64,000 nt of DNA, from positions 183,790,175 to 183,854,174 of the forward strand of contig CM030362.1 in assembly GCA_017893485.1 (NCBI GenBank), given 5' to 3'. Below are positions 1 to 64,000 of the stretch, one piece after another; within the stretch, counting starts at the first letter, position 1; the number at the start of each line of letters is the position of its first letter. A model generated the notes under the pieces. It saw only the letters and a list, made by a program, of their open reading frames with translations, did not search any database and was not told the DNA's origin. The stretch is from Hemerocallis citrina. Lineage: Eukaryota; Streptophyta; Magnoliopsida; Asparagales; Asphodelaceae. The position numbers and the translations under genes were made by a program.

Positions 1-566
1 AATGTCATAAAAGAATTATTTCTTTACCATTAGTTTCATTATATAAGTAAAATTCTTGAAATATCAATTAGCAATAAGTAAGAGAAATAATCGAAAGTAA
101 GAATGGTTCGATCAGAAAAACTTGTTAAACACATAATACTTGAATAGAGTGGATATAACGAAGTAAAAATCCCAAAAAGGACAATATTAAGAAAGAATAA
201 AATGAAGATGTACAAAATAATTTGGGCAGTATGCAGATTTAGAGAATCTAATGAAAATTACGTGAAAACTAAAATATTGTTATGAATAGAGAAAATGCGA
301 AGGAGAGCAGAAATTGTACCAAGAAACCAGAAGGATCAAATTCCAAAAATAATACTAGTGAGCGAGATAAGATACGAGAGTGTATCAAACGGATTTAAAG
401 AAATGCAGAGCAACAATGGTTAAAGAAAATTGAGTAAAACAAATCAGTAATGGGTTAAGTTTGAAAATCTCATAAAATGGTATGACTGATACAAAAGAAG
501 AAGACATTGATAAGTAATACACACATAAAACACTAGTGGGGTTATTATAGCAGAAATTCTTTAATG

Positions 567-762
567 TGGGTTTGCCTCATTGATGTCCAACTGTAGACTT
601 GCCTTCTCGACATCAAGTTGCATGTTTGCCTCCCTGACATCAGGTTGCAGATTGCCGTCTGGATATTCGGTTGCACATTTTTCCTCCCCGATATCCAGTT
701 GCAATTTGCCTCTATTGACGTCTAGTAGCATGTTTGCCATCTCGATATCCAGTTGCAACAAA
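567..762. repeat. Degenerate 27-bp minisatellite, open in both strands
   Basis: About seven imperfect 27-bp units lie head to tail, each resembling CAGTTGCATGTTTGCC followed by a short variable GACATC part. The unit length is a multiple of three, so both strands stay open. The minus strand reads a 9-residue repeat of the type LQLDIEMAN, MLLDVNRGK, LQLDIGEEK, MQLDVEKAS, LQLDINEAN. No known protein is recognised, and an open frame is expected from a stop-free 27-bp unit. Confidence 0.6.
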
Positions 763-2103
763 ACGATGAACAAGATGATGCAATCTTCAACACGCACTTG
801 GATATTAATTGCTTAATTTAAGTACGAAGATATATTTTGAAATTCGTGATATAAAAATAGTAGCAAAAGTAAGAAATGGAGTTGAAAGTCATCTGATGGA
901 ATATTAAAATAGAAGTATGGATTATAAATCACAATAGTACAAAATAATAGTAGTGAAAGAAATTTATAAAAGTAAGAAGAAACGGAATGAAATACATGCA
1001 TAAGCACAAATACAAAATAATGGAAAATATAGTGTTGAAAAATCCAAGTATATATAATAAATTGAAAGTAAATATGCAAAACAAAATTTATAGTATAGCA
1101 AAACAATAATGAAAGGAAATAGAAGTAGCAATAATAACTTAACACGTAGTAATTCAAAACTTTAATGTAATATGTAGAAGTAATATCAAAGTATACGAGT
1201 AACGGAAAAACTCATGAAAGTAAGATAAATAAGATGTCAAGAAAGAAATGGATAGGAGTTGCAAAATAAAATAAGCTTGTGAAATGCTAAAGGATGCACT
1301 ATTGAATTACAACAAAGTTGCCAAATAATAACTTGGACAAAAGAATAAGAAGTAAAAAACCAATAGTAAAGTCAAAGGAACAGTTTTAAAAAAAAACAAG
1401 ACGATTAGTAAAAGTTTAATGTTTGCACTCATGAATAGAAATAATATAAGCTCGGTTGGGGATATAGAAACAAGAAATAAATTCAGTTGCTGACAATAGA
1501 GGAAACTGAATAAAAGTAAAATAAGTTGATTTCACAAAAGTCATTTAGTAAGAAAACAAATATAAAACAGTAAGAGTGATAGGATACAAGAGTGAGCACA
1601 AAATTGAGGTGCACAAAAATATACAAGAGAGCGAATAATCTAACGGAAAATAATTAAATTTTATAGCTAGGAATAAATAAATAAATGAAAATTACTTTGG
1701 TGAAAATCATATAATCCAGAAATTATATACAGTGGGTAGGATAGCAAAATATATAGCAGATCATGAATATAAGAATAGAAATTTTATAAGTTGAAAGGGT
1801 AATACCTTACATAAATAAATATCAAATACACAAAGCGAATAAAAGATGTCAAAAATAGCTACTGAGAAAGTATTTGCTTTATGCAAAAATAATCAATACA
1901 CTTGTGATAAAGAGATTTCAATCAAGTCTAAGCATATAAACAGCCTAAATCTCATTACAGGTCTTCATGACCAAACAATCAATTCACACACATCAGATGT
2001 CCACCAGGGTACTCACACTTCTAATGTCCACCTAGGTACTCACGCTCTAGTGTCCACACCTAGGTTGGTTTTCATACTATGTATATTATTACTATTGAAG
2101 CAT

Positions 2104-2115
2104 GCTCTGATACCA
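2104..2115 (-). promoter_or_regulatory. Primer binding site (initiator Met tRNA)
   Basis: GCTCTGATACCA on the + strand is the reverse complement of TGGTATCAGAGC, the usual plant Met-tRNA primer site. It lies 3 bp from the LTR start at 2119, which fixes the element on the minus strand. Confidence 0.8.
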
Positions 2116-2854
2116 TTCTGTAGCGCCCCGAATTTCTAATATAATAACTTAGAAAATACGTGGCACCATCCCAGCATCAACTTCAATGTAACAGTACACA
2201 TAGCCCAAAAAAAACACAATAATTTTATTCCAAACTTTTGTTACAATAATCATTTTTCAAAACACAGCGGAAATACAAACACCTTGAATTACAACTTTTC
2301 TTTTACAACACAAATTTTACTAAAATTTTACACAAGCTCTATTACATCAATATATACCACAGAACTATCTCAAGCATCCGAGCCTCCAACTCTAAACAAC
2401 AACCTGTAACACATGAGGCTAGAAATGATCCCTAACCCCCAAACTAAAGGGGTCAGCCATAAATGGTGTGAGTGACATAAAATCAAACAATATAATTTAA
2501 TCATAAAACATAAGTCATCAACATCATGTATCAACCATAATGATAAATATTGAGAAATAACAAAGATGTAAAGCATGAAATCATCATAACATGAAAACGA
2601 CAAGTGCATCTAGTCTAAGTGGCAAGTGTATGAAAACTGGAAAACACATGCATAAAACCAAGTCAAGAAATTACAAGTTCTATATGCGGACTCTCTATTG
2701 CATACTTGTCGAGGTCTATGCATCCCATTCTACATAGGTTCGGTGCAAGCCCTTAACGTCTTCACTTCATAGGGTTCAATCCCCGTTATGCAACTAATCT
2801 TATTACGATGACTACTACGAGATAAAGATAAACTGTGAGAATTAGCCCATGCCT

Positions 2855-3125
2855 GATAATTCCGGAGATGGATCCCACATCTCAGGTATTTTACCTGGAT
2901 AATTCCGGAGATCATCCCACATCTAGACATAGACACATCATCACATGAATACCCCATGTGCGTCGCCTCGACTTTGATAATTCCGGAGATCAATCCCACA
3001 TCGCAAGTAACCCACTTGGATAATTCCGGAGATGGATCCCACATCTCAGGTATTTTACCTGGATAATTCCGGAGATCATCCCACATCTCAAGAAAGTTAC
3101 TTGGATAATTCCGGAGATTAAATCT
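2855..3125. repeat. Six-copy TCCGGA tandem array inside the LTR
   Basis: GATAATTCCGGAGAT followed by a short spacer and TCCCACATC recurs near 2855, 2898, 2973, 3018, 3061 and 3102, at spacings of about 41 to 75 bp. Each copy contains the palindrome TCCGGA. No coding role is apparent. Confidence 0.75.
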
Positions 3126-3527
3126 CACATCTAAAGCCATACTGAGGTTCATAACCCATGTTCCCGTTCATCATATCACCACTAGTGCCTGTCCTTATTA
3201 TTTGTGGTTATTTAAATTTCTCAACGAATCTCCTAGAGTGATGTGCCCTACCGGCCTAAAATCAAAACTGAATAACTGAAATGCCTAAAAGGGCCTCAAC
3301 AAAATAACTCAATACCGGTATACTAGGGTCACACACCTCTAGAGACTCAACTCAAATATCTAAACAAAAGTCCCACTAAACAAAGTGGCTCAACTGAATG
3401 TCTTAAATCAATTGCTTAACTGAATATCTTAGAATCAAATGTTTAACTGAAAGCAAAGTATGGACTGTATTATCTGAGAACTAAACACTCAAGTAACACT
3501 CAGAGTACAAAATTCCATCAGTACCAG

Positions 3528-3880
3528 TCGACTTATACTGTAGTAAGTCGACTGTCCAGAAGGACAAATATCCAAAATTTTACAAAAATAAACTAAGTCA
3601 TATAAGTCGACTTAGAAGAGTATCAGTCGACTTACCCGAGGTAAATTCCGATAATTTCACAAAAATATTCTAAGTATATAAGTCGACTTAAAGGATTATA
3701 AGTCGACTGTCCAGAAAGGACAAAAATAGTTTTTTACAAAAATATTTTCCAGTGAACCAGTCGACTGCCTACGAGCTAGGTCGACTGTCCAGAACGATTT
3801 CTCAAGGATACTAAAGTACAGCAGCAGGCTCGTACCAGTCGACTGTGCGGTAGGCCAGTCGACTGTCGGCCTACGGTTTT
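3528..3880. repeat. GTCGAC palindrome array in the gypsy-like LTR
   Basis: About ten copies of AGTCGACT variants occur in some 350 bp, often as pairs facing a short spacer and followed by GTCCAGAA. The same core is arrayed in two unrelated copia LTRs of this window (44225-44415 and 57100-57250). Confidence 0.75.
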
Positions 3881-4101
3881 CACAACTTAGGTCTGAATAC
3901 AAAATTAAAACTGGAGTTTTCTAATGGTTCATCGTTTATGAAAATAGTTCGTATTCAGGAAAAAGATCTTCATTAAGGGTATATTACTCAAAACCTCAAT
4001 ATGTGAAAACCCAAGTTCTCATGTTCTAGATTACTAATTCTTTCATTAGGGTTTCTCAAGATTAAATTCTTTCACAACTCTAAATCAAAATCTAATTTAC
4101 A

Positions 4102-4126
4102 ATATATATATATATATATATATATA
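4102..4126. repeat. TA microsatellite
   Basis: An uninterrupted run of alternating A and T of about 25 bp lies inside the LTR. Confidence 0.9.
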
Positions 4127-5452
4127 AGATCCAGGTGTTCCTCATCCGATCAAAATCATACTCAGATCTTAATAATACGGTGTTATGAACAAGATCTACT
4201 AATCATTCTTAAATTTCTCAACATGGTATAAACAACAATCATTTATTCATATGAATCATACCACAATACAAGATCTATATCATTCACAACATCAAATCTA
4301 ACATCATTACCACTCGCATACATAGATCAACAACAAGATAAATTCATGTCATTCACAAACAAAACAAAACACACAAAGTCACTCACAAAATCAAATCAAA
4401 ACAAAAACCAAGTCACTCACCTTAGAATTGTAGAGATCCAAATAAAAGCCTTCCTTTTTGCTAGATCCAAATCTTCCTCTTGCTCCCCCAAAACAATTCT
4501 CAAAAATTCTGTATATTTTGTAATTGACGGCTGAAAAGATCCCTTTTTATATCCGGGAATAGGTTTAGGGTTTCACCCATTTTTGCAAAATAATCCTTTC
4601 CAAAATACAACTTACATATATATAGGTCTAGTCTTGAAAATTCAATAAAATTCATTTAAATTAGGATTTAAAAGAAAAATATACTTCTAAATCTTAACCA
4701 ATACTTTTCAAAACGTCCAGAAAATATGTTTTGCACTTTAACCCTTAAAAATGTCAATTTTGCAAAGAGATCCTTCTTTTCTCAAAAATTGCAAATAGAC
4801 CCAATTAATTTTAGAAAAATCTGGAAAAATACCAAATAAATCCCAAATATTAAATAATGATTTTTCATGAAGAAAACTTAACTTTCAATCTTCTCAAAAG
4901 TCATTTGCACGTGTTTTGCATGTGTACAAAAGATAAATCTTTTAGAAAATATTTATTAAATCCTAAAAAAATCGTTTAAATTCATTTTCAAATATTTAAA
5001 ATAATATTCGAAAATACGGGATTCTGCAAATATGATACAAAAAACTATAACTACAAAAAAAATAAAAATAGAAGAAGAGGGATAAATTTTGATACTATTC
5101 ACCGTGAATACTCGTATATAAAAAAAACCCGTAAAATAAGAATAGAAGTAGAAGTAGAAGTCCGGAATTGAAGACTTGAAGAGAGCTTGGAGGAGAATTG
5201 AAGACTTGATCACGTGAAGGAGAGTTGAAGACTTGAAGACGTAGTTGAATTTTGAGTTCGATACGATCGGAATTTTTCGTTTGATCATGTATATGTCTTG
5301 CTACCTTGCTTGTTGAATTGTTCACAAATTGAAATAAATTGAGTAATAATAGTAGAGAGAGTAAGAGAGTAAGGTGTGAATTTTTTTGTTTAGGTTTTGA
5401 GGGTATTTATATGGGAAAAACCAAAAAAACCAAAAATAACGGCTAAAAGAGC

Positions 5453-5727
5453 CGTTGAAGGCTCTCGGGTTGGGGGATCAGCCCGTTGGACCCGCGGGTC
5501 GAACGGTCGAGCCACGCGGGTCAACCCGTGGGTTCGCGGGCGGGTCGAGTACTGTGCATCCGGGTTATCGGACCGGGTTTACCGGGTTAAATTCGCTATT
5601 TTACGACCTGGGTCGACCCGTTTCTGTTAACGGGTTCGACCCAAAACCGAACCGGAATTTCGTGGACTGGGTTAAACGAGCGGGTCGCGGGTCACGGGTC
5701 GACCCCGGCCGTTTGCCATCCCTAGCA
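5453..5727. repeat. GC-rich block of CGGGT/ACCCG palindromes
   Basis: This 275-bp block is far richer in GC than its surroundings and is built from repeated CGGGTCGACCCG-like words. It ends TTTGCCATCCCTAGCA, whose reverse complement TAGGGATGGCAAACGG resembles the terminus of plant hAT MITEs with GGGCGGGT-rich interiors. I could not find a matching opposite terminus, so it may instead be the U3 start of the LTR. Both readings are open. Confidence 0.45.
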
Positions 5728-5992
5728 GGATGTTTGGCTGCTGGTTTCTCTTACGTCTTGTAGGTGGTTTTTCTTTCCCTCTCTTGTCTGTCTGCTTCAG
5801 CAACTGTGTGTTTTATGGCAGATTTCTCATTTGCCGTTTGGGCCACTTTCGGCCTTTTTATTATGTAATCTTGTTTTGTATTTTCTTTGTTTTACTACTT
5901 GTGAACTTCTATATTGTACAGTTTGCCTTTCGTAATATATTTTTTTGGTGGGGAGCCCGTCTGGACTCTATCCTATTATTAAAAAAAAAAAA
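5728..5992 (+). mobile_element. 3' end fragment of an L1-like LINE with poly(A)
   Basis: The composition is T-rich, with a TTTTATTATGTAATC stretch, a possible hairpin (GAGCCC-GTCT-GGACTC with one mismatch) and a terminal run of twelve A at 5981-5992. This matches the 3' untranslated end of the plant L1 LINEs seen elsewhere in the window. No coding part remains. The LTR on its left has probably cut it. Confidence 0.55.
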
Positions 5993-6266
5993 CATGACAA
6001 AAAGAAAAGAATGAGCAAGGTTTTACATACAACCGTCATTCCAGGAACTCGCCCATACAGATAAGTCCTCGGACTCAAAAATATTAACACAACTCCATTG
6101 GTGAATTATAGCAATACCCAATATAACAAATCATGTGCACTATACCGACAGGCCCTCACAAGTGGGGCTCCCTTCAACAATATGTCCTGACCTTTAATTT
6201 GGTTGTTTGTATACCACCAAAAACAGAAAAAAACAAAATTGCAAAGCAAAATGACACAACAAGTGG
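5993..6266. other. Spacer between two LINE copies
   Basis: No gene or element is recognised. It ends with AACAAGTGG (6258-6266), the left target-site duplication of LINE A, so this is pre-insertion sequence downstream of SAD2. Confidence 0.5.
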
Positions 6267-6440
6267 CCTGGCCCATGAATGATTGGAGGTGACTTCAATA
6301 TCACTAGATAGTAGATATCAGTACGAGAACCAGGGCAGAGGGGCCTGTAGCACCGACAGAATTAACTTCAACCACACCATAGATGAGTTAGAGCTCTTGA
6401 AACTTAATCCGTCTAACAGAAGATTCACATGGACTAACAT
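6267..6440 (+). pseudogene. LINE A endonuclease domain, N-terminal remnant
   Basis: Two overlapping frames together encode the middle of an L1 apurinic-type endonuclease: first GGDFNIT, then after a small indel near 6305 a stretch including YENQGRG and RRFTWTN. The same region of LINE B reads VVGGDFNITR, GRGASRGDR and RKYTWSN. The Asp and Asn of GDFN are active-site residues in this family. It begins with a TGA in place of the Trp codon of LINE B and is 5'-truncated at 6267. The frame is interrupted at 6440 by the solo LTR and resumes at 17351 with the duplicated AACAT. Confidence 0.8.
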
Positions 6441-7048
6441 TGTAACCCCCATTCCCGTAAATAAGTATTTTCTAAATATTTTCTATATTTCGATATTTAT
6501 AAATTCATTATTTGTTAAAATCGTTTTCGATTTTATATTAAAGTGTTTTTTCTGTTGATAATTATAATTATTTCAAATAATTGTGTAGTTTAATATATTT
6601 CTATGACTTACTAATCAACTATTTATAATTGAACTTGAAAACAAATGTATTATTATTATTGGATTATTTTAATAAAGTTGTTAAATCTGGATACTATTTT
6701 GTTATGTAATTGTATTACTTTTATGATTATGATTATTAATTTTTATTTCTTGATTATTTAATTAAAATTCATTTATCGAATCATTTTTATTTCGTATTTG
6801 ATCTGATTTTATTGGCAATTCCAAATTTATTTTCAAGCCCTAATTTACATTTTAATGCATTTGTATTATTTATTTATTTATTTGGATTTAAATTTTTATT
6901 CGTGAAATTTCTTCATTCTTTTGATCGAGCAATTCTTATTGATCATACTGCTCTCTTATTTATTGTGGCTATTTTTATTTAAACCGGTTTATTTAGATAT
7001 ATCTCTGATTAGACCCTAATCCACTAACCCAATACCCTTATTGTACCT

Positions 7049-7056
7049 TATAAATA
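7049..7056 (+). promoter_or_regulatory. TATA box of the solo LTR
   Basis: TATAAATA is followed about 30 bp later by GCAAACCCTAATTTTTT and a pyrimidine-rich leader, as expected for an LTR promoter. Activity cannot be judged from sequence. Confidence 0.5.
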
Positions 7057-7099
7057 CAACTATAATGCAAACCCTAATTTTTTCACACAAATTGAAACC

Positions 7100-7790
7100 C
7101 TAGCCGCCTACTCTCTCTCCTCCCTTCTCTCTCCTCCCGTTCTCTCTCTCACCCTGTTTTTTTTTCCCGCCAAAATCCCAAGAACCCATCTCTGTGCATC
7201 TCCGACCTCTGGCGCCCTCCTGAGCGCCGCCCTCCTGGTCGACACCTTCGGCACCCCCGTCACCACTTCCCCCTCCGGCGCCGCTCTCCTAGCACGCGCC
7301 GCCACCAGCACCACCCAGATTAGAACCCTTTCACCTCCCATTTCCCTTTCAACAACAGACAAGAACCCAAACCAAATTCCTGTCCTTCCGTCGTCTTCCT
7401 CAGTGAGGCCCTCATCTTAGGCGACCCCCGTCGACCCCTTGTCGATGCCCAGCACACGAAAACTCCACCCCGACCACCTGTTTCAGCCAACAGCAGCCAA
7501 ACCCCCAACCTGTGCTCCCTTTCCCGATCGCCTACACACCTCGCGCCGCCCTCGCCCTGGTTCTACTCGATGCCACCGCCTGTGACGCCTCCCCTGCTGT
7601 CGCCTGCAACCGTCGACATCAGCCATCCATTGCCCTCTTTTGCTGTTCAATTGCTTGAGTCTGTTTGTGCTGTGTTGCTTTGGGATTGTATTGCACGTGT
7701 ATTGTACGTGTGTGTGTTCGTGAGTTCGTTGCTTCGGGATTCTTATCCCGTTATTCTTGGTACTCATTTTTGTCATCCAACAGGCAAGTA
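7100..7790 (+). other. CT- then GC-rich leader of the solo LTR
   Basis: The stretch downstream of the TATA box changes from CT repeats to GC-rich sequence with weak Pro/Ser/Ala-rich open frames on both strands. I regard these as composition artefacts. A similar block occurs at 50815-51480 in a related LTR. Confidence 0.5.
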
Positions 7791-8629
7791 ACTTGTATTA
7801 AATTCCTTTGCATATATATAAGTACAAAATACCGCTTGTACTGTAGTTGGGTTCTAAAGACAATTCGTGTGTGAAAGGCTTTGTTGATAGTGTCTCTATT
7901 GTGATGATTTGACCATAGTTGCCTCACGACATATATGACATGAATTAACTTAGGGTTGACCACTTTTGATGTATATGATCATGCTATCTTGTGATATTTG
8001 TGCTTGATGTGTTATGCGTGATATACTTGTCGAATACTTGTAAAATACTCTATACCATGTTGCTTGGACATCTAGTACACTATATTTCATGTTATCATCC
8101 TATTGTTCTCTTATTGATACTATCGTTCATCTAATGTCTCTATATTGCATATTGTATTGTTGTATTAATAAAATAATTAACAAGCCAGGGTTTAAGGGTT
8201 GACTTTTAGTAGTGGACAATATAGTAACTGTACTCGGAGGAGGGGCCCGTGTTTCCCTAAATATTATTCTGGCTATTGTTTTATCATGTGATTGTGGTTA
8301 CGACGGTAACCCAATCTATCATGTATTGTATTGTTGCCGATGATCGTATCGTACACCGAAAGATGAATAATATTTATCGTTGAAGAGTTCATGAACTATA
8401 GAGCCTACCACTTAAGTCTAAAACAAAATTGATTGTATGCATCGAACATGTGGTACGGAACACATGGGACACAGTAGTACATACATTAGTTATGATTAAA
8501 ATGAATAATAGACTTAAGGATTAACACAATATCGACATTGCATATTGTTCATCATTGGTCCTATTAATATCGAATATTACATGATACTTGTTCACTCGAC
8601 GCTTATTACATACTACTTACACTTGTTTA

Positions 8630-11600
8630 TGTCACGCCCCGTTTCCCAATATACGAAAATATAGACACGCAACTGAGGTCTAGCGAATAATATACATCAT
8701 CCATAAGCTGTACAATTATAAGTTCAACAAGATATTTATAACACATTCACACAGGAGAATATAACGATCACATGTGCTAGAAATAGAATAACCATCATCT
8801 GGATAATACATCAATATCGAGTCAAAATGCCCAGGAATACAATGTGCCAGAATTAAAACAGTACGATAAGCAGTTCGCTATAATAACTAGATAAAATAGC
8901 GACTGAAAGAAAAACAACATGAAGTAGTAAGTAAGCAGCAACGATCGTCTAGAGATTTTGCTCGTCGGGTCCATTAGTACCTATATAATTATTAACTCAA
9001 AGAAAAATAAAAAAGTACCCGTTAGAGCAAGCTTCGGGCAGCAAGTAGCAACAAGCAGTAAAGGGGTAATATAACAAGATTTAACAGGGAAGAAACAAGA
9101 AGTAGAAGTACAAATACAATATGAAAGTAAGTAAGGAACTGGGACAATATGATCATGTAACTAATAACCGAAACTAGTGTATTCAAGACTTCAAAGTATA
9201 ATCAATTGATAACCTAGGCTCAGTTAATCGATAATCATATAATCAAGAATCGAGAGTCATGTAATGAAGAGTCATATAATCAAGAATCATGTAATCAAGA
9301 ATCAAGAGTCATGTAATGAAGAGTCATGTAATCAAGGATCATGCTCAGTGAAAATCTCGAGTTTATCTATTTTATTAACTTATCTAATGCACGCAATCAT
9401 GTGTCCCATACCACAAGTTCGGTGCATATCAATCATGTGACGTTTAGACTTAAGTAGCGAGTTCTATAGTCTTCCTATGATAGTATCAAGACATGTAATC
9501 AAGAATCAAGAATCACTATATTGGGAAACACGGGCCCCCTTCCGAGTATACTCCCCTATATTGTCCATTACTAAGCCGTACCCTTATAACCCCGACTTGT
9601 TATTCTTTTATAATTAATTATGAACATGCATTGGTACGACTAGTGAAATGGTAAAATCAAGACAGTTAATTTAGAAAAATATCAATGGCAGTAATCATGG
9701 TATGAGATAAAACGGGTACATGTATCAAGAGTAGTTATCATAGAATTATCAAGTGATATAAAATGCATTATATGAGAAAATCTATCAACCTATTATATCT
9801 ATACAAGTTATTATTACAAGAACAACAATACATATAGTTCAGTTCATAAAATATGAAAAATAACGGGTTTATATGCAAAAACGAAGAGATGAATTTTTAG
9901 ACATCACATATCTGCATGCAAATTCACTTTTCCGTTGTTACAGAAAAGCAAATCCAATTCCGTCAAAAATTCTAGAAAGTAGACTCTCTTCCGGTTCCAA
10001 TGCATATTCACACGATACATTCTAGAGACAGTAGCTATATATGCGTACAAATTCATTCTTCGCTGGTTTTGATGTTTCGTGCACATTCTGAAAATTCAGA
10101 GTCACGGTACTAAAATCGCGATATCTCACAATCTATAAGTCGGATTGAGAAAACGTACGATGTTCTGAATATCTAGACTCGAAGGGCTACGATTTTCATG
10201 TAGAAAGTTCTTCGATCCAGTGTCAGGAACATGGTCGAATTTTCAGTACAAGAGATCGATTAGTGGTCCCGTGCAAGTTCAGAAATTTATGATATGACAG
10301 TACTAAAATCACGATATCTCACAATCTATACATCGGATTGAGGAACCGTAAGATATTCTAGATATCTAGACTCGAAGGGCTACGATTTTCAAGTAGAAAG
10401 TTTATCGATCCAGTATCAGGAACAATGTCAAATTCTCAGTATAAGAGACCGGTTAGTGATCCCGTACAGGTTCAGATATTTACGATATGACAGTACTAAA
10501 ATAGCGATATCTCACAATCTATACATCGGATTGAGGAACCGTAAGATGTTCTGGATATCTAGACTCGAATGGCTACGATTTTTATGTAGAAAGTTTCTCG
10601 ATCCAGTATCGGGAACAAGGTCAAATTCTCAGTACAAGAGACCAGTTGGTGATCCTGTGCAGGTTCAGAAATTTACGATATGACAGTACTAAAATAGCGA
10701 TATCTCACAATGTATACATCGGATTGAAAAACCGTAAGATGTTCTGGATTCGGAACTCAATGGGCTACGATTTTCATGTAGAAAATCTTCAATCCAGTAT
10801 CGGAAATATAGTCAAATTCTTAGTGCAAGGTCAAGAAATTTAGAGACAGCAAAGTTGAATATTCGATATTCGATAACATGATTCGAAATGTGTTAACGGT
10901 TCACTCTTGAGTTGATATAGCATGGAACAAGTGACTAGAATGGAATTTGAAAATAAAACTTGATGATAACTAGACTACTTGCCACGAGTCCAAGAAAAAT
11001 GCTTTTACGAGAATAAAGAGAGTGTACAAGATACTTGCCTTATAACGTGACGATTATGATGGTGGTGTTAACCAGGAAAAGAAGAAGCAACGCCGGCAAC
11101 GAACGGCGGCAAGAATGGAAGCAAGACGGCAACGAGCGAGCAACGGTAGCAATGGTGAGCGATGGTGATGAGCGACAACAACAAAGAGGAGATGGCGCGG
11201 CATCGGGTTGTTTGGGATTGAGTTTGGGTTGTCTTTTGAGGTTTACGGGACCGTAGAAGCGCAGTCTTCGGCTCGAAGGTGGAGGATAAAGTGGAGCTCG
11301 GGTGTTGGCTTGGGCTCTCGGGTGTGAAGAAGGCAGAGGAAGAGAAGGAGAGGTGAAGAATGAGACATAGAGATGAGTGTGAGGTGTGATATATGTGTGT
11401 GTATATATATAGAAAGAAAGGAATAGGAGTGTGTTGTATGTGTATGTGTGTATATAAATATAAAGAGAGGAAAGAGACCATGTGTGCATGGTGTGTGCAA
11501 GTGTGTTTGAATGTGTACATCATATATATATATATAATATATAATGAGTGTGCATGCATGCATGGTGTGTGTATAAAATAAGGGAAGAAAGAGATGGGGG

Positions 11601-11978
11601 TGTAGAAAAATGTAAAAGAAGACAGAAGGAGAGGTTGACGGAAGAGAGGGAGTTAGGCGTAGAATGAGAAAAATGAGGGGGAGAGGTTGACGTATGCAGA
11701 AGTGGGGATTATAGGGAGGGAGAAAAAGAAGTGTAGAGAGGAAGAAAATAAGGTGAGTTAGGTTAGCTGTTGGATTAAGAATTATGATTATGATTATGAT
11801 TAATCAGGGTTAGAATTTGTATTTAGACTCCGTCTGAATCACAAAATTATGGAATTGATCAAAAAAATATTCTGCCTCTTGATAAGGAATCCGAAGAGAA
11901 GAAAAATAAAATTGATCAGAAAATTAAAGTAAAAAAAGTTCACGTAATAAAAATGTACAACTTGAACAGGGAGTTACA
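8630..11978 (-). mobile_element. 3' LTR of the LOG-bearing element
   Basis: This 3,349-bp LTR aligns along its whole length with 13636-16811. It holds four ~193-bp tandem units (10105-10840) against three in its partner, which largely accounts for the length difference. Near the element-strand start, repeats such as ATTATGATTATG differ from the GGATTAGGATTA version in the partner. Many scattered substitutions suggest an insertion that is not recent. Confidence 0.85.
10105..10840. repeat. 193-bp tandem array in the 3' LTR (about four units)
   Basis: Each unit begins near GACAGTACTAAAAT and continues CGATATCTCACAATCTATA, with units starting near 10105, 10298, 10492 and 10685. Units differ by scattered substitutions. 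Confidence 0.85.
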
Positions 11979-12020
11979 ATCCTACCCACCTTACAAAAAA
12001 ATTTCGTCCTCGAAATTTAC
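11979..12020 (-). promoter_or_regulatory. Polypurine tract and end-of-pol remnant
   Basis: On the minus strand this reads CGAGGACGAAATTT, then AAGGTGGGTAGGAT directly before the LTR start TGTAACTCCC. That arrangement is the usual end of pol plus the second-strand primer in plant gypsy elements, and it shows that the carrier derives from an autonomous gypsy element. Confidence 0.75.
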
Positions 12021-12207
12021 TCAGGTGAGATATAGAATAGATAAAAAGCGAATGCAATACTCTTCAACCGAGAGTACAATAGAAGATAAAAAAACAAAGA
12101 GTACAAAGGCACGAAAATAACTAAAGAAAAATTGTGCACCCTCAATTGGAGGACTTAACAATTTAATGTTGGGGATCAGAATCTGAACCACTGACATCGC
12201 TAAAATC

Positions 12208-12858
12208 CTAGTTCAGCTGGGTCACAAGCTCATTCCACTTTGGCACATAGTCCTCCAATTTTCTGAGTAACTCCTTAGGCGATGGAGCTAAAATCAAGAT
12301 ACGTCTGGCCTTACTGGATATAAACTCCTCAGCCACAACTGAATCTATGAAGGACAGAAACGAGTCATAATATCCATCAACATTTAATAGACCAACTGGC
12401 TTGCTGTGGATTTCCAGTTGAGCCCAAGTGATCACCTCGAACAATTCCTCAAGTGTTCCATAATTTCCAGGTAAAGCTATGAAAGCATCAGCAGTGCGAG
12501 CCATCTTAGCCTTCCTCTCGTGCATATTAGAGACAACTCTAACTTCTCCCACAGTTTCCCCAGTAATCTCCTTCGGCATCAGCGACTTGGGAATCACTCT
12601 CAAAAAGTGTCGGCCACCCACATGAACGGCGTCAGAAACCAGGCACATCAATCCTATGCTCCCACCACCCTAGACGAAATCGATATTCCTCTCTATAAGC
12701 TTCTTGCCGAGCTCGATTGCGGCTTCTTGGTAGCTAGCTCTTTTACCAGAGCTACTGCTACAAAATACACAGGTCCTGCTGAATCTGGATGAAGATGAAG
12801 AAAGCTTCTTCATACCTACTTCTCCTTCTTCTTGCACCGACTTTATCTTCATTCCCAT
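12208..12858 (-). pseudogene. LOG: LONELY GUY-like cytokinin riboside monophosphate phosphoribohydrolase, intronless copy with one internal stop
   Basis: LOG enzymes release active cytokinin bases from nucleoside monophosphates in one step in the cytosol. The reading is one frame of 217 codons, a normal length for the family, starting MGMKIKS and ending VTQLN. Recognisable blocks are [18 protein letters not shown], then [73 protein letters not shown] and LLNVDGYY. Catalytic Arg (HERK) and Glu (GTLEE) are kept, but the motif PGGxGTxxE has Asn for the second Gly. A TAG at 12670-12672 replaces the Tyr usually found before GGGSIG. Plant LOG genes are normally multi-exon, so this looks like a cDNA-derived copy. 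It lies between the two LTRs in the same orientation as the element. Confidence 0.88.
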
Positions 12859-12885
12859 CACCGATTCTTGATACTGAGCTCCCAC

Positions 12886-13150
12886 TCACTCTCTTTCTTT
12901 CTTGCTCCCACCTCTGCTATCGGCTTCTCACACTCTCTCTTGCTCCCGAGTTCTCTTCTTGATTCTCTTCTTCCCTTTCTTTCCCAACTTCTCTCTCTTT
13001 TTCTTTCTTCTCCGACTTCTCTCTCTTTCTTCTTCCTCTTTCTTTCTCTTTTTCTTTCTTTCTTCTTCTTCTTTCTTCTTTCTTTGACTTCTCTCCTCCT
13101 TTCTCTTCTTTTTATTTCTTCTTCTTTTTGTCTTTTCTTCATTAATGCAC
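12886..13150 (-). other. GA-rich tract upstream of the LOG copy
   Basis: On the LOG strand this is an almost pure purine stretch built of GAAAGA and GAGAGA words. It could be the 5' untranslated part of the captured LOG transcript or expanded simple sequence. Open frames across it are low-complexity artefacts. Confidence 0.5.
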
Positions 13151-13189
13151 CGCCCCCTATAACCGGCCTATGATCAGTATCTGCACTTC

Positions 13190-13268
13190 GGTCCTTATCC
13201 ATTCCAAATATAATATCGAATCCTGAGTTGTTGATTATGATGAAATTTGCTTCAAAATTCATGCCATG
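13190..13268 (-). pseudogene. Remnant of a Ty3/gypsy aspartic protease
   Basis: The minus strand reads MNFEANFIIINNSGFDIIFGMD, close to the F-x-A-x-LIV...S-FDVILGMDW block at the end of the protease in plant gypsy polyproteins. The usual WL after GMD is missing and the match stops there. It shows that most of gag-pol was removed and that the GA-rich tract plus LOG now occupy its place. Confidence 0.55.
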
Positions 13269-13614
13269 AACCAACAAGGAATCTGCTATGCTTCCGCTGC
13301 ACCACTCTGATTGTGATACTCCAAGCCGTTGACATGACGCAGCAGAAAAAGTGATGCCGATTAAAAGAACAGGTAGCAATAAAACCAAAAAGAATATGGT
13401 TTTGAAAAGAATTAACTAGCAGTATACCCAATAAAAAATCAATGAATGAAGATGAATATAAGGGACGGATGGAACTAAGCAATGAAAGAATGAAATATGA
13501 AGGGATCAAAAACTAATCGAAAAAGTTTAATATTCGAGTTCAAATGATGGTTATCGATATTCATGTGATCAATGCCGCGTGTACACTTATTGAGCTAACA
13601 TGGTTCGAGCCTAG

Positions 13615-13626
13615 GCTCTGATACCA
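13615..13626 (-). promoter_or_regulatory. Primer binding site of the LOG-bearing element
   Basis: GCTCTGATACCA on the + strand is complementary to the Met-tRNA primer site. It is 9 bp from the LTR border at 13636, slightly farther than usual. Confidence 0.75.
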
Positions 13627-13635
13627 CTAAAAACC

Positions 13636-16600
13636 TGTCACGCCCCGCTTCCCAACATACAGAAATACAGCCACGCAACTGAGGTCCAGCGAATGATATA
13701 CATCATCCATAAGATGTACAATTATAAGCTCAACAAGATATTTATAACACATTCATACAAGCAAATATAATGATCACATGAGCTGGAAATAGAATAACTA
13801 TCATCTGGATAATACATCAACTTCGGGTCAAAATGCCCGGGAATACAAGGCGCCAAAATTAAAACAGTATGATAAGCAGTTTCCTATAACAACTAGATAA
13901 AATAGCGACTGAAAGGAAAAAAACATGAAGTAGTAAGAAAGTAGCAACGATCGTCTAGAGAGTTTGCTCGTCGGGTCCATCAGTACCTGTATAATTATTA
14001 ACTCAAAGAAAAATAAAAAAGTGCCCGTTAGAGCAAGCTTCGGGCAGCAAGTTGCAACAAGCAGTAAAAGGGATAATATAACAAGATTTAACAGGAAAGA
14101 AACAAGAAGTAGAAGTACAAATACAATATAGAAGTAAGGAACTGGGACAATATGATCATGTAACTAATAACCGTAACTAGTCTATTCAAGACTTCAAAGT
14201 ATAATCAATTGATAACCTAGGCTCAGTTAATCGATAATTATGTAATCAAGAATCGAAAGTCATGTGATGAAAAGTCATATAATCAAGAATCATGTAATCA
14301 TGAATCAAGAGTCATGTAATAAAGAGTCATGTAATCAAGGATCATGCTTAGTGGAAATCTCGAGTTTATCTATTTTATTAACTTATCTAATGCACGCAAT
14401 CATGTGTCCCATATCACAAGTTCGGTGCATATCAATCATGTGACATTTAGACTTATGTAGTGAATTCTGTAGGATTATTTACTCGGGTCTTCCAGTGATA
14501 GTATCAAGATATGTAATCAAGAATTGTGTAATCAAGAATCAAGAATCACTATTTCGGGAAACACGGGCCCCCTTCCGTGTATACTCCCCTATATTATCCA
14601 TTACTAAGTTGTACCCTTATAACCCCGGCTAGTTATTCTTTTATAATTAATTATGAACGTGCAGTTGGTACGACTAGTAGAACAGTAAAATCAAGACAGT
14701 TAATCTAAAAAAATATCAATAGCAGTAATCATGGTATGAGATGAAATGGGTACATGTATCGAGAGTAGTTATCATAGAATTATCAAGTGGTATAAAATAC
14801 ATTATATGAGAAAATCTATCAACCTATTATATCTATACAAGTTATTATTACAAGAACAATAATACATATAGTTCAGTTCATAAAATATGAAAAATAATGG
14901 GTTTATATGCAAAAACGTAAAGAAGAATTTTTAGACAACATCACATATCTGCATTCAAATTCACTTTTTCGTTGTTACAGAAAAGCAAATCCAATTCCGT
15001 CAGAGATTCTAGAAAGTAGACTCTCTTTCGGTTCCAACGCATATTCATACGATACATTCTAGAGATATTAGCTATGCGTACAAATTTATTCTTCGCTGGT
15101 TTCGATGTTTCGCGCACATTCTGAAAATTTAGAGTCAGTACTAAAATTGCGATATCTCACAATCTATAAGTCGGATTGAGGAAACGTACGATGTTCTGAA
15201 TATCTAGACTCGAAGGGCTACGATTTTCTTGTAGAAAGTTCATCGATCCAGTGTCGGGAACATGGTCGAATTCTCAGTACAAGAGACCAGTTAGTGGGCC
15301 CGTGCAGGTTCAGAAATTTACGATATGACAGTACTAAAATCGCGATATCTCACAATCTATATATCGAATTGAAGAACCGTAAGATGTTCTGGATATGTAG
15401 ACTCGAAGGGCTGCAATTTTCATGTAGAAAGTTTCTCGATCCAGTGTCGGGAATATGGTCAAATTCTCAGTACAAGAGACCGGTTAGTGATCCCGTGCAG
15501 GTTCAAAAATTTACAATATGACAGTACTAAAATCGTGATATCTCACAATCTATACATTGGATTGAGAAACCGTAAGATGTTCTAGATTCGGGACTCGATG
15601 GGCTACGATTTTCACGTAGAAAATCTTCAATCCAGTATCGGAAACATGGTTGAATTCTTACTGCAAGGTCCAGAAATTTAGAGATAGCAAAGTTGAATAT
15701 TCGATATTCGATAACACGATTCGAAATGTGTTAACGGTTCACTCTTGAGTTGATATAGCATGGAACAAGTGACTAGAATGAAATTTGACAATAAAACATG
15801 ATGATAACTAGACTACTTGCTACGAGTCCAAGGAAAATGCTTATACAAGAATAAAGAGAGTGTACAAGATAATTACCTTATAACGTAACGATTATGATGG
15901 TGGTGTTAACCACGAAAAGAAGAAGCGACGTCGGCAATGGACGGCAGCAAGAATGGCAGCAAGACGGCAATGAGCGAGCAACAGTAGCAACGGTAAGCGA
16001 CGGTGATGAGCGACAACAACAACGAGGAGATGGCGCGGCATCAGGTTATTTGGGATTGAGTTCGGGTTGTTTTTCGGGGTTCACGGGACCGTAGAAGCGC
16101 AGTCTTCGGCTCGAAGGTGGAGGATAAAGTGAAGCTCGGGTGTTGGCTTGGGCTCTTGGGTGTGAAGAAGGCAAAGGAATAGAAGGAGAAGTGAAGAATG
16201 AGACGTAAAGATGATGGTGCAGTGTGGTATTTGTGTGTGTATATATATAGAAAGAAAGGGATAGGAGTGTGCTGTATGTGTATGTGTGTATATAAATATA
16301 AAGAAAGGAAAGAGACGGAATGTGCATGGTGTGTGCAAGTGTGTATGAATGTGTACATTATATATATATAATATATAATGAGTGTGCATGCATGCATGGT
16401 GTGTGTATAAAATAAGGGGAGAAAGAGCTGAGGGTGTAGAAAAATGAAAAAGAAGATAGAAGGGGAGGTTGACGAAAGAGAGGGAGTTAGGCATAGAATG
16501 AGAAAAATGAGGGGAAGAGGTTGGCATATGCAGAAGTGGGGATTATAGGAGGGAGAAAAAGAAGCGTAGGGAGGAAGAAAATAAGGTGAGTTAGGTTAAC

Positions 16601-16811
16601 TGTTGGATTAAGAATTAGGATTAGGATTAGGATTAATCAGGGTTGGAACTTGTATTTAGACTCCGACCGAATCAAAAAATTATGGAATTGATCAGAAAAA
16701 TATTCTGGCTCTAGATAAAGAATCCAAAGAGGAGAAAAATAAAATTAATCTGAAAATTGAAGTAAAAAAATTCACGTAATAAAATACGTACAACTTGAAC
16801 AGGGAGTTACA
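13636..16811 (-). mobile_element. 5' LTR of the LOG-bearing element
   Basis: This 3,176-bp LTR pairs with 8630-11978. It shares the block at about 14560-14640 (GGGAAACACGGGCCCCCTTCC) with other LTRs in the window and includes three 193-bp units. Confidence 0.85.
15130..15690. repeat. 193-bp tandem array in the 5' LTR (three units)
   Basis: Units with CAGTACTAAAAT and CGATATCTCACAATCTATA begin near 15135, 15327 and 15520. One unit fewer than in the other LTR implies gain or loss after insertion, or during reverse transcription. Confidence 0.82.
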
Positions 16812-17350
16812 ATCTATCTTACCATGCTAGTTGTTATATTTTGTTATCATGTCTATTCCATGTTATTAGTTATCCTTTTTCCCATGTACTTGTGCCTGCA
16901 TTATAAGCGGCCTGTAACTTGCATTGACGGACGTTTGTTTTCTTTTTCTCTTCCTGCAATTTATTAATTTGCAGATTTTGGTAAACAGTTGTCTGCTAGA
17001 GTTGGAGAACAAATAGTCTGAAGACTACTGCTTTCTAATTGCTTATTGCTTTAATAAAATTAATGTATTGAGACTTGTTATTATTTTGGATTGGATTATT
17101 ATTGTATTGGACTTATGTTCCGAATATTGTTATTTATTTCCAGACGTTGAATTATTATTGTACTTGGATATTTTATATTGCTTCAATTCAAGTATTATTG
17201 TTCATGAGATTGTTATTATTGCTTGCACAAATGTTCTGTATTGATTATATTATTGAGTTGATCAAATAAACAGCTTATGGGTGACGTTAGTCATTCGCTG
17301 GGCCAATGTCAGTACTCGTATTCCGTATTTTTGGAAAGCAGGGCATGACA

Positions 17351-17935
17351 AACATGCAGTCAAACCTAATTCTAGCGAGGCATGATATGATCTTCGTATC
17401 CACAGATTGGGAGGACATTTTTCCGTTCGCATCCGTCAAAGCCATTACGAGATTTACATCGGATCACACCCCATTAGCCCTACAATGCAGAGAGAGACAA
17501 AGAAATGTCTGACAACCGTTCAGATTCGAGAAGGCTTTGACGTTGCATGATCAGATCCGTAACATTATCAGCGAGTCATGGAACGAGGATTCCGACTCTA
17601 ACAGCGCCATCGGGATATGGATTATGAAGACTAGGAGATTACGAAAAAGGCTGAAAGAGTAAGAAAGATAGGAGTTCGGTGACATCAACAGAAAGAGGGA
17701 TGACATAGGAGAAAGAATTAAGGAATTAGAGGAGGCAGAGGAGGGAAGAGATTTAGAAAGAGAGGAGATAGAAGAACTGGCAAATTGCAGGTTTAACTCT
17801 CATCAACTTGCAGAGATGGAGGAACAATATTGGAGGCAAAGATCCAGAATTCAATGGCTAAAAGAGGGGGACGCCAATACAAAATTCTTTCACAAGGTTG
17901 CTAACGGTAGAAGGAGGTAGAACCGCATCATCGAA
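17351..17935 (+). pseudogene. LINE A endonuclease C-terminus and linker
   Basis: From the duplicated AACAT the frame resumes as NMQSNLILARHDMIFVST and then DWEDIFPFASVKAITRFTSDHTPLAL, which matches the endonuclease end of LINE B (ILVSTEWEDKFPLA, RFTSDHTPIAL). The His of SDH is the catalytic residue of this nuclease family. A stop near 17512, then the linker with [22 protein letters not shown], and another stop near 17660 follow. The linker motif is typical of plant L1 ORF2. Confidence 0.8.
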
Positions 17936-19180
17936 ATGGAGGTGGATTCAAGATGGTCTGAGAATGAGGGGGAGATCAGAAGATGCCTAGATGGAAAATT
18001 CAAAGAACTTGTGGCTCAAACAAATAGACATAGATGTAGGATGATTTCAGAATTCTGGGAGGATACAAGAGTAGACGGAAGCGAAGGGATAGAGGGTCCT
18101 TTCTCAGAGGCGGAAGTTTTTCAGGCTATTAAAAGCCTGGGACAAGACAAAGTACCTGGGCCAGACGGAATTCCGATCTTCTTCTATAGCCTATACTGGA
18201 GCATCATCAGAGTCGACCTAATGAATATCTTTCAGGAATTTCACTGCCAGTCAATGGATATCGACAGGTTAAACTACGCAAATGTAGTTCTAATTCCCAA
18301 GAAAAAGGAGGCTAGGAAATATGAAGACTACAGACCTATTAGCCTTATCAACGGGTCATTCAAGATTATCACAAAGGTCATGGCTACAAGATTGGCACCG
18401 CACTTAAATGACGTTGTAAGCACGTCACAGAGTGGTTTTATTAAAGGGGGGGACATTATGGACAGTGTCGCCTCCGCTCATGAGATACTGTATAAAGGAA
18501 ACAAGGATAACGTCGACGGTTTTCTACTGAAACTAGACTTCGAAAAGGCGTACGACTCTATGGAGTGGGATTGCATTGACGAGGTTCTTCAACTAAAAGG
18601 TTTCGGGGAAAGATGGAGAGCATGGATTAAGAAATGTGTAAGGGAAGGGAAATCGTTCGTACATTTCAACGGGAAACAGGAAAAGGAAATTAGATGTAAA
18701 AGATGGTTGAGACAGGGAGATCCATTGTCTTCTTTAATCTTCGCATTGGTCGCTGATGGCATAGAGAAAATGATTAGAAGGGGGACAGAGGAACGAATTA
18801 TAAAAGGTGTTCAAGTGAAAGGGATTACAGAACCAATCTCGATCATTCAATATGCGGACGACACGATTATCCTTGGAGAGGCTAAAGGGGAAGAGATCAT
18901 GGCAATACATATTATTTTGAAATGCGTACAGGTATGGGTAGGACTGAAAGTGAACCTCACAAAGACCTATGTTTCCCCACTTAGCGGAAACCTTAGCATC
19001 GAGATCAACTCAATCATGTCTATGTTGGGATGCAAGGTAGCTAACTATCCAATAAAGTATCTGGGAACACCAATTAGACCTGGAGCTATTAGGAAGGAAG
19101 ATTGGTTGCCGTTAATAGAGAAAGTGGAAAGGAAGTTGGAATGGTGGAAGGGTCGTTTCCTCAGTTGGGAGGGAGGATAA
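17936..19180 (+). pseudogene. LINE A reverse transcriptase domain
   Basis: This open frame of 414 codons holds the L1-type RT core: PGPDGIP near residue 74, LIPKKKEARKYEDYRPISL near 119-137, DFEKAYDSMEWD near 201-212 with the first catalytic Asp, RQGDPLSS near 259-266, and YADD at 306-309 with the catalytic pair. It is a fragment of ORF2, not a separate gene: upstream codons belong to the same protein and a frameshift after residue 405 sends the frame into a stop. The usual QG of RQGDP is present, so the core itself looks undamaged. LINE B is a close relative. Confidence 0.85.
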
Positions 19181-20395
19181 CCTTGATCAACTCGGTCCTG
19201 AGTAGTATGCCGACTTATTTAATGTCCATTTACGAACTTTCAAAGTGGGTGATTAACAGGATTGATAAATGTAGGAGACGGTTCCTCTAGAAAGGACCGG
19301 ACGAAACAAGCAAGGGATTCCATTTGGTTAAATGGGGAAGGGTATGTAAGAGAAAAGAGTTCGGGGGTTTGAGAATTATTAACCTGACTGACATGAATCG
19401 AGCATTGATGAGCAAGTGGTGGTGGAAGATGAACAGGAAAAGTAAAAGTTGGTGGTGCAAATCGTTTCGAACATACCGGAAGAGAAAAAAAGTCCGTTTT
19501 GGGGGAAGATCCAAATTCAGAAGAACGTCGTACCTTTGGAACGGTATAACGAAGACGGGCAACATATTCCACGCAAATACCACATGTTCAATCACCAACG
19601 GGAGAAATACCCGCTTTTGGAAGGATAAATGGTATGGTCACAATACATTGGAAAGCATGTTCCCAGCAGCAGCAAGAAGTATGGCTACCACAGACTCAAT
19701 AGTCGTAGATGTATGGCGTAACGGAAGGCTACAACTGTAGACGGGTGAGGACGTATCCCAGGAAGCTATCGCGCAATTAAACAAGTTAAACAGCTTCATT
19801 AGGACCGAAGGAAGGAGTACTGAAGGGACAGAAGATGTCAGAAATTGGGACTTGACGTCCAACGAAAACTTCTCAGTTGCATCACTATACAGTAGATTGA
19901 ATGACGGCGGCATTAGAAGCAGACACAATGTGTCCATATGGGGAACCCAAGCTCCATTGAAGGTTAGGGCCTTCCTCTGGCCAGTAGCGAACGACGCGAT
20001 TTTATCAAGAGTTAATCTACTGAAGCGGGGTATGCAGATCGAAGCTCAGTGCTCTAGGTGCAACAACAGCGACGAAGACACTGACCACATATTTTCAATT
20101 GCTATAGGGCTAAATTAACTTGGGAGGTTGTTAGTCGTGGGTTTGGGTGTCTCCAGGCTCCCACCTCAATTTCAGTGGCTTGGTACATGGGAACGGGGGT
20201 TAGCATAAAAAAAAAGGATGGACAAGTCTGGGATTTATCAATAGCTGCTGCAATTTGGGGCCTGTGGCTAGACCGAAATAACATATGTTTTCGAAACTGC
20301 AATCATAGATTCACTGTTTTAATGCATCAAATTTACGGTCTCATTTATGCTTGGGTAGGTAATGCGGCTAACAGGAAGAAGCTGCGGATGTAGAG
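19181..20395 (+). pseudogene. LINE A ORF2 C-terminus with zinc-binding (zf-RVT) domain, broken
   Basis: Frame-shifted pieces read GGRITLINSVLSSMPTYLMS, then after a TAG near 19288 KWGRVCKRKEFGGLRIIN, then NGRNTRFWKDKWYG, another stop near 19738, and the zf-RVT block with SRVNLLKRGM and CSRCNNSDEDTDH. The same order is found in LINE B. The CxxC and H of the zinc motif are retained, but the following Cys is lost at a frameshift near 20100. Confidence 0.78.
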
Positions 20396-20613
20396 ATTGT
20401 GCCGTCGACGTGGAAGGTTATTTTGTACTTCAAGACGATGTATTTTGCTTCTTTTTTTTTAGGGTCGAAGCATTGTACTGATGAGATGCTAGACTTCTAT
20501 ATTTTCATTATCGCTTTTGGTTTTATTATTTTGTAATGCTGGTTTTGTTAATTATTATTAATAAAACGATGCCAAGATCATCTTCATTCTTTTAAAAAAA
20601 AAAAAACAAGTGG
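20396..20613 (+). mobile_element. LINE A 3' untranslated end, poly(A) and target-site duplication
   Basis: The tail holds CGATGCCAAGATCATC, an inverted repeat similar in place to the LINE B 3' hairpin, then a run of A and AACAAGTGG, the copy of 6258-6266. Confidence 0.75.
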
Positions 20614-20827
20614 AAGAGGGAGACGGACCGCCCCATCCATAAAGGTGTCATTCCCTTGTCAAAAAAGCAAGCAGTAAACCTAACACCAAAGGCCACATCC
20701 GGTAACTGCCGTCAGATTTCTCCTCCAAGCGAAAAAGTTCTAGAACTCAAACAGCCGCTCTTTAGCTCTGTCGAAAATGAGTGCAACTGAGAACTTCAAA
20801 TTCCAGCTATATAGTACAAGATCTTCA

Positions 20828-20977
20828 CTAGCTTGCTGCTTTCTCCAGATTTTCTTTCTCGATCTGTACTTTCCTCTGCTCAGCATTTTGAGCTATTCCA
20901 CTAGCAAGAGCTTTGATGGTGGAAGTCTAGTGTCTGCATGAGGTTCTGGAACCTTGGGGGATTGGAAGCTTGCACAA
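20828..20977 (-). pseudogene. SAD2: SAD2 last coding exon, frameshifted
   Basis: After the acceptor at 20978-20979 the frame reads VVQASNPPRFQNLMQTLDFH, then one extra A in CATCAAAGCTC shifts it into an early TAG. In the shifted frame the family tail continues as ALASGIAQNAEQRKVQIEKE and ends at a TAG at 20828-20830. Confidence 0.85.
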
Positions 20978-21068
20978 CTGAACACAATTTCTCATCAAAT
21001 GGAAATATAGGACAATCGGTCGATATGGAATGATTAACAGCAAAGGTACCTTTTCGCCCTACCCCTAC

Positions 21069-21192
21069 CTTTCATATTTTCCACAAAGAAGATAAAAGGG
21101 TCCACCTCATCGATAGGGGACTGAAGCTCCTCATAGTCACTATAATCATCATCGGAGTCATCATCCTCGTCATTTGGATGGAACGCCTTTGC
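21069..21192 (-). pseudogene. SAD2: SAD2 exon with acidic loop end
   Basis: The exon reads [20 protein letters not shown], then [20 protein letters not shown]. Acceptor CCAG and donor GTAGGG are in place. The exon is intact, but a foldback element sits about 22 bp upstream of it. Confidence 0.9.
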
Positions 21193-21214
21193 CTGGATTG
21201 CCAGTGAAAAATAG

Positions 21215-22095
21215 AAGAAAATTTTGCCCGTACTGCCCCACTTTTTGAAAATATTTGGCGCTCTGCCCCACTTCCAAAAACAATTAGCGATCTGTCTTTG
21301 TTTAGGACACGTCAACATAAACCGTTAATGAAAATAACGGTATAGGTTATTTACATGCCGTTATTTTCAATAATTGCATCTATTTTACATTTTTTTCCAT
21401 GTCGTTATTTGGAATAACGGCATCAGTATATTTCTCTTACAAGTGTGAAACTTCTAACTTTAAAAAATTCTAAGTGTAAAAAAAACTTATAAATAATGTC
21501 GTTATCCTGAATAACGGCATTCGAATGACTGATGCCTTTATTAGAGATAACGGCATCAATTATATATAAATGAACTCTTGCCGTTGTTTGGAAACAGAGA
21601 GAATGAATAATAAATTAATTTTTTTTAAAAAAAAATTATAACTGATGCCGTTATTTGGAATAACAGCATCAGTTATAATTTTTTTATTTTTTTTAACTTA
21701 TTCGTCAGAGAGGATGAATAATAAGTTACTTTTTTATAAAAAAAATTATAACTGATGTCGTTATTCCAAATAACGGCATCAGTATTGAGAATGCCGTTAT
21801 TTGAAATAACGACATCTGTGATAAGGTTTTCACACTTGCAATTTTTTCTCTAAGTGGAGACTACAAGCTGTTGAAAAACAAAACAACCTATGCCGTTATT
21901 CTAAATAACGGCATGACATTTTTTTTTCAAACAGATGCCGTTATTGGGAAGAACGGCATCGAAATAACCTATGCCGTTTTTCTCAATAACGTTTCTTGCT
22001 GATGTGTCATAAACACGGGCATATCGCTAATTGTTTTCGGAAGTGGGGCAGAGTGCCAAATATTTTCAAAAAGTGGGTTATTACGGCAAAATTTT
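21215..22095. mobile_element. Foldback MITE with ~100-bp terminal inverted repeats and AACGGCAT palindromes
   Basis: The two ends are inverted copies over about 100 bp (left CACTTTTTGAAAATATTTGG and CAATTAGCGAT; right the reverse complement). AAAAATAG is duplicated at 21207-21214 and 22096-22103, an 8-bp duplication that suggests a hAT- or Mutator-type integrase. The interior is many inverted pairs of ATGCCGTTATT and AATAACGGCAT. No protein is encoded. It lies in the SAD2 intron, just upstream of the acceptor of the exon at 21069-21192. Confidence 0.85.
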
Positions 22096-22103
22096 AAAAA
22101 TAG

Positions 22104-23002
22104 AATTGGTCAGTGCAAACAGTATCACATTTTCAAAATAAATAAAGATAATATGAGGGGGGTTCAATGATCATAATGGGAAAAGAACAGAAGATTTGCA
22201 ACAAGAACTGGAATGTAAGGTAATAAGAAGATACCATTGACTGACAATATTTCATAAGCAGCAATTGACAATACTATGGAAAAGAATTTAGAAAGATGGT
22301 ACCCTAGATGTTGACCTGGCATCGATACAGAATTACCCATAGCCTATCCTTATATATGCAAATTTGAGTAAGATGGGGCATCTGTAAACTACACCAGGGT
22401 ACTATAGCAAACCTATTTCGGTCAGAGCAACTTACTCTTGAGAAATCAGGATCAGGCAAAAACCTCTGTGAAAAAGTCTGGACAGACTAAACACTACGTT
22501 AAAAGGGGAATTTCATTCGCAAGGCACAAAATAATTGAGAGTCAACCATTACCCACATATGCAAATAAAACTGGAACATGACAAACAAATTATAATTTAG
22601 AAAATAAAATTCAAAGCACCAAAGAAAACCTTAAATATATATTTAGAAGCTCAACTCTAAATATAAAAGGTTTAATGGGTACTACATGATCCAAAGTGTT
22701 CTACATGTCAAAAAAAAAAAAAAGAAAAAAAAAATTAAGAGAATGCAATATCACGAGGGTTGAACATGTTTTACTCCTGCATTAAGTGATCTTATTTGTT
22801 CTCTAGCTGGAAAAGCATGCATACCACAACCACATGATGAATGGTCAAAATATGTGTAGTTTATGATATGAAGATCACTTCTAACAATGTGGATCATATT
22901 TTTTTTATTTTTCTACCACCACCTTATGGTCCTAATGTAATGAATCATTACCGAAATTTTTTTGAAGACATGATCAGAAGATATGATATACGTGATACAA
23001 AC
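22104..23002 (-). other. SAD2 intron sequence
   Basis: AT-rich intron with an A-rich run near 22708-22737. I see no coding or mobile element. Confidence 0.6.
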
Positions 23003-23154
23003 CTGTGCTGCTAATTTCTGGAGTTTGAGACTGTTTGCCTCATCACCATCTTCATCACCATCTGCCATTTCATTGTCAGACTTATCCTCCTCGTCCTCAC
23101 CAGATTGAAAACCATCCATGTCATCATCTTCAGCATCATATTCCTTCTTAGCTT
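23003..23154 (-). pseudogene. SAD2: SAD2 exon encoding the acidic loop
   Basis: The exon reads EAKKEYDAEDDDMDGFQSGE, then DEEDKSDNEMADGDEDGDEA and NSLKLQKLAAQ. The acidic stretch is typical of the importin-7/8 group. Phase and splice borders agree with its neighbours, and the exon is intact. Confidence 0.92.
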
Positions 23155-23477
23155 CTGTCCTCAAGGATAAGGAAACATGACTAAAAAAAGTAGCAAACAC
23201 TTAATGACTAAAAACTTGTGTATAAATGATAAAAACTGAGCAAGATAAACAGGAAACAGCAAGAAACAAAGCTCAGAAGAAGCCTCAAGACAACAACAAG
23301 TATATCACTTCAATAATTATAGAGTACAAAACAATATAAGAGATGGTACAATAAGAAAAATAATCAAGTGGAGAAAACTTGAAAATCAAAATAAAAAATA
23401 TAATTACGTGAGGAAAATTAAAAGCATTAGTTCACAGGTATCAAATTTAAACAAAACGACATCAAATTCAGAAGTAC
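23155..23477 (-). other. SAD2 intron
   Basis: Short AT-rich intron with no recognisable element. Confidence 0.7.
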
Positions 23478-23617
23478 CTGCAACTTGATCCTTGTAAGAA
23501 ACAAGTAACTCAAGCATGGCATTAAAAATACGTACAAATGCTTCCCCTGGCAACTGCTCCTCCGGAAGGGCCAGCAGTGAAGTTAAACCCAAGCAGCAAA
23601 CCTTCTTATCATGTTCC
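23478..23617 (-). pseudogene. SAD2: SAD2 exon
   Basis: The exon reads [20 protein letters not shown], then [20 protein letters not shown] and SYKDQVA. This is the strongly conserved CCLGLTSLL block. It is intact and in phase. Confidence 0.92.
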
Positions 23618-23713
23618 CTAAAAATACAAAAGAGGATTGAGGCTTCATAGATGTGAAAAGGATAGAAAAGAATAGAATAGGAAATAAAAATACCTTGTAA
23701 AACAGATGCTTAC

Positions 23714-23853
23714 CTCCTAAATTTTGCACGAATGCCACTTTTTTTAACTTGCTGTAGCATCTGAAGCCATAAACTAAAAACTTGTGTTGCAACACCAATC
23801 TTTTGTAGCAAACCAAGGGTCAAAGAAGCATTGTAGTAAAGAGCATTAGCAAC
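23714..23853 (-). pseudogene. SAD2: SAD2 exon
   Basis: The exon reads [20 protein letters not shown], then [20 protein letters not shown] and IRAKFR. It is intact, with acceptor GTAG and donor GTAAGC. Confidence 0.92.
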
Positions 23854-24319
23854 CTACATGGATAGAAGCTGACATCAACCACATGTATAATAATAAATTA
23901 AATAGAAGCATCAAAACATCTTGTACAAAAACATAATATAAATCAAGCTTGGTTCAGACAGAAATTCAGAGACATAACGTCCAAAGCATGGGCCGAATAG
24001 ATTTAGAACTGCAGGAAGCCCTATTAGCCGCTGAGCAGAGGCAGTACAGTAATCAAATTAATGCATGAATTATACATAAACCCAGTCATACTAATACTAT
24101 ACGCTAAATACCTTAACAAAATTGTAATTATTTATTTTATAAGAAATAAGTTAATTTTTCAAAAATTCCATTCACATCTGTACAATCCAGAACCAAAGTT
24201 CATGTATTTCATGATCCTTCCTAAATCATGAAAGAATGTGAATAATGATGGTAATCGTGGTATCACCATTCACAACAGCATTTCCCAAGAGAAGGCTTAA
24301 AAGATAAAAGTTTGCAAAC
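23854..24319 (-). other. SAD2 intron, left of Copia-1
   Basis: AT-rich intron sequence; nothing recognised before the duplicated segment that begins at 24320. Confidence 0.6.
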
Positions 24320-24512
24320 ATAGTAAGATCAAGTAATTTCTGGACAAGAAATGATCTAGTAAAGTATGCTAAGGTTCGAAAGTTCCAGGATTAAAGAATG
24401 AATCAGAGTGGGCGGGAGGCTGATCTAGACAAGGTTATTTCATTTGCAAGCAGTTCTCATGTGTGGCTTGGGCATCATGTTTTCTGCCATAGAGAACCCA
24501 AAGTGTGAAATC
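24320..24512. repeat. Left copy of the ~193-bp duplication flanking Copia-1
   Basis: TAGTAAGATCAAGTAATTTC to GTGTGAAATC recurs almost unchanged at 33732-33925. It is ordinary intron sequence, present once on each side of the retrotransposon. Confidence 0.9.
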
Positions 24513-24778
24513 TGTTAGGTTTTGTGAGAAATTAACAATTGGGAATTAGGGTTAATATCTAGATCTAAGTTGCTTGAGATATTCACCCTAGGTATCAAGA
24601 TTGGAATACCTAGACTGCTATCACAAGCCAGTATTTATTCCTAAATACTGGTTTGGGTATCGGGTTATAAGCCCACAAACCCACATTCCAATATCCAATC
24701 AATTGTACATTCATTACACGTGTTACTCATATGCACATGCAATATTTATATAGAGAGAATATACCAATATATCCAACA
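24513..24778 (-). mobile_element. Copia-1 3' LTR
   Basis: 266 bp, TG...CA, adjoining the polypurine tract; pairs with 33476-33734. Confidence 0.85.
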
Positions 24779-25399
24779 ATCTCCTCCTATATTCTCAATA
24801 TATAAAGTACAGGATTAGCTCATCAGTTCAGTATAAAACTGACTGGCTGATATCAGTCCACAAAAAAAAATATCATAAAGGTATAGTTTCATAAGAACCA
24901 ATAGAATTATAAAACTGAATAGTTCAATCAAGACTAAACCAATATAATTAAATAGTTCCAAACCATATCCAATTTAGAATAGTTCACAAAGACTAAACCA
25001 ACTAGAATAATCTGTCATAGTTTCAAAATTAAACAAAGCAAATAAACTTTAAGAACAAAATATGAGTTTTAAACTCATGAACACAAGAGTCTTAAACTCA
25101 ACAGAAGTTTTACCAAGCAAGTGACTAATTTATTCTCGAAAGAAATAAACTGAAACTCTATCCTTGCACACTGCTTTATGTTTACTCTTCCATTTTGAGC
25201 AAATCATTATTTTTGAAATCTATGTTGACAGATTCAACTCCTCCATCTTTGGTAGCTTATTTAAAATAAGAATATCAAGAGACACATCTCTAAGAATTCC
25301 AACGAATTTTACAAAGCATCTAGTTCCACAAACGAACTTAGTACAATTCATAATTAACTTAGCAAAAATGTAACGCAAGAATCATAATCAAGTTTCTTT

Positions 25400-28300
25400 C
25401 ACTACAAAAAAAGAGTTTTACACCGGCGTATCTACGCCGGCATTTTGGTAGAAACGCCACTATAAAACCAAGTTAATGTAAAGGAACAAAAAAATTCAAC
25501 TCTACACCGGCATATGTAAAAAACGCTGGCATATGTAGGTATACACCAACGTTTTTTTGTGAAACGTCGGTGTAGATAACGAATAAGTGAACGCACTCGT
25601 TCTCTCTCTCTCTCTCCCATTTTACTAAATCCCTAAATCCAATTTTTCACTCTATCTCTCTCTCTCCATCTCCCTCCTCCCATCGCCTCCTTCCATCGCT
25701 GCCCCCATCCCTTCCCCCGCCCCCCTCCCCCGACGTCGCCACGTTCCCCATCGCCGCCTCCTCCAGAGCCATCTGTTGGCCCTTCCCCCATCACCACCCC
25801 CTCCTCCGGCGTCGCCCCTTCCCCCATGGCTGTCCCATCGCCCTTCCCCCTACCCTGCCGTCGGCACTTCCCCCATCGTCGCCCCCCTCCCCCACCGTTG
25901 CTCTTTCCCCCCATCGTCGCCCCCCTCCCCTGTCGTCGCCCCTTCCTCTACACAAACCCTAGGTTTGTTCTTGAAATTTCTAAATCGTTTTATTTTTAAA
26001 ATTTTTGTTTCCGAAATTTCTACACAAACCCTAGGTATGATGTAGCTGGTATGTTCTTGAGATTGGTTCTACAATTTTTTCCAACTCTCTAATTTAGCTT
26101 GCTTGTATGTTCTTGAGGGTATACTTGTATGCCTGTATGACTAGGTATGCTTGTATACTATATTCCAGATTAATATAGTATATGGAATGCAACTTCCATA
26201 GAAGTTTGAGAATAAATGAGGGTATAATTCCATCAAATTTTTTCTGTTTGAAAATCATCGTCTCCTCTTCTATTTTTCAAGCGGATGGCATGGTGCAGGC
26301 CATGCTCAGATATTTCCATAACCCTCTCTTTTGATGGGGATTCTTTAGATAATCTCTAGAAGATGAAGTAGAGGTCGATAATGTGGAGATTCTTTGGGTT
26401 AGCGTCAAATGTATGATTTGAAACTCTTGTTTCAGGTTAGTGCTGCTTCACGAGTTGCTTTTTTGTCTTTTGTCTGAATTTGGAGATGAGATGGATAATG
26501 TATCTGAAGTTGCACACTATGATTTTTTTATATGGGAGCGACTAGTGATGGAAATTTTATTATCTAAACTTTATATACAATTATATCATGATGTCTAGAT
26601 GAGTATCATTTTCTAAGATAATGTTCATGCTTGTTGCTTGGGTTTGAAAATGAGATTGTTCTTTCTCATTGGTTTTAAGTGATGATGAGATGGATTATGT
26701 AACTGAAGTTGCATACTATGAATTACAGAGGAGTGACTAGTGATGAAATAATCCTGTTTGAACTTATGTTATGGTTTCAATTGACAGTTATCTCATGAGT
26801 ATTACAAAAGTATAAGTTTTATCTCAGTTACTATCTTGTTTGCCTGAATTTGACTAGTGATGAAATAATCTTTGTAACTTAATATTTTGAACTCCAAATT
26901 TTGGTTATGAATGTGATGAGATCACATTATTATGTTTATGAGATTACAATATTTTGAACTCTTTCAATTGTTGTTGATTATTGTTTGAGGACAGCTGATT
27001 TGAACTCTTTCAATTTAGACACAAGATCTTTGTCGTATTGAGAGACAAGCTTGAACCTGTGATCCCCTCCAATAGCAGGAAAGTACTAGGTTCCTAATAT
27101 ATTTTGATTCTTGACAGTCAATTTTGAATGCTGAATAATTGGAGAACTATGTAATAGATAAAATCAGTTGTGGTTATTGTTTTGTTCTGTTTTGTTTTTT
27201 TTTTTTTTTTTTTTCCATTTCAAGGATACAAAATGTAATCTTCTGATACATGATGATATATGCTCAAAAGTATTTTGTTCTGCTTATGAGTAGCACTATT
27301 CTTGTTTCTTCTATTGCATTTCTAAGTTTTGGTTAAACTGTATGAAGGTTGATATATTCTGTCGGAATAAATTTACAGAGCAGAAAGTTGCAACAAATTT
27401 CTTTAACAGAAAGAACTAGATATTGATTGCAGAGTTCCAGTTAATTTGGTTTTGTAGGAGATCCTATGAATCTATGATTTTGGAAGAATAGTTCTAAATT
27501 GTTTGAGTACATATTTCTAAAAACCAATTACATCAAAGAACAGCCTTCTACTGCTTACAAGTTGTAATCACTATACCAAACTTCTTAACAGGTAGAATAA
27601 AGGAAAATATATTCCATATATTCATTACCTCGTATAACTCTTTGTTATTGTTAGCAAAGATCAAATTCAATATTTGGGTAGATAAATGTCAAAATTGTTG
27701 CCCTTTCTTTTTCTTTCTTCTTTGATTTGTTTTCTCTTCATATCAGTGTTCTTCAATTTGGTGGTTTCTATTTTGTATTTGGGTATTATTATTTTTATTT
27801 TTATTATTATAATTGTTATTTTAATTTAGTTTACTCTTCTCTTTTATTTAAGTGATTAGTTATTTAAGATACTCCCTATAAATGGCTTCATTTTCCTTGC
27901 TAATTTTTAGTCGGTCTAGTGCTTAAACAAGTTGTGGGGATATGCACTCAGTTCCTTCAGGAGAGGACTGAAACCTGGAGGTGAGATTTATCATGGCTTT
28001 CTTCTTATTATTATTATTATTATTGTTCTGCTCGATATACATACTCATGTTGTATGTGATTTTAAAAATATGTTTTGCTGGCATTTTTAAGTTGTGAGGA
28101 CTATAATACACTTGGTATTGTAATTGTTCATCATTACTTTTAACTTTGTTGAATTGGGGTGGATTATATTTTTCTTGTTTGTGTGTTTGCTGGTCTATTT
28201 TGTATGTAACTTATGTTTTAAGCGATATCCTTGCTTATATATAATGTAGATTTTAGTGATGGACTTAATTATTTTTTTTAATTTTAAATTATTATTTTTT

Positions 28301-28665
28301 TTTTTTAAATTTAAATTTTTTTTTTAAATATATCTACCCCGGCGTTTTTTACAAGCGTCGGGGTAGTTTTTCATAAAAAATGTTCACTTTTACTGGCGTT
28401 TCAAAAACGCCGGTGTAGGTTATGGCTAGAAAAAAGGTTCCAAACGAAACTACCCTTTCAGTGGCGTTTTCCAACCGCCGGTTTAGTTTTAACCTATACC
28501 GGCGGTCGTAAAAAACGCCGGGGAATGTCCCTAAGCTACAGTGACACACGATTCAGCGACACTTGCACTGGCTATTTATTAAACGTTGGTGGTATCTACA
28601 GCGGGGTTTATAAACGCCGGTAAATGTGCAAAAAAATGCCGGTAAAGACTATTAGTCTTGTAGTG
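25400..28665. mobile_element. Non-autonomous CACTA (En/Spm-type) transposon
   Basis: It starts CACTACAAAAAAAG and ends CTTGTAGTG, with the 3-bp duplication TTT on both sides. Both ends carry dense ACGCCGG/CCGGCGT subterminal repeats in both orientations (25423-25580 and 28330-28650), the expected binding sites for the transposase. I find no transposase in its 3.27 kb. It is nested in Copia-1, so it is younger than that element. Confidence 0.9.
25600..26040 (+). other. GC- and CT-rich segment inside the CACTA element
   Basis: A CT microsatellite is followed by C-rich repeats of CCCCCATCGTCGCC and two copies of a CTACACAAACCCTAGGT word. It looks like a plant promoter-leader or acquired gene start, but weak Pro-rich frames on one strand and Gly-rich frames on the other do not support a real protein. 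Confidence 0.4.
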
Positions 28666-28668
28666 TTT

Positions 28669-31600
28669 AACTAAATAAAGAACGTGAACTTTTATAGTTT
28701 CTACACAAGAACCATACTGTGTTTCATATTGGAATGAAAAAACTGTCATTTCAATGATAGTTTAACATTGAATCATCAAAATTGGAATGAAACGTGTATC
28801 CATAAAAGACATATCATCAAAATTGAAATTATATTTAAGACAATTTAATCATCGGAAACACATCGACAAGTTTTCATGTTTCGCATTGGAATAATATGAT
28901 TATTCTAAGGAAATTTCCTAGATATATAATACCATCAAAATTGGAATGACATTATATATTTGTGGAATTTATGTGGAATCATCAAAATTATCTAAAACAT
29001 GTCAACTGCCTAAAATTGATGCTTAAGTTTGAACTTCTCTATGGCTCCAATTGGATTCTAAATTTCAAAACAATTAGGATGTTAAAGCTTTGACTCAATA
29101 GCTTTCAACTCCATTTTTCCCACAGTTTTGATAATTAGATCACTTTCAAGTCTCTTAGTAAGAGCATTAGCCATACTTGTCACAATTTCACTTTATCTAT
29201 AAGAAAGTTCAACTAGGCTTCTTTCAGCCGTAATATACTCATCTTACTATTATAGAGTGAGTTATGAGCTACAGTGCATTGTAGCTTAATAGTCGCATTA
29301 CAGAATTAGAGAGTTATTTAAACTTCTTAATGGATAACTAGCAACAATTTCTTCAATCCACTCAGCCTTTTCCCCTGCAGAGGATTACACATAGAGGTCT
29401 AATTTCATGGATGATAGCACAGTGCCTGTTTGCTTTTTATTTCCATAACATTTCTGTTTCTCCTAGTATAAACACATATCTACTAGTTATCGACTTTCAC
29501 TAAATTCTGAGCATCATAATGCATCAGATCAGCCATTCATTTGAAGAATGACTAAAGTAGCACAAAGCAAACTCTTGAATACCACTCAAGTATCTCAATA
29601 GCCTCTTAAGGGCACTCAAATATGTATGAGATTATTAGTGAATCTACAGATCATACCTACCTCAAAGGCTATGTCTATTCTAGTGTAGATCTTTGTATAC
29701 ATGAGACTGTCAATTCCTTTAGAATGATCTACCTGTTTCATAGTTGCACCATCATTAGGTGTCAACCTTTTATCATAATTATAAGGTATTTCAAAATACA
29801 CTTTCAATCACTATATACCCACTTTTGAAACACATTTTGATTTGATGAGTTTTACTAAGAGCTATCCCTTGCCAACTGAAAACTCACCCTTATACCTATG
29901 GTGTCCATAGTACCTAGGTTTTCATGTTGAATTCTTTGGATAGCACAATTTTAACTTCATTTGTAATAGAGATGTCACTTCCAAGAACATGCATGTCAAC
30001 AGAATAAGTAAATAATAGCCACTATATTTGACACACCACAAAGTTGAAGGCACTAATCTGAATTACTTGATTCATATACTAGGCTCTTTAAAAAATTTTG
30101 TCAAATTATTTATTCGTCGGCTATACATATTTTAAGAACACACAATGATTTTACTAAATTGTAAATCTTGTTCACTAAACATATTAGTTCAAAACTTTCC
30201 AGTATAAAATAGTTCAATACAAAACATCAAGTACAAAGCCTTCTAAATATCCTTTATGAATGACAAAAGTTTCAATAGATGTAAGGATAAGAAGAATACT
30301 TATTGTAGCAATATGACAAACATGTGAGTAGACATCAAATAAATCTACCCCATTTTTCTCTGTCAATCTGTTAACTACTAAAAAGCATTAAAATTGCTAC
30401 TGAACAATCAAAATTAAGTTTCTTCTACAAAACTCCACTTACTTACTATAGTTTTAGCCCCTTTCGGCAGATCAACTAAATTAAAGTATTATTGTATGAC
30501 ACAAAATCATCTCATTGTCTACTGAAGACTTATCTTAGCTCTTTTGTCATTCAGGTTTTTAAGTGTCAGTAAAGCTGGTTCTTGATTCCAACTGTGAATC
30601 ATTGAACGTGTCTTTAGGACTAGATTATTTCATACATTTATCTTTGATGAACACATCCTCAAAGAACTCTGCAAGTCTAGATTTTTCTAACACAAATTAG
30701 ATAGATCCAACATCTGTCCACAGAACTACATTCTGCACTTTCTAAACACACACAAATATTTGTTATAGGTCCTACATTAGGCCTTCTAGGGTCATGTACT
30801 CTAATAAATGTATCACAACACAAATTTTCACTTTAACAAAATTATTTGTGTTTTCATGTCATGATTTACAAGGTGTGTTCAATTTAGAGTGTAGTAACAC
30901 ATTAGAGATATGATTAACAACACAACATCACTCATACTTACACAAGACAAACAGTCAATAATATGGAATTCAACATTTTACTAAGTGTTTGATTCTAACT
31001 TTTATCGATATTGTTTAACTGTTATAAGTAGAGTGCAGTAGAGATAATGTCAAATGCAAACTTTTCTAAAGTTGTTAAAACATATTCAGCACCTCTATCA
31101 AATCAAAACCCTTGATTTTCAGCATTTAACTATAATTTTTAATTCATTAAGAATAACAAGTGCTTCATTCTTCATATATATGATAGACTTATATTAATCA
31201 TCTACAAAAGCGATTAAATATTTCTAACCAACAATCGTCTCATCTAGTCACAAAGCTACTGAGATCACAAATATCAGAATGTATTGACTCAAGAAGTTGT
31301 GTGCTCCTAGAGACCGTACTAAATAATTTTGTAGTGATCATAATCTGAGCACAACTTTCATACTTGTCATATTTAATGGAGTGTCGTTTAGCAGAGTTAT
31401 GAGTTTTAACAAGAACAAATAATTTAATATATAGTTCATAGTGATTCTAAATTTCAAAACAACTTGGATGTTAAAGCTTTGACTCAATAGCTTTTAACTC
31501 CATTTCTCCCACAGTTTTGATAATTAGATCAAATTTCCTCACAAACAATTGACTATATAGTTCTCAAATCCTAGCCAATTATGCTATGTTCAAGAACATA

Positions 31601-32640
31601 ATTAGAACTATTATTATTAATTGTCTCATTTGTTAATCTCAACTTATAAATGTGATAGACAATATATGCACTTTATAAGAGTTAATACAAAATTACTCTA
31701 TCACATTTTACAAAAATTATTTGCTTTCTCTAATGGTTCTAACAATGTCCACTTGCTCAAACACATTGAGCGAAGAGTTCTTTCCTTTATTCGTTCTTCA
31801 TCATCTTCATAATGCTAAATGAGATACTAACTAACATATTATAATTCAACTTTGCACACACAGTACAATAAACGAGAAAGAACAAAACGTAACTAATAGA
31901 GTCATATTCTACATTAAGTAATGCTCTCTCCTAAGTTACAGACATTTGTTATATATTTTATACATCAAAGAATTTTATTTCAATTTTAATTATTAGAGAA
32001 GCAAATATGTAATCTCACACAAACTGCAAACAGTAGATTTGTCATAGTATCTATACACATAGTATGATAAAACACTTAACAACCCTAAACATGCTAGTTT
32101 TTCAGAGCGAGAATAACTATGATCTAAACTCTCAATCATATGATCAAACGCACAAAACATTAACACGTTCATTACATGAAAATACTAAGAGAGATTAGAG
32201 TAGATCATACCGATCCTTCAAGTTAGAAGTGTTTTTCAAATTCAATGGAGAAGCCTGCGTAGTGCAGACTTATTCAAACGTGATGCATATCCATCGTCTC
32301 CAACACACAATTTGTAAGTAACTTTGGAGTTCCTACATTCATCAAATTGTTAAAGATTAACCAATTAAATGAATTATTGATACTGTTTAATTCTAGCAAC
32401 AATTTAATTTGGAGATCCAAACTTTATAGTCAGAATATATAGTTTAACTTATCAAAATAGATATTTTATTTTAGCACATAGCCAAAATAACTGTTCAACT
32501 TGTATTTAATTAAACAAATGATTAATACATTCTTGAACTTAACCACTTAGCATCACAGTAATTCTATAATTCAAAACATAAACTTAAAACGAATGTTTTG
32601 AACTTCCAGCACATAGCAAAATATTTAACAGAAATTTAAT
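28669..32640 (-). pseudogene. Copia-1 decayed pol region
   Basis: The minus strand shows scraps of copia pol in the right order. Near 29650-29760 a piece reads like the RT end (YTRIDIAFEVGMICRFTNN against PDIAxAVGxxSRF). Near 31250-31330 a piece resembles the integrase start (ESIHSDICDLSSF). No frame stays open for long. A segment of about 88 bp at 29044-29135 recurs at 31440-31530. It is an old element with heavy loss of coding capacity. Confidence 0.6.
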
Positions 32641-32836
32641 GCGAGGAAAGTAAAAAACTAATCTTTCACCATCTCTTCCCCTTCAATTGATTAGACTCAT
32701 GTCTGTTTGGGAACAAATCCAAACAACAAACCTTTATGCACCAAAGAGGCCCAGCATCGAACACCTTGTGTGCGACTAACCTGCAAGCTCCTCTGAGGCT
32801 TCCTATACATTCCCAATTCCCTTAATTGAGAAATTA

Positions 32837-33292
32837 ATGGCGGACAGTGGCGTAGTCACCAGGTACGGCAGTGGCGCGGCCCTGACCGAGCCCAAAAAGT
32901 CATCCACCTTCTCCGTCAAGGTCGGACTAGCCCAGATGCTCCATGGCAACGTCATCATGGCCCTTGACCGCGTCCATGCCGATATCTGCTCCTAGGGCAG
33001 CGTCGCCAGCATGTCCGACCCCCAGCTCATGAAAGAGATCAATCCGCCGTCACCATCTCCGTCATGGCCAAGGCCCGCATCGGCCACTTCGTCGAGGCCC
33101 AGATCCTCGAGGTCCTCGGCATCGACTACATCAACGAGTCGGAGGTCCTTGTTAGAATATAAATATTAAAACCCTCATCCTTACCACAACTTCGAAGTTT
33201 TGGTCCATTGGTAGGGTCATTAATAGTCCTCACCCTCGCCGACGAGGAGCACAACATCAACAAGCACAACTTCTGCATCCCCTTCGTCTGCG
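32837..33292 (+). pseudogene. PDX1: PDX1-like pyridoxal 5'-phosphate synthase fragment (retrocopy)
   Basis: PDX1 is the synthase subunit of the vitamin B6 complex. Pieces read FSVKVGLAQM, then [10 protein letters not shown], a [13 protein letters not shown], then after a frameshift [30 protein letters not shown], and after an inserted segment of about 80 bp TLADEEHNINKHNF and IPFVC. About 20 residues are deleted between GNVIM and ALDRV, where two ATGG-containing words could have recombined. Homology stops at about one third of the usual protein. It lies on the + strand, antisense to Copia-1, near its right LTR. GC content is far above the surroundings. Confidence 0.82.
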
Positions 33293-33475
33293 ATGACAGG
33301 GATGACGCCGACGACAGTAGCGGCGGCGGTGGCTCTAGTCGATGACGGTGGCGGCTTCGTGTGGTGGCGTGCGGTGTCGAGCGACAGCGAACGACGGGGT
33401 GGTGTGACGGGTGGTGAGATTCCGACGAACCCTCTTGATTAATCTCACAAATTGATTAATAAAATATCTCAAGAT
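33293..33475. other. GC-rich unassigned segment between the PDX1 fragment and the Copia-1 right LTR
   Basis: GGTGGCGG-type repeats, not PDX1 and not a normal copia leader. The primer binding site expected next to the LTR is missing here. Confidence 0.4.
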
Positions 33476-33734
33476 TTATAGGTTTTGTGATAAATTAACA
33501 ATTGGAAATTAGGGTTAATATCTAGATGTAAGTTGCTTGAGATATTCACCTTATGTATCAAGATTGGAATACCTAGACTGCTATCACAAGCAAGTATTTA
33601 TTTCTAAATACTGGTTTGGGTATCGGGTTATAAGCCCACAAACCCGCGTTTCAATATCCACTCAATTATACGTTCATTACACGTATTACTCATATGCACA
33701 TGCAATATTTATATAGAGAGAATATACCAATATA
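33476..33734 (-). mobile_element. Copia-1 right LTR, end-trimmed
   Basis: Matches 24513-24778, but starts TTATAGG where the partner has TGTTAGG, and stops at CCAATATA, before the terminal TCCAACA, where it runs into the duplicated flank. Confidence 0.82.
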
Positions 33735-33925
33735 GTAAGATCAAGTAATTTCTGGACAAGAAATGATCTAGTAAAGTATGGTAAGGTTCGAAAGTTCCAG
33801 GATTAAAGACTGAATCAGAGTGGGCGGGAGGCTGATCTAGACAAGGTTATTTCATTTGCAAGCAGTTCTCATGTGTGGCTTGGGCATCGTGTTTTCTGCC
33901 ACGGAGAACCCAAAGTGTGAAATCT
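33732..33925. repeat. Right copy of the ~193-bp duplication flanking Copia-1
   Basis: Near-identical to 24320-24512; only a few substitutions (for example GCATCATG against GCATCGTG). ATA is shared at the junction with the LTR. Confidence 0.9.
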
Positions 33926-34288
33926 AGCTCAGAAAAAATCATACAAATCTAAACTGAATGTCAACCATCCCCAGACATTTCCCTGAGGCTCCTTTTAATA
34001 AGGATAACAGAATAGAGCTTTAAATGCTTTTGTAGTTTTTCAGTAGGAATTTTTAAATCAAGCTAATCTTTAATTACAATAGGATATTTCCTTTTGTAGA
34101 TTTAGCAGTCTTAGAAACACTAGGTTATTTAATATTGGGATATTTCACTGTGGGCTTCAGTTTCATGTTAGATCCTAATCAATTTTATGTATCACTTGTA
34201 GTCCCTGGATCAAGAAAGGCAGGCACTGACCTGGAACCACAAAGAGATCGAAAAAACAAATTGTGCTTCACTATAAGTACATCATCTT
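33926..34288 (-). other. SAD2 intron between Copia-1 and the next retroposon
   Basis: AT-rich sequence; I see no gene or element in it. Confidence 0.55.
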
Positions 34289-34304
34289 AAACATAATTAC
34301 TCAC

Positions 34305-36089
34305 TTTTTGTGGAGTGCAATTTGAAGTTCAAACTAGTTAGGTTGAAATTCAAATTACTTTTTGTGGAGTACTGCTCGGCGAGTTCAAGCGGTTCAGTTT
34401 CGGTTGAGAACAACGACTATTGTTGAGTGCTGGATTTGACGCAATCGAAAGACGGCATTGCGGTGGGGTTGGATTGGCAGATATGTTGGGGTTATATACT
34501 GAAAGCATCACTTTTGTATTAACTTTATTTCCTTATTTTTTTGAATGAGAATCATATGGGCATATGTTTGCATATTGTGTTTATTATAATATTAATGCAA
34601 GTGTCTGATATTCTATAAGGTTGATAATATGGTGTGAGGTGACACACAGAAGATCATATTATCAGTTCCCTATGGAATATATAAATAGTTCACAACCTAG
34701 ACGGACTTGGACAATCCATTGGAAAGGTTGTAGTGTAATCTGGTATTAGTCTGTCTTGACTATAGGTTTACACTAGTACACTTTGTGTGTATTGAACAGG
34801 ACCACTTGAGGTTGTTCTCTTTGTACTGACTACAAAAGAGAACAAACACCTCTGTTATTATGGATGCTTATGCTCTTAATCCAGATATAATAACAGACAT
34901 GTATATGCAGTGTGCATTACTTTGACTCATAAAAAAGTGAGATTCATTATGGATCAACAACCTCTATGAATTGGGTAATAGCATTGTATGTATGATGGGC
35001 TGTTGATTGTAAAAGGAATCCATGTCCCGATACGTCGGGTTGATGATGTCCCCTTAAGGAGCTCATAAGGATTGTCATGTAAACCCTGCAGGTGGATTAC
35101 ATCCGACATGACAAATAAAGTTGAGTGGTACTACTTAAGGATAAAAGATGTTGATCAATGTAGTTGTCAGTAACTTAATTTGATCAACGGACATTCGATA
35201 TCTTAACATGGGGAGTTGAACGAGCATATAATAAAAGGAGCCCATAAATATAATTTGGGATTAGGAAGGTAGTGCAACAATAGCTCCTTAGTGGACCGAG
35301 CTATTGTTAATGGGCCTGGGTTGTGTGTTCGGGCTGAACACGGGATACCCAGATCCGTTAGGAGACCTAACCCTAATTTCTCCTCATGGTCCCTGCCGTA
35401 GCCTTATATATATCCTCTATTTCTCTGGCCGTCATAGACAATCAGAAATATAAGATTTTTTTTCTCAAATCTCGTGACTCACGTAAGGAGAGAAAAAGAG
35501 GACAGCCAAGGGAGAAAGGTTGGGAGATCGTCGCCCACACGACGTCCAACCCGAGGAAGGAATACGTGCAGAAGATCTTGGGGTCGTTGTCGTCTTCTTC
35601 TCACCGCAGGTATAATTGTGAACCCTAGTTTCCGTTGTATAGGGTTAGATCACCATTAAGCAATCTGTTTATCTTTAACGATCGATACGCACACCAATCC
35701 GTAGTCCTGGGATTCATCTCAGTTCCATCAAGATACACGACAGTAACGTCGTGGGGAGATGGTGGATGTGGTTATTGCCAATGTGGATGTTTGGGGGAAT
35801 GTGGAGGGAGTTTCAGGGGTGGAGTGATTTCTAGGAGGTTTTTTGAATCCCACATCAGACTTGTGGGGAATCCTTATTACTATTGAGAGTGATAGGTGGG
35901 AGAACAACGTACAGAAGCAGCGTCTGCAAGTTTAGCTAAGGAGGGACTAGTTAGGGATGTAGGCTTAGCTTTGTAATTGTTCTCCACTGTTCCGTTTAGG
36001 AACAGGTAGATGTAACATTTCTGTACTACTTGCATCGCTAATTTCCTATTAATGAAGCGGTGACGAGGTCACCTTTTTCTCAACAAAAA
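34305..36089 (+). mobile_element. Short L1-related retroposon, split by a solo copia-type LTR
   Basis: AAACATAATTACTCAC stands at 34289-34304 and 36090-36105 (16 bp, including A that may belong to the tail). The right end is LINE-like: GTAATTGTTCTCC, then an inverted repeat GGTGAC-GAG-GTCACC, then poly(A). Without the solo LTR it is about 530 bp with no clear protein, so it is either a truncated LINE or a SINE sharing a LINE tail. The right duplication includes the donor site of the SAD2 exon at 36106. Confidence 0.78.
34484..35730 (+). mobile_element. Solo LTR inside the retroposon
   Basis: Starts TGTTGGGGTT, ends GTTCCATCA, with AGATA duplicated at 34479-34483 and 35731-35735. Length 1,247 bp. 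There is a TATA-like TTATATATATCC near 35405 and a leader with an AGGTATAATT site after it. Strand is assigned from that leader and is tentative. Confidence 0.85.
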
Positions 36090-36105
36090 AAACATAATTA
36101 CTCAC

Positions 36106-36284
36106 CACTTGTAATAGGAGACATTTCAAGTATGACTTCTCGGTTTGATGCAGTCGATCAATTGTAATCCTGAGATATGGCTCAACCCATCGATCCACTT
36201 GACCTTTGCAATTCTGGAATACCACTTCAAAAAGTTTTGGTGCAGACAAAATGTCAGTCTTCCATATTTTTTGTCAGACATAAC
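36106..36284 (-). pseudogene. SAD2: SAD2 exon pinned between two retroposons, frameshifted
   Basis: The exon reads VMSD, then a damaged stretch, then [40 protein letters not shown] and KCLLLQV. Near its start, an A6 run (five A would keep the frame) and a two-base loss before GACATTTTG give a net shift of minus one, so length is 179 rather than 180. The acceptor AG is formed by the last A of the LINE B target duplication plus a G. The donor GTGAGT is part of the other retroposon's duplication. Confidence 0.9.
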
Positions 36285-36524
36285 CTGCATACAGTTTTTT
36301 TTATATTAAAAGATGACTAAGTCATCGCTTCTTTAAAGAGGAATTAACGAAACAGGAAATACAGTAACATAGTCGGCCCGAAGGCGAGCAACATCTAAGT
36401 TCAACTGACAAAGATACAACAGTCAGCTGACAGCGCAAAACATCAAAATAGAAATACATGAACTCAACCAAAAGAAGTTGTTGGGCGGTCTTTGAGAGCT
36501 AGCGACCCGCCACATGCTTGTGAA

Positions 36525-37313
36525 CTACTCCTCCTCCTCTCCCAAGCGCATCTTCTTCCTGGATCTGATACTCCCTGCCCATTCATAACAACATAAGTGA
36601 ATTTTGTGCATGAGAAAAGAGAGTCTATGGGTAACACTATTGAAACAGTAGTCATTACGATTTAGCCAGAGGTTCCACATAATAGAAGCAACCACCCTAT
36701 CCCACTCTAATCTTACTTCCTTTCTAATCCTGTTCAATCTAATGTCCCCCCAAACCTCAGCACTAGACCCTGGACCCCGTAATACCCCGTACGTATGACC
36801 GACTTTCTCCCAGACCCATGTCGCTCTATAGCACTTGAAAAGGATGTGATTAGTATCTTCTTCGCAATTTAGACATCTATTACAAATCGCGTCGTCCAGC
36901 ATACCCCGCTTCATCAAATTAACCTTCGACAGAATCACATCATTATCCACCAGCCAAAGAAAAACTTTAACTCTGGAAGGAACGTTGGTACCCCATATTA
37001 CATCCGCGACTCCGTTTCTTATCCCTCCATCATTCAACCATTTGTATAATGAGGAGACCGAGAATTTACGATTTGCCTCCAGTGTCCACCATCTCTCGTC
37101 TTCCGACTGTTGAGTGTAATTTTCTTCTATACGAATGAAATTGTTGACCAGTTAAAGTTGACAAATAGATTCCTGATCCAGAACATTCTTGACTTCTAAT
37201 CTCAACTTATTGTTCTTCCAAACGTCGCTCACTAGTTTGTCATTGTTAAGTACTGCCTCTGCAGCTGAGGGAAACATTCCCATAAGGGAGTTATTACCGC
37301 ACCCTTTGTCTTT
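36525..37313 (-). pseudogene. LINE B ORF2 C-terminus with zf-RVT domain
   Basis: The last part of ORF2 reads RKFSVSSLYKWLNDGGIRNG, then VKVFLWLVDNDVILSKVNLM, CNRCLNCEEDTNHILFKC and SIMWNLWLNRNDYCF. The CxxC, H and C of the zinc-binding domain are all present. A TAA at about 37153 and a stop directly after NGKNTRF (about 37314) separate it from the RT part. Confidence 0.8.
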
Positions 37314-38993
37314 CTAAAATCTTGTATTCTTGCCATTCTTAACCCTACATAGAGTGTTGCTATGACAAACTTCGCCTGTCTTGTATACCCTTTTCCATAA
37401 GAATGACTTCCTACTGTGGACTCCCTTTCCCCCAGATCTGAACTTCTTCCTTGCCCTATAATTAGTAAGAGACTTACACCACAAATTGTTGTGTCGGTTA
37501 GCCAACTTCCACCACCACTTACTGAGTAGGGCCTTGTTCATATCCTTAAGATTAATGATCCCTAATCCGCCAAACTCTTTCCTTTTGCAGACCCTCCCCC
37601 AACCAATCAGGTGGATCCCTTTACCTCCCTCGTTTGCTCCTTTCCACAGAAATCTCCTTCTACATTGATCTATCTTGTGAATTACCCAAGCCGGTAGTTC
37701 ATAAATGGACATGAGGTAGATAGGGATGCTGTTGATGACAGAATTAAGTAATGTGATCCTGCCTCCTAGTGTTAAAGATTTTCCTTTCCAGCCAGCAAGT
37801 CTTTTTTCGATCCTATCAATCAGGGGTTGCCAATCTTCCCTAGAGAGCTTCCCAGTCCTGATAGGGATGCCTAGATATACCAGCGGAAACTCCCCCTTAT
37901 TGCAGCCAAGCATTTGTTGGATCGATGTGGTGGGAATGGAGCATTTGTCGCTAAGCTGAATGACACAACTCTTATTGAAGTTAACCTTCATACCCGACCA
38001 TACCTCGAAGCACTTCAAGACCATTCCCATAGCTATGATATCCTCCTTCGATGCCGATCCAAACAGTAGAGTATCGTCTGCATACTGAAGGATAGAGATT
38101 GGCTCTGAAAAACCTTTCATATTTATGCCGAAGCTAGCCCTCTCTTTTTTGCCGTTAGCTATCATCTCTGCCAACCCATCTGCTACAATTGCAAATAACA
38201 TCGACGACAATGGATCCCCTTGTCTAAGATCTCTCTTGCATCTGATTTCTTTTCCTTGTGCTCCGTTAACGATAAGGAACAATTTACCTCCTCTGATGCA
38301 CTGAGAGATCCACTTCCTCCACCTTTCCCCAAATCCTTTTAGGAGCATAACCTCATCTACGGAGTCCCATTCGACTGAGTCGTATGCCTTTTGAAAATCT
38401 ACTTTAAAAAGAAAGCCATCCGTATTGTCCTTGCTACCTCTGAAAACAATTTCATGGGCCGAAGCGACGCTATCCATAATGTCTCTTCCCTTAATGAAGC
38501 CGCTTTGTGAGTCGCCAACGATATCCTTTAAATGTGGGCCCAATCTATTAGCCAGCACTTTGGTGATAATCTTAAAGGAGCCATTGAGTAGCCTGATGGG
38601 TCTCAGGTCTCCAACCTCTTTAATCTCTTGTTTCTTGGGGATGAGAAAGATATTGGCATAATTTAATCTATCTAAATCCACCTCTCCCTTATAAAAATCT
38701 GCGATGGTATGCATGAAATCCTCTCTGATGATTTTCCAATATAGCTTGTAAAAAAATAGCGGAAAACCGTCTGGACCTGGCGCCTTTTCCAACCCCAGAG
38801 TCTTGGTAGCCAATGCAACTTCCTCTTCATTGAGACTGCTTTCGATGTTATCAAAACCGTTGATCCTTGATTCCATCCACATATTCGGATTCAGCGAACA
38901 CCTATGGTCCATTCTTTTGCCCAGTAACTCCTTATATGTCTCATTAATGTGATGCGTGATTCTGTCCTCGCTCTCGCACCAAACTCCGTTCAC
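37314..38993 (-). CDS. LINE B reverse transcriptase part of ORF2
   Basis: An open frame of 559 codons with the complete L1 RT core: APGPDGFP near residue 71, NGSFKIITKVLANRLGPHL near 137-155, DFQKAYDSVEWD near 199-210, RQGDPLSSMLF near 258-268, YADD at 304-307, and GGRITLLNSV in the connection region near 397. Catalytic Asp residues are present. The frame is bounded by stops that interrupt the longer ORF2: a single TAG upstream, after NGRR in the linker, and one downstream after NGKNTRF. The start shown is only the first Met after the upstream stop; the real protein would continue from the endonuclease. It is close to LINE A in sequence. Confidence 0.85.
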   Translation of the reverse strand: MNGVWCESEDRITHHINETYKELLGKRMDHRCSLNPNMWMESRINGFDNIESSLNEEEVALATKTLGLEKAPGPDGFPLFFYKLYWKIIREDFMHTIADFYKGEVDLDRLNYANIFLIPKKQEIKEVGDLRPIRLLNGSFKIITKVLANRLGPHLKDIVGDSQSGFIKGRDIMDSVASAHEIVFRGSKDNTDGFLFKVDFQKAYDSVEWDSVDEVMLLKGFGERWRKWISQCIRGGKLFLIVNGAQGKEIRCKRDLRQGDPLSSMLFAIVADGLAEMIANGKKERASFGINMKGFSEPISILQYADDTLLFGSASKEDIIAMGMVLKCFEVWSGMKVNFNKSCVIQLSDKCSIPTTSIQQMLGCNKGEFPLVYLGIPIRTGKLSREDWQPLIDRIEKRLAGWKGKSLTLGGRITLLNSVINSIPIYLMSIYELPAWVIHKIDQCRRRFLWKGANEGGKGIHLIGWGRVCKRKEFGGLGIINLKDMNKALLSKWWWKLANRHNNLWCKSLTNYRARKKFRSGGKGVHSRKSFLWKRVYKTGEVCHSNTLCRVKNGKNTRF

Positions 38994-39314
38994 CTTTAGC
39001 CCTAATATATGGTTTGTTCATCTTCTTCCATTAGCAATCCTATGAAAGAATTTAGTGTTAGCATCTCCCTCCTTAAGCCACTGGATTCTGGATCGTTGCC
39101 TCCAATAGTTTTCCTCCATCCTTTCCAATTGTATGATGTCTTGCCTATTCCTATAAAGCTCGTCGAATTCGGCCTCTATTAAGTCTCTTTCCTCCTCTAT
39201 AAGCTCTAATTGCTCTATCTTCTCCCCTATTTCTTCTTTGATTCTTTGGTTCTGGCCGAATTCAGCCTTGGCCCACTGTTTCAGCTTTATTCTTAGCCTC
39301 CTAATCTTTTCAAT
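38994..39314 (-). pseudogene. LINE B ORF2 linker with stops
   Basis: Between the domains the frame continues as a charged linker ending [20 protein letters not shown] and FFHRIANGRR, as in LINE A, with a stop before and after. It shows that endonuclease and RT belonged to one protein. Confidence 0.75.
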
Positions 39315-40142
39315 CTAGCACCCTACCGAAGAGTCAGATGAATTAGGCGCATTCCAGCTTTCCTCAATAATCTTCTGTGTTCCATCACACAACGTCCATG
39401 ACTTTTCAAATCTAAACTGGTATATGTTCCTTGTTTCACCTTCTCCGCAATCCAACGCGATCGGGGTGTGATCTGAGGTGAATCTAATCAATGCTCTTGC
39501 CGTAGCTAATGGGAATTTGTCTTCCCATTCAGTGGACACCAAAATTCTGTCTAATTTTGCCAAAGTAGGGACAGCTTGTAAATTCGACCATGTGTATTTC
39601 CTATTCGTAGGGTCGATTTCCACTAAGTCTAAACCGTTGATTAACGCGTTGAACTGCTCCCTATCTCCCCTAGACGCACCTCTACCAAGATGTTCAAATT
39701 GGAATCTTGTAATGTTAAAGTCTCCTCCGACCACCCACGGACCCCTGCATCTTCCTCTAATGGAACTAAGCTCGTCCCAGAGCAGAATCCTTTGAGCCGA
39801 CTCGTAAGGACCGTACACGGAGGTTACCGTATGAATCCAACTATCAGCTCTTCTTCTGATAGTGATCGTTACCGAAAACGTCCCCGCAATTTCGTCTATA
39901 ATCTCAAACACTGTAGGATCTACCCCAATGGCTATACTACCTGAAAAACCTCTGGAAGATTTAAACCTCCACTCAAAGGATCCTATACCCTTAATGCTCT
40001 GGAACTCTTCCGTGGTCGGAGATTCAACCCTAGTTTCCTGAAATGCGTAAATGGTCGGTTTGAACCTAATTATAGTGTCGCTAATTAGTCTTTTTTTTAA
40101 TTTCTGTCTCATCCCCCTGACATTCCAAAAGATGTATAACAT
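39315..40142 (-). CDS. LINE B endonuclease part of ORF2
   Basis: A 275-codon frame opens with WNVRGM and contains FQETRV with the conserved Glu, VTSVYGP, GPWVVGGDFNITR, RKYTWSN, LDRILVSTEWED and RFTSDHTPIAL, the ordered motifs of the exonuclease/endonuclease/phosphatase fold used by L1 to nick target DNA. Active-site Asn, Glu, Asp and His are visible. The frame ends at a stop after SVGC, where ORF2 should run on into the linker. The ATG at 40140-40142 is a plausible ORF2 start, since the WNVRGM motif is normally near the N-terminus. Confidence 0.85.
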   Translation of the reverse strand: MLYIFWNVRGMRQKLKKRLISDTIIRFKPTIYAFQETRVESPTTEEFQSIKGIGSFEWRFKSSRGFSGSIAIGVDPTVFEIIDEIAGTFSVTITIRRRADSWIHTVTSVYGPYESAQRILLWDELSSIRGRCRGPWVVGGDFNITRFQFEHLGRGASRGDREQFNALINGLDLVEIDPTNRKYTWSNLQAVPTLAKLDRILVSTEWEDKFPLATARALIRFTSDHTPIALDCGEGETRNIYQFRFEKSWTLCDGTQKIIEESWNAPNSSDSSVGC

Positions 40143-40195
40143 TCATAACTATTATCTTGAACTCCTATACTCTAGACTCTAGCGCATCCCCCTTG

Positions 40196-41383
40196 TTATT
40201 CTATTTGTTGCTGACTGTCCCCTCTAATAATATTCACGTGATACAATTGCTCCTCCCTATTGGAACCCATGGCTAGACTGTAAAGACTAGCAAAGTATAT
40301 AAGCGAATCTTCATTTAAAATATTTAATACTAAAAAATTAGTCGAAGGAATACCTTGACAGGCAGAAGTAGGCTCTCTAGTCTTTGCCGCTGCTCTAATC
40401 AAGTCATCTTCGCTCGGACCAGTCGCGCCCCATTTATCCAACTGTCTTTTTCTTTTCCGCTGAAACTCCACAATATTTCTGACCCCACCGACGTCTTCTC
40501 TCTCCCCTGCATCCCCCCCAGCTAACTCTCTCACTTGCTTTGCCCACTTTTCGCGCTCGGAGTCATATGCCCTTCTGCCACTTTGTAGACCGTCGAAAGC
40601 ACCAATCATGCCATCGATAGGCTCCGAATCAACCACATGAGCACTCTGCTCTAAGGATTGCTCCGAGTCAACCTCAACCAAGTTGTTCGCATCTGCCATT
40701 GCATCAATCACCCGGTTGGAATTTTCCCCTATTTCTTCTTCCCCTATAGTAGTCTTCGCTGTCGAATTTCCCTGCTGAATCTCAAGCCCAAGCCCACTCG
40801 AGTTTCCTTGCTGGATCAGAGTCTCAAGCCCAAGCCCACCCGAAGCTCTTCCTGGCCCAAAGTCCCCTTCATTAAAGTTATGTTGATTGGACTGGGCTCT
40901 GTCTGTGATGGGCCTAGAGATAAAATCTAGCTGTGTGTTAGGCTTTTCGAAAGTATCCACGTCTTCATCTTCCTGAGAACCGGGGGTTCGAATTTCGGTG
41001 CCAAAACCACTGGAGGCCAAACCACCTCTGCGCGCAATGTCCTCTATTGCCTTCTGGTTAGAAAGCTGAAGTTCCTCTTTCGACAGCAGCGCGAAACCAG
41101 GATCCTCTCTCAATAACCGCTTCCTAGTCTCGAAATCCCCACTCGACGCTATCTTCAGAATCCCCGGTTTTCGGGAGATCAGTGCTCTATCCCCTGTACT
41201 CTCAACCAGTACTTCCTTCCCATCGCGCCACTGAGGTACCGCTGTCTCCCTGGCTAGTTCCTTCGATCCCGGACCCCGTACGCTTTTTTGAATTGTAGCC
41301 TTGAGATTCGACCCATATTCATTTGCAATTTTGATTGTGTCGTGAATCTTGATCATGGATGAACGGCCGAGATCTTGGTCCAT
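40196..41383 (-). CDS. LINE B ORF1, C-terminal portion
   Basis: A 395-codon frame just upstream of the endonuclease, rich in charged and polar residues (for example ENSNRVIDAMADANNLVEVD and FQRKRKRQLDKWGA). It is in the place of the RNA-binding ORF1 protein, but the N-terminal nucleic-acid-binding part and CCHC knuckle normal in plant L1 ORF1 are missing because the element is truncated at about 41394. No strong motif identifies it; the call rests on position. Confidence 0.6.
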   Translation of the reverse strand: MDQDLGRSSMIKIHDTIKIANEYGSNLKATIQKSVRGPGSKELARETAVPQWRDGKEVLVESTGDRALISRKPGILKIASSGDFETRKRLLREDPGFALLSKEELQLSNQKAIEDIARRGGLASSGFGTEIRTPGSQEDEDVDTFEKPNTQLDFISRPITDRAQSNQHNFNEGDFGPGRASGGLGLETLIQQGNSSGLGLEIQQGNSTAKTTIGEEEIGENSNRVIDAMADANNLVEVDSEQSLEQSAHVVDSEPIDGMIGAFDGLQSGRRAYDSEREKWAKQVRELAGGDAGEREDVGGVRNIVEFQRKRKRQLDKWGATGPSEDDLIRAAAKTREPTSACQGIPSTNFLVLNILNEDSLIYFASLYSLAMGSNREEQLYHVNIIRGDSQQQIE

Positions 41384-41394
41384 TCCAAATTATA

Positions 41395-41608
41395 TGCACA
41401 CAGTTAAAGGCCCATTCCAAATTATATGCAACGAAAAATAAAAAAACCTTATTAGTTTCCTAATGTGTTGTGGGGTTATAAGTTTCCTCCTTTCAGTCCC
41501 ACACTACCATGCACACAAAAAATGCCATTTATGGGGCCATACAACCAAAATTTATCACAAAGAAATTTTCACCGACTACTTAATAAAATAGACAGTATGT
41601 AGACTCAC
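41395..41608 (-). other. SAD2 intron stump upstream of LINE B
   Basis: Short intron piece that holds a second copy of TGCATATAATTTGGAATGG (minus strand), also found at the LINE B 5' end. Confidence 0.7.
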
Positions 41609-41712
41609 AGAAGAAAGCATACTCCATAAGCATTGCTGGTAGTCAGGATCTTTGCATGCAAGGAAATGTGTGGTACCCCTGGATATGTAGTTGTCCAATG
41701 GCACAAGAATAT
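41609..41712 (-). pseudogene. SAD2: SAD2 exon
   Basis: The exon reads [20 protein letters not shown], then [14 protein letters not shown]. Borders GTAG/ATATTC and TCT/GTGAGT keep the phase of both neighbours. Intact. Confidence 0.92.
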
Positions 41713-42340
41713 CTACATAGAATATGATTATTAAGATCAAATATTGAGCGTAAAACATACAACAAGACAAATTAGAACATAATATACAACACTCGCATCC
41801 AGCAGTTATGCAAATTGTAACATAAAGGGGAGAAAACCACCAAGAAGATGGAGGCTCTTGTTGCCAAAGAGGGATACTAGCAAAAATGTTTTCCTTTACA
41901 AATTAGTTTAAAAATTATTTGGAAGAATATTATACCCACCGCAAGCATTTGAAATTCACATAGCCAGTCTACCATCAGAAACTTACACATGCGAGTGCAA
42001 GAGGAAGCTAACTCCGAAGTTGTACAAGATGCAATAAGCAAGAAAACAGTGGATAAAGGGGAACACCTCATATGGGTGTTTTAGGAAGGGTCAACTATTG
42101 AAAGTCCATACAATTCCCTAGTAAATCGCTAACTCAAAGTTAGTCCCTCGATCAACTCCAAACGTGAACATTGAAAGCTTCAATTGCAACCTCATGAAAA
42201 TTCTGATCCATTAAAGTGTTAAACCAACTTTCTAGGAAAAAACATGAGTGGAAGGGTCATTCCTTCAAGATGCTCTTTCTACTCTAGTCAATTCTGAATC
42301 TGAAACGATGAATTTCCTAGACTTCTTGACCCTGTAACGA

Positions 42341-42378
<38 letters not shown>

Positions 42379-43181
42379 CACACACAAATATAAAAAAAAG
42401 ACACTGAACTCTTTTTTTTGTTTATTTGGAATGTAATGGAATAACTAAAATTTTAACAAGAAGATCAAAGTTACCGAGTAGCATGGCACATTTATTGTTT
42501 GATTTAATGAGTGGATTCTGGGCAACTTGCATAATTTATAATCAGAATCACTTTTCTTTGAAAAGAAATAAAAATTTATATTATAAGTATGATGTATAAT
42601 AATAGAATTTAAATGAATGAAAGTCTGAATCTAATTAGTAAAATATTTCCATTATTTGCTATCCTCCCATAGCATATCTTATCCTTAAGGAAACAGACAC
42701 CAAATATAACTTCTGCGACTCACATGCAAATATGAAGCACAAGCTTACAATGCAACTTCAAAATCAAATAATTAAAATTGTCATTTTCTGCATTTGAGAG
42801 AATTACCACATGCATGATGCACCTCTTTTTACCAGAAACTTCAAATTCAATTTAAGAATCAATCGGAGCACACAAGTCAAGAGTCATCATTTTTGGTTAA
42901 TATGCCTATCTAGACACCACAGTGAAATATGGAAGAAAAAATATATACGAACCCGTTAGAAGTTAGAATGTACAATTGTACAACGTTATTGCACTTTTTA
43001 AAATATCCACTCAAAAACATATCATGTATATAATATAGGACCTGTCTGTGTTTTTTTTTTATACTATATAAGTTTACTCGATCACAATGGACAGATACCA
43101 TTTGAAATCCCTACCAGATGAATATACGTCTTACTTTAAGAAATACATGAGAAGCAGTTTAGCCTGGATCATATCAGGTTA
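41713..43181 (-). other. SAD2 intron with a C35 homopolymer
   Basis: AT-rich intron. Apart from the C run at 42342-42376 I see no coding sequence or clear element. Confidence 0.6.
42342..42376. repeat. C35 homopolymer
   Basis: Thirty-five consecutive C, preceded by TGTAACGAT and followed by AACACACACAAA. The length in the true genome is uncertain because such runs are badly measured. Confidence 0.9.
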
Positions 43182-43716
43182 CTAGATTTGCCCGTGGGCA
43201 CATGCCTATGGCACGTCTTCGGAACAATACAAAACACAAAAAGCCATGTAAACAATAAAACAATAATTATGTAGCTCAAGTTTGAATAGTATGACAATAA
43301 TTAGTTATAAATAAAAGTCTATATTGAAAAATTAATAATTATAAATGGGGGTATACAATCTAACTTCTTAGAACTTTAAGTGTGAAAAATAATGAAATTT
43401 AATTGTTGAAGAGATATTTGCTATTAAAAATTCTGAAATTTTACAAAACCGAAATCTTAAAATCAAAATTTCTAAGTAAATAATGAAAGAATGGGAGAGA
43501 GAGATAGAGAGAGAGAAAGAGAGAAATATGAAAAAGTAAAGAGAGAAGAGAGAGATGGTAATAAAGTAATGAGTTTTTTAGGGGGAAAAAATTTGGTTTT
43601 GGGGTTTGAAATTTTGGAGGAAAAATGTGTTTTGTGAGGTTTGATATGGGCCTTTGATTTTTAGGGGGATTGATTGTGAGCCACTTGATAGCTTTCTTTG
43701 TAATTTATTATATAGA
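43182..43716 (-). mobile_element. Helitron-like non-autonomous element
   Basis: On the minus strand it begins TCTATATAATAAATTAC and ends with a GC hairpin region (GTGCCATAGGCATGTGCC, then CACGGGC) and CTAG. The flanking bases are A on the left and T on the right, the usual Helitron insertion site. Terminal words of this type occur in small plant Helitrons. Inside is a GA microsatellite. No replicase or helicase is encoded. Confidence 0.65.
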
Positions 43717-43854
43717 TTAATCACCACTGCCATCTGAACTGAAAATCAAAATTGGAAAACTGCACTATTAGGAAGGACATTTCCAGATATTATTCTTTTT
43801 AGAGCATTTGAAAATAGAAAATTTAACAATTATGAGTTTAAAAACCCAGGAAGT

Positions 43855-44509
43855 TGTTGAATTCTAACTGCAGAATAAACTCAATAACGACGACGAGATG
43901 CCAGAACTATAGAATCAAAACAAGAGAACAAAGAACAACCAAAAGCAACATACAAGAACCCACAAGATTTTTATCGAGATTCACCCAAACAATGGCTACT
44001 TCCCCGAGCAGAGGCACTCCTGCGATTTCCACTAGAAATATGAAGATTAGGTTTACAAATCTCTCAATAACTCATCCTCAAGGTGAAGGGTTTCTCTCTA
44101 TCTCCCTCTCTCTTAATGACTACTGGTAGATCTCTCTTTTCTTTTCACTTAACCCTAAAATCGTACATAATACAATATATATAGAATTCCGCAACTTTCC
44201 ATCTCGGCCGCTCATCAATCAGCATCGGGACGGTCGACCGCACCATCTTGACGGTCGACCGGTCTTCCCCTTCGACTGCACGAGATCCAGCAGAGAGTGG
44301 GTCGGTCGACTGCGCGGTCGACCAGTCACTTCTTCAAGACTCCAGGTTGAACCAGAGAGCGGGACGGTCGACTGCGCGGTCGACCGGTCGTTGGTCGGGG
44401 GGTGCGGTCGACCGCAACTCTGCTGTAGCCACTTGCTCCCACTTCGACTCTCCTTCTCGCCTATCTTCTTCAACCTCATTATCGTGTATTGGATCCCCAA
44501 ACCCCAATA
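43855..44509 (-). mobile_element. Copia-2 3' LTR with GGTCGACC array
   Basis: TGTTGAATTC to CCCCAATA on the + strand. It contains seven GGTCGACC/GGTCGACT palindromes in about 190 bp (44225-44415). Confidence 0.88.
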
Positions 44510-44606
44510 ATCCCCACTTGGAGACATATACATGAAGTCTCTAACCTGTTCTTCATTCTTCCATTGGCCTAATCTAGGCCTGTGCCTCTGCGAGCCTCCT
44601 CAACAA

Positions 44607-45077
44607 TTAACCTAGAGACAATCCGATAGCGGTATAGCAAAACTGATCTTTTTTGGTATCCACCACCTTAGTGAGCATGTCCGCCGGATTCTTAGTGCCA
44701 AGAATCTTAGTTAGCTTCAACCATTTCTTCTCAACTGCCATTCTGACAAAATGATACCTCATTTGAATGTGCCGAGTCCTAGAGTGATATACCGAGTTTT
44801 TTGCCAAGAAAATTGCACTTTGACTGTCACACCATAGTTCACCAATGGGTTGCTTCCTACCCAACTGTTTCATAAGCTCCGAAATCCACAACATGCCTTT
44901 CGTCACTTCCGTATGTGTCATATACTCTGACTCCGTGGTTGACTGCGCTACAACCTTTTGTAACTGTGAAGCCCAACTAACAGCTGTTCCACCAACTGTA
45001 AATACATACCCTGTAGTACTTCTGTAACCATCACGATCGCCCAAAAAATCTGCATCCACATAACCATGTATATGCAA
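44607..45077 (-). pseudogene. Copia-2 RNase H
   Basis: The frame reads GYVDADFLGDRDGYRSTTGY, VFTVGGTAVSWASQLQKVVA, STTESEYM and HIQMRYHFVR. DAD...G, STxEAEY-like Glu and the HIxxRYHF tail are the standard copia RNase H marks. It ends ATAGGL before the polypurine tract. Confidence 0.85.
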
Positions 45078-45149
45078 ATAATATTCCCCAAAACAAAGAG
45101 AGTGATCTGAAGTACCTGTTAGATATCTAAGAATTCACCTTACTGCATC

Positions 45150-46056
45150 CTAATGCTGTTTACCTGAATTCTTCATGTAATGGCTAACAACTCCCACTGC
45201 TTGTGCGATGTCTGGTCTTGTAGACATCATCGCATACATCAAACTCCCAACAGCTGAGGCATAAGAAATGGTAGCCATTTCCTCCATCTCCGCCTCTATC
45301 TTAGGACACAAGTCCATTGATAACTGAAGTGAGTAGCCAAGGGACAAGTGACTGACCTCGTGCCATCCATATTGAATCTCTTCAACACCTTCTTTACATA
45401 GTCCGCTTGTGATAACCAAAGCTTCTTACTACTCTTGTCTCTACTAATCTTCATACCGAGGATTTGTTTTGCTTCACCCAAGTCCTTCATTGAAAACTTC
45501 GAAACTAGCATCTTTTTCACTTCCTTGATCTTCTCCATATATGAACCTGCTAACAGCATGTCGTCCACATACAACGCCAAGGTAACTGTATCATTTCCTC
45601 ATATCTACGAACGTACACACAATGATCCGTTTCGCATCTATCGAAATCTTTCCCTCTCATGAAGCAATCAAACTTCAAGTACCATTGTCGCGGTACTTAT
45701 TTGAGCCCATAAAGACTCTTCTTCAATCGACACACTATGTCTTCCTTTCCTTTAGCTTCAAAACCTGTGGGTTGTCTCATGTACAGCTCTTCTTCGACAT
45801 CACAATGGAGAAATACTGTCTTCACATCCAACTGCTCTAAGTGCAAGTCTTCAACTGCGACAATACTAAGCAGAACCCTAATAGAAGCCATCTTCACAAC
45901 CGGTACAAAGATCTCACTATAATCGACGCCTTCCCTTTGAGAGAATCCTTTCACAACAAGCCTGACCTTGTACCTCTTACTGCCATCTACCTTATCTTTG
46001 ACTCTAAAAACCCATTTGTTCATAAGAGCGCGCTTCCCTGTGGGTAACTTGGTCAA
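45150..46056 (-). pseudogene. Copia-2 reverse transcriptase, frameshifted
   Basis: Three overlapping frames together give the copia RT: NKWVFRVKDKVDGSKRYKVR, LVVKGFSQREGVDYSEIFVP, VEDLHLEQLDVKTVFLHCDV with the first catalytic Asp, then after a break ALYVDDMLLAG with the catalytic YVDD, KFSMKDLGEAKQILGMKI, and YASAVGSLMYAMMSTRPDIA. Frameshifts fall near 45600-45690 and 45300-45400. In VKTVFL the usual Ala is Val. Confidence 0.82.
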
Positions 46057-46071
46057 CTCCCAAGTTTGGTT

Positions 46072-46694
46072 CTATTCTAAGGAGCTCATCTCGTCCTTCA
46101 TGGCTAACTCCCACTGAATTCGAGCCGCAACCCTCAAAGCCTCCTTATGAGTCTCTGGCTCCCCCGAATCCGTGTACAGAATATGCTCGTAAACAACACT
46201 AGCTGATGGATCAAATATCCTAGTTGGCCTCCTCTTTCGTGTCGATCTCCTCAACATGGGTACGGTTCACCGACCGGTTCAAGTTCCCCGAACTGTTCTG
46301 GCTGTACCTATTCGTCTTGCATAACCTGCTCATTCTCAATAGGCTCACCATGAGCCTCCTGTGCTGCCTGTGGTACTTGTACCTACTGTTGCACTGTAGG
46401 GTTCTCTCCACTAGGACCGCTTTCAGAATCTAAATCTGAGTCTGAGTCTGAACCCCAATCTGATTCTGAACTGGTTGTACTATCTTGACCTGTGTGCATG
46501 TCCTTGTATAGGACCTCCTCATCGAACACTACATTCCTGCTGCGAATGACTTTGTTATCCACAAAATCCCAAAGCCTGTAACCATACGCATCGCCATCGT
46601 AGCCAATGAAGACACACCTCCTCAACTTAGAGTCCAACTTCTTTCTTTCTTCCCTGTCAATTAGTGCATATGCCATACAACCATAAACTTTCAA
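46072..46694 (-). pseudogene. Copia-2 integrase C-terminus and linker to RT
   Basis: Frames read KVYGCMAYALIDREERKKLD, RRCVFIGYDGDAYGYRLWD and VIRSRNVVFDEEVLY, the well-known end of copia integrase, then an acidic Ser-rich linker and RRSTRKRRPTRIFDP. A frameshift lies near 46250-46390. Confidence 0.78.
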
Positions 46695-46718
46695 ATGCGA
46701 ATAACTAACAGTTTTACC

Positions 46719-47594
46719 TTACCATAGTTCTTCTGGAATGGCCCCATCAAGGGCACTAGTCGAGCAACGGTTAATCAAGTACACTGCTGTATCAACTGTA
46801 GCGGCCCAAAGATGGACCGGAAGACCCGCATGAAGTCGCATGCATCTCGCCTTTTCGAGTATCATGTGGTTCATCCTTTCTGCTACACCATTCTCATGTG
46901 GAGTCTTAGGAACTGTCTTGATTCCTCTGATACCTTCCTCTGCAAGATAGTCAAAAAACTCTGTGCTTGTGTACTCACCTCTGTTGTCTGACTTTATTGC
47001 TTTCACCTTCCAACCCGTCTCATTCTCAACTCTGGCCTTCCAAGCTCTGAAAGCCTCAAAAATTTCTGATTTCTCACGAATTGCATAAATCCAAACCTTT
47101 TTTGTAGCATCATCGATGAATGTGACGAAGTATCTCTTACCTCCATAAGAGAATTCCTGAGTTGGACCCCACACATCTGTATGTACCAACTCTAGCTTCG
47201 CAAGCTTCTTCTCACGCCCACCCAACTGAAAGCTAACTGTCTTCTGTTTGTCCATCACACAATTCTCACAAAAATCCATCTCAACCTTCTTCAGCCTCGG
47301 CAAAAGATCCCTAGAACAAAGCTGCTTGACACCCTTTTCACCAAGGTGCCCCAACCTGACATACCATAAAATTGAAGAGGAACTTCCTACTGATGTTGTA
47401 GCAATGATATCACCTGAATCACCTCCCTTGAGTAAGTACAACGTGTCACCACGCTTTTCTCTTGCCACCAACCTGGCACCTGTAGTCACCTTCCATTCTC
47501 CATGCCCAAAAGTTGTTGTAAACCTTTCTTTGTCTAGTTTGCTAGTTGAGATCAAGTTTTTCTTCAAGGTCGGAATATGTCTTGTGTCATACAA
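46719..47594 (-). pseudogene. Copia-2 integrase core
   Basis: The 291-codon frame has the zinc-binding region SSILWYVRLGHLGEKGVKQL and FCENCVMDKQ, then the catalytic core with VHTDVWGP, AIKSDNRGEY and PHENGVAERMN (D, D, E). The first His of the HHCC zinc motif is Tyr (WYVRLGH where WHRRLGH is usual), so zinc binding may be impaired. Confidence 0.85.
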
Positions 47595-47600
47595 GACTAA

Positions 47601-48107
47601 TTATCCACCATTGCGAGTCTTCACTCTCACAGTGCCTCTACCCACAACTGGACATATCTGTCCATTACCAACTGAAACTGCACCAAAATTACATGTCCTG
47701 TAATCCTCAAAAATATCCCTCATAAGGGTACAATAATAAGAAGCACCTGAGTCTATATACCAATTATTAAATCCAGCAGATAAATACAATTCATCTATAT
47801 GGGGTTTAATACTTTTCACATTGGCGACCTGTGACCATGCTTGTGTTTTCTTATACTCCTCGCATTGGTCTCTCCTGTGTCCTGCCTTCTTGCAGTACCA
47901 ACACTCACCATTGCGATGTCCTGTTCTTGACTTGGACCTGTGATTCCTGCTCTGCGACCTCCTTCTGTTGTTACTTCTACCACGGTTATCAACTGATAGC
48001 GCGGTATTGCTAGGATATGACACTAAAGTCTCTCCATGTCTTTTCCTCATTGCATCCTCATTCATAATGCTGCTTATAACATCCTTTAGGGTTGTTGTAT
48101 CAGTCAT
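47601..48107 (-). pseudogene. Copia-2 gag end with zinc knuckle and aspartic protease
   Basis: CWYCKKAGHRRDQC is a CCHC knuckle of the CX2CX4HX4C type. It is followed by WYIDSGASYYCT, the active-site DSGA of the copia protease. The frame runs into a stop near 47601 just before the integrase frame. Confidence 0.85.
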
Positions 48108-48122
48108 GGTACTGGTAATAGT

Positions 48123-48626
48123 CTACTTTACTGTGCCGTAACTATCGGAAAGACTGGATAGCAACAACAACGATTGTGCCCTCTCCTCAAACTTTAAACC
48201 CGATGATTCCATCTGATTGTAAACCATACAGAAATGGTTGATGTGCTCAGCAACCGAACCCCTTTCTGACAACTTCAATTTAACCAACTTCTTTAGATGT
48301 AAGATCTGGTTCGCTGCATTCGGCTTCTCAAACATGTCTGTCAATATCTCCATTGCCTCCTTTGCGGTTCTTGCTTTCTCAATGTGAAATAGCACCTTCC
48401 TGCTCAGCGACAACTGAATCTACCCAAGCGCTTTCTAATCCAATCTATTCCAGGCCACCAACGCAACTAGATCGACCTCCACCCCTTCTGGCTTCACACC
48501 AAACAACGGATCATCTAGATCCTTCTGTCGGAGATACGTAATCATTTGGATCTTCCACATTGTGAAATCAGTTCCATTGAACTCCTTGACTCTACTCTTG
48601 TCCCCCATCTCAATCAATACTATCAA
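48123..48626 (-). pseudogene. Copia-2 gag N-terminal part
   Basis: Two frames separated by a stop near 48435 read KEFNGTDFTMWKIQMITYLR and KARTAKEAMEILTDMFEKP, SERGSVAEHINHF, the usual gag capsid region of plant copia elements (UBN2-type fold). Confidence 0.8.
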
Positions 48627-48632
48627 ACTGTA

Positions 48633-48644
48633 GCTCTGATACCA
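48633..48644 (-). promoter_or_regulatory. Copia-2 primer binding site
   Basis: GCTCTGATACCA on the + strand, 3 bp from the LTR at 48648. Confidence 0.85.
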
Positions 48645-48647
48645 CTT

Positions 48648-49302
48648 TGTTGAATTCTAACTGCGGAATAAACTCAACAACGACGATGAGATGTAAGAAC
48701 TATAGAATCAAAACAAGAGAACAAAGAACAACCAAAATCAACACACAAGAACACACAAAATTTTTATCGAGGTTCACTCAAACAATGGCAACTTCCCAGC
48801 GCAGAGGCACTCCTGCAATTTTCACTAGAAATATGAAGATTAGGTTTACAAATCTCTCAAGAACTCACCCCCAAGGTGAAGGGTTTCTCTCTATCTCCCT
48901 CTCTCTTAATGACGGCTGGTAGATCTCTCTTTTCTTTTCACTTAACCTTAAAATCTTACACAATACAATATATATAGGATTCCACAACTTTCCATCTCAG
49001 CCGCTAATCAATCAGTGTCGGGACGGTCGACCGCACCATCTTGACGGTCGACCGGTCTTTCCCTTCGACTGCACGAGATCCAGCAGAGATCGGATCAGTC
49101 GACTGCGCGGTCGACCGGTCACTTCTTCAAGACTCCAGGTTGAACCAAAGAGGGGGACGGTCGACTGCGCGGTCGACCGGTCATCGGTCGGGGGGTACGG
49201 TCGACCGCAACTCTGCTGTAGCCACTTGCTCTCACTTCGACTCTTCTTCTCGCCTATCTTCTTCAACCTCATTATCGTGTATTGGATCCACAAACCCCAA
49301 TA
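48648..49302 (-). mobile_element. Copia-2 5' LTR with GGTCGACC array
   Basis: Matches the left LTR along its length with scattered substitutions and the same seven palindromes. Confidence 0.88.
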
Positions 49303-49464
49303 GAAATAGTTTCAGAAGTTGCATATAATTGTACAATCTGCTAACCAGCAAGATAAAAAGTTAAAATTTTAAAATATTGAATTGAGAAGGGTCCAATAAA
49401 GGAAGCACTCAACAACAATAAATTGGAACTTAAAAGGTACATCATGCAACACACTCAAACTCAC

Positions 49465-49596
49465 TCTCAAAGAAGTCGACTGCCCAATTCGCAAGTGCTT
49501 CCATCATCAGAGGCCAAAGACTCCACATCACCATGGAAATTGTGGGAGAATAAAATGTCATGTAGGAGACAATTTCCAAAACCTCCTCAAAAACCT
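49465..49596 (-). pseudogene. SAD2: SAD2 exon
   Basis: The exon reads [20 protein letters not shown], then [20 protein letters not shown] and DFFE. Acceptor TACAG and donor GTGAGT; the split Asn codon completes across the next intron. Intact. Confidence 0.93.
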
Positions 49597-50140
49597 CTGT
49601 ACGAAGAAAAGGAAGAAATTGATGATTGTGTTTCAAAATAATCAAAATTATCATTACTGGAACTCATAAATGAGGTGGATCATACATAATTGATAAATAA
49701 TATGTTGAAGTAACAAAATCAAAGCAAGAAAACAACCAGAAATCATGCAAGTTTTTTCAGTTGCATAGAATAGCAAACAGAAATTAATTGCAGATTTGAT
49801 TTCTCATAAAGTAGAGATAACAAGCTATAGAATTAACAAGGTATAGAATTTTGGTGAAACCAAAACAAAGAAACTATAAGACAAATAACTGAAATCAGGC
49901 TATCCTATTCGGAATTTCAGATAAGCACCACTATCAGAGTTGGCTATCCCAAGTACAGGCAAACAAGAAAGTTCTCATTGTACAAAGGACCTGTGAAACA
50001 ACAACGAGAACAACAATAGAAAGGCCTTTAACCAAAAATTTTGGGTCAGCAGGACCTGTAAAATGAAGCAAATGAAAAATGCTGCTAAAATCAACCAAAA
50101 TTGACCAAAATCCCGCAGAACTTCACAAGTCATGTAACCC
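49597..50140 (-). other. SAD2 intron right of Copia-2
   Basis: AT-rich intron; nothing recognised. It ends with the left copy of the RTE target duplication (50141-50158). Confidence 0.6.
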
Positions 50141-50191
50141 AATAATTACAAATATATAACAACAACAACAACAATAAAGCTTTTTTTCTAA

Positions 50192-50360
50192 CTAGCTAGG
50201 GTCGGCTACATGAATTTGGGTTTTCCATTCTGCACGGTGTAGCGCAATATCTTTTATAAGGCCATAAGCACCCTCAATACATATCAAATCATTTTTTCTA
50301 ACAGAGGCACTACTAGGTTTACGTGTGACATGCCCGAACCACCTAAGGCGATTCTCACTT
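50192..50360 (-). pseudogene. RTE LINE C-terminal fragment
   Basis: The frame reads NRLRWFGHVTRKPSSASVRK, then DIALHRAEWKTQIHVADPS and a stop. This is the hallmark end of plant RTE ORFs (RLRWFGHV ... RAEWxxxIHVADP). Confidence 0.82.
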
Positions 50361-50364
50361 AATT

Positions 50365-53300
50365 TGTAACCCCTGTTTCCGCTTATACGGATTTCCATTT
50401 CTTTTCTTTTTTTGCCATGTATTCTTGTATTTCAATTTCCGTATAAATTATTTCCGATGCATTTAAATCTCTTTGAATCTCCTATCGAAACCCAAATTTA
50501 TATTCCAAACTAGAATCTTGTCTTTTTTTTTTCATTTATTTACTTTGAAGCGCAAGTTAATCCATACTATCATTTATTGATTATTTTGAATTCATGAGAA
50601 GCCAAACAATTATTATTGAATTTATTATATTTAATTGAAGCCCAGACCCAGCTCATCTCCTATTGGACTCTAACCCTAAACCCAAACCCACAAACTCATA
50701 TACTCACCCGTATACAATTTCTCCACACTCACCCACTTTTCACATTTTCCGTAACTGCATCCCCACTATCTCCAACTAACCACTATTATATTTTATTATT
50801 ATTTTAATATAACTCTATCTTCTCGTTCTATCTCCCTCCCTTTTCTGTTTTCCCAACAGAAACAGAGTCCCCCCTTCGACCTCTTCTTCCTCCTTCTCCC
50901 CAAACCGAAACTCATTGTTATCAACCCATCGAAGCTTTGCCTGCACCATCGCCTCGCCCACAGCCGAACCCGTCGTCTCCCTTCTTCGCCTGCGCGCCAC
51001 TCTCGCGAGCCCATGCCTCGTCAAATCAACCCCGTCCTCCTCGTCGCCCAAGTCAACGCCACCTTCGACCCTTCTCCTCCTCGTCATCTATCGTGATCCC
51101 CTGTCGCTCATCTCCATCGTTGCCCCGAAGCTCTCCCTGTGCCATCATCCCCACCTTCGACCGCTTCCCGCTCGAATTGCCGCTCCAACTCGATCATCAC
51201 ACCCATCCTCGCTCGTCGCAACTCCGCCGCGCGCCATTGTCGATGTTGCTGCTGTCTTCGACTTCGCCCCCGCCTACCCTTGCAACCACCGGAGTCCCCT
51301 CCTAGCTTCGCAGTCGTCGTCCAAGCTCATCCTCGTCGTCGTTCCCCTGTTTTCGAGCAGAAAACAGAGCTCGCCGTCGCTCTCGCTATTGCATCGCTTC
51401 CCGACCACAGCACCGCCATCCCGCCTCGCCGTAGTCACCGTTGCCCCGCTGTAGTGCCACGCCATCCCAAGCATCGCTAGTCCTCCCACCCTCTCTCTCT
51501 CTATATGTCGAGAGGTTGAAGACGAGCCTCATTGGCCAGTTTGCGTGTTTGCTGTTTTGGCACACAAGATCCGGCCTGCTATTTGCTATTCCGCCTTAGA
51601 TCCGGTGTGGAGAAGGTTTTGATTAGTCCGTCTGGTGTTTGGTATTCTGACTTACTGGATCTGGACTTGAGCATTTACTGTTTTGGTCGATCCAGTGTAC
51701 TCTTACTACTGTTCCTGCAGTGTGCTGTTGGTTATTTTTGTACGCGTCTCGCACGTACTCTTAGAGCACCACCAGGAATTTTGATCCCGTTATTCCTTTT
51801 TTCATATTCGAATCGTCTACAAAAGGCAAGTCCACTTGAACTCGGTTTATTTTTCTAGTTCAAGATTTTTGATCTCTTACGCAAGTAGTTCCACTTCGAT
51901 TAACTTAACTTTGCTTTGTATACTTTCCGTTGGGGATTCTAGGGTTTACACGAGCTAACCCGAAGTATCCTTGACTTATGCCAATATCCATTGATTCAAA
52001 CCTAAACATATATGCACACACGACATGAATGAATTTATTAGAATTTGCATATGATAAAAATATCATGCTATGAATACATATTAACTGATTGAGACCTTAA
52101 GAATTGCATCGTGACATTGAAATCTTGCCTTGTATACAGTAGAATTTCATCTCAACTTGTTATACCTTAATGTTAATGCATTGCATGATAACAAGAACAT
52201 GTTGATTATTCACTTTGACACATATACATGATGACTTTTGTTATGTCTTGCTGCCTATTCTGTTTTGTACTGAGGTTTCAACCCAGTTACAATAGGAATC
52301 AGTCAAAACAAAAAGAGAATTGTAGCCTAATGAATCTAGTTTCCAGACCAATTGACGGATCTTGATTCCGATCTGTGAGCTGTGAGATATTGCAGTTTTA
52401 GTCCCTGCTGGTCCGTACTTTTTAGATCGCAAATTAATGTAACACTATGATAACAGTATTATAATGCCATTAAACTCTCCAGAAAATTAGTAGACATGTT
52501 TAGGATTCATTCCTAATTTTTGTATATTTTTATTCTGATTTTATGTCTAGTTTTTACCCAATTAAATTTTGATATTAAGTTGCTGCCAGAACAGCTAACC
52601 TGCAAAGATTACGATGTTTGACCTAGTTACAATCAGAATTAATAAAAACTTGCTGAATATAAATTGTAGCCCTAGATGTCTAGTTCATTTTCCCTTTTTG
52701 TGGAATTGAATTCCGAGTTGTGGTTTATGAGTTACTGCTGTGTTAGTGATGTTGTGTCTGTTCTTTTCATATCTACATTATTTGTGGTGTATCATGCATT
52801 GTATCATTTTGTTGCACCTCTATTATCGCTTGACACTCTTATATATATACAATTGCATTACCATGAATGAAATAATATAATGTTAAACAAGCCGGGATTA
52901 ATAAAGGTTAACTTAGTAGGGGATAATCTCAGAAAAAGTACTCGGTAGGGCCCTTCTTGTTTACATGGAATCTTGACGTGGAAGGTGGAGAATTACTCGT
53001 GAACTTGTGAACTTGTTATCTTATTTTCTTGTTATCTTGTTATACCGAGTACACGCTCTGTAGATCCCACCACGAAGTCTAAAACGTACACTGTTTTGCG
53101 TGCACCGAAACTGTGATATGGAATGCAGTAGTTTGTGCACTAGATAGGTTAAACAATATACTAATAACCCTAAGTTGACACGCGTACACTTGACCATTGC
53201 TTATGGACATTATTATTGTTTTTGGACTTTGATCTTGCTTCATACTCCTTGATATACCATGTTCCCTTACTCTTTGCTTTTCACTACTCGCTGTCCATAC

Positions 53301-53390
53301 TTGCTCTAAGAACATTTTCTTTTCCACTTTAGTTGATCCAGCTACAGGTGCACACGGAGATTTGCCAGGAGACATTGGTGAGCAGTTCTT
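50365..53390 (+). mobile_element. Truncated gypsy LTR inside the RTE LINE
   Basis: Starts TGTAACCCCTG, has a GC-rich leader (50815-51480) and the shared block ending TACTCGGTAGGGCCC (52880-52960), so it is related to the solo LTR at 6441. I find no right terminus and no target duplication. The RTE frames on either side are not adjacent: RT motifs between YDRVPRE and RLRWFGH are missing. Loss of the LTR end and some RTE sequence together is likely. The right border is approximate. Confidence 0.65.
50815..51480 (+). other. CT- and GC-rich LTR leader with weak open frames
   Basis: Several overlapping Ser/Pro/Arg-rich frames exist on both strands but no known domain. The position and makeup match 7100-7790 of the other LTR, so this is not a gene. 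Confidence 0.55.
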
Positions 53391-55280
53391 CTAGGATAGG
53401 AACAGGAGCCTCTCGAGCCATTTATCATATGTTTTTTCTAGATTTATAAACACCATATGTAGATCTTTCATATTTTTTCTAGATTTTTGCATAGTCTCCT
53501 TAGTACATAAATTGTTTTCATTGTTGACCTCCCAGGCATAAAACCAAACTGATTCTCAGACACTATTGTTTCTAATTTCAGTATATGTTCGATCACTCTC
53601 TCTCAAAGTTTCATCATATGGCTCATTAATTTAATCTCTTGGTAGTTAGAGCAACTTTGTACTTCTCTTTTATTTTTATATATAGGTACTAAAATACTCT
53701 TCATTTATTGGGCATCTTCTTGGTCCTCAAAATCTCATTAAACAATCTTGTTAGCCAACTCACTTCTACATCCGTAAGACACTTCTAAACTTCAATGGGT
53801 ACACCATTCGATCCAAAGTTTTTTCTATTTTCATCATTCCTAAAGCATTTCGAACTCTGAGATCCTAATTCTACGGAAAAACACATGCTCTCGACTCTCC
53901 CTCGATTATTCTATATTTAAGTTATCCACAACATTTTCATTTAATAACTCCTCAAAGTAACATCGTCATTTTTCCTTAATTTTCTCATCTTTTACTAAGA
54001 CTCTTGAATCCTCGCTCCTAATGCACCCAACTGTATCTAAATCTTTTGTTTTCTTATCCCTTTATTTAACAAGCTTATAGATAATATTTTCTCCTTTTGT
54101 TCCTAATTTTGTACGTAAATTATTTTCCTTTTGCATCTCTTACCACTTTCTTAACTTCATTTCTAACGGTCTTATATCTCTCCAAATTCTCCTCATTTCT
54201 ACTCTTTTGCCATATTTTGAACGTTGATATTTTTTTCACAATATTTTGGACTTTTTCTTGCCATCACCATATTTCTTTAGTTTGCAACCCTTTACCTTTA
54301 GATTCTCCAAGTACCTACCTTAAGATTTCTATTGTGCACGTAGCCATTTTAATCCACATCATATTTGTCTCCCCTTCCCAAATCCATGTCGCTCTCTTAA
54401 GGACTCTATGTCTAAATACGTCTAGTTTCTCTTCCTTCAAGTTCCATCACCTAGTTCTTGGGTCCCTAGTCTCCTTCCTCACATGTGTTTTCTTAACATC
54501 TAATATTATTAATCTATGTCGTGAGCTTAAGCACTCTTCCAGTATAAACTTTACAATCTTTACACGTCAAATTATCCACCTTCCTAATATTAAAAAAGTC
54601 AATTTGGCTCCTATTTGCCCCACTTTGAAGGTTATCAAATGTTCATCCATCTTTCTAAAATAAGTATTTGCTAATATAAGATCATACTAATATAAGATCA
54701 TACGACGCTGTAAAATTCAAGAGAGCCTCTCCACCATCATTCTTATGTCCAAATTCATGTCCTCCATGCAACCACTCATATCCCTTGTTCTCTTCTCACA
54801 CATGTCCATTGAAATCTCCTTCTATAAATAATTTCTCACCTAACAGTACTTCTTAAATTATCCCATCCATATCTTTTCAAACTTTATTTTTAGCCTGTAT
54901 ATCTAATCTTACTTAGGATGCATAGGCACTAATGATAATAATTATGTTTTCCCTAAATACAGGCTTAAATTGTATTATTTTATATCATTTCCTATTAATA
55001 CCTACTATATCTCCATTGAATTTCTTATCTACTAAAATTCATACTCCATTTCTATTTCTAATTTTACCAATACAATATAATTTAAAACCATCTATCTTTT
55101 TAGCTTTCTCCCCTACCACTTTGTTTCTTGTAAATAAACAATATTAATTTTTCTTCTAATCATGGTATCTACTAGTTCTATATATTTTCTTGACAATATT
55201 CCTATATTCCAAGTCACTAATCTAAACCTGCTATCCTGAACTAGCTTCTTTATCTGCACCCGTCCAGATTGGTGCAGGAA
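53391..55280 (-). pseudogene. RTE LINE endonuclease and RT N-terminal part
   Basis: Minus-strand frames, heavily broken, include LVTWNIGILSRK, INIVYLQETKW, then REIKLMSHMMKLWERVIEHI, NQFGFMPGRSTMKTIYVLRR and a degraded LEKAYDRVPRE equivalent at the junction with the LTR. The order fits one RTE ORF. Many stops make it non-functional. Confidence 0.78.
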
Positions 55281-55503
55281 CTCTTACTCATTTTCCATCG
55301 CACTCGGGTGCCGGTGCGAGGCTCCTTGCACATTTTTTGAAGCACCCGAAGGCAGACACAACACATCGCTTACAAAGAATGTCCTAGCATTTGTGCATAT
55401 ATTTTTAGGATTCATGTTCATGGGATTTGACAGGTTTTACGTTGGCTATCAACTACCTAACGCAACCCTCTTTCAGTTTGTGGCCAGATTCCTAGCTTGG
55501 GAC

Positions 55504-55707
55504 CAGGGTCGGCCCCACCCTAGAGGCGGGTAAGGCGGCCGCCTTGGGCCCCCAAGATTTCGCAAATTTAGGGGCCTCCAAATTTGAACTTCCCTTGTAA
55601 ATATAGGTACGTATTTTGCGCGTAAAAAAAATATATATATATATATGTTATTAGGGGCTCCATTTTGGAAGTTCGCCTAGGGCTCCCGGGAACTCAAGCC
55701 GGTCCTG
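55504..55707. mobile_element. Small hAT-type MITE
   Basis: 204 bp with termini CAGGGTCGGCC-like and its inverted copy GCCGGTCCTG, and a perfect 8-bp duplication CTTGGGAC at 55496-55503 and 55708-55715. It inserted into the 5' region of the RTE LINE. Confidence 0.88.
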
Positions 55708-55739
55708 CTTGGGACTTGCAAAATAATTACAAATATATA

Positions 55740-56203
55740 CATAAATATAATTAAATATGGAATATTGAAATTCGCATTATAAAAAAAATGCAAATGATTT
55801 GATTGAATGTAAAGATCAGTTTTAATATGTAATGGGAGTACACTATCAAAGAAGATAAAACCCAGAAGAATGTCGAATCATTTTGATGATAGAAAAGCCA
55901 ACCATTGACAAACACGGATAAGTGTGATCGACAATGATGCTATGTGCATGTATACGTGCAGGGACGGAAGAGGAGAGAAAATAGGGCTTAGGAGCCATCG
56001 TACACCTTTAATGTGCACATGTCTGCTGAGGGGAGGCAAATAGGCATGCCCTCCAGTACCACTCCAGTTAGTGGAATGTGCACAATGAATGTGAAAGCAA
56101 AGTTATCACATCTGAAACTATAGGATGACCTTCAAAATTTGTGCACATGTCATGCATTTACACGAGCATGAGTTGAATATTCTAGCTCAAGGAAAAAAAA
56201 TAC
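55740..56203 (-). other. SAD2 intron right of the RTE LINE
   Basis: AT-rich intron sequence; nothing recognised. Confidence 0.6.
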
Positions 56204-56395
56204 CTTGACCATCAGTTGTCAACATCCCCTGCATGATGGGTAATAGAGTAGGCTCGATTTGGACAAAAATATCAGGAAGCCTGCTCACGGATTCTAGGAT
56301 TGTGCTAATTGCACGCAAACAGCCAACAGTAGCCAAAGCACCAGGATCATCAGATATGCTTCTGCTGTATTCAAGCACTTCCAAAATGCAGCAGC
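56204..56395 (-). pseudogene. SAD2: SAD2 exon, frameshifted
   Basis: The exon reads [13 protein letters not shown], then shifts; in the other frame it continues [40 protein letters not shown] and MLTTDGQ. Its length is 192, but the flanking phases (0 in, 1 out) need a remainder of one, so the shift is real within this sequence. Splice borders TGTAG and GTATTT are in place. Confidence 0.9.
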
Positions 56396-56491
56396 CTACA
56401 AAAGGAAAATGGAAGGAAAGAACTGGGCATGAATTAGGACAAACTTTGTTAAAAAGCACACTTGATTGCTAATAACTCGTTAAACTATTAC

Positions 56492-56580
56492 CAGATTCTG
56501 GCATAACCCAAGAGCATGGGGTGCCATCTCTTCACCAAATTTATCCACAATAGTTTCAAGCGTGAAAACAAGGTCCTCAT
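56492..56580 (-). pseudogene. SAD2: SAD2 exon, cut by Copia-3
   Basis: The exon reads [20 protein letters not shown], then [10 protein letters not shown] with donor GTAATA. It begins abruptly at the Copia-3 LTR border: the codon for Asn is shared with the LTR, and no acceptor lies between. The rest of the exon, or the true acceptor, should be on the far side of Copia-3. Confidence 0.88.
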
Positions 56581-57568
56581 TGTTAATCACCCTAGAGGAT
56601 GAATAGGGTGATCGTACGAAATTAAAAACAATAAAATGAACTAAAACAATAAAATGAAGTAAAGTAAATGCAAGAGTGATAAGAAAAACAAATACAGATG
56701 ACGCAGCGATATAACGTGGTTCGACCCCTAGGTCTACGTCCACACCACCTACTTGTAGCAATTCTCCGCCACAAGCGATCCATATACTCAAAACTCTTGT
56801 ACAGTGATTCTCGGATTCAGGCCGAGAGACCTATTACACCCAAATGACTTCAAATCCAAGTCTCGTCAATCTCACCGAAGTGGAAAAAAAATGAAAAGAA
56901 AACTCAAGATCGTTAATGATCTTGACTGAAGAATATAACCAAATAAATGCTCACACTCTGATTGATTGAATGAAAGATTAGTTCAGAAATTTTCTCAGAA
57001 GTGATTAGGTAAAGAAGACACAGTGGATTCGTTCAATTAAATAGAAGAGAAAGTGTATCGATCAAAATGAGAAACGATACATTCCAAAATAGTATACAGC
57101 TCAGGTTACGATCGACTGTCAAAAACGTGCGGTCGACCGTTCAGCTCTCTGACGTAAGTAGAGAGATGAAAGGTCGACCGCTATCTTAAGCAACTCAGGT
57201 TGCGGTCGACTGTGGCGCGGTCGACCGACATTACGTACGGTCGACTGGTCTTGGCTGTATAATTTGAATCCACTTTTTTTCCTACCATAAACTAATCAAT
57301 CTTTAATCAATCATTTACAATAAATATCTCACGAAAATATTACTAAAAATTCAGTCTTGATAGATTGCTTGGAGGCCAATTAATTGAGAACTCTTTTTGA
57401 ATATCTTCCTCTTTTGTTTGTATATGCAATCTTTCTTTATTACTTTCCTTATTTGTATATTTGTGAATCTCTCTTGGATCACTTTTTGATGTTATTTGAT
57501 CCTGAACTAAATTCAAACTTATTAGTATGAGTAAGTACGTTTTGTGCACACCAAACTAAGAGTCAACA
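56581..57568 (-). mobile_element. Copia-3 3' LTR
   Basis: TGTTAATCACCC to AGTCAACA on the + strand, 988 bp. It holds about six GTCGAC palindromes (57100-57250) and a local duplication of AAAACAATAAAATGAA near 56628-56660 that the other LTR lacks. Confidence 0.88.
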
Positions 57569-58429
57569 ATCCCCCTTTTGGTGTGAACAAAACATGCATA
57601 AATGTTTGAAAATTTAAAACACAACATTTGAATACTCTCCCTGAATTTAGCACATCCTGTAATACAGATTTTCATATAGATAAAGCTTTTAAGGGAGTGA
57701 ATACTCCCCCTAATATAATGCTACCTGTAATACAGAACTTAAAGAACAAATATAAGAGAGGGGTGAGAGTAATATACATAGTTGTTCATGAAATAATTTG
57801 AAAATTTATGAAATAAGGAGAAAACATTTTGAAAACATTCTAAAAAAATTCTTCCCCTTTTTGGAACACACCAAGAGAGGATAAATGGAGGAAACATAAG
57901 TAAAATAAGCATTGGAAAGTTCGTAGAGCAAATCATCAATGAAAACACCAGAGAGTAGGTGAACATTTTATGATATTACAATGAATACAAACTTGTAATT
58001 TTTAAGAAAGTGGAAGAGAATCTTCTTACATGATACCGTTGATAGCGAGACTCTTTGCTATACAGTGAGAGCTCTTCATAATATCATAGATTCGAGATTC
58101 TTCCCAATACACATGAAAGCAACAAAAAAAAATTAAGATTTTGAGAAGGGAACATCGATTTTATAAAACTTTGAAAATATGGACCAGAGAGGGAACCGGT
58201 CGACCTCACGGTCGACTGCAAAAAGAGATTTTGAAAATAATCATTCAGAGCGCATACCGGTCGACCGCACGGTTGACCGCAAACTGCTATTTGTAGAAAA
58301 ATTGTCCAGAGAGCATGCTAGTCGACCGTATGGTCTACCGCAATAAGCAAAATTAGAGAGTCAAAAAATGATCTAAAACCGAGACTAAGCCGGTCAACCG
58401 CACAGTCGACCGACCCACACAAAAAGTTT
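57569..58429 (-). other. Copia-3 region between RNase H and LTR
   Basis: No coding frame. It includes paired CGGTCGACC...CGGTCGACTGC words near 58198-58420, the same palindrome family as in the LTR. Confidence 0.6.
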
Positions 58430-58790
58430 TTAGGCGGAAAAATCAATAACATTTAATGCTCCTCTCAAGAAGTAAAAACATTTTCCGTCTAAGGATTTTG
58501 TAAAAATATCAGCAAGTTGCAAATTAGTAGAAATATACTCAAGTAAAATATCACCCCTTTGAAAGTGATCTTTAATGAAATGATACCTAATATCAATGTG
58601 TTTCATGCGACTATGTTGGTCAGAGTTTTTGGTCATATGAACGGTGCTAGTGTTGTCACATTTGATTGGAATATGATCAAAGAATACCTTATAATCCTCG
58701 ATAGTATGTTTCATCCATAATACCTACGCACAACAGGATCCTGCCACAATATACTCAGCTTCGGCAATAGATAGAGTAACAGAATTTTGC
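58430..58790 (-). pseudogene. Copia-3 RNase H end
   Basis: The frame reads IPIKCDNTSTVHMTKNSDQH, SRMKHIDIRYHFIKDHFQRG and LADIFTKSLD, the typical copia RNase H tail. The join to the RT frame at about 58790 is broken. Confidence 0.82.
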
Positions 58791-58801
58791 TTCTTGGATG
58801 C

Positions 58802-59584
58802 CTACGAGACAAGGCAGTCGCCCAAGAAGTGACATGTACCATTAGTGCTCTTTCTATCTGTCAAGCTCCTGGCATAATCTGCATCAGAGTATCCTACAAG
58901 AGAAAAATTTCGATTTTTCGGGTACCAAAGACCAGTATTTGGTGTGCCTTTGAGATATTGAATGATACGCTTAACGGCAACCAAATGTGATTCTTTGGGA
59001 CACGGTTGAAAACGTGCATATAAACAGACACTAAACTTAATATCAGGACGAGATGCATTAATATAAAGTAAATGACCGATTATACCTCTGTAAGTAGAAA
59101 TATCAACATTATTACCAGATTCGTCTTTGGATAGCTTAGTGGTAGTGGCCATCAGAGTTTTGTAAGCATTAGCATTTTCAAGTCCGAACTTCTTGACAAG
59201 TTCTTTTGCGTACTTGGATTGGTTTGTAAATATGTCATCCTTTCTTTGTTGTATTTGAAGTCTAAGAAAATAAGTTAGTTCTCTCATCATACTCATTTCG
59301 AACTCATCTTGCATTTGCTTTGAAAACTCCTTGCAAAGATTTTCATTAGTGGATCCAAATATAATATCATCAACATAAATTTGAACGATTAAAATATCTT
59401 TAAAAGCATGCTTTATAAATAGTGTAGTGTCTACTTTTCCTTTAGAAAAGTCTATGTGAAAAAGAAACGAACTCAGTCGTTCATACCAAGCACGAGGGGC
59501 TTGCTTCAAACCATAAAGAGCTTTATCAAGCCAAAAAACATGGTTTGGGTGTGTGGGATCAGTGAATCCCGGTGGTTGTGCCAT
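58802..59584 (-). pseudogene. Copia-3 reverse transcriptase
   Basis: The 260-codon frame opens [10 protein letters not shown], then [34 protein letters not shown] with catalytic YVDD, then [20 protein letters not shown] and [20 protein letters not shown] of RNase H. The upstream part with the first catalytic Asp lies beyond a frame break near 59590-59700. Confidence 0.85.
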
Positions 59585-60015
59585 ATAAACTTCTTCCGAA
59601 TAAATACATTTAAAACTACATTTTTAACATCCATTTGAAAAAGAATAAAATCCATATATGCAGCAAAAGCAAGTAAAATACGAGAATGGCTTCAGCCTAG
59701 CAACAGGTGCAAAAGTTTCATCAATATCTACTCCCTCTTGTTGATTATAACCTTGTGCAACAAGACGGGCCTTATTCCTAGTGATTGAACCGGATTCATC
59801 TAACTTGTTCCTAAATACCCACTTAGTGCCAAGTATAGTCCTATTGTGAGGTCGAGGAACAAGTCTTCATACTTGATTCCGTTCAAATTGATTAAGTTTT
59901 TCTTGCATTGCAATGATCCAATCATTATCTTGCAAGGCCTCCTTAATATTCTTAGGTTCAAGCATGGAAACAAAAGCGGTAAAACACATAAAATTTTGAG
60001 CTTGAGAGTGAGTAG

Positions 60016-60444
60016 TTACCCCTTTGGACATATCACTTCGTATAAGAGATGGTAGATGACTAGACACGATTTTTCATGCGGGACGTCTCTCACTTGTGGA
60101 GACTTGATGTTGTATATTTTCATCTTCCATGTCATCAATTTGTTGTGTAGGAATCTCATTGATTTGGTTTTTAGGTTCATCTTTGTCTTGAAGCACCACT
60201 TGATTTTGATCATTTGCTTGTGGTTCTTCTTCAATATGAACCTGTTTCTTTTCAACACGAACCCCTGTCTCATCATCATCAACAACATGTAAAATTTCTT
60301 TGGAGTAGGGATTAGTTTCATAAAAAATAACATCAATAGATTCCTGAATTGTGCATCTTTTTTGTTGAATACACGATATGCTTTGCTACTAAGAGAATAT
60401 CCTAGGAAAACACATTCATCACTTTTACGATCAAACTTTCCCAA
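60016..60444 (-). pseudogene. Copia-3 integrase end and linker
   Basis: MGKFDRKSDECVFLGYSLSS and KAYRVFNK mark the integrase C-terminus; the rest is a shifted linker rich in Lys and Met. Confidence 0.72.
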
Positions 60445-60576
60445 GTTATCAAGGGTATTTAAAATGAATACTTTGCATCTGAAGACACGAAAGTAACTTA
60501 GGTTAGGAATTTTGTCATAATATAGTTCAAAATGAGTTTTCTGAAGTTATTTTCTAATAATTACTTGGTTTATGGT

Positions 60577-61533
60577 TTAGCATGCTGTATTAACAGCCCC
60601 TGCCCAAAATAATTTTGGTAAATCTTTTTCACTAAGCATGGTACAAGTCATTTCTTGAAGAGATCGATTCTTCCTTTCAACAACTCCATTTTGTTGGGGA
60701 GTGCGAGGACATGCAAACTCATGTTTTATTTCCTTTTTGTCACAAAATGATGAAAAGAGTTCGTTTTGAAATTTGCCACCATGATCACTATGAATAGTAA
60801 CAATGGTGAGGCTTTTCTTATTTTCTACTCTACGACAGAATTTTTGAAATACATATATTGTGTCATCTTTTTGTGGCAAAAAGACAACCCAAGTAAATCT
60901 ACTATAATCATCAACAATTACAAAAGCATATCGTGCACCACCATTACTACGTGTTCGTGATGGACCAAAAAGATCCATGTGTAAGAGTTCAAGGGGTCTA
61001 GAAGTTGATTCCGTTTTCTTTGATTTGTGAGAACTTTTAGTTTGCTCACCAAATTGGCATGACTCACACGGTTTGTCTTTTTCGAATTTGATTTTGGGAA
61101 TTCCTCTCACAAGCTCCTTGCTTACAAGTTTGTTGAGATTATCCATGGCCGTGTGACCAAGCCTTCGATGCCATAGCCATCCATCCTCATTTTGTGCGAC
61201 AAAGCATCTCATACTTTTCTGTGCTAATTCATTTGAATTTATAACATATACATTATTGCATCTGTTAGCAAGAAGTAAACAAGATTTATTGTTATCTAGT
61301 ACAGTGCATGTATTTTTATCAAAAGTAACAGTGTACCCTTTATCACATAGTTGGCTAACACTAATTAAGTTTTGCTTTAGACCTCTTACCAATAGAACAT
61401 CCTCAATGCAGCATAAGGAACCAAAGTTAATTTTATCTTTACTAATGGTTTGACCAGTGCTATTATCTCCAAAGATGATGTCCTTCTCCTTTTCCCTTGA
61501 TAGTGATGAAAAATATCTGCTGTCACCAGTCAT
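60577..61533 (-). pseudogene. Copia-3 protease end and integrase
   Basis: The 318-codon frame starts MTGDSRYFSSL, just after the protease, then has WLWHRRLGHTAMDNLNKL and CESCQFGEQ (HHCC zinc motif intact), LHMDLFGPSRTRSNGGARYA, VIVDDYSRFTWVVF, TIHSDHGGKFQNE and PQQNGVVERKNRSLQEM, giving the D, D, E catalytic residues. It breaks near the end of the core. Confidence 0.86.
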
Positions 61534-61570
61534 GTGATTTGAGCATCCACTATCAAGGTACCACCGATCT

Positions 61571-62304
61571 TTAGTCTTGATGCGTTGAGGTACCTACATC
61601 AAGATTAGTAGGTATAATTTTTTGTGCCCAAGTTTGTTTTGAACCTGTATTTGTATCCTTTCTCATCCACACAAGATTAGTATTCCTTTTTAGTGAACAG
61701 TTATAAGAAATATGCCCAAGTCTACAGCAAAAATGACATATGATTCGATTATGCCTTTGGTCATGCACACTTGTATGATTTATATTTATTTTGTAATTGT
61801 GTTGATTTTTATACAAGTGTGTATGACATAATGGTTTTTGATGAGGTATTGGCTCTTCGTAACCAAGCCCTCGATTATCAGATAGGATCTTGAATCTTGT
61901 GTAATAAAGTAATTGGGCCCTTAATGCTTTTCAATAATTTTTTCAAGCTCAATTACCTTTTTACACATTCTTTTTCTAGTTATCTCATCGTCTTTTGTGT
62001 TCCAACGACGAGTATCTAGTGCAGTATCAAGAATCCTATTTTGTTTAAGGGCTTCATTACATCCTTCCACTACTTCATCAAGTTTTCTTTTACATTCTTC
62101 TAAATTATTTATGAGTTTGGCAATATAAACAGATTTCTCCTGAATCTCTCTTAAGTGATCATCATGTTTTGCTAGCGATTCACAAATTTGTTGTTTTAAA
62201 ATCTCATTTTCTTCTAGCAAAACATCATGATCTTTTCGACATGACTCAAATTTTTCCAAAATTACAGCATTCTTATTTTTCAATTTGTGATTTTTGTTAT
62301 GCAA
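61571..62304 (-). pseudogene. Copia-3 gag extension with coiled coil and second zinc knuckle
   Basis: One frame (61921-62304) is a Leu/Glu/Lys-rich heptad-like stretch, LLEENEILKQQICESLAKHD and EEC KRKLDEVVEGC-like text. The next (61571-61816) has CHFCCRLGHISYNC, a CCHC knuckle. Together they lie between the main gag and the integrase. Confidence 0.7.
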
Positions 62305-62382
62305 GCGTCATGTATTTCATTAGAATTTTGTTTATATTGCCTAAGTTCACGACTTAGTTTCTTAGCATAGTCTTTCAAACTA

Positions 62383-63467
62383 TTACACATATTTTATAAG
62401 TTCATCATAAGTTGGTTTTTCGATTACCTCTTCTTGAGAAGGTGATTGCACCTCACCACTCCCAAGCGCCATGAAGCCGACGTTGTCGTAACCTTGCTCC
62501 TCCTCACTTGAATCCGAGTCTAGCCAAGTTGTTTTTAGCGCCTTCTTTTTCTGACTTGGATTTGAGCGATAGTGGTCCCTGTTTTTTCTGTCTTGTTGAA
62601 TAGGACAGTTTGCACGGATGTGTCCGGACTTCTTGCACTTGTAGCACACATCCTCTTTCTCCTTTTCCCTTTCTTCTTGATACCTACCATATTTTTTGTG
62701 TTTGAGGTACTTACAAAATTGTCGTGTTAATAGAGCAGTGTCCTCATCAGACTCCTTATGATCTGAATCAGCTTTTGATGGTCGGGCCTTTTCTGCCTTT
62801 AGTGCAATGGTTTTCTCCTCAGTCTTTGGTTTAATCCCGATATTTTGCCTGTATCTTTTTGTCTCCAACATTTCCATCTCGTATGTCTTTAGCTTTCCTT
62901 GAAATGTATAGTAGTCGAATCTCTTCTCTTCGAGAGTCTCTCTCATTGCCGCAGCATTAACGTTCCACTCTGGCGTGAGACAACTTATGAGCTTTCCGAC
63001 CTTACGGTCATCATCAAGCCCCTTACCCAAGCTTTCAAGTTCGTGGACAATGATATCGAAGCGGGCGAGCATTTGGTCCACATTTTCTCCTAGCAACATG
63101 CGAAACACATCAAACTTATAGAAACACAAATTCACTTCAACTTTTACCTCGAAAGCGGTTCCTTCATGCCACCTCAGCATATTGTTGCAAATCTCGTAAG
63201 CTGTTTTGCAGTTACGCCCGCATCACATTAGCTCTTCATTGTTCAACCCTGCATAAAGAGCCGTCATGGCTTCGGAATTTGATGGCTTCCGGGATAACTC
63301 TGCCTTTGTGAATTCCGTCTTTCCATCACTGACTGGAATTTCTGTTTTGTTGATACATACATTCCATACCTTTTCTCCGAGTATCTATAAAAAATGAGAC
63401 ATACAAACTGTCCAGACGTCATAGCATTTTCCATCAAAAAATGGTGATCGTGTAAGACTTGTCCCAT
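62383..63467 (-). pseudogene. Copia-3 gag
   Basis: Two frames: 63264-63467, and 62383-63180 with VNLCFYKFDVFRMLLGENVD, IIVHELESLGKGLDDDRKVG, PEWNVNAAAMRETLEE and the CCHC knuckle CYKCKKSGHIRANC, followed by a Ser/Glu-rich stretch. A break lies near 63180-63260. Confidence 0.8.
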
Positions 63468-63574
63468 TGGAGACGAAAGGCTCCGATGAGTACAAGTTTT
63501 AGGGAGGAGGGATTTCGGCCATTGGACCTTTTGCTTAAGCTTTTAAGCATTTTATAAGCACCTCGCTCTGATAC

Positions 63575-63586
63575 CACTGCTAATCA
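63575..63586 (-). promoter_or_regulatory. Copia-3 primer binding site
   Basis: GCTCTGATACCA on the + strand, 1 bp from the right LTR. Confidence 0.85.
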
Positions 63587-63587
63587 C

Positions 63588-64000
63588 CCTAGGGGGTGAA
63601 TAGGGTGATCGTGTGGAATTAAAAACAATAAAATAAAGTAAAGTAATTGCAAGAGTGATAAGAAAAGTAAACACAGATGACGCAGCGATATAACGTGGTT
63701 CGACCTCCAGGTCTACGTCCACACCACTTACTTATAGCAATTCTCCGACACAAGCGTTTCACTATACTCAAAACCCTTGTACAGTGATTCTTGGATTCAG
63801 ACCGAGAGACCTATTACACCCACAGGACTTCTCATCCAAGTCCCATCAATCTCACTGAAGTGGAAAAGAAATGAAAAGAAAACTCAAGATCGTTAATGAT
63901 CTTGACTGATGAATACAACCAAATAAATGCTCACACTCGGATTGATTAAATGAAAGATTAGTTCAGAAATTTTCTCAGATGTGATTAGGTGAAGAAGACA
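63588..64000 (-). mobile_element. Copia-3 5' LTR, cut by the window end
   Basis: TGCTAATCACCCTAGG onward aligns with 56581 onward with many scattered differences, so the insertion is not recent. Confidence 0.88.

What the first reader, a model, noticed from the sequence alone, without database searches (positions are those of the whole stretch)
8630..16811. LTR element that carries an intronless LOG cytokinin-activating enzyme sequence
Between two ~3.3-kb LTRs lie a Met-tRNA primer site, a gypsy protease scrap, a complete-length LOG coding sequence on the element strand, and the gypsy pol tail with polypurine tract. LOG genes of plants have several introns; this copy has none. The simplest reading is that a spliced LOG transcript was joined to a gypsy element during reverse transcription and then moved as part of it. 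If the element multiplied, LOG sequences under LTR control could be spread over the genome.
Basis: partly seen in the sequence, partly recalled or inferred. Interest (0 to 1): 0.88.

Follow-up and report, generated by a model that had tools for sequence, protein, structure and literature searches.

The report
Retrotransposon family carrying a hormone-activating gene
In what is almost certainly the daylily genome, a jumping element picked up a spliced copy of a plant gene that switches on the growth hormone cytokinin and spread it widely; the gene's protein code was kept intact in the lines that kept jumping, which suggests that the element uses it.

Summary
The window element (minus strand) is LTR 13636-16811, Met PBS, protease scrap, LOG leader, full-length intronless LOG CDS (12852-12163), LOG 3' UTR, pol tail/PPT, LTR 8630-11978. 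This copy is dead: two in-frame TAGs and a broken PGGYGT motif. The host genome, very probably Hemerocallis citrina, holds 760 sites matching an element-LOG 34-mer (<=3 mismatches; control 0). Of nine other copies checked, eight have exact 5-bp target duplications and one 4/5; LTR divergence runs from 0 to 3.6%. The nearest host LOG gene has at least four GT-AG introns missing from the element. Seven element LOGs tested form one clade, sister to it.

The key result is purifying selection. Among 38 copies, singleton variants look neutral (omega 0.93); variants shared by three or more copies do not (0.27, CI 0.19-0.38), with no shared stop codons, and shifted frames show no such drop. Young copies differ with dN/dS 0.11-0.36. 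LOG was thus kept functional while the non-autonomous family amplified. LOG domains in Citrus Gypsy elements are already reported (PMC9289625), so this is a high-copy, selected, probably independent variant. How LOG helps the element is inference.

The parts
13636..16811 (-). 5' LTR of the element (element reads on the minus strand), with tandem 193-bp units inside
   Evidence: TGTAAC start, GTGACA end
13614..13626 (-). primer binding site TGGTATCAGAGCC (initiator Met tRNA; the tRNA assignment is recalled knowledge)
   Evidence: TGGTATCAGAGC found upstream of LOG in 10 of 10 other copies examined
13197..13280 (-). gypsy aspartic-protease scrap ending ...FDIIFGMD
   Evidence: RVP_2 E 0.017, below cut-off; the same scrap in another copy, E 0.054
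12853..13196 (-). purine-rich 5' leader of the captured LOG sequence; 5' junction at about 13197/13196
   Evidence: partly shared with the intronless LOG copy L065
12163..12852 (-). full-length intronless LOG coding sequence, a pseudogene in this copy
12670..12672 (-). premature TAG at the Tyr of VYGGG
   Evidence: Tyr in 38 of 39 other element copies
12208..12210 (-). premature TAG at a conserved Trp
   Evidence: Trp in 35 of 39 other element copies, stop in 2
12047..12162 (-). LOG 3' UTR, homologous to the sequence after the LOG stop in L065
11979..12019 (-). gypsy pol tail (TTCGAGGACGAAAT...) and polypurine tract
   Evidence: a 36-mer over the tail lies within 6 mismatches in 35 of 40 loci
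8630..11978 (-). 3' LTR of the element
8625..8629 (.). possible target-site duplication GTTTA (right side ATCTA at 16812-16816; 3 of 5 match)

Best explanation
The window holds one decayed member of a high-copy, non-autonomous Ty3/gypsy-type LTR retrotransposon family. It acquired a spliced host LOG sequence (leader, CDS, 3' UTR) in place of most of gag-pol, in the Hemerocallis lineage. It depends on helper elements for reverse transcriptase and integrase (inferred). LOG has stayed under purifying selection in the lineages that went on transposing, while each landed copy decays neutrally. Shown: LTR structure, intron loss against the nearest host gene, hundreds of copies, target duplications, recent insertions, codon-level constraint. 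Inferred: LOG enzyme is made from the LTR transcript, and its cytokinin-releasing activity benefits the element, most simply by keeping cells that express it dividing or meristematic and so on the route to the germ line.
For: Copies: 377+383=760 sites for an element-specific 34-mer at <=3 mismatches, reversed-pattern control 0 (seven other host LOG or retrocopy loci are 4-14 mismatches away); 40 of 40 loci have an element-type LTR match downstream of LOG. Mobility: 5-bp TSD exact in 8 of 9 copies, 4/5 in the ninth; LTR K 0 (2868 of 2868 identical) to 0.036. Intron loss: host C1 gene exons 824-1000, 1539-1636, 2288-2316, 3546-3649, 3741-3815 with GT-AG borders at four introns, contiguous in the element. 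Origin: element clade 100% (7 copies), sister to host LOG 97%. Selection: singletons N172/S71 omega 0.93; count >=3 N48/S68 omega 0.27 (CI 0.19-0.38); Fisher p 1.4e-7; stops 8, 2, 0 in classes 1, 2, 3+; shifted frames 1.31 and 2.13 in the shared class. Young copies dN/dS 0.11-0.36 in 15 of 15 pairs. 24 of 40 copies keep a stop-free frame of >=225 aa with both motifs sought. Two decayed intronless LOG copies of other surroundings: omega 0.49 and 0.56 to host, 0.79 to each other.
Against: No expression, protein or enzyme data were available. The 40 copies are the best-scoring of 876 candidates against the window copy, so the intact fraction is not an estimate for the whole family; L017 and L036 were dropped from the variant test. 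In type A pairs other than L010/L011 LOG dS (0.09-0.18) exceeds LTR p-distance (0.05-0.08), and L010/L011 differ by 0.6% in LOG but 5% in LTR, so recombination mixes histories. Type B copies have another LTR and another 5' junction. Repeated recapture from host alleles is not fully excluded. The window copy itself cannot encode LOG. L010, a young copy, already has a stop.
Confidence: 0.82

Rival explanations
1. Passive cargo. LOG was captured once and amplified by chance from a few intact source copies; it has no function, and its apparent conservation reflects short time since amplification.
For: Singletons are neutral (omega 0.93); many of the copies dated are young; captured genes in rice LTR elements are mostly not under purifying selection (PMC3726574, passages).
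Against: Shared variants show omega 0.27 with 0 stops where about 10.5 would be expected from the synonymous count; young copies already differ by dS 0.09-0.18 in 14 of 15 pairs at dN/dS 0.11-0.36; frame-shift controls do not show the effect.
Confidence: 0.08
2. Repeated capture or gene conversion. The LOG block was taken several times from different host LOG alleles or paralogues, so the synonymous-rich shared variation arose in host genes, not in the element.
For: LOG and LTR distances are discordant; 3 of 40 copies have an unrelated LTR type and a different 5' junction yet the same LOG; dS in LOG exceeds LTR distance in most pairs compared.
Against: All seven element LOGs tested, one of them type B, form one clade (100%) apart from the host gene; the 5' junction is shared by 34 of 40 loci at <=6 mismatches; residues such as Phe-140 and Leu-188, differing from the LOG consensus, are in 38 and 39 of 39 other copies; leaving out type B does not change the selection result.
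Confidence: 0.08
3. A later independent retrocopy: LOG was retroposed into an existing gypsy element at this locus and has nothing to do with element mobility.
For: Intronless LOG copies in other surroundings exist (L065, L068).
Against: Hundreds of copies, most of those examined with the same junction and, where checked, their own target duplications; no A-run or flanking repeat beyond chance around the LOG block; the window LOG is about as decayed as its LTRs or more.
Confidence: 0.02

Closest known systems
YgdH (LOG) domain in Gypsy elements of Citrus sinensis and C. clementina (and Populus without their filter) in PMC9289625, citing Steinbauerova et al. 2011
   Same: A LOG-family domain carried by plant Gypsy LTR retrotransposons in several consensuses of a species (section 12 read).
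   Different: Reported from consensuses found through their RT domain, in dicots; no selection, intron or age analysis of it in the section and passages that I read. The daylily elements lack RT, and their LOG groups with the daylily host gene, so I infer an independent capture; the Citrus sequences were not compared. Steinbauerova 2011 itself was not seen.
Maize Bs1 (transduced ATPase and other host gene segments)
   Same: LTR element with transduced host gene sequence (passages of PMC13317346).
   Different: Bs1 carries partial segments that formed a chimeric ORF; here a full-length enzyme CDS with leader and 3' UTR in hundreds of copies.
LTR-retrogenes and captured genes of rice, sorghum and Thlaspi (PMC3726574, PMC8764390; passages)
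   Same: Host genes duplicated between LTRs; some under purifying selection.
   Different: There, many different genes are captured. [quoted passage not shown] here one gene has hundreds.
Phalaenopsis Gypsy elements with an AlkB m6A demethylase ORF (PMC9289625; abstract and section 12)
   Same: Host-type enzyme ORF fixed in a Gypsy lineage with a proposed benefit to the element.
   Different: Giant 25-kb elements and an RNA demethylase; here a short non-autonomous element and a hormone-activating enzyme.
Acutely transforming retroviruses (recalled, no call)
   Same: Defective LTR element, gag-pol partly replaced by a spliced cellular growth gene, helper-dependent.
   Different: No infectious stage is shown, and the growth effect of this LOG is untested.

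Membership tests
LTR retrotransposon, Ty3/gypsy type | Paired LTRs with TG...CA ends, PBS after the 5' LTR, PPT before the 3' LTR | tested here: met
LTR retrotransposon, Ty3/gypsy type | Target-site duplication of 5 bp | tested here: met
   8 of 9 other copies exact (in L004 the LTR's first two bases read TA), 1 of 9 with 4/5; window copy 3/5
LTR retrotransposon, Ty3/gypsy type | gag-pol with gypsy order PR-RT-RH-IN | tested here: inconclusive
   Only a protease scrap below Pfam cut-off and, in some copies, a truncated gag with zinc knuckles (E 4.8e-05 in L004) remain; the gypsy assignment rests on these and on the form of the pol tail/PPT (recalled)
Autonomous LTR retrotransposon | Encodes its own RT and integrase | tested here: not met
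   PBS-to-LOG interval only 1011-2165 nt in 10 copies; none of the longest ORFs listed there looks like RT or IN by reading (only L004's gag ORF was scanned with Pfam)
LTR-mediated retrogene / transduced gene | Intronless copy of an intron-containing host gene between LTRs | tested here: met
LTR-mediated retrogene / transduced gene | Mobilised with the element (same junction at many sites, own TSDs) | tested here: met
   not the same 5' junction in the 3 type B copies
LOG cytokinin-activating enzymes | PF03641 domain and PGGXGTXXE motif (motif as named in PMC11593424, passage) | tested here: met
   Copy L011: PF03641 1.3e-46, PGGYGTLEE aligned with 2a33; the Gly lost in the window copy is kept in 36 of 39 other copies
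LOG cytokinin-activating enzymes | Phosphoribohydrolase activity on cytokinin nucleotides | not testable with these tools
   needs an enzyme assay
Named gypsy clade (e.g. Tekay, CRM, Retand) | RT/IN phylogeny | not testable with these tools
   no RT or IN in the element

The most novel reading that the evidence does not exclude
The element-borne LOG is a selfish growth effector: LTR-driven LOG releases active cytokinin in the cells where the element is transcribed, keeps those cell lines dividing and meristematic, and so raises the element's chance of reaching gametes, a plant counterpart of oncogene-carrying defective retroviruses.
Probability: 0.3. Interest if true: 0.93.

Novelty: new variant of a known kind. 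Interest (0 to 1): 0.76.

Why it matters
Transduced host genes in plant LTR elements are usually described as rare or decaying passengers. Here one hormone-activating enzyme has hundreds of copies, some only just inserted, and its reading frame shows the signature of selection in the transposing lineages. With the Citrus report this makes LOG a probably recurrent cargo, and it turns the question whether selfish DNA manipulates plant hormones into a testable one. It also warns that LOG gene counts and expression data in daylily could be confounded by element copies.

Tried and rejected
Considered and rejected: (1) intact LOG in the window: two stops and 14 of 102 conserved positions changed. 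(2) LOG decay much older than the insertion: the first estimate (14 changes, d about 0.06-0.07 against 0.039 per LTR) weakened when 2 of the 14 proved family-wide. (3) Striga as nearest relative: P0001 is a tandem-duplicated protein that only looks best by score. (4) A-runs or flanking repeats around LOG: none beyond chance. (5) A protein search with the LINE ORF to name the species gave at most 45% identity among the 120 listed, Asparagus best-scoring among named ones; the name Hemerocallis citrina rests on assembly size (3,775,421,867 bases; contigs met C1-C11, 217-472 Mb) against the abstract of PMC8027641 (3.77 Gb, 11 pseudochromosomes). (6) IQ-TREE's codon model printed no omega. (7) No genome-wide count of a leader marker: that search did not complete. 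(8) Literature: ten searches listed no paper that I recognised as describing a LOG-carrying element in Hemerocallis; the listings are capped and most subscription papers are not held. The daylily genome paper has no whole-word LTR, gypsy, LOG, cytokinin or retrotransposon in its main text.

Full report
What is there. On the minus strand the window holds an LTR element: 5' LTR 16811-13636, PBS TGGTATCAGAGCC 13626-13614, protease scrap to about 13197, a purine-rich leader, a LOG coding sequence 12852-12163, a 3' UTR to about 12047, the gypsy pol tail and polypurine tract 12019-11979, and the 3' LTR 11978-8630. The LTRs differ by K2P 0.078: about 3 My at 1.3e-8 (rate recalled) or 5.6 My at 7e-9 (the Arabidopsis rate quoted in PMC8764390, passage). 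The LOG frame has no intron and no frameshift, but two in-frame TAG codons, and 14 of 102 positions conserved in >=97% of 119 homologues are changed. Two of those changes are family-wide; each of the other twelve is in at most 2 of the 39 other copies. This copy is a pseudogene.

Whose genome. The highest identities among the 120 database proteins listed are Asparagus and Iris LOGs (79% and 78%; 85% for both). The genome searched is 3,775,421,867 bases, matching the 3.77-Gb, 11-pseudochromosome Hemerocallis citrina assembly (PMC8027641, abstract). The name is an inference.

The copies. A DNA search with the window LOG scored 40 of 876 candidates; apart from the window's own place they are 88-90% identical over all or nearly all of the query and lie on all eleven contigs C1-C11. 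A 34-mer in which 40 of 40 copies lie within 3 mismatches and seven other LOG loci lie at 4-14 has 760 sites at <=3 mismatches and none in the reversed control. A 36-mer across the protease/leader junction (the better of two natural copies) lies within 3 mismatches in 27 of 40 loci and within 6 in 34 of 40; shuffled versions reach 14 at best. A 36-mer over the pol tail lies within 6 in 35 of 40. LTR pairs were measured in 9 further copies: K 0, 0.0017, 0.0018, 0.0036, 0.0042, 0.0069, 0.0188, 0.028 and 0.0356; target duplications of 5 bp are exact in 8 and 4/5 in the ninth. A tenth copy, L005, had only a partial LTR pair and was left out. These are separate, partly very recent insertions. Of 10 copies examined, four longer ones (L004, L005, L010, L014) show an ORF with gag-type zinc knuckles (zf-CCHC E 4.8e-05 in L004); the four short ones (L006, L011, L016, L020) lack that part, and L013 and L027 show no such ORF. 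The PBS-to-LOG interval is 1.0-2.2 kb in 10 of 10 copies, too short for RT and integrase, so the family is non-autonomous.

Two LTR types. By best match 37 of 40 loci, the window's own included, carry the LTR type of L011 and 3 of 40 (L012, L025, L027) carry the L027 type, which does not align with the first (p about 0.53). These three also lack the common 5' junction (17 mismatches, chance level). The same LOG block therefore sits in two LTR backgrounds, presumably through recombination between co-packaged RNAs; this part of the family does not follow the simple one-structure picture.

Origin of LOG. The host gene on contig C1 has exons 824-1000, 1539-1636, 2288-2316, 3546-3649 and 3741-3815 (gene coordinates) with GT-AG borders at four introns; no next exon was found in the further 2.3 kb fetched. 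A C2 paralogue has an intron at the ALPG/GGYGT site as well. In the element these exons are contiguous. In a protein tree 7 of 7 element LOGs form one clade (100%), sister to the C1 gene, of which exons 1-5 were used (97%). The intronless LOG copy L065 shares leader and 3' UTR with the element and then diverges, which indicates that both came with a LOG transcript. L065 is not in this element's arrangement: no LTR-like repeat within 1.5 kb on either side, but a gypsy-tail-like stretch and weak integrase and chromodomain fragments lie downstream. L065 and L068 leave open a two-step route (retrocopy first, then capture) or an early side branch of the same history.

Selection. Variants in 38 copies (L017 and L036 dropped) were classed by the number of copies that carry them. 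Singletons: N 172, S 71, omega 0.93. Two copies: 0.86. Three to five: 0.40. Six or more: 0.097. Pooled three or more: N 48, S 68, omega 0.27, bootstrap 0.19-0.38; Fisher 1.4e-7. Stops: 8, 2 and 0. In the two shifted frames the shared class gives 1.31 and 2.13, without a drop. Without type B copies the result is the same (0.27), and in the 15 copies without stops or alignment gaps it is 0.14. Six young copies (LTR K <0.007) give dN/dS 0.11-0.36 in 15 of 15 pairs, one of them (L010/L011) on 3 differences only. Against the host gene, five young element LOGs show omega 0.17-0.21 at dS 0.59-0.69, while the decayed intronless copies L065 and L068 show 0.56 and 0.49 against the host and 0.79 against each other. 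N/S versus host, L011 compared with L068 and with L065: Fisher 0.025 and 0.002. The simplest reading is that LOG was kept functional along the transposing lineages and released from constraint after each insertion.

Limits. The 40 copies are the best-scoring ones. LOG dS exceeds LTR distance in the type A pairs compared except L010/L011, where LOG differs by 0.6% and the LTR by 5%, so recombination is active, and repeated input from host LOG cannot be fully excluded. Codon positions of shared variants point the same way more modestly: third-position share 57% against 37% for singletons, p 0.0003. There are no expression data.

How it works. Shown: spliced origin, mobility, amplification, coding constraint. 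Inferred: abnormal template switching during reverse transcription made the chimera (mechanism described in PMC13317346, passages); helper elements supply enzymes; LOG enzyme made from the element acts in its favour. The stop-free copy L011 retains the PGGYGTLEE motif and aligns over residues 19-228 of 232 with Arabidopsis 2a33.

Comparison. LOG (YgdH) domains were already seen in Citrus and, without their filter, Populus Gypsy consensuses (PMC9289625 section 12). That screen used RT as a marker, so it would miss a family without RT. [quoted passage not shown] The daylily family departs from that in copy number and in evidence for selection. I rate it a new variant of a known kind.

Noticed in passing
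10105-10790 and 15136-15628: 193-bp tandem units inside the LTRs; the 3' LTR has one unit more than the 5' LTR.
   Followed up: no
8164-8270: Inverted 78% match to part of the LTR just outside the element.
   Followed up: no
17921-19180 (+) and 36525-41389 (-): LINE-type reverse-transcriptase ORFs; one of them (37314-39017) matched plant LINE-type proteins at up to 45% identity, the others only by reading.
   Followed up: partly
44607-48122 and 58802-63222 (-): ORFs with copia-like integrase and RT motifs (read from the translations; not searched).
   Followed up: no
L065 (G000:C4:281209400-281211000) and L068 (G000:C11:97308200-97309800): Intronless decayed LOG copies not in the LTR-LOG arrangement, sharing its purine-rich leader; weak integrase- and chromodomain-like fragments lie downstream of L065.
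   Followed up: partly
L012, L025, L027: Same LOG block inside an unrelated LTR type and with a different 5' junction.
   Followed up: partly
L010 and L011: LOG differs by 0.6% but LTR by 5%, suggesting recombination between copies.
   Followed up: no
proteins P0241, P0242, P0244, P0245: Xanthoceras sorbifolium LOG-domain proteins of 336-406 aa score at or near the top of the list; tandem domains or fusions not checked.
   Followed up: no
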